DNA of 35,406 nt from Blastococcus sp. MG754426 (GTDB lineage Bacteria > Actinomycetota > Actinomycetes > Mycobacteriales > Geodermatophilaceae). The translations under genes and the position numbers were made by a program. Numbering within the stretch: position 1 is the first letter of the stretch; the number at the start of each line of letters is the position of its first letter. The stretch lies in assembly GCF_021699055.1 (NCBI RefSeq), contig NZ_SSXC01000041.1, positions 1 through 35,406 on the forward strand. The letters run 5' to 3'. Below, piece after piece: positions 1 through 35,406 of this stretch. The notes below the pieces were generated by a model. It saw only the letters and a program-made list of their open reading frames with translations, did not search any database and was not told where the DNA came from.

Positions 1-624
1 CCCCCGCCGGCGCCGCCCACCGCCCGGGTGGAGGCCGCCGAGCCGGCGCCCGCGCCCCCCGCCGAGGAGGGCACCGGCACCTCGCGGGACGCGGGCACGA
101 CGACCGCGCCCGCCCCGGCCACCGGCCGCACCGGGGCGCCAACGGACCCGGGCACCACGACCGGCGGTGGGGCGCCCCGCACCTCCGATGCCGCGGGCGC
201 GGTCCTCCCGGCCGGCTCCGTGGGCGGTGGCGCCCAGGTGCAGGCGGGCGGCACGGTCCTCCTGCGCGGCGCCGGCTTCATGCCCGGCGAGCGGGTGGAC
301 GTCCTGCTCCACGGCGGTGAGACCGTGCTGGCCAGCACCACCGCGGACCGGGCGGGGGAGATCCGCGTCGACGTCCGCATCCCCGGCACGGCGGCGGCGG
401 GCCCCGCCACGCTGGACCTGGTCGGCGCGGAGTCCGCGGTGAGCACGAGCGTGCCCCTGGAGGTCGCGGCCGCTGAGGAGGTGGCGCCCGTCCGCGGGGT
501 CGTCTCCCTCGCATCGCTCACCATCGCGGCGGTGGTGCTCGTGGTCACCACCGCCGGCCTGGTCTCGGTCGCCGGCCGCCAGCACGCGGGCCGGCGCGCG
601 GTCGGCCCGGTCTCCGCGATCTGA
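1..624 (+). CDS. C-terminal part of a cell-surface protein (5' end outside window)
   Basis: The frame is open from base 1 to TGA at 622-624, so the true start lies upstream. What is visible is a long Pro/Ala/Thr/Gly-rich linker (to about base 200), then a roughly 80-residue beta-sandwich-like segment with GGTVLLRGAGFMPGE and a following VDVLL, which resembles IPT/Ig-like repeats of actinobacterial adhesins. A single hydrophobic span (about bases 490-585) and a short basic tail (GRQHAGRR) follow. This layout fits a protein exported by Sec and anchored by a C-terminal membrane helix, with the Ig-like part outside. There is no LPXTG motif. The function is unknown. The gene ends about 40 bases before the MarR gene and shows no obvious link to it. 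Confidence 0.6.
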   Translation, partial: PPPAPPTARVEAAEPAPAPPAEEGTGTSRDAGTTTAPAPATGRTGAPTDPGTTTGGGAPRTSDAAGAVLPAGSVGGGAQVQAGGTVLLRGAGFMPGERVDVLLHGGETVLASTTADRAGEIRVDVRIPGTAAAGPATLDLVGAESAVSTSVPLEVAAAEEVAPVRGVVSLASLTIAAVVLVVTTAGLVSVAGRQHAGRRAVGPVSAI

Positions 625-662
625 CGGTTTCGCGGTCGCCCGATCAGGGGACCTGTGACCGC

Positions 663-1163
663 GTGCCACTGTCCGAGGACGCGCTCGCGCGCGGGGTCCC
701 CCGGGACGCCGCCGCTCTTCCCGGAGCCGCTCCCCGTCCCGCCGAGACGTGGTTGCGCATCGTCCAGGTGCACGACCGCGTCACCCGGCGGGTCGACTCG
801 GCGCTCCACCGCCACCACGACCTCTCGCTCACCGGCTTCGAGGCGCTGCGCCGCATCGCCGACTCGCCGGGGGAACGGGCCACGATGGGCGAGGTGGCCG
901 AGGCCGTCGGCCTCTCCCGGCCCGGTGTCACGAGCACGATCAACCGCCTGGTCGCCCAGGGGCTGGTCGTGCGGGAACGGGTGGACGGCGACCGGCGCCT
1001 GCTGCACGCCCGGCTCACCGATGCCGGCCGGGCCCGCGTCACCGCGGCCCGCACGATGCACGACGAGCTCGTCGCCCACCTGCTCACGCTGCTCGGCGAC
1101 GACGCCGCCGTCGTCACCGACGCCCTCGCCCGGGTCTCCGCCGCCACGCGCACCCGGCGCTGA
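663..1163 (+). CDS. MarR-family transcriptional regulator
   Basis: The 166-residue product has the size of MarR proteins. A winged helix-turn-helix occupies roughly residues 55-125: the recognition region reads GEVAEAVGLSRPGVTSTINRL, followed by a wing with VRERVDGDRR and the typical LTDAGRA segment. Helices on each side would form the dimer interface. MarR proteins are usually repressors released by small phenolic or carboxylate ligands, which suits the catabolic and transport genes that follow on the same strand. The GTG start at 663 is preceded by AGGGGA (646-651) at a rather long spacing, so the N-terminus is not certain. A gap of about 100 bases separates it from the next gene. That it controls the downstream set is my inference. 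Confidence 0.85.
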   Translation: MPLSEDALARGVPRDAAALPGAAPRPAETWLRIVQVHDRVTRRVDSALHRHHDLSLTGFEALRRIADSPGERATMGEVAEAVGLSRPGVTSTINRLVAQGLVVRERVDGDRRLLHARLTDAGRARVTAARTMHDELVAHLLTLLGDDAAVVTDALARVSAATRTRR

Positions 1164-1266
1164 GGTCCCCGGGGGCGGGGCGGCCCCGCGGCACCCGTAC
1201 GGTGCCCTCCATGGGTGCTCCGGGTGACCTCCGCCACGCACGCTCCGAGCAGGCCGGGGGTGCGGC

Positions 1267-2817
1267 GTGAACGGCGCGCAGGCCCTCATCCGCACGCTGG
1301 TCGACGGCGGCGTCGACGTCTGCTTCGGCAACCCGGGCACCTCGGAGATGCACTTCGTCGCCGCGCTCGACGCCGTCCCCGAGATGCGCGGGGTGCTGTG
1401 CCTGTTCGAGGGCGTGGCCACCGGCGCCGCGGACGGCTACGGCCGGATGACCGGCCGGCCCGCCGGCGTCCTCCTCCACCTGGGGCCGGGGCTGGCCAAC
1501 GGGCTGGCCAACCTGCACAACGCCCGCCGTGCCGCGACGCCGATGGTCCCCGTCGTGGGTGACCACGCCGGGTACCACAAGCAGTACGACTCCCCGCTGG
1601 ACTCCGACATCGACGCCCTCGCCGGCACGGTGTCCCGGTGGGTGCGCCGCTCGGAGACCTCCGCGGACGTGGCGGTCGACGCGGCGGAGGCGATCGCCGC
1701 GGCCCGCACCGCCCCCGGCGGGATCGCCACGCTGATCCTGCCCGCCGACGTCTCGTGGTCCGAGGGCGCGGCGCCCGCGGCACCGCAGCCCGCGGGCGGC
1801 CCCCGGCCCGTGCCGGAGGACGCCGTCGCCCGCGTCGCCGCGCTGCTGGGCTCCGGCGAGCCCTGCACGGTCCTGGTGGGCGGGGCCGCGACGAGGGAGC
1901 CGGGGCTGCGGGCCGCCGGCCGGATCGCGCGGGCGACCGGGGCGGCGCTCTTCTGCGAGACCTTCCCCGCCCGGCTCGAGCGCGGGGCCGGCCTGCCGCC
2001 CGTCGAGCGGCTGCCCCGGGCCGGCCAGCAGGTCGCCGCCCGGCTGGCCGGCGTCCGGCACCTCGTCTGCGTCGGGGCGCGCCCGCCGGTCGAGTTCTTC
2101 GCCTACCCCGACCGCCCCAGCAGCCTGGTCCCCGAAGGGTGCGAGGTGCACGTGCTCGCCGAGGGGGCGGACGACGTCGTCGGCGCGCTCGACCGGCTGG
2201 CCGACCTCGTGGCGCCGGGGGTGGAGCCCGACCTGCAGCCCCTCGACCGGCCGGAGCTGCCCACCGGCCCGCTCACCGCGGACGCCGTCGGCGCGGCGCT
2301 GGGCGCCCTGCTGCCGGAGGGGGCGGTCGTCGTGGACGAGGGGGTCACCTCCACCCGGCAGATGCCGTTCCCGACGGCGGGGGCGCCGCGGCACGACTGG
2401 CTCACGCTCACCGGCGGCGCGATCGGCCAGGGGCTCCCGGTGGCCACGGGGGCCGCCGTCGCCTGCCCCGGGCGGCGGGTCGTCAGCCTCGAGGGCGACG
2501 GCAGCGCGATGTACACCATCTCGGCGCTGTGGACCCAGGCGCGGGAGCGGCTCGACGTGACCACGGTCGTGTTCAGCAACCGCTCCTACCGCATCCTCGA
2601 GGGCGAGCTCCGCAACGTCGGGGCGCAGGCCTCCGGGCCGCGCTCGCGGGACCTCCTGGAGCTCGACCGGCCCGACCTCGACTTCGTCGCGCTGGCCGCC
2701 GGGATGGGCGTCCCGGGCAGCCGCGCGACGACGGCCGAGGAGTTCGCCGAGCAGTTCCGCCGGGCCGTCTCGCAGCCCGGACCGCACGTGATCGACGCCG
2801 TGCTGTCCGTCAGCTGA
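1267..2817 (+). CDS. ThDP-dependent enzyme, benzoylformate decarboxylase / acetolactate synthase type
   Basis: The protein has 516 residues and the three-domain layout of ThDP enzymes. The N-terminal PYR domain carries FGNPGTSE (20-27), the cofactor-activating glutamate in CLFEGVA (E48), and a histidine in LLHLGPG (H71) that aligns by eye with His70 of benzoylformate decarboxylase. The C-terminal PP domain has the ThDP/Mg motif EGDGS (410-413) followed by FSNRSY. Proteins of this subgroup are commonly labelled acetolactate synthase large subunit, but there is no ilvN regulatory subunit and no other ilv gene nearby. The context is a carboxylate transporter and a 3-oxoadipate-type CoA-transferase. 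Decarboxylation or carboligation of a 2-oxo acid is therefore likelier than valine/isoleucine synthesis; the substrate is unknown. The start is GTG at 1267. Confidence 0.8.
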   Translation: MNGAQALIRTLVDGGVDVCFGNPGTSEMHFVAALDAVPEMRGVLCLFEGVATGAADGYGRMTGRPAGVLLHLGPGLANGLANLHNARRAATPMVPVVGDHAGYHKQYDSPLDSDIDALAGTVSRWVRRSETSADVAVDAAEAIAAARTAPGGIATLILPADVSWSEGAAPAAPQPAGGPRPVPEDAVARVAALLGSGEPCTVLVGGAATREPGLRAAGRIARATGAALFCETFPARLERGAGLPPVERLPRAGQQVAARLAGVRHLVCVGARPPVEFFAYPDRPSSLVPEGCEVHVLAEGADDVVGALDRLADLVAPGVEPDLQPLDRPELPTGPLTADAVGAALGALLPEGAVVVDEGVTSTRQMPFPTAGAPRHDWLTLTGGAIGQGLPVATGAAVACPGRRVVSLEGDGSAMYTISALWTQARERLDVTTVVFSNRSYRILEGELRNVGAQASGPRSRDLLELDRPDLDFVALAAGMGVPGSRATTAEEFAEQFRRAVSQPGPHVIDAVLSVS

Positions 2818-2951
2818 CCGAGTCCGGATCGTTGCCTCCCGGGGCGATGCGCGTTCCGGCGCTGTGCTTGTATCCAGGTGATCCACACCACGAGCCGGGT
2901 GCGTCCCGGCTCGGGCAGACCGGTCAGCGGTGACCGTTGGGGGGAAGAAGC

Positions 2952-3947
2952 ATGCGTATCTCGGCAGGCCTCGCGAGCGTGGCCCTGATCGGTCTGGTGG
3001 CCGCCTGCGGCGGTGACGACAGCGGTGGCGGCACCGCTGCCGAGGGCGGCGGTGGCGGCGAGGCGTCGTCCTACCCGACGGAGTCGATCCGGATGCTCGT
3101 CCCCTACGGCGCCGGTGGCCCGACCGACCTGACCACGCGCACCGTCGGCGCCTGCCTCGAGGAGGAGCTGGGGCAGACGGTCGTCGTCGAGAACCTGCCG
3201 GGCGGCTCCGGTGCGCTGGCGACGACGGAGCTGGTCGGCGCCGAGCCCGACGGGTACACCCTCTCCCTGGTCACCGCGGGCACGATGGTGCTGACGCCGC
3301 TGGCCAACGAGGTGGGCTACACCAAGGACGACATCACCCCCGTCGGGGTCATGACCGAGGTGCCGTCGGTGCTGGCGGTGGGCGAGAACTCCCCCTACGC
3401 CTCCGCGGAGGACTTCTTCGCCGCGGTCGAGGCCCAGCCGGGCACGATCACGGTGGGCACGCCCGGCGCCTCCACGCCCCAGGCCATCGAGCTGCAGCGG
3501 CTGGCCGAGGAGCACGGCGTGCAGGTCACCGCCGTCCCGTTCAACGGCAACGCCGAGATGACCACGGCCCTCCTCGGCGGGAACGTCGACGCGGTGCTGA
3601 TCAACGCCTCGAGCGACGTCGTGCAGAACATCGAGTCCGGCGCCTTCGTCCCGCTCGTGGCCTCGCCGGAGGAGCGGCTGTCCTGGCTGCCCGACACCCC
3701 GACGTTCGAGGAGCTGGGCTACGACGGCCTGACGCTGTCGGGCTCGACGTTCGGCCTGGCCGGTCCGGCCGGCCTGCCCGACGACGTCGTCTCGACGCTG
3801 GAGGAGACCCTCCAGACCTGCCTGGAGAAGCCGGAGGTGCAGGAGCAGCTCGGCGAGGAGTACGTCCTCGAGGAGTTCGCCGGCGCCGACGAGCTCGCCG
3901 AGGTCCTCGACCGCACGCAGGAGGTCTACGAACCGATCCTCGGCTGA
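2952..3947 (+). CDS. tctC: Tripartite tricarboxylate transporter solute-binding lipoprotein, copy 1
   Basis: This is a 331-residue extracellular binding protein of the TctC/Bug family. It begins with a lipoprotein signal peptide ending in LVAAC (Cys19), followed by a Gly/Ser/Asp linker. The family core is clear: VPYGAGGPTDLTTR near the start of the mature protein, VVENLPGGSG, VPFNGNAEMTTALLGGNVDA and GPAGLPDDVV. It should capture a carboxylate outside the membrane and deliver it to TctAB. ATG 2952 is chosen over an upstream in-frame TTG because GGGGAAG (2941-2947) sits just before it. The next gene is a divergent paralogue 52 bases downstream. The Bug family includes binders of citrate, amino acids, nicotinate and aromatic acids, so the ligand cannot be read from sequence. 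Confidence 0.92.
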   Translation: MRISAGLASVALIGLVAACGGDDSGGGTAAEGGGGGEASSYPTESIRMLVPYGAGGPTDLTTRTVGACLEEELGQTVVVENLPGGSGALATTELVGAEPDGYTLSLVTAGTMVLTPLANEVGYTKDDITPVGVMTEVPSVLAVGENSPYASAEDFFAAVEAQPGTITVGTPGASTPQAIELQRLAEEHGVQVTAVPFNGNAEMTTALLGGNVDAVLINASSDVVQNIESGAFVPLVASPEERLSWLPDTPTFEELGYDGLTLSGSTFGLAGPAGLPDDVVSTLEETLQTCLEKPEVQEQLGEEYVLEEFAGADELAEVLDRTQEVYEPILG

Positions 3948-3999
3948 CGCTCCCGCACCAGACGCCCGTACGACCAGCCCCCGACCACCGGAGGAACCC

Positions 4000-5004
4000 A
4001 TGCGCCGTTCCCGCTCCACCTGGCCCGTCCTGATCGCCGCGACCACGCTGACCCTCGCCGCCTGCGGTGGCGACGACGGGGAGAGCACCACCGGCGGTGG
4101 TGGCGGCGGCGACGCCGCGGCGTCGGACTACCCGACCGAGACGATCAACCTCATCGTCCCCTACGCCGCCGGTGGCCCGACCGACCTGGCCGCGCGCACG
4201 ATCGGCAGCTGCCTCGAGGAGGAGCTGGGCCAGACCGTCGTCGTGGAGAACCGCGAGGGCGCGTCCGGCTCGGTCGGCATGCAGGCGATGATCGCCGGCG
4301 GGAACGACGGCTACACGCTGTCGCTGATCGCGGTGCCGGCGTCGGCGACCAACCCGCTGCAGGACGACGTCGGCTACACCAACGAGGACTACGTCCCGAT
4401 CGCCGCGGTCACCGAGATCCCGTCGGCCCTGATCGTCGGCGAGGGCTCGCAGTTCACCACCGCCGAGGAGTTCTTCACCTACGCGGAGGAGAACCCGGGC
4501 GAGCTCAACGTCGGCGTCCCGGGCACCACGACCTCGCAGGCGATGGAGCTGCGCCGGCTCGCCGAGGAGTACGGCGTCGAGGTCACCCCCGTGCCGTTCA
4601 CCGGCAACGCCGAGATGACGACGGCGATCCTCGGTGGCAACGTCGACGCCATCTTCATCAACAGCTCGCAGGACGTGCTGGAGAACATCGACGCCGGCAG
4701 CTTCGTGCCCCTGGCGGTCAGCCCGGCCGAGCCGGTGGATTACATCGACGCGCCGACCCTGGCCGAGTCGGGCTTCGAGGAGCTGACCAGCAGCGTCTCG
4801 GTCTTCGGCCTCGCCGCCCCGGCCGGCGTGCCGGACGACGTCGTCTCGACGCTCGAGGAGACGGTGGACACCTGCCTCCAGAAGGACGAGGTCCGCGAGC
4901 AGCTCGGCGAGCAGTACGTCCCCGACGAGTTCATCGACAGCGAGGCGTTCTCCGCTCGCATCGACGACATCGTCGAGGCCTACGGGCCGATCCTGCAGGA
5001 GTGA
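4000..5004 (+). CDS. tctC: Tripartite tricarboxylate transporter solute-binding lipoprotein, copy 2
   Basis: This 334-residue TctC/Bug protein is a tandem paralogue of the preceding gene. The signal peptide ends in LTLAAC (Cys22). The same framework recurs (VPYAAGGPTDLAAR, VVENREGASGS, VPFTGNAEMTTAILGGNVDA, APAGVPDDVV). The two copies look roughly half identical by eye, with most differences in ligand-facing loops. Both keep cysteines at two matching mature positions (CLEEELGQ and TCL near the C-terminus), which could form a disulphide. A strong GGAGG (3990-3994) precedes ATG 4000. Two binding proteins feeding one TctAB pair would let the system accept two related ligands; that is inference. 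Confidence 0.92.
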   Translation: MRRSRSTWPVLIAATTLTLAACGGDDGESTTGGGGGGDAAASDYPTETINLIVPYAAGGPTDLAARTIGSCLEEELGQTVVVENREGASGSVGMQAMIAGGNDGYTLSLIAVPASATNPLQDDVGYTNEDYVPIAAVTEIPSALIVGEGSQFTTAEEFFTYAEENPGELNVGVPGTTTSQAMELRRLAEEYGVEVTPVPFTGNAEMTTAILGGNVDAIFINSSQDVLENIDAGSFVPLAVSPAEPVDYIDAPTLAESGFEELTSSVSVFGLAAPAGVPDDVVSTLEETVDTCLQKDEVREQLGEQYVPDEFIDSEAFSARIDDIVEAYGPILQE

Positions 5005-5083
5005 TCCCCCACGGCGGCGGGGACCGGCCCCGGCCGGTCCCCGCCGCCGACCGCTCGCGCACGTGCCTTCCCCCGGAGAATCG

Positions 5084-5536
5084 ATGACCAAGCAGTTGCA
5101 CCGGCTCGCGCCGCTGATCCTCGTGGTCTTCGGTGCCGCCGCGATGCTCGGCGCCCGCAACCTCGGCCTCGGCGAGCTGAGCGCGCCCGGCCCCGGCCTC
5201 TGGCCCTTCATCGTGGCCACCCTGCTCACCGTCACGGGGGTGGTGGTGCTGTTCATCGACGACCCCGAGGACTACGAGCCGTGGACCCGCGGCACGCTCG
5301 GGATCGGTCTGGGCCTGGCCAGCCTCGCGGTGTTCATCATCCTGTTCGAGACGATCGGCTTCCTGGTCTCGGCGATGCTCATGCTGCTGTTCTGGCTGCG
5401 GATCTTCGCCCGGGAGCCGTGGCGCTGGGCCGTCCCGCTCGCCGTCCTCGGCGCGCTGGCGTTCCACTTCGTCTTCGTCGAGCTGTTGTCCGTGCCGTTC
5501 CCCGACGGCGTCGTCTTCGCACCGATGGGGAGCTGA
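5084..5536 (+). CDS. tctB: Tripartite tricarboxylate transporter small membrane subunit
   Basis: The product is a 150-residue membrane protein with about four hydrophobic spans (roughly residues 8-24, 42-60, 74-104 and 115-135), the usual build of TctB. It keeps the family feature PGPGLWPFIVA after the first helix. ATG 5084 has GGAG at 5075-5078; an in-frame GTG at 5063 has no such site and would add seven residues. It lies between the binding proteins and tctA, and the tctA ATG follows its stop after three bases, implying translational coupling. TctB is thought to support the large subunit in proton- or sodium-driven uptake. Confidence 0.88.
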   Translation: MTKQLHRLAPLILVVFGAAAMLGARNLGLGELSAPGPGLWPFIVATLLTVTGVVVLFIDDPEDYEPWTRGTLGIGLGLASLAVFIILFETIGFLVSAMLMLLFWLRIFAREPWRWAVPLAVLGALAFHFVFVELLSVPFPDGVVFAPMGS

Positions 5537-5539
5537 GGC

Positions 5540-7228
5540 ATGGACATCCTCGATGGTCTCGGCCAGGGCTTCTCGGTCGCCCTCGACCCGACGAACCTGC
5601 TCTACGTCTTCATCGGCGTGCTCATCGGCACGGTCATCGGCGTGCTGCCCGGTCTCGGGCCGACGGCGACCATCGCGCTGCTGCTGCCGATCACCTACGA
5701 GATCGAGCCGGTCACCGCCGTCATCATGCTGGCGGGCATCTACTACGGGTCGATGTACGGCGGCACGATCACCTCGGTGCTGCTGCAGCTGCCCGGCGAG
5801 GCCGCCTCGGTGGTCACCACCTTCGACGGCTACCAGATGGCCAAGCAGGGCCGGGCCGGCCCCGCGCTCGGCATCGCCGCGGTGGGCTCCTGGATCGGCG
5901 GCACGGTCTCCATCGTCGGGCTGGTCCTGCTCGCGCCACCGCTGGCCGACCTGGCGGTCGAGTTCGGCGACCCGGAGTACGTGGCCCTCACCGCGCTCGG
6001 CATCCTGCTGGTCACCTACCTCGGCACCCGTCACCCGGTGAAGAGCCTGGCCATGGCCGCCCTCGGCCTGCTGCTGGCCACGGTCGGGCAGGACCTGATC
6101 ACCGGCACCAACCGCTTCACCTTCGGGTCGATCTCGCTGTTCGACGGCTTCGACTTCGTCGCCGTGGCGATGGGCCTCTTCGGCGTCGGCGAGATCCTCT
6201 ACAACGTCGAGAAGACCGAGAAGGCGCAGGCGCTCAAGAGCAAGATCAAGGACATCTGGCCGAGCCGCAAGGACTTCAAGGACTCCTCCGGCGCGATCGC
6301 CCGTGGCTCGGTGCTCGGCTTCTTCCTCGGGGTGCTCCCCGGCGGTGGTGGCGTCATCTCCTCGCTCGCCTCCTACGGGATGGAGAAGCGCCGCGCCAAG
6401 GATCCGACCCGCTTCGGCAAGGGCGCCATCGAGGGCGTCGCCGGCCCCGAGACGGCGAACAACGCCTCGTCCACCTCGGCGTTCATCCCGCTGCTCACCC
6501 TCGGGATCCCGCCGAACGTCGTGCTGGCGCTGATCTTCGGCGCGCTGCTGCTCAACGGCGTCCAGCCGGGCCCGCAGCTGATCGACCAGCAGCCCGAGAT
6601 CTTCTGGGGCGTCATCGCCTCGATGGCGGTCGGCAACCTGATGCTGCTGGCCCTGAACATCCCGCTCGTCGGGTTCTTCGTCCAGCTGCTGCGGGTGCGC
6701 GCCGGCATCCTCGCCGCGTTCGCCCTGCTGGTCACGATGGCCGGCGTCTTCTCGGTGAACAACGACGTCTTCGACATGTGGGTCGTGCTGGTGTTCGGCA
6801 TCATCGGCTGGCTGATGAAGAAGACCGGTTTCGAGCCGGGGCCGCTGGTGCTGGCGTTCGTCCTCGGCTCGATCCTGGAGGAGTCGTTCCGCCGGTCCAT
6901 GCTGATCTCGGGCGGCGAGGTGTCGATCTTCTTCACCCGGCCCATGTCGGGCACGCTGTTCGCCCTGATGGCGCTGGTGGTCATCTGGAGCACCGTCCAG
7001 GGGATCCGCCGCCGGCGGCGTCGCAGCCGTCCGTCGATGCCGGGCGAGGAGGACCTCGCGGCGACCGGCACCACCGCCGAGCCCGAGGGCACGCCCGGCT
7101 ACGAGAACACCGACGACGCGGCGGGCGCCCCGGCCGGGGCGCCGCGGGAGGGCTCCGGCTCCACCGGCGCGCCGGGTTCGACCGCCTCGAAGGCGCAGGA
7201 CGGGGGGCCGGGCCCTGACCGCGGCTGA
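5540..7228 (+). CDS. tctA: Tripartite tricarboxylate transporter large permease subunit
   Basis: The 562-residue polytopic protein has the TctA family's repeated glycine-rich motifs: GVLIGTVIGVLPGLGPTATIALLLP near the N-terminus and the matching second-half LGVLPGGGG. It also has MYGGTITSVLL, PETANNASSTSAFIPLLTLGIP and PLVLAFVLGSILEESFRRS. About a dozen membrane helices are expected. It forms the transport pathway with TctB and receives substrate from the TctC proteins. The last 60 or so residues (after RRRRRRSRPS) are a hydrophilic Gly/Pro/Ala/Glu-rich tail not usual for the family; it looks disordered and cytoplasmic. The gene starts three bases after tctB and is followed after 45 bases by the CoA-transferase genes. 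Confidence 0.95.
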   Translation: MDILDGLGQGFSVALDPTNLLYVFIGVLIGTVIGVLPGLGPTATIALLLPITYEIEPVTAVIMLAGIYYGSMYGGTITSVLLQLPGEAASVVTTFDGYQMAKQGRAGPALGIAAVGSWIGGTVSIVGLVLLAPPLADLAVEFGDPEYVALTALGILLVTYLGTRHPVKSLAMAALGLLLATVGQDLITGTNRFTFGSISLFDGFDFVAVAMGLFGVGEILYNVEKTEKAQALKSKIKDIWPSRKDFKDSSGAIARGSVLGFFLGVLPGGGGVISSLASYGMEKRRAKDPTRFGKGAIEGVAGPETANNASSTSAFIPLLTLGIPPNVVLALIFGALLLNGVQPGPQLIDQQPEIFWGVIASMAVGNLMLLALNIPLVGFFVQLLRVRAGILAAFALLVTMAGVFSVNNDVFDMWVVLVFGIIGWLMKKTGFEPGPLVLAFVLGSILEESFRRSMLISGGEVSIFFTRPMSGTLFALMALVVIWSTVQGIRRRRRRSRPSMPGEEDLAATGTTAEPEGTPGYENTDDAAGAPAGAPREGSGSTGAPGSTASKAQDGGPGPDRG

Positions 7229-7273
7229 CCGTTCCTGCCCGGCACCTCGTCACGCCGCACCACCGGAGGCGCA

Positions 7274-7939
7274 GTGATCGACAAGAGGGTCGGCTCGCTG
7301 GCCGCCGCGGTCGAGGGCGTCGAGGACGGCGCGACCGTCCTCGTGGGCGGGTTCGGGGCCGCGGGGGTGCCGGTCGAACTGGTGCACGCGCTGCTGGAGC
7401 AGGGCGCGAAGGACCTGACGATCGTCACCAACAACGCCGGGAGCGGGGAGACCGACGTCGCCGCGCTCATCCGCGAGCGGCGGGTGCGGAAGATCATCTG
7501 CTCGTACCCGCGGTCGGCCGGCTCCATCTGGTTCGAGGAGTTCTACCGGGCGGGGGACATCGAGCTCGAGCTCGTGCCGCAGGGCACCCTCAGCGAGCGG
7601 ATGCGCGCCGCCGGGGCGGGCCTGGGTGGCTTCTTCACCCCGGCGGGCGCGGACTCGCTGCTGGCCCGCGGCAAGGAGGTGCGCGTGATCGGCGGACGAC
7701 GGCACGTCTTCGAGGAGCCGCTGCGCGGTGACGTCGCGCTCGTGCAGGCGCTGCGGGCGGACCGCTGGGGCAACCTGGTCTACAACAAGGCGGCGCGGAA
7801 CTTCGGCCCCACGATGGCCACCGCGGCCGAGCTCACCGTGGTGCAGGTGCGGGCGTTCGTCGAACTCGGTGAGCTGGACCCCGAGGCCGTCGTGACCCCG
7901 GGCATCTTCGTCGACCGGGTCGTGGAGGTGGCGGCGTGA
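7274..7939 (+). CDS. pcaI: 3-oxoacid (probably 3-oxoadipate) CoA-transferase, subunit A
   Basis: The 221-residue product matches the alpha subunit of family I CoA-transferases. The glycine-rich CoA region reads VGGFGAAGVP (24-33), followed by LTIVTNNAG, RVRKIICSYPRS, ELELVPQGTL, GFFTPAG and RWGNLVYNKAARNFGP. The overall pattern recalls PcaI of the beta-ketoadipate pathway more than the acetoacetate-type ScoA. Together with the next gene it should move CoA from succinyl-CoA to a 3-oxo acid in the cytoplasm. GTG 7274 follows CCGGAGGCGCA, a good ribosome binding site. It overlaps the B-subunit gene by four bases (GTGA). Ring-cleavage genes are not in the window, so 3-oxoadipate as substrate remains likely but unproven. 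Confidence 0.85.
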   Translation: MIDKRVGSLAAAVEGVEDGATVLVGGFGAAGVPVELVHALLEQGAKDLTIVTNNAGSGETDVAALIRERRVRKIICSYPRSAGSIWFEEFYRAGDIELELVPQGTLSERMRAAGAGLGGFFTPAGADSLLARGKEVRVIGGRRHVFEEPLRGDVALVQALRADRWGNLVYNKAARNFGPTMATAAELTVVQVRAFVELGELDPEAVVTPGIFVDRVVEVAA

Positions 7940-8613
7940 CGGCCACCCCGCTGTCGCACACCGGTATGGCCGCCCGGGTGGCCCAGGACATCCCCGACGG
8001 CTCCTACGTGAACCTCGGCATCGGCATGCCCACGCTCGTCGGGAACGTCGTCTCCGCCGGCAAGGAGATCGTCTTCCACAGCGAGAACGGCATCCTCGGC
8101 ATGGGACCGGCCCCGGCCGCCGGCGAGGAGGACTGGGAGCTGATCAACGCCGGCAAGGCGCCGGTGACGCTGGTGCCCGGTGGCTCCTACTTCCACCACA
8201 CCGACTCGTTCATGATGATGCGCGGCGGCCACATCGACGTCACCGTGCTCGGCGCCTTCCAGGTCTCCGCGCAGGGCGATCTGGCGAACTGGGCCACCGA
8301 CGACGCGCACCTGCCCCCGGCGGTCGGCGGCGCGATGGACCTCGCGGTCGGCGCCAAGCGGGTGCTGGTGCTGATGATGCACACCACGCCCGACGGCCGG
8401 CCCAAGCTGCTGCCGGAGTGCACCTACCCGCTGACCGCCGCGCAGGTGGTCGACCGCATATACACCGAGCTCGCGGTCATCGACGTGACCCCGGCCGGGT
8501 TCCTCGTGCGGGAGATGGTCGAGGGGCTCACCCGGGAGGAGCTCGAGCGGCGCACCGCCGCGCCGCTGGCCTACGCGGACGAGGTGACCGTCCTGGCGCC
8601 GCCGGTCCGGTGA
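7936..8613 (+). CDS. pcaJ: 3-oxoacid (probably 3-oxoadipate) CoA-transferase, subunit B
   Basis: This 225-residue beta subunit partners the preceding gene. VNLGIGMPT (25-33) and SENGILGMGP contain the conserved features of the family, including the catalytic glutamate that forms the acyl-CoA intermediate (E50 in SENG). Further PcaJ-like blocks are GGSYFHHTDSFMMMRGGH, VLGAFQVS, GDLANW and CTYPLTAAQVVDRIYT. The GTG start shares bases with the A-subunit stop. It is the last gene of the catabolic set; about 380 bases of apparent non-coding DNA follow before the heptose operon. Confidence 0.87.
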   Translation: MTATPLSHTGMAARVAQDIPDGSYVNLGIGMPTLVGNVVSAGKEIVFHSENGILGMGPAPAAGEEDWELINAGKAPVTLVPGGSYFHHTDSFMMMRGGHIDVTVLGAFQVSAQGDLANWATDDAHLPPAVGGAMDLAVGAKRVLVLMMHTTPDGRPKLLPECTYPLTAAQVVDRIYTELAVIDVTPAGFLVREMVEGLTREELERRTAAPLAYADEVTVLAPPVR

Positions 8614-8704
8614 CCCGTCCGCGCGGGCCGGACGGTGCGTGCCGCGGTCCGCGCCCGCCCACGGACGGGTGCCGGCCGCAGCCGGCGCTCCCGCAGGCCG
8701 GTGT

Positions 8705-8758
8705 TCCCGCCGGGCGGCGCGCTCCCGCCGGGCGGCGCGCTCGCGCCGGGCGGTGGCC
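8705..8758. repeat. 18-bp tandem repeat, about three units
   Basis: Units at 8705-8722 and 8723-8740 are identical (TCCCGCCGGGCGGCGCGC); the third (8741-8758) differs at several bases. Each unit holds a small CCCGCCGGG inverted element. No role is evident. Confidence 0.8.
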
Positions 8759-8937
8759 GCTGGTGCCTGCCCTCCAGCTGTACCGGGGGCAGTAGCGCTC
8801 CGCCCCGCCTGCGTGGGCAGAGGGCCACGGCGTCAGGAGCGCCGGTCCACGTCCACGCCCGGACGGGCCGGGCCGCGAGCCCGTCCCGCGCCGGGCCGGT
8901 GCAGCGCCCGGCATCCCCCGTTCGCCTGCCCGCCGGG

Positions 8938-8959
8938 AACACTTCAAGCCCGTAGTGTT
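8938..8959. promoter_or_regulatory. Inverted-repeat operator candidate upstream of heptose operon
   Basis: AACACT (8938-8943) and AGTGTT (8954-8959) form an inverted repeat with a 10-base spacer, ending about 31 bases before the ATG at 8991. The inner 20 bases (8939-8958) match 16 of 20 bases of the palindrome at 19749-19768 upstream of the UDP-glucuronate decarboxylase gene. The location suits a repressor or activator site; the binding protein is unknown. Confidence 0.45.
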
Positions 8960-8990
8960 TCGCCCGTACGAGAACGGGCAGGACGCGATC

Positions 8991-10481
8991 ATGCTCGCGC
9001 AGTGCACCGTCGTCGTGCCGACGATCGGACGTCCCTCCCTCGACGTCCTGCTCGACGCGCTCGCCGCTGCCCCGGGCCCGCGCCCGGCCGAGCTGATCGT
9101 GGTCGACGACCGCCCCACCGGCGAGCCGCTGGAACCCGACCGCCCCGGGCTGCCGCCGGTCCGGGTGGTGCGCACCGGGGGAGGCGGTCCCGCCCGGGCC
9201 CGCAACCTGGGGTGGCGCACCGCCCGCACCGGGTGGATCGCCTTCCTCGACGACGACGTCGTCCCCGATCCCGACTGGTACGAGCGGCTGGCCGCCGACC
9301 TGGCGGACCTGCCCGAGGACATCGGCGGCAGCCAGGGCCGGGTCCGCGTGCCGCTGCCCGAGGACCGCCGGCCCACCGACTGGGAGCGCGGTACGGCCGG
9401 CCTGGCCACCTCCAGCTGGATCACCGCCGACCTGGCCTACCGCCGCAGCGCGCTCGCCGCGGTCGGCGGCTTCGACGAGCGCTTCCCGCGGGCCTTCCGC
9501 GAGGACTCCGACCTCGCCCTGCGGGTCATGGACACCGGCTCCCGGCTGGTGCGCGGCGAGCGGTGGATCACCCACCCGGTCCGGCCCGCCGACCGCTGGG
9601 TCAGCGTCCGGGTGCAGGCGGGCAACGCCGACGACGTGCTCATGCGCCGGCTGCACGGGCCGGACTGGCGCGACCGGGCCGACGCCGCGCTCGGCCGCCG
9701 CCCCCAGCACACGGCGGTCACCGCCGCCGCCCTGGCCGCCGTGGGCCTGGCCGCGGCCCGCCGCCCCCGGGCCGCGCTCGCCGCGGCGGCCGCCTGGGCC
9801 GCGGGTACCGCGGAGTTCGCCTGGCGCCGGATCGCCCCCGGCCCGCGCGACCGCGCCGAGGTGACGACGATGCTCGCCACCAGCGCGCTCATCCCGCCGC
9901 TGGCCACCTGGCACTGGCTGCGCGGGGTGGTCCAGCACGTGGGCGTGCGGCGGTGGCGCGGCCTGCCCGACCTGGTGCTCTTCGACCGCGACGGCACGCT
10001 GGTGCACGACTTCCCCTACAACGGCGACCCCGAGTGGCTGCGGCCGGTCGACGGGGCCCAGCAGGCCCTCGACCGGCTGCGCGCCCGCGGGGTGCGGGTC
10101 GGCGTGGTCAGCAACCAGTCCGGCGTCGCCCGCGGGCTCATCACCTCCGACCAGGTGGACGCCTGCATGAAGCGGCTCGACGAGCTGCTCGGCCCCTTCG
10201 AGACGGTGCAGGTGTGCCCGCACGGCCCGGACGACGGCTGCGACTGCCGCAAACCCGCGCCCGGCATGGTGCTGGCCGCGTGCGCGGAGCTCGGCGTCGA
10301 CCCGGCCCGCTGCGTCGTCATCGGCGACATCGGCGCCGACGTCGAGGCGGCGGCCGCCGCCGGTGCCCGCAGCATCCTGGTGCCCACCCCGGTCACCCGC
10401 CGCGAGGAGGTGGCGGCGGCACCGCAGCGGGCCGCGACCCTGCCCGAGGCGGTCGACGACGTCCTGGCCGGGCTGTGGTGA
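8991..10481 (+). CDS. GT2 glycosyltransferase fused to GmhB-like heptose-bisphosphate phosphatase
   Basis: This is a 496-residue two-domain protein. Residues about 1-230 are a GT2 family transferase: VVVPTIGRPSLDVLL at the N-terminus, an LDDDV acidic metal/nucleotide-sugar site (87-89) and FREDSDLALR later on. The middle (about 240-310) is Ala-rich with two hydrophobic stretches that may touch the membrane. Residues about 325-496 are a HAD phosphatase of the GmhB type: FDRDGTL (nucleophile D332, acid D334), VVSNQSGVARG, a zinc-binding CPH...CDC cluster (C409, H411, C417, C419) followed by RKPAPGM, and VIGDIGADV. GmhB removes the 7-phosphate of heptose-1,7-bisphosphate. ATG 8991, with GGCAGGA upstream, is preferred over GTG 8955, which lies inside the inverted repeat. 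The next gene overlaps by four bases. Confidence 0.88.
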   Translation: MLAQCTVVVPTIGRPSLDVLLDALAAAPGPRPAELIVVDDRPTGEPLEPDRPGLPPVRVVRTGGGGPARARNLGWRTARTGWIAFLDDDVVPDPDWYERLAADLADLPEDIGGSQGRVRVPLPEDRRPTDWERGTAGLATSSWITADLAYRRSALAAVGGFDERFPRAFREDSDLALRVMDTGSRLVRGERWITHPVRPADRWVSVRVQAGNADDVLMRRLHGPDWRDRADAALGRRPQHTAVTAAALAAVGLAAARRPRAALAAAAAWAAGTAEFAWRRIAPGPRDRAEVTTMLATSALIPPLATWHWLRGVVQHVGVRRWRGLPDLVLFDRDGTLVHDFPYNGDPEWLRPVDGAQQALDRLRARGVRVGVVSNQSGVARGLITSDQVDACMKRLDELLGPFETVQVCPHGPDDGCDCRKPAPGMVLAACAELGVDPARCVVIGDIGADVEAAAAAGARSILVPTPVTRREEVAAAPQRAATLPEAVDDVLAGLW

Positions 10482-11554
10482 GCGCCCGGCGGACCGTCCT
10501 GGTCGCCCGGCTGGACAACGCCGGCGACGTCCTCCTCCAGGGCCCCCTCGTGCGGGCCGTCGCCCACGGCGCCGACCGTGTCGTGCTGCTCGCCGGTCCG
10601 GCCGGCGCCGCGGCGGCCGGCCTGCTCCCCGGCGTCGACGAGGTCTGGACCTGGGCCTGCCCCTGGATCCTGGGCGACCCCCCGCCCGTCGCCGCCGACG
10701 ACCTCGCCGCGCTCACCGAGCGCGTGCGGGCGCTCGCGCCCGACGAGGCGGTCATCTCGACGTCGTTCCACCAGTCGCCCCTGCCCCTGGCGCTGGTGCT
10801 GCGCGCGGCGGGCGTGCCCCGCATCTCGGCGATCAGCGTGGACTACCCCGGCACGCTGCTCGACGTCCGCCACCGCGTCGAGGACGACCTGCCCGAGCCC
10901 GAGCGGGCGCTCTCGCTCGCCCGGGCCGCCGGGTTCGAGCTGCCGGCCGGCGACGACGGCCGGCTGGCGGTGCGACGACCCCTGCCCCCGGTCGCGCACC
11001 CACCCGGCTACGTCGTCGTCCACCCCGGCGCCTCGGTGCCGGCCCGCGCCTGGCCGGCGCACCGCTGCGCCGAGGCGGTCGAGGCGCTCGCCGACGCCGG
11101 CCACCGGGTGCTGGTCACCGGCGGGCCGGGGGAGCGGGAGCTCACCGCCGCCGTCGCAGGGCACCGCGGCGTGGACCTCGGCGGGGCCACCTCGCTGGCC
11201 GAGATGGCCGCGCTGCTCGACGGGGCCGCGGCGGTCGTCGTCGGCAACACCGGCCCCGCGCACCTGGCGGCCGCCGTCGGCACGCCCGTCGTCTCGCTGT
11301 TCTCGCCGGTGGTCCCCGCCGCCCGCTGGGCGCCCTACGGCGTGCCCACCGTGCTGCTGGGCGACCAGTCGGCCCCCTGCGCCGGCACCCGGGCCCGCGA
11401 GTGCCCCGTGCCCGGCCACCCCTGCCTCACCGAGGTGACCGCCTCCGACGTGGTCGCCGCGGTGGAGAAACTGCTCGCGGTCCAGCAGCCGGCCGCCGAG
11501 CGCACCCCTCGCGCAGCCCGCGAGGTGGCGACGAGCACCTGGGTGAGAGCGTGA
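10478..11554 (+). CDS. GT9 ADP-heptose:glycan heptosyltransferase-like protein (first copy)
   Basis: The 358-residue protein shows the GT9 (WaaC/WaaF/RfaF) pattern: VLVARLDNAGDVLLQGPLV at the N-terminus, a central VVVHPGASVPARAWP, VLVTGGPGERE, and the C-terminal donor site VGNTGPAHLAAAVGTPVVSLFSP. The family transfers heptose from ADP-heptose; in Gram-negatives the acceptor is LPS core. Here the acceptor must differ because no lipid A genes are seen. The GTG start overlaps the preceding TGA (GTGA), so translation is probably coupled. The unusual cysteines near the end (CAGTRARECPVPGHPC) resemble the Cys-containing tail found in some actinobacterial GT9 proteins. Confidence 0.88.
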   Translation: MSARRTVLVARLDNAGDVLLQGPLVRAVAHGADRVVLLAGPAGAAAAGLLPGVDEVWTWACPWILGDPPPVAADDLAALTERVRALAPDEAVISTSFHQSPLPLALVLRAAGVPRISAISVDYPGTLLDVRHRVEDDLPEPERALSLARAAGFELPAGDDGRLAVRRPLPPVAHPPGYVVVHPGASVPARAWPAHRCAEAVEALADAGHRVLVTGGPGERELTAAVAGHRGVDLGGATSLAEMAALLDGAAAVVVGNTGPAHLAAAVGTPVVSLFSPVVPAARWAPYGVPTVLLGDQSAPCAGTRARECPVPGHPCLTEVTASDVVAAVEKLLAVQQPAAERTPRAAREVATSTWVRA

Positions 11555-12534
11555 AGATCCTGATCTGGCACGTGCACGGCTCCTGGACGACGGCGTTCGT
11601 CCAGGGCCGCCACGAGTACCTGCTCCCGGTGACGCCGGGACGCGACGGCGACGGGCTCGGCCGGGCCCGCACCTGGGACTGGCCGGCGTCGGCACGGGAG
11701 GTCACCCCCGCCCAGCTGCGGGACGAGGAGCAGCCCGACGTCGTGGTGCTGCAGCGCCGGCGCGACCTCGAGCTGTGCCGCGAGTGGCTGGGGCGCGAAC
11801 CGGGCCGCGACCTGCCCGCGGTGTTCCTGGAGCACAACGCGCCCGGTCTGGAGCCGGGGGACGGTCCGGTCCCGCACACCCGGCACCCGCTGGCCGACCG
11901 CGACGACATCCCGATCGCGCACGTCACCCACTTCAACGAGCTGTTCTACGACAACGGCCGGGCGCCGACGACGGTGATCGAGCACGGCATCGTCGACCCG
12001 GGGGAGCGGTGGACCGGCGAGCTGGGCCACGCCGCCGTCGTCACCAACGAGCCGGTCCGCCGCGGGCGCACCGTCGGCGCCGACCTGCTGCCCGGGCTGG
12101 CCGCGGTCGCACCCGTCGACGTCTTCGGCATGGGGCTCGCCGGCCTGCACGAGCAGCACGGGCTGGACCCGGCGCGGGTGACCCTGTTCGACGACCCGCC
12201 CCAGCACGCCATGCACGCCGAGCTCGCCCGTCGCCGGGTGTACGTGCACCCGGTGCGCTGGACGTCGCTCGGGCTCTCCCTGCTGGAGGCCATGCACCTG
12301 GGCATGCCCGTGGTCGCGCTGGCCACCACCGAGGTGGTCGAGGCGGTGCCTGCCGACGCCGGCGTCATCTCCACGCGCCCGGATCGTCTCTGGCAGGGGG
12401 TGCGCCGGTTCCTCGACGACCCGGACGCCGCCCGGCTGGCCGGCAAGGCCGCCCGCGCGGCCGCACTGGAGCGCTACGGCCTGGCGCGCTTCCTGCACGA
12501 CTGGGACGCGCTCCTCGAGGAGGTGACCCGGTGA
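11551..12534 (+). CDS. GT4-like glycosyltransferase
   Basis: The product is a 327-residue GT-B fold protein. The N-terminal half is short (MKILIWHVHGSW, then VVVLQRRRD and AVFLEHNAPG). The C-terminal half carries the GT4-type nucleotide-sugar site with RVYVHPVRWTSLGLSLLEAM followed by GMPVVALATTEVVEAV, where the ExxxxxxxE motif is represented only loosely. It resembles the actinobacterial glycosyltransferases found next to GT9 genes. It overlaps both neighbours by four bases. It probably adds one sugar in the same glycan; donor and acceptor are unknown. Confidence 0.8.
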   Translation: MKILIWHVHGSWTTAFVQGRHEYLLPVTPGRDGDGLGRARTWDWPASAREVTPAQLRDEEQPDVVVLQRRRDLELCREWLGREPGRDLPAVFLEHNAPGLEPGDGPVPHTRHPLADRDDIPIAHVTHFNELFYDNGRAPTTVIEHGIVDPGERWTGELGHAAVVTNEPVRRGRTVGADLLPGLAAVAPVDVFGMGLAGLHEQHGLDPARVTLFDDPPQHAMHAELARRRVYVHPVRWTSLGLSLLEAMHLGMPVVALATTEVVEAVPADAGVISTRPDRLWQGVRRFLDDPDAARLAGKAARAAALERYGLARFLHDWDALLEEVTR

Positions 12535-13745
12535 GGATCGATCTGGTCAGCGAGCACGCCAGCCCGCTCGCCGCGATCGGCGGCGTCGACGCCGGCGGGC
12601 AGAACGTGCACGTCGCGGCGCTGGCGGCCGGGCTGGCGAAGCGCGGTCACGAGGTGACCGTGCACACCCGCCGGGACGACCCGTCGCTGCCCGAGCGGGT
12701 CGTCGTGCAGGACGGGTACAACGTCGTCCACGTCACCGCCGGGCCGGCCGAGCCGCTGCCCAAGGACGAGCTGCTCCAGCACATGCCGGCCTTCGCGCGG
12801 GTGCTGCGGCACGGCTGGGCGGCGCAGCCCCCCGACGTCGTGCACGCGCACTTCTGGATGAGCGGCCTGGCGTCGGTCGAGGCCTCGGCCAGCCTGCTCG
12901 CGCCGGTGCCGGTGCTGCAGACCTTCCACGCCCTCGGCTCGGTCAAGCGCCGGCACCAGGGCGACGCCGACACCTCGCCCGCCGAGCGGATCGACCTGGA
13001 ACGCGGGCTGTGCCGCGACGTGGCGCACGTGGTGGCCACCTGCTCCGACGAGGTGTTCGAGCTGCGCCGCCTGGGGTTGACCAGCGACCGCGTCTCGATC
13101 GTGCCCTGCGGCGTCGACACCTCGGTGTTCACGCCCCGCGGCCCGGTCGCCGCGCGGGGCGACCGGAAGCGGCTCCTGGTCCTGGGCCGGCTGGTCGAGC
13201 GCAAGGGGCAGGACGACGCGGTCCGGGCGCTGTGCGCGGTGCCCGACGCCGAGCTCGTCGTCGTCGGCGGCCCCCCGGCGGGGGAGCTCGACGCCGACCC
13301 CGAGGTGCAGCGGCTGCGCGGCCTCGCCGGCGAGGCCGGGGTCGCCGACCGGCTGGTGTTCACCGGCGCCGTGGCCCGCGCCGACGTCCCGGCGTGGATC
13401 CGCTCGGCCGACGTCGTCCTCGCCGTCCCCTGGTACGAGCCCTTCGGCATCACCCCGCTGGAGGCCATGGCCTGCGCCCGGCCGGTCGTGGCCACGGCCG
13501 TCGGCGGGCTGCAGGACACCGTCGTCGACGGGGTCACCGGCGACCTGGTGCCCCCGCGCGACCCCGAGCGCCTCGGCGCGGTGCTCGCCGCGCTGCTCGC
13601 CGACGACGAGCGGCGCGCCGCCTACGGCGCCGCGGGCGTGAAGCGGGCCCGCACCCGCTACCGCTGGGCGCGCGTCGTCGCCGACACCGAAACCGTCTAC
13701 CGCCAGGTGCTCACCCGGCGCAGCCCCGTGGAGGTCGCCCGATGA
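12531..13745 (+). CDS. GT4 glycosyltransferase, sucrose-phosphate-synthase/MshA-like
   Basis: The 404-residue protein has both GT-B halves. The N-terminal acceptor domain begins LVSEHASPLA and has the glycine-rich GGVDAGGQNVHVAALA, then DVVHAHFWMSG. The C-terminal donor domain has LLVLGRLVERKGQD and the complete E(x7)E motif in WYEPFGITPLEAMACARPVVAT. The N-terminal motif is closer to sucrose-phosphate-synthase-like GT4 proteins than to the GTGDAGGMNVYV form of mycothiol MshA, and the gene sits inside a heptose operon, so I do not call it mshA. GTG 12531 overlaps the previous stop, and its own stop overlaps the next ATG (ATGA). Confidence 0.87.
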   Translation: MRIDLVSEHASPLAAIGGVDAGGQNVHVAALAAGLAKRGHEVTVHTRRDDPSLPERVVVQDGYNVVHVTAGPAEPLPKDELLQHMPAFARVLRHGWAAQPPDVVHAHFWMSGLASVEASASLLAPVPVLQTFHALGSVKRRHQGDADTSPAERIDLERGLCRDVAHVVATCSDEVFELRRLGLTSDRVSIVPCGVDTSVFTPRGPVAARGDRKRLLVLGRLVERKGQDDAVRALCAVPDAELVVVGGPPAGELDADPEVQRLRGLAGEAGVADRLVFTGAVARADVPAWIRSADVVLAVPWYEPFGITPLEAMACARPVVATAVGGLQDTVVDGVTGDLVPPRDPERLGAVLAALLADDERRAAYGAAGVKRARTRYRWARVVADTETVYRQVLTRRSPVEVAR

Positions 13746-14422
13746 GCGTCAGCCCGCACTCCTTCTTCGAGAACGTCGTCGAGGTCCCGGCGCCGGACAC
13801 CTGCACGCACCTGACCGGGGCCGACCACGTCGCCTCGCTGCGCAACGCGCTGCGCTCGCTGGAGGAGCAGCTGCCGGTGCTGGACCGCTGGGGCCGGCTG
13901 CTGGCCGACGTCCTCTGCGGGCCGTCCCGCGGCCGGCTGCTGGCCGCGGGCAACGGCGGCAGCGCCGCCCAGGCCCAGCACCTCACCGCCGAGCTGGTGG
14001 GCCGCTACCGCGCCGACCGCCCGCCCTTCTCCGCCATCTGCCTCACCGCGGAGACCTCCTCGCTGACCGCGATCGCCAACGACTACCCGGCCGACGAGCT
14101 GTTCGCCCGGCAGGTGGAGGCGCACGGCCGCGCCGGCGACGTGCTGGTCCTGCTGTCGACGTCGGGCCGCTCGCCCAACGCGGTCGCCGCGGCCCGGCGC
14201 GCCCGCGAGTGCGGCATCACCACGCTCGCGATCACCGGCCCGGCGCCCAACCCGCTGGCCGCCGCGGCCGACGACGCGGTCTGCATCGACTCCCCGTGGA
14301 CCGCCACGGTGCAGGAGTGCCACCTGGCCGCTCTGCACCTGGTCTGCGCCGCCTTCGACGCGGCCGTGCTGGCCGAACCGCCCCGGGTGCCCACGGGGCC
14401 GGCGTTCGAGGCGGCGAAGTGA
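13742..14422 (+). CDS. gmhA: Phosphoheptose isomerase (sedoheptulose-7-phosphate isomerase), SIS domain
   Basis: The 226-residue SIS-domain protein has the GmhA signature AGNGGSAAQAQHLTAELVGRYR, in which E84 matches the catalytic glutamate of E. coli GmhA. LLSTSGRSPN forms the second phosphate-binding loop, and QECH (H194) matches the catalytic histidine of the QEIH motif. It should convert sedoheptulose 7-phosphate into D-glycero-D-manno-heptose 7-phosphate in the cytoplasm, the first step of ADP-heptose synthesis. The N-terminal 30 residues are longer than in the E. coli enzyme. The next gene, hldE, supplies the following steps and overlaps by four bases. Confidence 0.92.
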   Translation: MSVSPHSFFENVVEVPAPDTCTHLTGADHVASLRNALRSLEEQLPVLDRWGRLLADVLCGPSRGRLLAAGNGGSAAQAQHLTAELVGRYRADRPPFSAICLTAETSSLTAIANDYPADELFARQVEAHGRAGDVLVLLSTSGRSPNAVAAARRARECGITTLAITGPAPNPLAAAADDAVCIDSPWTATVQECHLAALHLVCAAFDAAVLAEPPRVPTGPAFEAAK

Positions 14423-15783
14423 GCGGCCGGCCGCTGGTCGTCGTGGGGGACGCGCTGCTCGACGTCGACCTGGTCGGCACCGCGTCGCGGCTGACCCCCG
14501 ACGCCCCGGTGCCGGTGGTGGAGGACGTCGAGCGGCGGGAGCGCCCCGGGGGCGCGGCGCTGGCGGCGGTCATCGCCGCCGCGGCGGGCTCGCGCGAGGT
14601 GGTGCTCGTGACACCGATGGACGCCGACGAGGACGCCGACCGGCTGCGGGCCCTGCTCGCCGGGCGGGTCCGGCTGGTCGAGATCCCGGCCACGGGCGGC
14701 ACCGCCGTGAAGCAGCGGGTGCGCGTGGGCGACCACTCCGTCGCCCGGCTGGACAGCGGCGCGCCCGTCGCCGTGCTCGGCGAGCTCCCGGCCGCGGCCG
14801 CGGAGGCGATCCGCGACGCCGCCGCCGTCCTCGTCGCCGACTACGGCCGGGGAACGACGGCCGACGCCGCCGTGCGCGCGGCGCTGGCCGGGGCCCGCGG
14901 TCCCGTGGTCTGGGACCCGCACCCGCGCGGTGCCGACCCGGTGCCCAGCGCGCGGCTGGTCACGCCCAACGGCGCCGAGGCGGCCCGGGTGGTCCCGGCC
15001 GTCGACGGCGAGGGCCTCGCCGCTGCCGGCGCCCGCGCGGAGGCGCTCATCCGGCACTGGGGCGTCGGCGCGGTCGCGGTGACGATGGGTGCCCGCGGCG
15101 CGCTGCTCTCCTACGGCACCGGGGCACCGATGGTCGTGCCCGCGGCGGCGGTGACCGGGGGCGACCCCTGCGGCGCCGGTGACTCGTTCGCGGCGGCCGC
15201 GGCGCTGGCCCTCGCCGACGGCGCGGTGACCGGCGAGGCGGTGGCCGCCGCGGTGGCGTTCGCCTCCGCGTTCGTCGCCCGCGGCGGGGCGGCCGCGTGG
15301 GACGCCGACGAGCGGGTCGAGGGGGCGGCTCCCGAGCCCGGGGCGGACGGCGTCATCGCGCGGGTGCGCGCGGCCGGGGGCACCGTCGTCGCCACCGGGG
15401 GCTGCTTCGACCTGCTGCACGCCGGGCACGTCGCCACCCTCCGCGCCGCCCGCGGGCTGGGCGACTGCCTCGTCGTGTGCATCAACTCCGACGACTCCGT
15501 GCGCCGGCTCAAGGGTCCGACCCGGCCGCTGGTCACCGCGGCCGACCGCGCCCGGGTGCTCGAGGCGCTGGAGTTCGTCGACGCCGTGGTGGTCTTCGAC
15601 GAGGACACCCCCACGCAGGTGCTCGACCGGCTGCGCCCCGACGTCTGGGCCAAGGGCGGCGACTACGCCGGCGCGGTCCTGCCCGAGGCCGAGGTGCTGC
15701 GCAGCTGGGGCGGCCAGGCCGTCGTCCTGCCCTACCTCGACGGCCACTCGACCACGGCCCTGGTCGAGCGCTCCCGCGTATGA
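14419..15783 (+). CDS. hldE: Bifunctional heptose-7-phosphate kinase / heptose-1-phosphate adenylyltransferase
   Basis: The 454-residue fusion has a PfkB-family sugar kinase (about 1-305) and a cytidylyltransferase-like nucleotidyltransferase (about 318-454). The kinase begins VVVGDALLDVDLVG, contains APVPVV and ends with GGDPCGAGDSF, whose GAGD (252-255) holds the catalytic base D255. The second domain has ATGGCFDLLHAGHVATL with HAGH (334-337), INSDDSV and WAKGGDY. In E. coli HldE these domains make heptose-1,7-bisphosphate and then ADP-heptose; the 7-phosphate is removed between them by GmhB, here fused to the first gene of this operon. The order kinase then transferase is the standard one. 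The GTG start overlaps the gmhA stop. Confidence 0.93.
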   Translation: MSGRPLVVVGDALLDVDLVGTASRLTPDAPVPVVEDVERRERPGGAALAAVIAAAAGSREVVLVTPMDADEDADRLRALLAGRVRLVEIPATGGTAVKQRVRVGDHSVARLDSGAPVAVLGELPAAAAEAIRDAAAVLVADYGRGTTADAAVRAALAGARGPVVWDPHPRGADPVPSARLVTPNGAEAARVVPAVDGEGLAAAGARAEALIRHWGVGAVAVTMGARGALLSYGTGAPMVVPAAAVTGGDPCGAGDSFAAAAALALADGAVTGEAVAAAVAFASAFVARGGAAAWDADERVEGAAPEPGADGVIARVRAAGGTVVATGGCFDLLHAGHVATLRAARGLGDCLVVCINSDDSVRRLKGPTRPLVTAADRARVLEALEFVDAVVVFDEDTPTQVLDRLRPDVWAKGGDYAGAVLPEAEVLRSWGGQAVVLPYLDGHSTTALVERSRV

Positions 15784-16742
15784 CGCCCGCCGCGCGCCTA
15801 CGGCCGGTGGGCGTGGACAGGCCGGCTGCGGTCGTCCTCCGGCCGCTGGGGCTGGGGGACCTGCTGGCCGGGGTGCCCGCGATCCGCGCGGTGCGGGCCG
15901 CCGTGCCCGGTCACCGGCTGGTGCTGGCGACGACGACGGCGCTGCAGCCGCTCGCCGGCCTGATCGACGCCGTCGACGAGGTGCTGCCCGCCCGCGAGCT
16001 GGAGCCGCTGGACTGGCCGGGGCCACCACCCGAGCTCGCCGTCGACCTGCACGGCAAGGGCCCGGCCTCGCACGTCGTCGTCGCCGACCTGCACCCGCGG
16101 CGGCTGCTCACCTTCGCCAGCCCCGGCTACCCCGGGCCCACCTGGTACCCCGACGAGCACGAGGTCCGGCGCTGGTGCCGGCTGGTCTCCGAGGGGCTGG
16201 GCGTGGAGGCCGACCCCGACGCGCTGGACGTCGCGGCGCCGGCCGTGCCCCCGCCGGTCCGCGGCGCCACCGTCGTGCACCCCGGGGCGGCGTTCCCCGG
16301 CCGGCGCTGGCCCGCGGAACGCTTCGCCGCCGTCGCCCGGCACCTCACGGGACGCGGCCACGACGTGCGGATCACCGGCGGCCCCGCGGAGGTGGAGCTC
16401 GCCCGCTCGGTGGCCGCGGCGGCCGGGCTCCCGGGCTCGGCCGTCATCGCCGGCCGGACGACGTCGCTGGAGCTGGCCGCGGTGGTGGCCGCCGCACGGC
16501 TGGTCGTGTGCGGCGACACCGGCGTGGCGCACCTGGCGACCGCCTACCGGCGGCCGTCGGTGGTGCTCTTCGGCCCGGTGTCGCCGGCGCTGTGGGGGCC
16601 GCCGCCGCGCCCGCAGCACGTGGTGCTCTGGCACGGCGACGGCACCGGGGACCCGTGGGGCACCGACCTCGACCCCGCGCTGGCCCGCATCACCGTGGAC
16701 GAGGTGCTGGTCGCCCTGGACGCGCTGCCGCACCACCCCTGA
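15780..16742 (+). CDS. GT9 heptosyltransferase-like protein (second copy)
   Basis: This is a 320-residue GT9 protein distinct from the one at 10478. It has VVLRPLGLGDLLAGVPAIRAVR at the N-terminus, LAVDLHGKGP, VVHPGAAFPGRRWPAERFA at the domain junction and VVCGDTGVAHLATAYRRPSVVLFGPVSP in the donor site. Two GT9 enzymes in one operon suggest that at least two heptose residues, or one heptose and one related sugar, are added. ATG 15780 overlaps the hldE stop (ATGA). It is the last gene of the seven-gene chain and faces the VWA gene across a 176-base convergent gap. Confidence 0.88.
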   Translation: MTPAARLRPVGVDRPAAVVLRPLGLGDLLAGVPAIRAVRAAVPGHRLVLATTTALQPLAGLIDAVDEVLPARELEPLDWPGPPPELAVDLHGKGPASHVVVADLHPRRLLTFASPGYPGPTWYPDEHEVRRWCRLVSEGLGVEADPDALDVAAPAVPPPVRGATVVHPGAAFPGRRWPAERFAAVARHLTGRGHDVRITGGPAEVELARSVAAAAGLPGSAVIAGRTTSLELAAVVAAARLVVCGDTGVAHLATAYRRPSVVLFGPVSPALWGPPPRPQHVVLWHGDGTGDPWGTDLDPALARITVDEVLVALDALPHHP

Positions 16743-16893
16743 TGGAGGCGGTGCGACCACCACCTGACTCCGGGTCCCCTGATCATGGCGCGTCCTGCCT
16801 CGCGGTGGGCGGTGCGGGAGGACGCGGTGCGGTGAGGGAGGACACCGCTGCCCGGTCCCGGCCGCGGCGGGAGGCCCGGCCGCAGCCGGACGT

Positions 16894-16911
16894 GCTCGGC
16901 CGCGGCCGAGC
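16894..16911. terminator. Palindromic hairpin between convergent genes
   Basis: GCTCGGCCG followed directly by its reverse complement forms an 18-base perfect palindrome, about 8 bases past the stop of the - strand VWA gene. It could fold as a hairpin and end that transcript. There is no T-run, as often in high-GC actinobacteria. The rest of the 16743-16918 gap holds nothing else I can name. Confidence 0.4.
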
Positions 16912-16918
16912 GCAGGGC

Positions 16919-18559
16919 TCAGCCGCGCTGGCGGAGGGCGTCGAAGAGGACCAGCTGCAGGTCCTCCTCCTCGACGGCCGAGTACGCGGCACCGCCGGTG
17001 GCCTCCGCGATCTGCTCGAGCGCGCTGAGGTCGGCGTCCGGCCCCAGGGCCACGCCGATCACCTTGACCGGCCGGTCCGGGTCGGCCTCGGCGGCGAGGG
17101 TGCTCAGCAGGGCGTCGAGGCTCGTCCCCTCGGCGTCGTCCTCGTTGGTCCCGTCCGTGACGACGAGGACGCTGTTCACCGCCGTCGGGTCGTAGTAGTC
17201 CTCCCGCGCGGCGCGCACGGCGGCCAGCGTGGTGTCGTACAGCCCGGTCCCGCCGGGGGACAGCCGGCCGGGGATGGTGTCCAGCTGCTCGTCGAGCACC
17301 TCGCGCTGGGTCTGCCCGTCGACGGAGGCGTCCAGCTCGCGGGTGGGCACCAGCTCCGTCCAGTCCTGGTCGCCCTCCAGCTCGTAGGCGAACGCCCAGA
17401 GGCCCAGGGCGTAGTCGCCGGGGACGAGGGTGAGGGTGCTCTTGGCGGCGTCCCGGGCGAGGGTGGCCCGCGTGCCGCCGTTGACCGGGGCCTCCATCGA
17501 CGTGGAGACGTCGAACACCGTCAGGACGCGCGACGGGGCGGCCAGGCTGGAGAGCCGGGTCAGCAGCCCCTGCACCTGCGCGGCGTCGAGGGCCAGCACC
17601 TCCGGCGCCGCCTCGGCGATCCCGGTGTCCCCGCCGGCGCCGGGCGGGGCATCGCCCTCGGGCCCGCGGAAGCCGGCGTCGCGGACGGCGTCCTGCGCGT
17701 CCTGCGACAGCAGGCGGTCGGTCACGACCTCGACGGCGCGCGCCTCGGCGTCCGTGGGCACGCCGACGCGCAGCACCGGGTAGTCCAGCACCGGGGAGCC
17801 CTCGGCGGGGTAGACCGCGAGGAGCGCGGAGTCCTCGGCCTCCTGGTGGATGGCGTAGACCTCCTGCTCGCTCACCGGCACCAGCGGGGCGTCGCCCCCG
17901 CCCTCGCTGCCGGCCGTCAGGGCCTCGCTCGCGGAGAGCTCGGTGCTCCGGGCGGCGGCGAGCACGGCGGCCACCACGGCGTTGTCGGCGTCCTCGTCCG
18001 CGCCGAGGGCGCTGCGCACCGCGGCCAGCGCGGAGAGCGCCTCCGCGCTCGCGGCGAGGTCCGGCACGGCCAGCGGCCGCTCGGTGCCCAGCGCCTCGGC
18101 CCAGCCGGGCCCGCCGTCGGCCCACCCGAGGTCGTCGACGACGGACTCGCTGGTGGCCAGGACGACGGGGGAGACCGCCATCGAGCCGACCTGCTCCAGC
18201 TCGGCACCGCCGGCGACCCGGGCCGGCCACAGCGACGAGTCGGGCACCCACACGTCCGGCAGCACGTCCTCGCCGAGCGCGCCCAGGTCACCCGCGGTCT
18301 GGAGCGGCTGCTGGGCGGTCACCTCGGCGCTGACGCACAGGGCGTCGTCGGGGGACTCGACCGAGCTCAGCAGCTCCTCGGTCAGCGTGCCGAGTTCGGG
18401 GGCCACGGTGACGTCCACCGTGACCTCCTCGTCGCACCCGCCGCTGCCGGCCACCCACCAGACCAGGCCGCCGAGGGCCAGGGCGATCGCCAGGCCGGCG
18501 GCGACGAGCACGAAGGGCACCGAACGGCGCGTGGCTGCGGGATCTGCGTGACGGCCCAT
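16919..18559 (-). CDS. Membrane-anchored VWA-domain protein with solute-binding-like region
   Basis: The 546-residue product has a short basic N-terminus and one membrane helix (about 15-37); the rest should be outside the cell. Residues about 45-310 resemble the extracellular solute-binding fold found in substrate-binding/VWA hybrids of actinobacteria (LPDVWVPDSSLW, a typical SBP-like segment). Residues about 343-545 are a von Willebrand A domain with an intact MIDAS: DVSTS (D350, S352, S354), T438 in GGTG and D469 in VTDG. The ATG start has an AGAGAG-type site upstream. It converges on the heptose operon and lies upstream of nothing on its own strand within 175 bases. A divalent-metal-dependent adhesion or scaffold role at the cell surface is plausible, but no function is known to me. 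Confidence 0.8.
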   Translation of the reverse strand: MGRHADPAATRRSVPFVLVAAGLAIALALGGLVWWVAGSGGCDEEVTVDVTVAPELGTLTEELLSSVESPDDALCVSAEVTAQQPLQTAGDLGALGEDVLPDVWVPDSSLWPARVAGGAELEQVGSMAVSPVVLATSESVVDDLGWADGGPGWAEALGTERPLAVPDLAASAEALSALAAVRSALGADEDADNAVVAAVLAAARSTELSASEALTAGSEGGGDAPLVPVSEQEVYAIHQEAEDSALLAVYPAEGSPVLDYPVLRVGVPTDAEARAVEVVTDRLLSQDAQDAVRDAGFRGPEGDAPPGAGGDTGIAEAAPEVLALDAAQVQGLLTRLSSLAAPSRVLTVFDVSTSMEAPVNGGTRATLARDAAKSTLTLVPGDYALGLWAFAYELEGDQDWTELVPTRELDASVDGQTQREVLDEQLDTIPGRLSPGGTGLYDTTLAAVRAAREDYYDPTAVNSVLVVTDGTNEDDAEGTSLDALLSTLAAEADPDRPVKVIGVALGPDADLSALEQIAEATGGAAYSAVEEEDLQLVLFDALRQRG

Positions 18560-18677
18560 GCTCGCTCTCTGAGGTCGACTCGGGGTGGGTGCGGCTCCCC
18601 CAGAGCTCGCCGCTCCAGATTAGATGTGTCCCGCATCGCCAAGGGGTGACCCTGGTCGCACGATTCGTGACGGACGG

Positions 18678-19664
18678 TCAGGCGGTGGTGGTCACGGCCG
18701 TCCGCTGGGAGGCGAACCACGCGACGGTGCGGCGCAGCCCCTCCTCGGAGGTCACCTGCGGGCGCCAGCCCAGCAGCCGCTCGGCGCGGGTGGTGTCGGG
18801 GCGGCGCACCTTGGGGTCGTCGACGGGCAGGGGGATGTGCTCGATGGGGGAGTCCGACCCGGTGAGCTCCACGATCCAGCGCGCCAGCGCCAGCATCGAC
18901 AGCTCGTCGGGGTTGCCGATGTTGACCGGGCCCGGGTGGTCGGAGAAGGCCAGCGCCAGGATGCCCGCGACGGTGTCGTCGACGTAGCAGATCGAGCGGG
19001 TCTGGGAGCCCGTCCCGGCGACGGTCAGCGGCCGGCCGTCCAGCGCCTGGTTGACGAACGCGGGGATCGCGCGGCCGTCGTCGGCACGCATCCGGGGCCC
19101 GTAGGTGTTGAAGATCCGGACGATGCCGGTGTCGGTGCCCTTCGACGTCCGGTAGGCGGTGGTCATCGCCTCGCTGAACCGCTTGGCCTCGTCGTAGACG
19201 CCGCGCGGGCCGACCGGGTTGACGTTGCCCCAGTACTCCTCGGTCTGCGGGTGCTGGAGCGGGTCGCCGTAGACCTCGGAGGTGGAGGCCAGCACGTACC
19301 GGGCGCCCTTGTCGTGGGCCAGGCCCAGCGTGTGCAGGGTGCCCAGGCTGCCGACCTTGAGCGTCTCGATCGGCATCTTCAGGTAGTCGATCGGGCTGGC
19401 CGGCGAGGCGAAGTGCAGCACCAGGTCCACCGGTCCGGGGACGTGCACGTAGTCGGTGACGTCGCAGCGGACCAGCCGGAAGCCCGGGTGCTCCATCAGG
19501 TGCGAGACGTTCTCGGGGGCACCGGTGAGGAAGTTGTCCAGGCAGACGACCTCGACACCGCGTTCCAGCAGCTGCTCGCAGAGGTGGGAGCCGAGGAAGC
19601 CCGCCCCTCCGGTGACCACCGCCCGCCGGATGGTGCGTTCCTGGCCTACCGGTCCGTCGACCAT
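18678..19664 (-). CDS. UDP-glucuronate decarboxylase (UDP-xylose synthase), extended SDR
   Basis: The 328-residue extended short-chain dehydrogenase begins with a Rossmann motif GGAGFLG (19-25). It has [25 protein letters not shown] (with T128, S129, E130) and the catalytic YxxxK as Y157/K161 in GVYDEAKR. These blocks, with [14 protein letters not shown], are characteristic of UXS enzymes, which oxidise UDP-glucuronate at C4, decarboxylate it and reduce it to UDP-xylose using bound NAD. HldD-type ADP-heptose epimerases lack this set. AGGAGG lies 9 bases before ATG 19664. Placement beside the heptose glycosyltransferases suggests that xylose or another UDP-glucuronate-derived sugar enters the same glycan; that is inference. 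Confidence 0.87.
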
Positions 19665-19748
19665 GCCCGTTGCCCTCCTGCGCGCCGCCTGGTGCGCACT
19701 CCTGCGGACGCACCTGGCGGGCGTCCTACCCGTAGATCAACTCCGCAC

Positions 19749-19768
19749 ACACTTCGAGAGCGAAGTGT
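19749..19768. promoter_or_regulatory. Perfect inverted repeat upstream of UDP-glucuronate decarboxylase gene
   Basis: ACACTTCG (19749-19756), a four-base AGAG spacer and CGAAGTGT (19761-19768) make an 8-bp perfect inverted repeat about 85-104 bases upstream of the - strand start at 19664. It shares 16 of 20 bases with the element at 8939-8958. Operator is preferred over terminator because a separate, much stronger hairpin already follows livK and because of the shared sequence. Confidence 0.5.
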
Positions 19769-19809
19769 CGTCCCCGCCCCGGCGGGGGGCCCACCTCTCG
19801 AACGAGGAC

Positions 19810-19843
19810 GGGCCGCCGGCCTCCCGGAGGAGGCCGGCGGCCC
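19810..19843 (-). terminator. Intrinsic-type terminator hairpin after livK
   Basis: A perfect 15-bp stem (GGGCCGCCGGCCTCC, 19810-19824, and its complement, 19829-19843) with a CGGA loop lies 53 bases beyond the stop of the - strand livK gene. It should end the liv transcript and insulate the decarboxylase gene from it. There is no T-run. Confidence 0.7.
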
Positions 19844-19895
19844 GCCGGATCAGGTGCTGCGACGGCCACCCGTCAGGGCGAAGGGTGGCCCCTCC

Positions 19896-21242
19896 TCAGT
19901 TGACGGCTTCCTCGTCGGGGATGGCGTTCGCCGGCGGGGTGGCCGGCTCGCCGTCGAACTCCTCGATCGGCGCGTCACCGATGTCGGTCACCCGGACGGG
20001 CTGGACCTCCTCGGAGCCGTTGCCCACGATGCGCTCGATGGTCATGCCGCTCGTGCCCATGTGGCTGTCCTCGGAGTAGCGGAAGGGCGCGAAGACCGGG
20101 CCCTCCCACTCGCTGCCGACCTGCTCGATGGCCTCGACCAGGCCCTCGCGGGTCGGGTTCTGGCCGGCCGCCTGCAGCGCCTGCGTCACGGTGTAGGCCT
20201 GCGCCATGCCGTAGACGCGGTAGTTGGTCAGCTCACCCTCGCCGCCGCACTCGTCCCAGATCCGCTGGAACTCCTGGATCCACGGGTTGTCGGTCATGTC
20301 CACCGTCGGCAGGTAGCCGGTGGTGAGCGCGCCGTCGAGCAGCGCGGCGTCGGACACCTGGCCCTCGCTGAAGCGGTTGAGCAGGCCGCCGACCAGCGTC
20401 GGGTCCGAACCCACGTTGGAGTAGAACCACTGCGGGTCGTAGCCGAGCTGCAGCGCGGTCAGCTGCGACAGCGCCGTGTAGCTGGGCACGTTGAAGCCGA
20501 CGACGAAGTCGGCCCCGGCCGCCTGCAGCGCCGCGATCTGCGGGCCGACGTTGGTGTTGCCCGGGGTGTACCGCTCGGCCGCGACGATCTGGTCGTCGAT
20601 GTACTGGCGGATGCCGGCCTCGCCGTCCTCGCCGAAGTCGTCGTCCTGGAGGAAGAGGCCGACCTGCGCGTCCGGGAAGTTCTCGGCGATGTACTCGCCG
20701 ATGATCTTGCCCTCGCTCATGTAGTCGGTCTGCCAGCCGAACGACATCGGGTACTCCTCGGGGTTGTCACCCCAGAGGAGCGAGCCGGAGGAGACGAACA
20801 GGTCGGGGACGCCCTCGTCGTTGAGGAAGTCGACCACCGCGCTGTGCGTGGGCGTGCCCAGGCCGCTCACCATCGCGAAGATCTCGTCCTCCAGGACGAG
20901 CTCGTTGGTGACCTGGCTGGTCTGGGTGGGGTTGTAGGCGTCGTCGCGGAAGATCCACTCGATCTCCCGGTCGTAGACGCCGCCTTCCTGGTTCAGGCAG
21001 GTGAAGTAGGCGTCGAGGCCCGTCGGGATCTCGCTGTAGCCGGGGGCGGCCACACCGGTCAGCGGGTAGTGGCCGCCGAGCTTGATCGAGGTCTCGGTGA
21101 CGCCGATGTCGGAGGCCTCGTTCTCGCCCCCGCCCCCGCCGGAGGCGCCGCCGCTGTCGTCGCTGCCGCCGCACGCGGCGACGGTGGACAGGACGGTCGC
21201 CGCGGCGATCGTGGTCATGAGACGTCGGGAGGATCTGGACAA
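19896..21242 (-). CDS. livK: Branched-chain amino acid-type ABC transporter substrate-binding lipoprotein
   Basis: The 448-residue periplasmic-binding type 1 protein has a lipoprotein signal peptide with RR in the n-region and a VAAC lipobox (Cys24 from the TTG start), then a Gly/Ser linker. The mature protein has IKLGGHYPLTGVAAPGYSEI, EGGVYDREIEWIFRDDAYNPTQT, GLGTPTHSAVVDFLNDEGVPDLFVSSG and LQDDDFGEDGE, typical of LivK/Peripla_BP_6 proteins. TTG 21242 is favoured over ATG 21218 because AGAGGAG sits about five bases before it and the ATG lacks a site. It is last in the operon behind a 100-base gap. The family binds branched-chain amino acids, amides, urea or aromatic acids, so the ligand is open. 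Confidence 0.9.
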   Translation of the reverse strand: MSRSSRRLMTTIAAATVLSTVAACGGSDDSGGASGGGGGENEASDIGVTETSIKLGGHYPLTGVAAPGYSEIPTGLDAYFTCLNQEGGVYDREIEWIFRDDAYNPTQTSQVTNELVLEDEIFAMVSGLGTPTHSAVVDFLNDEGVPDLFVSSGSLLWGDNPEEYPMSFGWQTDYMSEGKIIGEYIAENFPDAQVGLFLQDDDFGEDGEAGIRQYIDDQIVAAERYTPGNTNVGPQIAALQAAGADFVVGFNVPSYTALSQLTALQLGYDPQWFYSNVGSDPTLVGGLLNRFSEGQVSDAALLDGALTTGYLPTVDMTDNPWIQEFQRIWDECGGEGELTNYRVYGMAQAYTVTQALQAAGQNPTREGLVEAIEQVGSEWEGPVFAPFRYSEDSHMGTSGMTIERIVGNGSEEVQPVRVTDIGDAPIEEFDGEPATPPANAIPDEEAVN

Positions 21243-21261
21243 CAGTGCTCCTCTGGTGCGG

Positions 21262-21281
21262 CCCGGGCATCGGTGCCCGGG
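21262..21281 (-). terminator. Hairpin in livM-livK gap (possible attenuator or processing site)
   Basis: CCCGGGCA (21262-21269), loop TCGG and TGCCCGGG (21274-21281) form a perfect 8-bp stem about 20 bases upstream of livK on the - strand. The 60 bases between it and the livM stop are C-rich and G-poor in the transcript. Whether it reduces read-through or sets livK mRNA level cannot be told from sequence. Confidence 0.4.
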
Positions 21282-21343
21282 AGTCGGGGTGGGGTGGAGG
21301 TGCGGGTGCAGGTGTCGCGTGCGGCGGATGGAGGGGGTCGCCC

Positions 21344-22528
21344 TCACCCCCTGCTGCTCGCGCCGTCGGCGCCGGCCTGGGCCATGGCCCGCTTGGCCTT
21401 GCGGGTCATCCAGCGGAGGCGGATGGTGCCCACGAAGCCCGCCGGGACGAAGATCATCACCACGATCAGCACGACGCCGTAGACGAACGGCGCCAGCTGG
21501 GCGGCCTCGGTCTGGCTGAGCCCGAAGTCGCCGCCGAGGTTGGTGACGAACGGCGGCAGGAACACCAGCAGTGCCGAGCCGAGCAGGGCGCCCAGCAGGC
21601 TGCCCAGGCCGCCGATGACGATCGCGGTGAGCAGCGAGAGCGACAGCACGATGGTGAAGCCGCTGGGTGCCGCGAGACGGACGACGATGGCCAGCACGCC
21701 GCCGGCGAGGCCGGCCGCGGCCGCGCTGACGACGAACGCCAGCACCCGCCACGCGCCGAGGTTGATGCCGGCCAGCTCGGCGGCCACCTCCTGGTCGCGG
21801 ACCGCCCGCCACGTGCGCCCGATGCGGCTGCGCACCAGGTTGGCCAGGAAGAAGTAGGTGATGAGCAGGCAGATCGCGCCGACGTAGGCCAGCCACTTCG
21901 TGCTCGACGCGGAGTTGCCCGAGACGGCGTCGATGAAGCTGCCGAACCACTCCGGCGCCTGCGGGGCGCGCACCCGCATGCCCTGCTCGCCGCCGAAGGT
22001 GTCGTGGAAGTAGATCGCCAGGCCGGGGAGGCCGACGGCCAGCGCCAGCGTCGCGCCGGCGAGGTAGGGGCCGTGCAGCCGGGCCGCGGCCACGCCGACC
22101 AGCGCGCCGATCGCGGTGGCGACCACGATCGCCGCCAGCAGGATGACCGGCAGGGGGAGCGGCTCCTCGGCGTCGAGGAACAGCGCCGTCGTGTAGGCAC
22201 CGGCCGCCATGAGCGCGCCGTGCCCCAGCGAGATCTGGCCGTTCATGCCGGTGAGCACGGTCAGGCCACCGGCGGCGATGGCGTAGTAGGTCAGCGTCGC
22301 CAGCTGCGAGTTCTGGAACGGGCTGGTGATCTCCAGGACCACCACCGCCAGCACGGCGCAGGCGGCCAGCACCAGCAGGTGGCGCAGCAGCGTGGACCGC
22401 GGCAGGAACGAACGGCCGCTCTTGGCCTGCGCCGAGGGGGCGTCGCCGCCGGCGGTCGCCTTGACCGGCGCGTCGCTGCTCGCCTTGCCGGCCGTACCGG
22501 TGGAAGCGGGGCTCTGCAGGTCGCTCAT
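21344..22528 (-). CDS. livM: Branched-chain amino acid-type ABC transporter permease (LivM)
   Basis: The roughly 394-residue LivM permease has a hydrophilic Ala/Ser-rich N-terminal leader of about 45 residues, then around ten membrane helices. Family markers are LTGMNGQISLGHGALMAAGAY, ARLHGPYLAGATLALAVG and IGGLGSLLGALLGSA. It forms the membrane channel with LivH. Two ATGs are possible: 22534 overlaps the livH stop as ATGA, and 22528, two codons on, has GGAGG at a better distance (8 bases). I use 22528. The hydrophilic C-terminal tail (RWMTRKAKRAMAQAGADG) is longer than in E. coli LivM. Confidence 0.9.
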   Translation of the reverse strand: MSDLQSPASTGTAGKASSDAPVKATAGGDAPSAQAKSGRSFLPRSTLLRHLLVLAACAVLAVVVLEITSPFQNSQLATLTYYAIAAGGLTVLTGMNGQISLGHGALMAAGAYTTALFLDAEEPLPLPVILLAAIVVATAIGALVGVAAARLHGPYLAGATLALAVGLPGLAIYFHDTFGGEQGMRVRAPQAPEWFGSFIDAVSGNSASSTKWLAYVGAICLLITYFFLANLVRSRIGRTWRAVRDQEVAAELAGINLGAWRVLAFVVSAAAAGLAGGVLAIVVRLAAPSGFTIVLSLSLLTAIVIGGLGSLLGALLGSALLVFLPPFVTNLGGDFGLSQTEAAQLAPFVYGVVLIVVMIFVPAGFVGTIRLRWMTRKAKRAMAQAGADGASSRG

Positions 22529-22530
22529 CG

Positions 22531-23415
22531 TCATGCCCTCCGAGCCGTCGCGCTGCTGAACAGGCCACCCGGTCGCACCAGCAGGACGACGATCAGGATG
22601 ACCAGGGCGGAGATGTTGACCAGCGCGCTGCCGCGCGGGGCGTAGCCGCTCACGTAGCTGAGCGCCAGGCCGAGGATCAGCCCGCCGACGATCGCGCCGA
22701 CCGGCGAGTCCAGGCCGCCGATGATCGCGGCGACGAAGCCGAACACGATCAGCGCGTCCATGTAGGCCGGCCACACGAACGACCCGCCGGCGATCAGCAG
22801 CCCGGAGAGCGAGCCGACGACGGCGGCCAGACCCCAGCCGAGGGTGAGCATGCCGCCCACCTTCACGCCGAGGAGCCGGGCGACCTCCTGGCTGAACGCC
22901 GAGGCGCGCATGGCCAGGCCGACCCGGGTGAAGCGGAAGAGCGCCACCAGCAGGCCCATGACCAGCAGCACCGAGCCGATGATGTAGAGGCTCGTCGGGG
23001 TCAGCGGGATGGTCGTGTCGCCGACCTCGAGGCCGCGCACGCCGAACGGCGTCGGGAAGGACTGGAACGACGAGCCGAAGATGATCGCGATCGACGCCTG
23101 GATGGCGACGAAGAGCCCGAGGGTCACGATGACGGCGTTGAGCTCGGGGCCGCCCTCGACCGGGCGGATGATCACCCGCTCGACGATCGCGCCCAGGATG
23201 AACCCGGAGGCGAGGGCGACGACCAGGGCGACCCAGTAGGACTGGCCGGCCTGGATCAGGGCGAGGGCGATGAACGTCGTGGCCGCGGCCATCGAGCCCT
23301 GCGCGAAGTTGACGATGCGGGTCGACCGCCAGATGAGCACCAGGGCCAGGGCGAAGGCCGAGTAGATCATGCCCTGGGTCAACCCGGTGAGGGTCACGTT
23401 GACGAAGTAGTCCAC
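22531..23415 (-). CDS. livH: Branched-chain amino acid-type ABC transporter permease (LivH)
   Basis: The 294-residue LivH permease has about eight membrane helices. It starts YFVNVTLTGLTQGMIYSAFALALVLIW and has RIVNFAQGSMAA, VERVIIRPVEGG, MRASAFSQEVARLLGV (the EAA-like loop that contacts the ATPases) and GGLDSPVGAIVGG. The start is GTG 23415; the nearest purine-rich site (AGGAAGG) is 11 bases away, so initiation may be modest. It lies between the ATPase gene livF (34-base gap) and livM (overlapping). Confidence 0.92.
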   Translation of the reverse strand: MDYFVNVTLTGLTQGMIYSAFALALVLIWRSTRIVNFAQGSMAAATTFIALALIQAGQSYWVALVVALASGFILGAIVERVIIRPVEGGPELNAVIVTLGLFVAIQASIAIIFGSSFQSFPTPFGVRGLEVGDTTIPLTPTSLYIIGSVLLVMGLLVALFRFTRVGLAMRASAFSQEVARLLGVKVGGMLTLGWGLAAVVGSLSGLLIAGGSFVWPAYMDALIVFGFVAAIIGGLDSPVGAIVGGLILGLALSYVSGYAPRGSALVNISALVILIVVLLVRPGGLFSSATARRA

Positions 23416-23449
23416 GGAGGAGGATGCCTTCCTGGCTGTGCGGGGAGGG

Positions 23450-24214
23450 TCAGAAACCGAGGTAGGCGTGCCGGAGGTCCTCGTCGGCCATCAGCGTGCT
23501 GGCGGAGTCGGTGACGACCACCTTGCCGAGGTTGAGGACGACGCCGACGTCGGCGACCGACAGGGCGCTGCGGGCGTTCTGCTCGACGAGCAGCACCGAC
23601 AGGCCCTCGGAGTCGACCAGCTGGCGGAGCAGCCCGAAGATCTGGGCGACGATCCGCGGGGCCAGGCCCAGCGAGGGCTCGTCGAGCAGCAGGATGCGCG
23701 GCTTGGCCAGGAGTGCGCGGCCGATGACCAGCATCTGCCGCTCACCGCCCGAGAGCGTGTGCGCCGCGTTGTTCCGCCGCTCGGCGATGCGCGGGAACAG
23801 GTCGTAGACGCGGTCGAACTCGCTGCGGTCGACCTTGCCGCGGAACAGCGACCCGACGCGCAGGTTCTCGTCGACGGTCAGCTCGGCGATGACGCCGCGG
23901 CCCTCGGGCACGTGCGCCATGCCCTTGGCCACCATCGACTCGACGGGGGCCTTGGTGATGTCCTCGCCGTCGAGCACGACCCGGCCCGACACCGGCCGGA
24001 CGAGGCCGCTGATCGTGCGCAGCAGGGTGGTCTTGCCGGCCCCGTTGGCGCCGAGGACGGCGGTGATCCGGCCGGTCTCGGCCGCCAGGGAGACGCCGTC
24101 GAGGGCGCGGACCGGCCCGTATGCGGAGGTGAGCCCCTCCACCTCGAGCAGGCGGGTGGCGGTGCCGGTGCCACCGGTTGCCGACAGCGCGGTGCTGCCG
24201 TGGGCGTCAGGCAT
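23450..24214 (-). CDS. livF: Branched-chain amino acid-type ABC transporter ATPase (LivF)
   Basis: This is a 254-residue ABC ATPase. Walker A is GANGAGKT (55-62), the signature LSGGE (154-158) and Walker B ILLLDEPS with the catalytic E179. HVPEGRGVIAELTVDENL is a typical LivF sequence around the Q-loop region. The first 20 residues (HGSTALSATGGTGTA) precede the conserved core and look flexible. The ATG start at 24214 overlaps the livG stop by eight bases. It pairs with LivG to power the LivHM permease. Confidence 0.93.
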   Translation of the reverse strand: MPDAHGSTALSATGGTGTATRLLEVEGLTSAYGPVRALDGVSLAAETGRITAVLGANGAGKTTLLRTISGLVRPVSGRVVLDGEDITKAPVESMVAKGMAHVPEGRGVIAELTVDENLRVGSLFRGKVDRSEFDRVYDLFPRIAERRNNAAHTLSGGERQMLVIGRALLAKPRILLLDEPSLGLAPRIVAQIFGLLRQLVDSEGLSVLLVEQNARSALSVADVGVVLNLGKVVVTDSASTLMADEDLRHAYLGF

Positions 24215-25076
24215 GGGGGCGTCCTCCGTCGGCGTGGGTGAGCTCGGCGGCGTCGGCCTCGGCGTCGACCGCGTCGCCGAGGTAGGCCTCGGTGACGGCG
24301 GGGTCGGCCTGCACCTCGGCCGGGGTGCCGGCGGCGATCTGCTTGCCGGAGTCGAGCACGGTGATCCGGTCGCAGACCCGCATGACGAGGTCCATGTGGT
24401 GCTCGACGAGGAGCACGCTCATCCGGCCGACCACCGAGCGGATCAGCTCGCCGAGCTCGTGCATCTCGTCCTCGGACAGACCGCTGGCGGGCTCGTCGAG
24501 GAGCAGCAGCTCGGGCTCGGCGACCAGGGCGCGGGCCAGCGCCACCCGCTTCTGCACCGGGTAGGGCAGCGAGCCGGGGTACCGGCCGGCGTAGTGCCCG
24601 GCGTTGAGCTCGGTCAGCGCGCGCATGGCCCGCTCGCGCAGCAGCCGCTCGTCCTTGTCCGACGTCGGCAGGGCCAGCAGGGCCGAGCCGAAGCCGGCGT
24701 GGGCGTGGCGGTGCGCCCCGACCATGACGTTCTCGAGCACGGTCATGCCGGGGAAGAGACCGACGCCCTGGAGGGTGCGGGCGATGCCCAGCGAGGTGAG
24801 CTTGCTCGGCTTGAGCCGCCGCATCTCCTCACCGCGCCAGACGATGCGCCCCGAGGTGGGGCGCACCAGGCCGCAGGCGACGTTGAACAAGGTGGTCTTG
24901 CCGGCCCCGTTGGGGCCGATGAGGCCGTGCACCTGGCCCGGTTCGACGGTCACGGAGACGTCGGTGAGGGCCAGCACGCCGCCGAAGGCGACGTTGATCC
25001 CGGTCATCTCGAGCCGGGCGGTGGGCGTCGTTTCCGGTGTTCGCTGGCTGCCGGTCGGCTGCGCCAAGGGGCCCAC
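24207..25076 (-). CDS. livG: Branched-chain amino acid-type ABC transporter ATPase (LivG)
   Basis: The product is a 289-residue ABC ATPase if GTG 25076 is the start. Walker A is GPNGAGKT (54-61) and Walker B LLLLDEPASGL. The signature motif is LPYPVQ rather than LSGGQ, a variant seen in many LivG proteins. RTLQGVGLFPGMTVLENVMVG carries the Q-loop; the C-terminal AEVQADPAVTEAYLG is the LivG-specific tail. AGAGGAG lies just upstream of GTG 25076, rather close; a TTG at 25067 with longer spacing is an alternative, and an open frame extends further upstream without support. It is the first gene of the livG-F-H-M-K operon, divergent from the PucR-type regulator. Confidence 0.88.
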   Translation of the reverse strand: MGPLAQPTGSQRTPETTPTARLEMTGINVAFGGVLALTDVSVTVEPGQVHGLIGPNGAGKTTLFNVACGLVRPTSGRIVWRGEEMRRLKPSKLTSLGIARTLQGVGLFPGMTVLENVMVGAHRHAHAGFGSALLALPTSDKDERLLRERAMRALTELNAGHYAGRYPGSLPYPVQKRVALARALVAEPELLLLDEPASGLSEDEMHELGELIRSVVGRMSVLLVEHHMDLVMRVCDRITVLDSGKQIAAGTPAEVQADPAVTEAYLGDAVDAEADAAELTHADGGRPHA

Positions 25077-25173
25077 TGCTCCTCTGCATCGGTGCGGCAC
25101 CAACCCGGGGGACGGGTGGTGACGGTCAGGTCGCGAGTACGTCCGGCTGAGACTGCCCGACCGTGTCACCGGT

Positions 25174-25219
25174 CACAATGGGCGCACCGCACAGGGATGA
25201 CAAGAGCGTGTTGTGCTGT
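25174..25219. promoter_or_regulatory. Duplicated regulatory module, livG-proximal copy
   Basis: CACAATGGGCGCA (25174-25186), GCACAG (25189-25194 region) and GTGTTGTGCTGT (25208-25219) recur with the same internal spacing 176 bases away at 25350-25395. The module contains GCACA-type half-sites and their complement TTGTGC, as for a dimeric regulator. It lies about 100 bases upstream of livG. Confidence 0.5.
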
Positions 25220-25349
25220 GCGTCGACCTGTTGCCAGGTCGATATGCAGGCCGCATCCCGGGCCCGGGCGGGCTCCCCGGAGGGCGCGTGCCCGGCCTCG
25301 ATTGGGTCACGACTGCGCCCCGCCGCGCGTGCCCCCGCGCACCCGACCG

Positions 25350-25395
25350 CACAATGGGCGCAGAGCACAGTCCCGTGCTCGTCGTGTTGTGCTGT
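25350..25395. promoter_or_regulatory. Duplicated regulatory module, regulator-proximal copy
   Basis: This is the second copy of the module: CACAATGGGCGCA (25350-25362), GCACAG and GTGTTGTGCTGT (25384-25395), again with 34 bases from one block start to the next. It ends 26 bases before the GTG of the PucR-type gene, where a bound regulator could control its own promoter. The bases between the blocks differ between copies, which argues against a simple recent duplication without selection. Confidence 0.5.
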
Positions 25396-25420
25396 CAGCG
25401 GTGTGCCAGGAGGTCGACGA

Positions 25421-26641
25421 GTGCAGCCCTTCCGCCCGGAGGTGGCGACGAGGCTCGCGGAGCTCGCCCCCCGCCTGCTGGCGCAGCTGGACGCGATGAC
25501 CGACCGCATGGTGGACGTGCTCGTCCGCACCGAACCCGCCTACCGCGAGCTGGTGGAGGGGTCCGAGCAGGACCTGCGGCATTCCACCCGGTCCAACCTC
25601 GAGGCCGGGCTGCGCTCGCTGGTGGCCGCCGCCGCGAGCGGTGGCACCCCGCCCGTGGCCTCGGCCCGCGCGGTGGGCGCGCGGCGGGCGGCGCAGGGCC
25701 TGCCCCTCGAGGCGGTGCTGCGCGCCTACCGGCTCGGCGGGCAGGTGACGTGGGAGACGCTGCTCGCGGTGTCCCGCGACGGGTCCGCGCACCACGACAC
25801 CCTGCTGCTCGAGGTCGCCGGCTCCATCTGGCGGACCAACGACGCCGAGTGCGCCGCCCTGGCCGAGGGCTACCGGCTGGAGCAGCGGCGCCTCGAGGGG
25901 GTCGACGAGCAGGCACGTCAGCAGGCCCTGGACGGGCTGCTGGACGGCCGGGGCGGCGACCCGGCGTTCGTGCGGGGCGCCGCCGAGGTGCTGGGGCTCC
26001 CGCTGGACGGCCGGCTGATGGCGGTCGTCGGGTTGCCCGGGTCCGACGGCGCCCCGGCGCTGCGCTCTCCCGGGGAGTCGCTGCTGAAGCGGGGGGTGCG
26101 CTCGGTGTGGGGCGTGCGCGGCGACGCGCAGGTGGGGCTCGTCGGCCTGGGAGCCACCCGCCCCGGTGACCTGCTGGCGCTGCTGCGCGGCTCGGCGCAC
26201 GGCCCGGTCGGGGTGTCCGACGTCGTGGACGGCGCCCCGGCCGTGGGCACCGCCTACCGGCTGGCCGAGACCGCGGTGCGCACGCTGCCGGCGGGGGAGA
26301 GCCGGGTGGCCAGCATCGACGACCGGCTCCCCGAGGCGCTGCTGAGCAACTCGCCCGAGATCAGCTCCCGGCTGGTGGGGCAGTCGCTGGGCGGGTTGCT
26401 CGAGCTGCCCGAGGAGGAGCGCTCGGTCCTGCTGGACACGCTGGCGGCCTTCCTCGCCACCGACGGGTCGCCGACGCGGGCCGCTGACGCCCTGTACTGC
26501 CACCGCAACACCGTGATGCACCGGCTGCGGCGCATCGAGTCGGTGACGGGCCGCAAGGTGACCGACCCGCGGTCCCGGCTGCTCTGGCAGCTGGCGCTGC
26601 TGGGCACCGAGCACGGCCAGCCCACCCGCCGCTCCGCCTGA
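25421..26641 (+). CDS. PucR-type transcriptional regulator (C-terminal HTH_30)
   Basis: This is a 406-residue regulator. The N-terminal half (about 10-160) is helical and resembles the RsbRD-like N-terminal domain found in actinobacterial PucR relatives (MVDVLVRTEPAYREL, ARAVGARRAAQGLPLEAVLRAYRLG). The middle is a GGDEF-like/CdaR region (LLKRGVRSVWGVRG...). The C-terminus is the PucR helix-turn-helix: LLDTLAAFLATDGSPTRAADAL, then CHRNTVMHRLRRIESVTG. GTG 25421 is chosen because AGGAGG (25408-25413) is seven bases upstream; the frame stays open further but without a site. Divergent placement and the duplicated module suggest that it controls the liv operon and itself; this is inference. Confidence 0.87.
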   Translation: MQPFRPEVATRLAELAPRLLAQLDAMTDRMVDVLVRTEPAYRELVEGSEQDLRHSTRSNLEAGLRSLVAAAASGGTPPVASARAVGARRAAQGLPLEAVLRAYRLGGQVTWETLLAVSRDGSAHHDTLLLEVAGSIWRTNDAECAALAEGYRLEQRRLEGVDEQARQQALDGLLDGRGGDPAFVRGAAEVLGLPLDGRLMAVVGLPGSDGAPALRSPGESLLKRGVRSVWGVRGDAQVGLVGLGATRPGDLLALLRGSAHGPVGVSDVVDGAPAVGTAYRLAETAVRTLPAGESRVASIDDRLPEALLSNSPEISSRLVGQSLGGLLELPEEERSVLLDTLAAFLATDGSPTRAADALYCHRNTVMHRLRRIESVTGRKVTDPRSRLLWQLALLGTEHGQPTRRSA

Positions 26642-26654
26642 CGCGACCGTCGTG

Positions 26655-26679
26655 GGCGGCCCTTCTGCAGGGGCCCGCC
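26655..26679. terminator. Possible terminator between convergent genes
   Basis: GGCGGCCC and GGGCCCGCC can pair over eight base pairs with one bulged C around the TTCTGCAG loop. It sits between the regulator stop and the DUF2630 stop. It is weak evidence without a T-run. Confidence 0.3.
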
Positions 26680-26716
26680 GCGAGCGCGCGAGCGGAGGGG
26701 CAGGAGGGTCCTTCTA

Positions 26717-26950
26717 CTACTGGAGGTAGTTCTCGACCTGCTGCTCCGGGCGCACCTCGGCCTCGTCGGGGTCCTCGTCGTACTGGCGCTTGGCCCGGCG
26801 CTGCCGCAGCAGGTCCCAGCACTGGTCGAGATCGGCCTCGAGCCTGCTCATGCGGGCCCGCGTCTCGTCGGTGTGCTCGCTGCTCTCGCGCAGCGCGTGC
26901 TCCTCGTCCACCAGGGAGTGGATGCGCTGCAAGATGTCCTGCTCGTCCAT
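26717..26950 (-). CDS. DUF2630 family protein
   Basis: This 77-residue hydrophilic protein is built almost entirely of alpha helix. It begins MDEQDILQRIHSLVDEEHALRE and continues with MSRLEADLDQCWDLLRQRRAKR, the standard DUF2630 pattern of actinobacteria. The Glu/Arg-rich heptad-like spacing suggests a coiled coil. No function is known for the family. It follows the prephenate dehydrogenase gene by 59 bases on the same strand and may share its transcript. No strong ribosome site precedes ATG 26950; the start is set by family length. Confidence 0.85.
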   Translation of the reverse strand: MDEQDILQRIHSLVDEEHALRESSEHTDETRARMSRLEADLDQCWDLLRQRRAKRQYDEDPDEAEVRPEQQVENYLQ

Positions 26951-27009
26951 GCCCGGGTGCGTGCCCGGGGAAGCCGCGGCGAAACCGCGTCCGCCCTGCC
27001 CGGTGGTGG

Positions 27010-27969
27010 TCACCCCTCCCCGGGGACCCAGCCCTCCACGAAGGCGGCCAGCCGGCGGTGCACCGCCCCGCCCGCGCGGCCGAGGGCCAGCAGCGCGGCC
27101 CGGTCCAGCGGCACGCGGACGGTGCGCCGGCCGGCCGGCCGGGTGGCGACGGCGTGACCGGCGGCGACCAGTTCGGGCCAGGGCCGGGCCAGCTGCGCGC
27201 GGACCCGGTCCAGGGCGGCCGCCGTGGGGCCGGCGTTGCCCTCCACCATCGCGGTGACGAAGGCGGGGTCGCTGCCGATGACGCGGGTGCCGTCGCGGAA
27301 GCTCCCGGCAGCCAGGGCCAGGGCGAGCGGTCCGGCCTGCGCCGCGGCACCGGCGAGCGCGGCGGCGAGCAGGTGCGGGACGTGGCTGATCGCGGCGACG
27401 GCGTCGTCGTGCTCGGCGGCGGTGACCGGCACGACCTCCGCACCGACGGCGAGCGCCACCTCGGCGACCCGCAGCCACCGCGGCAGCTCGGTCCCCGGCT
27501 CCAGGCACAGCGCCCAGCGGGCCCCGGCGAACAGCCCCGGGTCGGTGGCGCCGTGCCCCGACCGCTCGGTGCCGCACATCGGGTGCCCGCCCACGAAGCG
27601 CCCGCCCAGGGCGGGGCCGAGCGCGTCGAGCACCGGCACCTTGACCGAGCCCAGGTCGGTCACCGTCGCGTCGGGGGCGACCACCAGCCCGTCGAGCGCG
27701 GTCGCCATCGCCGGCAGCGGCACGGCCAGCACGACGACGCCGGAGAGCTCGCGGCTGATCCGCACCCCCCGCGCGGCCGCGGCGTCGCGGGCGGCGGGGT
27801 CGACGTCCCAGCCGGACACGGGACGCCCGGCGGCAGCGAGCGCTGCGGCGAGCGAACCGCCGAGCTGCCCGAGCCCGACGACGCCGACCGGGGGCGCGGG
27901 CATGGTCGGGACCGGGAACGACGGCGCCCCGCCGACGGGGGCGCCCCCGGGTCCAGCGCTATCGGCCAT
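27010..27969 (-). CDS. tyrA: Prephenate dehydrogenase
   Basis: The 319-residue NAD(P)-dependent dehydrogenase has a Rossmann motif VVGLGQLGGSL (G32, G34, G37) with acidic D55 at the end of the second strand. The TyrA motif GGHPMCGTERSG (about 127-138) and SHVPHLLAAALAG in the helical domain follow. It should convert prephenate to 4-hydroxyphenylpyruvate for tyrosine synthesis. No ACT domain is present. The first 22 residues are Pro/Gly/Ala-rich; ATG 27903, just before the conserved PPVGVVGLGQ, is an equally possible start, and neither has a Shine-Dalgarno site. It is divergent from the O-methyltransferase gene. Confidence 0.88.
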   Translation of the reverse strand: MADSAGPGGAPVGGAPSFPVPTMPAPPVGVVGLGQLGGSLAAALAAAGRPVSGWDVDPAARDAAAARGVRISRELSGVVVLAVPLPAMATALDGLVVAPDATVTDLGSVKVPVLDALGPALGGRFVGGHPMCGTERSGHGATDPGLFAGARWALCLEPGTELPRWLRVAEVALAVGAEVVPVTAAEHDDAVAAISHVPHLLAAALAGAAAQAGPLALALAAGSFRDGTRVIGSDPAFVTAMVEGNAGPTAAALDRVRAQLARPWPELVAAGHAVATRPAGRRTVRVPLDRAALLALGRAGGAVHRRLAAFVEGWVPGEG

Positions 27970-28018
27970 GATCAGAGGCTATGACGCCGACCTGCCCGCC
28001 CCGGCCTCCCCACGCGCC

Positions 28019-28681
28019 ATGACGCCCCGGTCGTTCCTGCTCACCCCTGAGCTCGCCGACTACGTCCGCGCCTCCTCCGACCCCGTGGACGAGGTGATGG
28101 CCGACCTGATCCGGGAGACCGCGGCGATGGCGGAGCGGGGCGAGGCCTCGCCCACCCTGCAGATCGCCCCGGAGCAGGGCGTGCTCATGCGGCTGCTCAC
28201 CGCGGCGCTCGGCGTCCGGACGGCGATCGAGATCGGCACCTTCACCGGCTTCTCCGCGCTCTGCATCGCCCGCGCGCTGCCGGCCGACGGCAGGCTGGTG
28301 TGCCTGGACAACGACGAGCGGTGGACGGCGGTGGCGCGGCGCTACTGGGCGCGCGCCGGGGTGGCCGACCGGATCGAGCTGCGGCTCGGTGACGCGCTGC
28401 CCACGCTCCGCTCGCTGCCGGTCGAGGAGACGTTCGACCTGGCGTTCGTCGACGCCGACAAGACCGGTTACGCCGCCTACGTCGAGGAGCTGCACCCGCG
28501 GCTGCGGCGCAACGGCGTGGTGCTGCTGGACAACACGCTGTGGTCGGGGCGGGTGCTGGACCCGGCCGACGAGTCCGACCGCGCGCTGGTGGAGCTCAAC
28601 GCCGCGCTGGCCGCGGACCCGCGGTGGGAGACGGCGCTGCTGCCGCTCGCCGACGGCCTGACCCTGCTGCGCAAGCGATGA
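28019..28681 (+). CDS. Class I SAM-dependent O-methyltransferase (catechol type)
   Basis: The 220-residue enzyme belongs to the metal-dependent O-methyltransferase family (Methyltransf_3). It has IEIGTFTGFSALCIARALP as the SAM-binding loop (about 70-88), the acidic residue at LDNDE, and metal ligands in FVDADK (D145) and LLDNTLWSG (D171, N172). Members methylate catechols, caffeoyl-CoA-like compounds or similar diols; the substrate here is unknown. ATG 28019 matches the family's usual MTPRSFLLTPELADYV start. An in-frame ATG at 27968 would overlap the tyrA start codon. The next gene overlaps its stop by four bases. Confidence 0.88.
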   Translation: MTPRSFLLTPELADYVRASSDPVDEVMADLIRETAAMAERGEASPTLQIAPEQGVLMRLLTAALGVRTAIEIGTFTGFSALCIARALPADGRLVCLDNDERWTAVARRYWARAGVADRIELRLGDALPTLRSLPVEETFDLAFVDADKTGYAAYVEELHPRLRRNGVVLLDNTLWSGRVLDPADESDRALVELNAALAADPRWETALLPLADGLTLLRKR

Positions 28682-29181
28682 GCGCGGGCACGGGGGAGGG
28701 GCCGGCCAGCTACGCGGTGCGGGTCAGCCGGGCCGGCTCCCGCTGGCAGGTGGAGCTGCTGGCGGCCGACGCCGGTGACGAGCTGCCGGTGCTGGAGCGC
28801 GCGCTCGGCGACCCGGGCCGCGAGGGCTGGCCGCCGCCGTTCGTCGTCGTCGTCGACTCGCGGCTGTACTTCGTCGTGCTGCGGCACGGTCCCGGGGGCA
28901 TGGTGCGCGCGCTGATCTCCGACGCCACGATGCTGGAGTGGGTGCTCGCCGCCGAGGTGGTCGAGCGCTACGGCATCGGCGTCGACACCGAGGGCGCCTT
29001 CGACGACGACGAGACCGGCTGGCCCGGCGGCGACCTGGACCTGTTCGCCGACGACGGGCTGCCCGCCGAGGAGCTGCGACCGATCGTGACCGCCGACGAC
29101 CTGTGGGCCGACGAGATGGTGGGCCGGATCGCGACCCGCCTGGGCTTCGCCGAGGAGCTGGCCGCGGCGGTGCGCTCGTGA
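28678..29181 (+). CDS. tRNA adenosine deaminase-associated protein
   Basis: The 167-residue acidic protein has the features of the actinobacterial family named after its frequent neighbourhood with tadA: ELLAADAGDELPVLERAL near the start, FVVVVDSRLYFVVLRHGPGGMVRALISDA in the middle and LWADEMVGRIATRLGFAEELAA at the end, with an Asp-rich GGDLDLFADDG segment. No enzyme motif is visible. The name reflects gene neighbourhood, not a proven activity. It overlaps the preceding methyltransferase (ATGA) and the following HAD gene (GTGA), so all are probably one transcript leading to tadA. Confidence 0.82.
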   Translation: MSAGTGEGPASYAVRVSRAGSRWQVELLAADAGDELPVLERALGDPGREGWPPPFVVVVDSRLYFVVLRHGPGGMVRALISDATMLEWVLAAEVVERYGIGVDTEGAFDDDETGWPGGDLDLFADDGLPAEELRPIVTADDLWADEMVGRIATRLGFAEELAAAVRS

Positions 29182-29825
29182 GCGTCTCCGCGGTGGTGTT
29201 CGACCTGGGCGGGGTGCTCACCGAGAGCCCCATGACCGCCTTCGCCGCCTACGAGCGGGAGGCCGGCCTGCCCGAGGGGCTGATCCGGCAGCTGAACTCG
29301 ACCGACCCGGACACGAACGCCTGGGCGCGGTACGAGCGCAACGAGCTCGACGTCGCCGGGTTCTCCGCCGCCTTCGAGGCCGAGGCCGCGGCGCGGGGCC
29401 ACCGGATCGAGGCCGCGCGGGTGCTGGCCGCGCTGCAGGGCGAGCTGCGCCCGGCGATGGTCGCCGCGGTGCGGCGGCTGCGCGAGGCCGGGCTGCCGCT
29501 GGCGCTGCTGTCGAACAACGTGGCACCGATGGAGCGCGGCGGCCGGCTGGGTGACGTGCTCGACCTCTTCGACGCCGTCGTCGAGTCGTCCGTCGAGGGC
29601 GTGCGCAAACCGGAGCCGGAGATCTACCGGCGGGCACTGGACCGGCTGTCCGAGGCCGTCGGTCGCCGCATCGAGGCTGCCGACTGCGCCTACCTGGACG
29701 ACCTGGGGATCAACCTCAAGCCCGCCCGTGCGCTGGGCTTCGCCACGGTCAAGGTGGTGGACCCCGCGGTCGCGCTGGCCGAGCTCTCCGAGCTGGTCGG
29801 CTTCCGGCTGGACGGCGCCGCGTGA
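29178..29825 (+). CDS. HAD-superfamily hydrolase
   Basis: The 215-residue HAD protein has motif I FDLGGVL (D9), motif II LLSNN, motif III lysine in KPEPEIY and motif IV YLDDLGINLKPARALG. The cap region is a small helical insertion after motif I, as in subfamily IA. The pattern DLGGVL...KPEPEIY...DDLGIN resembles the phosphatase domain found in ACAD10-like and epoxide-hydrolase N-terminal proteins. The second aspartate of motif I is replaced by glycine (DLG), common in this subgroup. The substrate is unknown. Its GTG overlaps the upstream stop, and tadA follows within about 25 bases. Confidence 0.82.
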   Translation: MSVSAVVFDLGGVLTESPMTAFAAYEREAGLPEGLIRQLNSTDPDTNAWARYERNELDVAGFSAAFEAEAAARGHRIEAARVLAALQGELRPAMVAAVRRLREAGLPLALLSNNVAPMERGGRLGDVLDLFDAVVESSVEGVRKPEPEIYRRALDRLSEAVGRRIEAADCAYLDDLGINLKPARALGFATVKVVDPAVALAELSELVGFRLDGAA

Positions 29826-29850
29826 CTGCGGTCCGGAGGTCGCTCCCGCC

Positions 29851-30372
29851 GTGCTCTGCCTCTGGGTGCGGTGGCACTCAGAGGCGGAGCTCCCGGGGTG
29901 GCACCCGGTGAGCCCCGACCTCGAGTCGGCGATGGGGCGGGCGCTCGAGCTCGCGGCGGCCGCCGAGCAGTGGCGCGACACGCCGATCGGCGCCGTCGTC
30001 CTGGGGCCGGACGGCGCGGTCCTGGCCGAGGCGGCCAACGAGCGCGAGAAGCGCGGTGACCCCACCGCGCACGCCGAGGTGCTCGCGCTGCGGGCGGCGG
30101 CGCAGGTGCACGGCGACGGCTGGCGGCTGGGCGGCTGCACCCTGGTGGTCACCCTGGAGCCGTGCACGATGTGCGCCGGAGCCAGCGTGCTGTCGCGGGT
30201 GGCGCACGTCGTCTACGGCGCCGACGACCCGAAGGCGGGCGCGGCCGGCTCGCTGTGGGACGTGGTCCGGGACCGCCGGCTCAACCACCGGCCCGAGGTC
30301 ACCGGTGGCGTGCGGGCCGAGGAGTGCGGCGCGCTGCTACGCGCCTTCTTCCGCCGTCAGCGGGGCCTGTAG
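29851..30372 (+). CDS. tadA: tRNA-specific adenosine deaminase
   Basis: This is a 173-residue cytidine-deaminase-fold enzyme. The zinc site is H74-A-E76 in PTAHAEV and PCTMC (C105, C108), with E76 as proton shuttle. VVYGADDPKAGAAGSLWDV and LNHRPEVTGGVRAEECGALL are specific to TadA, which converts A34 to inosine in tRNA-Arg(ACG). GTG 29851, with GGAGG 11 bases upstream, is used because codons from there on keep the G/C third-base bias; GTG 29908 would give a product nearer E. coli length and cannot be excluded. It ends just before tRNA-Ser(CGA). Confidence 0.9.
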   Translation: MLCLWVRWHSEAELPGWHPVSPDLESAMGRALELAAAAEQWRDTPIGAVVLGPDGAVLAEAANEREKRGDPTAHAEVLALRAAAQVHGDGWRLGGCTLVVTLEPCTMCAGASVLSRVAHVVYGADDPKAGAAGSLWDVVRDRRLNHRPEVTGGVRAEECGALLRAFFRRQRGL

Positions 30373-30382
30373 TCTCTTCGGC

Positions 30383-30470
30383 GGTGGCGTGTCCGAGCGG
30401 CCGAAGGAGCACGCCTCGAAAGCGTGTGAGGTGCAAGCCTCCGTGGGTTCAAATCCCACCGCCACCGCCA
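30383..30470 (+). tRNA. tRNA-Ser (anticodon CGA)
   Basis: The 88-nt gene includes encoded CCA (30468-30470). The acceptor stem GGTGGCG pairs with CGCCACC. The anticodon stem CACGC/GCGTG encloses loop CTCGAAA with anticodon CGA at 30417-30419. A long variable arm (TGAGG...CCTC) marks a class II tRNA, and the T arm is GTGGG TTCAAAT CCCAC. It reads UCG. Confidence 0.95.
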
Positions 30471-30476
30471 GCAGGA

Positions 30477-30515
30477 GCAGCCCCCGTCCTCCCGTTCCGG
30501 GAGGGCGGGGGCTGC
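30477..30515. terminator. Strong bidirectional terminator hairpin
   Basis: A 17-bp stem (30477-30493 with 30499-30515, one G-T pair) with a GTTCC loop lies 7 bases after the tRNA on the + strand and 18 bases after the kinase stop on the - strand. It can end both convergent transcripts. Confidence 0.8.
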
Positions 30516-30532
30516 GTCGTACGCGGGGCCCG

Positions 30533-32227
30533 TCAGGCGGGGAAGTCGCTGTCCAGGATCAGCTGACCATCGCGGACCAGGAACGTGAAGCGGTGCGGCC
30601 CGGTCTCGCGGCGACCGTCGGCGTAGCGCAGCTCCATGGTGGCCGTCGCGGTGGTCTCGCCGTCCGCCGCTCGGATGTCGCGGATGCGCACGTCCTCGAA
30701 CTGCTCCCAGTACCGGATGTAGTCGGCGCGGCTGATGTTCGCACGCAGCGTGGGGCCGGTGCGCTCCCACGCCCGTGCCGGGTCCTCGATCACCTGCTCG
30801 TGGTAGTCCTCGACGAAGTCGCGGATGCCGTCCTCCGTGAGCGGGTCCGCGTCGTCCCCGTCCCCGTTCCCGCCGTCGCCGTTGCCGTTCCCGTTCCCGC
30901 GGTTGCCGTTCCCCTCGTTGCCGTTCCCCTCGTCCTCGTCGCCGTCCCCTTCCCCCTCGTCCGCCGGCGGCGGGACGACCGGTGGAGCGGGCTCCTCCGG
31001 CTGGGTCGCCGTGGGCTCCTGGCCGGCGGTGGGGGCCTCGGACGTCGCCGTCGTGGGGGACGCGGCCGTGGCGTCCGGGTCGCCGCCGGACGTCCCCAGC
31101 CAGATCCCGAGCGCGCCCAGCAGCGCGACGATGCCGACGCCCGCCGCCACCCACGGGCCCCGGCGGCGTCCGCGGCGGTCGGCGGGTGCCGTTGCCGCTG
31201 CCGTTGCCGCTGCCGCTGCCGCGGGCGGGGCGGGCGTGCGGGCGACCCGCGGGACCGGCACCGGCGTCCCGGCGGAGGCCGGCGGAGGGGAAGAGGCGCC
31301 GGCGGCGAACACCGCCGTCCCGGAGGGGCCCGCCGGGCGCAGGTCGGTGCGGGCCACGAGCACCGTCGTCGGGTCGCCGTCCCGGCCCGCGGCGAGCCGG
31401 GCGAGCTCGTCGCGCACCTCGGTCATCGGGGGGCGCGCGCCGGGGTCGTCGTCGAGCATCCGGAGCAGGGGGTCGGTGAGCGCCCCCGCGCGCTGCGGGG
31501 GAGTGATCCGTCCGGCCGCCACCCGGTGCAGCATGCTCAGCGGGTTGTCCTGCATGCCGAACGGCGGCAGGCCCTCGAGGCAGGTGTAGAGGGTGGCCCC
31601 GAGGGAGAAGACGTCGCTGGCCTCGGTCATCGCCTGCCCCTGGGCGACCTCCGGGGCGAGGAACGCCGGGGTGCCGGTGATCTGACCGGTCCGGGTGAGG
31701 GTGACGTCGCCGCTGGCGTGCGAGATGCCGAAGTCGGTGATCTTGACCAGGCCGGCGGCGCGGCCGCCCTCCCCGATGAGGACGTTGGCCGGTTTGACGT
31801 CGCGGTGGACGATCCCGGCCGCGTGGGTGGCCGCCAGGGCGTCGGCGACCTGCGCGCCGATCTGCGCGACCAGGCCCGCGGGCAGCAGCCCCTCGGTGGC
31901 GAGGACCTCTGCGAGGCTGCGGGAGGGCAGGTACTCCATGACCAGCCAGGGCACGCCGTCCTCGAGCGCCACGTCGTAGACCGAGATCGCGTGCGGGTGG
32001 GTCAGCCGCGCGGCGATGCGGCCCTCGCGCAGCGCCCGCTGCCGCTGCTCGTCGAGCTGCTCCTCGCCGGCTCCCAGCGGCAGCAGGACCTGCTTGACGG
32101 CGACCTGCCGGCCCAGGCGCTCGTCGCGCGCCAGCCAGACGGTGCCCATGCCGCCGCCGCCGATCTGCTGCTCCAGGCGGTAGCGCCCGGCGACGAGGCG
32201 GCCTGGCCCGGTGCCGGGAGGGGTCAT
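30533..32227 (-). CDS. Transmembrane serine/threonine protein kinase (PknB/Hanks type)
   Basis: The 564-residue protein has a cytoplasmic kinase domain (about 15-280): glycine loop IGGGGMGTVW, ATP lysine K45 in VAVKQV, HRDVKPANVL with catalytic D143, DFG (165-167) and GTPAFLAPEV in the activation segment. A Pro/Ala linker and basic RRGRRRG lead to one membrane helix (about 358-377). Outside lies a Thr/Pro/Glu-rich stalk, a Gly/Asn/Asp/Glu low-complexity run (GNGNEGNGNRGNGNG) and a C-terminal domain of about 100 residues (DGIRDFVEDYHEQV...LDSDFPA) resembling NTF2-like sensor domains. There are no PASTA repeats, so it is not a PknB orthologue. It lies 18 bases downstream of a small hypothetical gene, probably in one transcript. 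Confidence 0.92.
   Translation of the reverse strand: MTPPGTGPGRLVAGRYRLEQQIGGGGMGTVWLARDERLGRQVAVKQVLLPLGAGEEQLDEQRQRALREGRIAARLTHPHAISVYDVALEDGVPWLVMEYLPSRSLAEVLATEGLLPAGLVAQIGAQVADALAATHAAGIVHRDVKPANVLIGEGGRAAGLVKITDFGISHASGDVTLTRTGQITGTPAFLAPEVAQGQAMTEASDVFSLGATLYTCLEGLPPFGMQDNPLSMLHRVAAGRITPPQRAGALTDPLLRMLDDDPGARPPMTEVRDELARLAAGRDGDPTTVLVARTDLRPAGPSGTAVFAAGASSPPPASAGTPVPVPRVARTPAPPAAAAAATAAATAPADRRGRRRGPWVAAGVGIVALLGALGIWLGTSGGDPDATAASPTTATSEAPTAGQEPTATQPEEPAPPVVPPPADEGEGDGDEDEGNGNEGNGNRGNGNGNGDGGNGDGDDADPLTEDGIRDFVEDYHEQVIEDPARAWERTGPTLRANISRADYIRYWEQFEDVRIRDIRAADGETTATATMELRYADGRRETGPHRFTFLVRDGQLILDSDFPA
30857..30970. repeat. Short degenerate repeats coding the kinase's Gly/Asn stalk
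   Basis: CCGTTCCC/GTTGCC-type hexamers recur, including two exact 15-base units GTTGCCGTTCCCCTC at 30902-30916 and 30917-30931. They encode the GN/GD/EG stalk on the - strand and could vary in length between strains by slippage. Confidence 0.7.
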
Positions 32228-32245
32228 CGAGGGCGGCGCACCGGG

Positions 32246-32593
32246 TCAGACGGTGGAGGGCACGCCGTACCGGCGGGCGTACTCCTGCTGCGCGCCCGCG
32301 GGCAGGACGTCGTAGAGCTCGCCGAGCTCGTCGTGCACGCCGGCGTCGAGGTCGTCGAAGATCCGCTGCCAGGTGGGGGGCTCGTCGTAGCTGCGGGTGA
32401 GCAGCAGCTCCCACGCCTGGGCCTGGCGGTCGCGCTTGCTGCGCTCGGCGGCGAACTCCGACAGGTAGCGGTCCTTCGCCGCCGTCTTCTCCGCCGCCGT
32501 GGCCCCGGCCGGCAGCGCCGCGGCGTCGCCGCCCTTGAGCACACCGACGATCGCATCGACGACGTCCGGCCGGACCTCGCTGTGCTCACCCAT
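32246..32593 (-). CDS. Hypothetical protein, kinase operon partner
   Basis: The 115-residue protein is soluble and largely helical. It has an Ala/Lys/Glu-rich centre (ATAAEKTAAKDRYLSEFAAE) and a C-terminal SYDEPPTWQRIFDDLDAGVHDELGELYDVLP segment, but no motif I can assign. There is no signal peptide or membrane helix. ATG 32593 is followed by MGEHSEVRPDVVDAIVGVL. It precedes the Ser/Thr kinase gene by 18 bases on the same strand, so it could be a kinase substrate or modulator; nothing in the sequence proves it. Confidence 0.65.
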   Translation of the reverse strand: MGEHSEVRPDVVDAIVGVLKGGDAAALPAGATAAEKTAAKDRYLSEFAAERSKRDRQAQAWELLLTRSYDEPPTWQRIFDDLDAGVHDELGELYDVLPAGAQQEYARRYGVPSTV

Positions 32594-32753
32594 GTCCTGC
32601 GCCTCCTCTGTGCGGCCCGCAGGTGCAGGCCTTCCCCGCAGTCCGTCCGGTCAACCGCTCTGCCGTGAGGATGCCGCACGGCGCCGCCGGTGGCCTCCCC
32701 GCGGTGTCCCGGCGAGCCGCGCGACGACGCCCGGTACCATTCACCCCGTACCT

Positions 32754-32838
32754 GGAGGATTCGCCTAGTGGCCTATGGCGCTCGCTTGGAAAGCGGGTTG
32801 GGGGCAACCCCTCGGGAGTTCGAATCTCCCATCCTCCG
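32754..32838 (+). tRNA. tRNA-Ser (anticodon GGA)
   Basis: This is an 85-nt class II tRNA gene. The acceptor GGAGGAT pairs with ATCCTCC. The anticodon stem CTCGC/GCGGG has loop TTGGAAA, anticodon GGA at 32788-32790. A long variable arm (TTGGGGGCAACCCC) and T arm GGGAG TTCGAAT CTCCC complete it. The 3' CCA is not encoded (GCAG follows). It reads UCC and UCU. Confidence 0.95.
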
Positions 32839-32843
32839 CAGGT

Positions 32844-32878
32844 CGACGGGCCCCCGGCAGCACGCCGGGGGCCCGTCG
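32844..32878. terminator. Strong bidirectional terminator hairpin
   Basis: A perfect 15-bp stem (CGACGGGCCCCCGGC, 32844-32858, with 32864-32878) with a five-base loop follows the tRNA directly and also lies 15 bases past the stop of the - strand permease gene. It probably serves both. Confidence 0.8.
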
Positions 32879-32892
32879 CGTCGGGGCGTACC

Positions 32893-33816
32893 TCAGGCAC
32901 CCGCTGCCGGCACGGGTTGCCGCAGCCGGCGCAGGTACAGCCCGGCGACGGCGGCGAGCACGAGCAGCCCGCCGAGCAGCGCCAGGGGGGCCAGGCGTTC
33001 GCCCAGCAGGGCGGTGGCCAGCGCCGTGGCGGTCAGCGGTTCCAGCAGCGTGACGATCGAGGCCACCGGGCCCGGCACGCTGCGCAGCCCCGTGAAGAAC
33101 AAGGCGTAGGCCAGCGCGCTCGGGACGACGCCGAGGTACAGCAGCACGCCCAGCGCGACCGGGTCGGTCGTGAGGCGCAGCCCGGTGGCCAGCGCGACGG
33201 GGGTGAGCAGCAGCGCGCCGCCGGCGAAGCCGACGAGGGTCACCGGCACCCCGGCCGGCACCCCGCCGCCGGCCAGCGTGACGACGGCGTAGCCGAGCGC
33301 CGAGCCGACGGCGAGGAGGGCGCCGAGCAGCACCGCCGTCCCGGTGCCCGCCCCGGCCGACACGCCGACGAGCAGGACCAGTCCCACGAGGGCGACGACC
33401 AGGGCGACGACCGTGGGCGCGTCCGGGCGCCCGTGCCCGAGCAGCGTGGCCCCGACGGCGATCAGCAGCGGCGCCAGCCCCAGCGCCACCAGGGTGGCGA
33501 TGCTCACCCCCGCCGTGGCGACCGCGGCGAAGTAGGCCAGCTGGTAGCAGGCGAGCCCGGCGCCGACGAGGGCCAGGCGGACGGTGGTGCCGCGGCCGAG
33601 CGGCGGCAGCGGGCCGGACCGGCGCCGGGCCAGCACCCAGGGGACGAGCAGGGCGACCGCGCCGATGGCCATGCGGTGCCACGCGATGTCGAGGGGGCCG
33701 AGGTCGCTGTGGCGGGCGACGATCGAGCCGCTGAAGCCGGAGGTCCCCCAGAAGAGGGCGGCGAGGACGACGAAGGAGAAGCCGCGGGTGGGCGCGGCGG
33801 CGCTCGGGGTGGTCAT
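32893..33816 (-). CDS. EamA/DMT-family transporter
   Basis: The 307-residue membrane protein has about ten hydrophobic spans in two similar halves, as in the drug/metabolite transporter superfamily. Markers are FSFVVLAALFWGTSGF at the first helix, the WHRMAIGAVALL segment, and VASIVTLLEPLTATALATALLGERL in the second EamA repeat. Members export amino acids, purines or other metabolites; the substrate cannot be predicted. It starts at ATG 33816 and stands alone on its strand between tRNA-Ser and the SRP RNA gene. Confidence 0.88.
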   Translation of the reverse strand: MTTPSAAAPTRGFSFVVLAALFWGTSGFSGSIVARHSDLGPLDIAWHRMAIGAVALLVPWVLARRRSGPLPPLGRGTTVRLALVGAGLACYQLAYFAAVATAGVSIATLVALGLAPLLIAVGATLLGHGRPDAPTVVALVVALVGLVLLVGVSAGAGTGTAVLLGALLAVGSALGYAVVTLAGGGVPAGVPVTLVGFAGGALLLTPVALATGLRLTTDPVALGVLLYLGVVPSALAYALFFTGLRSVPGPVASIVTLLEPLTATALATALLGERLAPLALLGGLLVLAAVAGLYLRRLRQPVPAAGA

Positions 33817-33990
33817 GGTGCTCCAGGGACGGTGGCCGGGACGGGGCTCGTCGGCCGGAGCGCGGGGCGGATCAGCCCGCCGGGCCCCGGCTCAGGAGCG
33901 CGGCGGGGGGAGGACCAGGGAGCACCGGGGCGTCATGCGCGGCAGCGTAGCGGGGCGCGCGCCCGCGGCCCGGGGGGTTTCCTCTACAGT

Positions 33991-34087
33991 GGGTGCCGAC
34001 CCCTCGTGTGGCGTCATCCTGTGAACCTCCCCAGGGCCGGAAGGCAGCAAGGATAAGCGGGCTCTGGCGGGTGCGCGGGGGGTCCTT
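33991..34087 (+). ncRNA. ffs: Signal recognition particle RNA, small bacterial type (4.5S)
   Basis: The conserved domain IV core is present in GAACCTCCCCAGG, GGCCGGAAGGCAGCAAGG and ATAAGC (about 34023-34058). It includes the GGAA tetraloop and the asymmetric loop that bind Ffh. The outer stem pairs GACCCC (about 33998-34003) with GGGGGTC (34077-34083). A TACAGT hexamer (33985-33990) is a plausible -10 box, so the true 5' end may be a few bases inside my left bound. A T/C-rich run (CCTTTCCTTTCTCC) follows the 3' end and may help termination. Position beside dnaX is typical of actinobacteria. Confidence 0.93.
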
Positions 34088-34182
34088 TCCTTTCTCCGGG
34101 CGGGGTCGCGGGACCCCGCGTCGGCGCACACGCTGGGGTGTGGGGCGGCCGTGGCGTCGGCCCCGGCACGTAACCTCGCCCC

Positions 34183-35406
34183 GTGGCACTGGCGCTCTAC
34201 CGGAAGTACCGCCCGGCGACCTTCGCCGAGGTGGTCGGGCAGGAGCACGTCACCGCTCCGCTGGTCAACGCGGTCGACGGCGGCCGGATCAACCACGCCT
34301 ACCTGTTCAGCGGCCCGCGCGGCTGCGGCAAGACCTCCTCGGCGCGCATCCTGGCCCGCTCGCTCAACTGCGAGCAGGGCCCGACGTCCACGCCGTGCGG
34401 GGTCTGCGCCTCCTGCGTCGCCCTGGCGCCGGACGGGCCGGGCTCGCTCGACGTCATCGAGATCGACGCGGCCAGCCACGGTGGTGTGGACGACGCCCGC
34501 GACCTGCGCGAGCGGGCGTTCTTCGCGCCGGTGAGCAGCCGCTACAAGGTCTACATCGTCGACGAGGCGCACATGGTGACCACGCAGGGCTTCAACGCCC
34601 TGCTCAAGGTGGTCGAGGAGCCGCCGGAGTTCCTGGTCTTCGTGTTCGCGACGACGGAGCCGGAGAAGGTGCTGCCGACCATCCGGTCGCGCACCCACCA
34701 CTACCCGTTCCGCCTCGTGCCGCCCACGACGCTGCGCACCCTGCTGGAGCGGACCTGCGAGGCCGAGGGCGTGCAGGTGGAGCCGACGGTGTTCCCGCTG
34801 GTGGTCCGCGCCGGCGGCGGCTCGGTGCGCGACTCGCTGTCGATCCTCGACCAGCTGCTGGCCGGTGCCGGGCCCGAGGGCGTCACCTACAGGAGCGCCG
34901 TCGGCCTGCTCGGCGTCACCGACGACGCCCTGCTCGACGAGACCATCGACGCGCTGGCCGCCCGCGACGCGCCGGGCGTCTTCCGGGCGGTGGACCGGGT
35001 GGTCGAGGCCGGGCACGACCCCCGCCGCTTCGCCACCGACCTGCTCGACCGGCTGCGCGACCTGATCGTGCTCGACGCCGTCCCCGACGCCGGCGGCAAC
35101 GGCCTGCTCGACTGCCCGCCCGACCGGCTGGACCTGATGAACCAGCAGGCGCAGGCGCTCGGCTCGGCCACCCTGTCGCGGATGGCCGACACCGTGCACG
35201 AGGGGCTCACCGAGATGCGCGGGACGACGGCGCCGCGGCTGCTGCTCGAGCTGGTCTGCGCCCGCATGCTGCTCCCGGCCACCGACGGGTCGGCCGCCGC
35301 CACGCTGCAGCGCCTGGAGCGGCTCGAGCGCCGGATGTCGATCGCCGGCGAGCACGCGGGCCGGCCGCAGGAGGAGATCGGCCACCGCGAGAGCGCCCCG
35401 GCCGGC
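34183..35406 (+). CDS. dnaX: DNA polymerase III subunit gamma/tau (3' end outside window)
   Basis: The frame is open from GTG 34183 to the end of the window (408 codons) with no stop, so the C-terminal part is cut off. It starts ALALYRKYRPATFAEVVGQEHV, the standard DnaX opening. Walker A is GPRGCGKTS (K50). The zinc module has C63, C72, C75 and C78. VYIVDEAHM is Walker B, and FVFATTEPEKVLPTIRSR holds sensor 1 and the SRC-like box. Domain III and the start of the linker follow. It is the clamp-loader ATPase of the replisome. The gene follows the SRP RNA by about 95 bases. Confidence 0.96.
   Translation, partial: MALALYRKYRPATFAEVVGQEHVTAPLVNAVDGGRINHAYLFSGPRGCGKTSSARILARSLNCEQGPTSTPCGVCASCVALAPDGPGSLDVIEIDAASHGGVDDARDLRERAFFAPVSSRYKVYIVDEAHMVTTQGFNALLKVVEEPPEFLVFVFATTEPEKVLPTIRSRTHHYPFRLVPPTTLRTLLERTCEAEGVQVEPTVFPLVVRAGGGSVRDSLSILDQLLAGAGPEGVTYRSAVGLLGVTDDALLDETIDALAARDAPGVFRAVDRVVEAGHDPRRFATDLLDRLRDLIVLDAVPDAGGNGLLDCPPDRLDLMNQQAQALGSATLSRMADTVHEGLTEMRGTTAPRLLLELVCARMLLPATDGSAAATLQRLERLERRMSIAGEHAGRPQEEIGHRESAPAG

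Follow-up and report, generated by a model that had tools for sequence, protein, structure and literature searches.

The window analysed here (the whole stretch of 35,406 nucleotides from Blastococcus sp. MG754426) carries a row of genes resembling those that make and transfer ADP-heptose for the lipopolysaccharide (LPS) inner core, and raises the question of what a Gram-positive actinobacterium builds with them. We favor, with a probability of about 0.55, the view that these genes are the form which the actinobacterial cwg operon takes here and that it acts in the mechanism proposed below for a cell-envelope product.

Gene organization

Seven genes on the plus strand span positions 8991-16742, each of the six junctions being a 4-base overlap, and the reading frame of every one of them is backed by codon-position GC. 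Their products are as follows.

8991..10481, plus strand: fusion of a GT2 glycosyltransferase with a GmhB-like HAD phosphatase, 496 aa (Pfam GT2 plus HAD; NCBIfam; solved-structure relatives)
10478..11554, plus strand: GT9a, heptosyltransferase-like GT9 glycosyltransferase (Pfam GT9; NCBIfam)
11551..12534, plus strand: GT4s, short GT4-type glycosyltransferase (Pfam, GT4 C-terminal domain only; homologue model)
12531..13745, plus strand: GT4m, MshA-like GT4 glycosyltransferase (Pfam GT4; NCBIfam MshA, 220.2 against a cut-off of 462.5 bits)
13742..14422, plus strand: GmhA-like sedoheptulose 7-phosphate isomerase (Pfam SIS_2; NCBIfam; solved-structure relatives; motifs)
14419..15783, plus strand: HldE, heptose 7-phosphate kinase and heptose 1-phosphate adenylyltransferase (Pfam PfkB plus cytidylyltransferase-like; NCBIfam; solved-structure relatives; motifs)
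15780..16742, plus strand: GT9b, heptosyltransferase-like GT9 glycosyltransferase (Pfam GT9; NCBIfam)

A sequence-only reading of this DNA had described a seven-gene operon with four-base overlaps, and the overlaps and Pfam domains confirm it. Its gene list (GmhA, HldE, a GmhB domain, two GT9 and two GT4 enzymes) stands as far as it goes, the GT2 N-terminal half of the first gene having been missed. Within the seven genes, Pfam recognized no polymerase, flippase or ligase.

Putative enzymes of heptose synthesis and transfer

The nucleotidyltransferase domain of HldE is the only heptose enzyme that exceeds its NCBIfam cut-off (185.9 versus 181.5 bits). The kinase domain of HldE (127.6 versus 345 bits), HldE as a whole (266.5 versus 521), GmhA against both of its models (152.9 versus 276; 145.2 versus 209.45) and GmhB (119.7 versus 178) all fall below theirs, as does the GT9 pair against the WaaC/WaaF/WaaQ equivalogs (best 64.9 versus 170.2 and 75.6 versus 185.3 bits), though in each case the named families are still the best heptose matches in NCBIfam. 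For the two GT9 proteins "heptosyltransferase" is therefore a family name and not a demonstrated substrate. The closest solved-structure relatives of GmhA, GmhB and the HldE kinase are heptose enzymes. Judged by these family assignments, synthesis of ADP-heptose by the operon is likely, and transfer of the heptose is putative.

The best match to the HldD epimerase in this genome reaches 112 bits, below the cut-off of 274.6, and the D-glycero form is therefore the likely end product, in agreement with the ADP-D-glycero-beta-D-manno-heptose named in the sequence-only reading. An epimerase-like gene at 18678-19664 was considered for the HldD role and rejected (53 versus 274.6 bits); it is a homologue of UDP-xylose synthase (UXS). 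Promiscuous heptose nucleotidyltransferases of the STTR5 kind have the published motif (F/L)XXGRSTT, and the corresponding position in this HldE reads YLDGHSTT; NTP promiscuity was rejected by that measure on account of the His at the key position. Across 48 copies of the operon the key residue is R in 25 and H in 18, the motif not being found in the other 5.

The predicted model of a GT4s homologue is GT-B-like, with PimB' as top Foldseek match and the serine-rich-protein glycosyltransferases GtfA and SdgB at lower rank. A two-helix membrane anchor in the GT2-HAD fusion was also considered, and a hydropathy scan found no clearly hydrophobic 19-residue stretch there.

Distribution and conserved order

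Strong HldE matches occur in 95 of 112 genomes of the family (Geodermatophilaceae), leaving 17 without one. The exact nine-domain order was found again in 33 of 60 neighborhoods fetched from other genomes, representing 11 families, and 15 of these 33 lie outside the family; the exact core order GT2, HAD, GT9, GT4, GT4, GmhA, HldE, GT9 is also present in 41 of 80 named loci. Loci lacking the exact order show contig-end cuts, rearrangements, a missing part or an HldE paralogue. With the nine-domain order recurring so often among these 60 neighborhoods, chance comes nowhere near explaining the arrangement. The operon is an old feature common to many actinobacteria and not the oddity of one strain.

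This comparison across the family and other actinobacteria is one that the sequence-only reading had called for. Its surprise at a heptose operon in a Gram-positive actinobacterium, on the other hand, finds no support: the operon is spread through the phylum, it fits cwg of Streptomyces coelicolor, and ADP-heptose in Streptomyces has been published. A FastTree phylogeny of four joined proteins from 51 loci places the main clade of the family together with genus g7, and genus g8 with families f7 and f8; vertical inheritance within the family is thus only partly borne out.

The classical SDR that comes after HldE in other lineages is absent from the window. A candidate counterpart of this SDR (c4) in the genome, with a best match of 172 bits and an ending of GWP, is not clearly an orthologue. 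No polymerase, flippase or ligase occurs among the identified clusters that recur beside the operon.

Xylose and carbamoyl genes

Three further features of the window are of interest here, together with a regulator gene.

18678..19664, minus strand: UDP-glucuronate decarboxylase (UDP-xylose synthase) homologue (human UXS1, 9.4e-100; best match of another kind, 2.8e-35)
8939..8958, plus strand: palindrome ACACTTC-N6-GTAGTGT, probable operator, 32 bases ahead of the first gene, with a longer conserved core at 8942-8960
19749..19768, minus strand: the palindrome again, 84 bases ahead of the gene for UDP-xylose synthase
753..1163, plus strand: MarR-family regulator, a candidate only, found immediately ahead of the operon at 12 further loci in the family

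A UDP-xylose synthase gene heads the operon in Streptomyces (the cwgA position); here it is nearby but outside the operon. A carbamoyltransferase gene (the cwgB position) adjoins the operon in 18 families and is present but unlinked in this genome (G000:C181, L122:9967-11622). The sequence-only reading had overlooked the xylose gene, the unlinked carbamoyltransferase and the palindrome that the operon and xylose gene share. Among 108 genomes of the family, 91 have both the carbamoyltransferase and HldE, 1 has HldE only, 3 have the carbamoyltransferase only and 13 have neither (Fisher p=3.7e-13, a value that ignores shared ancestry). In genera such as g7 and g8 the two genes are linked, making their joint loss trivial, and the informative joint losses, for example in G028 and G030, are few. 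The operon, the xylose gene and the carbamate-adding gene appear to work together.

Regulation

Allowing at most one mismatch, the sequence ACACTTC-N6-GWAGTGT has two sites in the genome, one before the operon and the other before the xylose gene. A matching pair is found in 12 of 23 genomes of the genus (14 of 23 with a second search added); the site before the xylose gene was not seen in 6 of 16 loci of the family. The palindrome is probably an operator through which the operon is regulated jointly with the xylose gene. By eye, the window also contains AAC-N19-TC, a possible sigmaE-type promoter resembling the one published for cwg; L063, L066 and L069 do not keep it. Two other readings of the upstream element were dropped: a global regulator, the element having one site in this genome, and a leader RNA, in which its GCCCG could, by eye only, pair with CGGGC ahead of the start codon.

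Proposed product

The computations establish which genes are present, that their order is conserved, that they co-occur and that a palindrome is shared; for the activities, their regulation, the transfer of heptose, the acceptor, the location of the product and the use of xylose and a carbamoyl group, we infer the following scheme. The GT9, GT4 and GT2 enzymes would assemble a short heptose-containing oligosaccharide, to which the nearby UDP-xylose synthase would probably supply a pentose. The unlinked carbamoyltransferase, of the NodU/TobZ type, may decorate the oligosaccharide, as proposed for WapO in Pseudomonas, and the palindromic operator would probably switch the operon and the xylose gene together. 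We take a cell-envelope glycolipid or a wall-attached oligosaccharide of defined length to be the most likely product, given that no polymerase, flippase or ligase is recognized among the seven genes. Weighing against the scheme are the sub-cut-off scores of GmhA, the HldE kinase, GmhB and both GT9 proteins, the absence from the window of a GT2 pair at the cwgK/L position and of the classical SDR, the family loci whose xylose gene shows no palindrome, and the family genomes without a strong HldE match.

The product might instead be a small soluble heptoside, for instance a sugar on inositol or another small acceptor, that serves the cell as a signal, a cofactor or a stress solute rather than as part of the envelope. 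GT4m is nearest to MshA, which glycosylates an inositol phosphate, the GT2-HAD fusion has no clear hydrophobic stretch, and carbamoyltransferases of the TobZ, GdmN and novobiocin type have small molecules as substrates. We nevertheless consider this rather unlikely, given that the MshA score of GT4m is less than half of the cut-off, that a small heptoside would seem to call for fewer than five glycosyltransferase domains, and that the matching operon of S. coelicolor responds, according to the published portions available, to cell-wall antibiotics and sigmaE. The name and regulation of cwg would suit a wall or capsule polymer whose repeating unit contains heptose, an improbable product for an operon that has none of the polymerase, flippase or ligase genes looked for either within it or in the identified recurring neighbor clusters.

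Heptose could also be attached to proteins, as by the GT9-type or autotransporter heptosyltransferases of Gram-negative bacteria; in E. coli this is known to occur from ADP-heptose (PMC11461863), and GtfA and SdgB are among the lower matches of the GT4s model. With several different transferases and no conserved substrate protein in the operon, such a function is quite improbable. Very improbable, finally, is a sugar other than heptose as substrate of the GmhA- and HldE-like enzymes: most of the operon enzymes do score below the heptose equivalog cut-offs, but GmhA, both HldE functions and GmhB co-occur with their order conserved, the nucleotidyltransferase domain of HldE exceeds its cut-off, and the heptose enzymes lead among the solved structures for GmhA, GmhB and the kinase.

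Returning to the envelope oligosaccharide, we suggest tentatively, and as a view that may well prove too broad, that an ancient carbamoylated oligosaccharide of heptose and xylose is common to the envelopes of many actinobacteria. Produced by cwg-type operons and switched in this family by its own operator, it would be the Gram-positive equivalent of the LPS inner core. If so, the cwg glycan would become a concrete target with named genes, composed of heptose together with an O-carbamoyl group and probably xylose. ADP-heptose, the ALPK1 ligand, would be placed in many soil and filamentous actinobacteria, making these bacteria a source of it for that sensor, and other lineages might perhaps contain CDP- or UDP-heptose too. 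The retention or loss of the carbamoyltransferase with the operon and the two-site palindrome are specific predictions that can be tested at the bench. A further point against the proposed product is that, in the part of PMC9686282 available, the whole-cell sugar tables of Geodermatophilaceae do not mention heptose, and one table records xylose in 2 of 13 strains.

Comparison with known systems

The closest counterpart is the cwg ("cell wall glycan") operon of S. coelicolor, SCO6179-6190, which comprises 12 genes and, in the portions of PMC5839063 and PMC6767563 available, is described as vancomycin-induced and partly sigmaE-dependent; its designation as putatively concerned with a cell wall glycan dates from 2002 (Hong et al. 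2002, via the same two papers). In the open-access literature we found no paper linking it to heptose. Streptomyces loci of 12 genes read UXS, carbamoyltransferase, GT2, HAD, GT9, GT4, GT4, GmhA, HldE, GT9, GT2, GT2, identical in set and order to the present operon from GT2/HAD through GT9b. The UDP-xylose synthase and carbamoyltransferase members of cwg would be those seen in several Streptomyces loci, L174 (S. coelicoflavus) among them, and GmhA and HldE agree with the published labels cwgH and cwgI, a match that rests on the labels and these other loci. In contrast, the present locus has its GT2 and phosphatase in one fused gene, the carbamoyltransferase gene lies elsewhere in the genome, the xylose gene forms a separate convergent unit, the upstream element differs, and no GT2 pair (the cwgK/L position) follows GT9b within the window.

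The LPS inner-core pathway of Gram-negative bacteria shares GmhA, HldE, GmhB and GT9 transferases with this locus. It differs in that no HldD over the cut-off occurs in this genome, the GT9 proteins score below the WaaC, WaaF and WaaQ cut-offs, and LpxC is found in 0 of 108 genomes of the family against 4 of 14 control genomes in the same search, a result that led us to reject an LPS system and that extends to the family the earlier remark that no lipid A gene is present. The septacidin and hygromycin B pathways of Streptomyces, in the published accounts available in part, are already in print as cases of ADP-heptose in a Gram-positive actinobacterium; they make antibiotics of particular strains, whereas the present operon occurs almost throughout its family, as the distribution of HldE indicates, and is not a strain-specific cluster of secondary metabolism. 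WapO (PA5005), in the partial account available, is a putative core carbamoyltransferase of Pseudomonas proposed to carbamoylate core heptose, and resembles the enzyme considered here, by description and not by sequence, as a carbamoyltransferase tied to heptose.

The predicted heptose operon

The sequence-only reading described seven genes joined by four-base overlaps, and the operon is arranged in just this way, the overlap being present at all six junctions. The features under discussion are the following.

753-1163: MarR homologue
1267-8613: thiamine-diphosphate enzyme, two TctC, TctB, TctA and two CoA-transferase genes
8939-8958 (+): palindrome copy
8991-16742 (+): operon, encoding a GT2-GmhB-like HAD fusion, GT9a, a short GT4, an MshA-like GT4, GmhA, HldE and GT9b
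16919-18559 (-): 546-residue protein without a Pfam match
18678-19664 (-): UDP-glucuronate decarboxylase (UDP-xylose synthase, UXS) homologue
19749-19768 (-): palindrome copy
30383-30470, 32754-32839, 33995-34090: two tRNA-Ser genes and a small SRP RNA

The first gene, originally read as a GmhB domain, does encode a GmhB-like HAD phosphatase (residues ~328-488), but also a GT2 domain (residues 6-114), and is hence more than GmhB. Among heptose-type models the HAD domain is matched best by GmhB (119.7 bits, versus 47.4 for hisB); the values against solved structures are 1.2e-22 for GmhB and 3.7e-12 for HisB. GmhA matches solved phosphoheptose isomerases (1.9e-37), and HldE matches both the nucleotidyltransferase 5x9q (2.9e-35; deposited as a putative cytidylyltransferase) and the heptose 7-phosphate kinase structure 4e84 (2.7e-18). 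Of the heptose-type matches in the operon, only that of the HldE nucleotidyltransferase domain reaches its NCBIfam cut-off. The two proteins called heptosyltransferase-like do belong to GT9, but score far under the WaaC, WaaF and WaaQ NCBIfam cut-offs. Judged by a model of its homologue in locus L101 (pLDDT 91; best Foldseek match 2.0e-10, identity low), the short GT4 is a predicted GT-B enzyme.

The HldE motifs HxGH and G(A/T)GD are present in all 48 operon copies, and the GmhA motifs GNGGS(A/S) and QExH in 44 of 46 GmhA copies. Of 53 phosphatase-type proteins, drawn from two clusters in which GT2-only members also occur, 49 show the CxH...CxC loop. We take these residues to be catalytic or zinc-binding.

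Distribution and gene order

Of the 112 genomes from the window's family, 102 match the HldE nucleotidyltransferase model at some level and 88 score above its cut-off; 95 have a strong match (E < 1e-45, our own line) and 17 do not. In a phylum sample of 396 genomes (completeness at least 90%), 52 match at 1e-35 and 48 exceed the cut-off. Sixty neighbourhoods from 21 families were fetched; the family supplied 20 and the phylum sample 40. The nine domains all share a strand in 40 of the 60, and the gene-order comparison proposed earlier found the exact order of the window in 33 (18 family loci and 15 others; 11 families), protein identities beyond the family being roughly 45-75%. The other 27 are cut by a contig end, rearranged, lacking a part, or contain an HldE paralogue. 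Family f2 (L086-L090), perhaps Mycobacteriaceae at a guess, has a rearranged operon with the two GT4 genes first.

A named scan with the short-GT4 alignment gave at least 573 relatives, from which 80 loci were kept, 41 with the exact order. They are mostly from Streptomyces, and also from Micromonospora, Pseudonocardia, Saccharopolyspora, Actinacidiphila, Conexibacter, and Thermoleophilia, Acidimicrobiales and Streptosporangiaceae assemblies. Parts of the operon occur in three assemblies labelled Dormibacteraeota or Eremiobacterota (L139, L176, L195), through either transfer or binning error. In five loci (L098, L099, L100, L109, L119) there is a further HldE-type gene, accompanied by a GT9 and a GT2 of its own (clusters c16 and c17); this may be another heptose system. 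A classical SDR with an SWP/SYP end follows HldE in many other lineages (L101:9849-10562 and relatives; at ≥45% identity in 30 of the 60 neighbourhoods), and was not found there in the main clade of the window's family or in most Streptomyces loci.

Associated genes

The gene for a NodU/TobZ-like protein adjoins the operon in 33 of the 60 neighbourhoods (18 families), usually immediately ahead of GT2. In structure searches the protein is closest to O-carbamoyltransferases (the novobiocin enzyme, TobZ and GdmN). In the window's clade this gene lies outside the operon and is retained elsewhere in the genome (G000:C181, 551 residues). Among 108 of the 112 family genomes (four were absent from the second search), 91 have both it and a strong HldE match, 13 have neither, one has HldE only (G069, 79% complete) and three the carbamoyltransferase only (G016, 98%; G037, 84%; G095, 70% complete). 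Fisher's p is 3.7e-13, uncorrected for relatedness and with the genes linked in genera g7 and g8. The joint losses in G028 and G030 (genus g2, ≥99% complete) are more telling, because in G023 of the same genus the two genes are on different contigs. Passages of one paper assign Pseudomonas WapO, a putative carbamoyltransferase, to core heptose (PMC8005017).

A UXS homologue (≥55% identity) is present in 26 of 60 loci, from families f1, f2, f6, f7 and f8. The cluster of the 546-residue protein lying between operon and UXS gene comprises 15 loci, all from the window's family.

Upstream palindrome

A 19-base core before the operon is identical or one base off, with variable flanks, in the window and 14 family loci, these being the main-clade loci that extend far enough upstream. 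It occurs once in the window's genome, even allowing three mismatches, in 22 of 23 genus genomes, and in 1 of 17 other genomes searched. The site is half of a palindrome, ACACTTC-N6-GWAGTGT, and the second copy of this palindrome stands 84 bases ahead of the UXS gene; the window has four strand-matches (two places) versus 0.04 expected. These are the genome's only places at up to one mismatch, and two mismatches add three more, on a par with the reversed control (two). At one mismatch 21 of 23 genus genomes match, and the reversed control matches once. A pair 10.5-12.7 kb apart is found in 12 of the 23 (14 with 19-base-core matches added), the operon-side site alone in eight and the other alone in one (G010); G014 has two further sites. 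By eye, 10 of 16 family loci have a recognisable, sometimes partly degenerate, UXS-side site, which was not found in L069, L070 and L072-L075.

A MarR-type regulator directly precedes the operon in 12 loci from other genera of the family. The window's homologue is 76-86% identical to these, and between it and the operon lie the genes at 1267-8613, whose Tct members form a tripartite tricarboxylate transporter. Our guess is that a MarR-type regulator binds the palindrome.

Predicted chemistry and product

Going by their families, the operon enzymes would make ADP-heptose (probability about 0.9). HldD matches in the window's genome stay under the cut-off, so that the D-glycero form is expected. 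At the key place of the STTR5 motif the window's HldE has His, not Arg, which would speak for ADP here; over the 48 operon copies, Arg is found in 25 and His in 18 (16 from the family's main clade), and the first residue, published as F or L, is mostly Y. The GT9 proteins would be likely users of heptosyl donors. Since none of the seven proteins was recognised as a polymerase, flippase or ligase, our best guess at the product is an oligosaccharide of defined length, carried by a lipid or wall acceptor.

Whole-cell sugar data count against this prediction. In the sections available, a Geodermatophilaceae study mentions no heptose, with xylose in 2 of 13 strains in one table (PMC9686282), and a Geodermatophilus description mentions neither sugar (PMC4119925). 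Routine whole-cell methods may overlook a minor component.

Comparison with the Streptomyces cwg operon

Two commentaries on Tang et al. 2024 describe heptose enzymes across kingdoms (PMC11461863, PMC11573728), and according to a review ADP-heptose is made by two Streptomyces species for septacidin and hygromycin B (PMC10221265). The "cell wall glycan" (cwg) operon of S. coelicolor (SCO6179-6190) has twelve genes. So do Streptomyces loci such as L174 of S. coelicoflavus, and these have the order UXS, carbamoyltransferase, GT2, HAD, GT9, GT4, GT4, GmhA, HldE, GT9, GT2, GT2. Passages on the cwg genes place a phosphoheptose isomerase (cwgH) eighth and a bifunctional synthase/transferase (cwgI) ninth, with transferases around them (PMC5839063); cwgD, labelled a dehydratase in print, would be the HAD protein. 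Vancomycin induces the cwg operon, partly via sigmaE, and its wall glycan product is called "predicted" (PMC6767563). The operon of the window is genuine, ancient and widely distributed; it belongs to the cwg type, and the prediction of its product can be tested.
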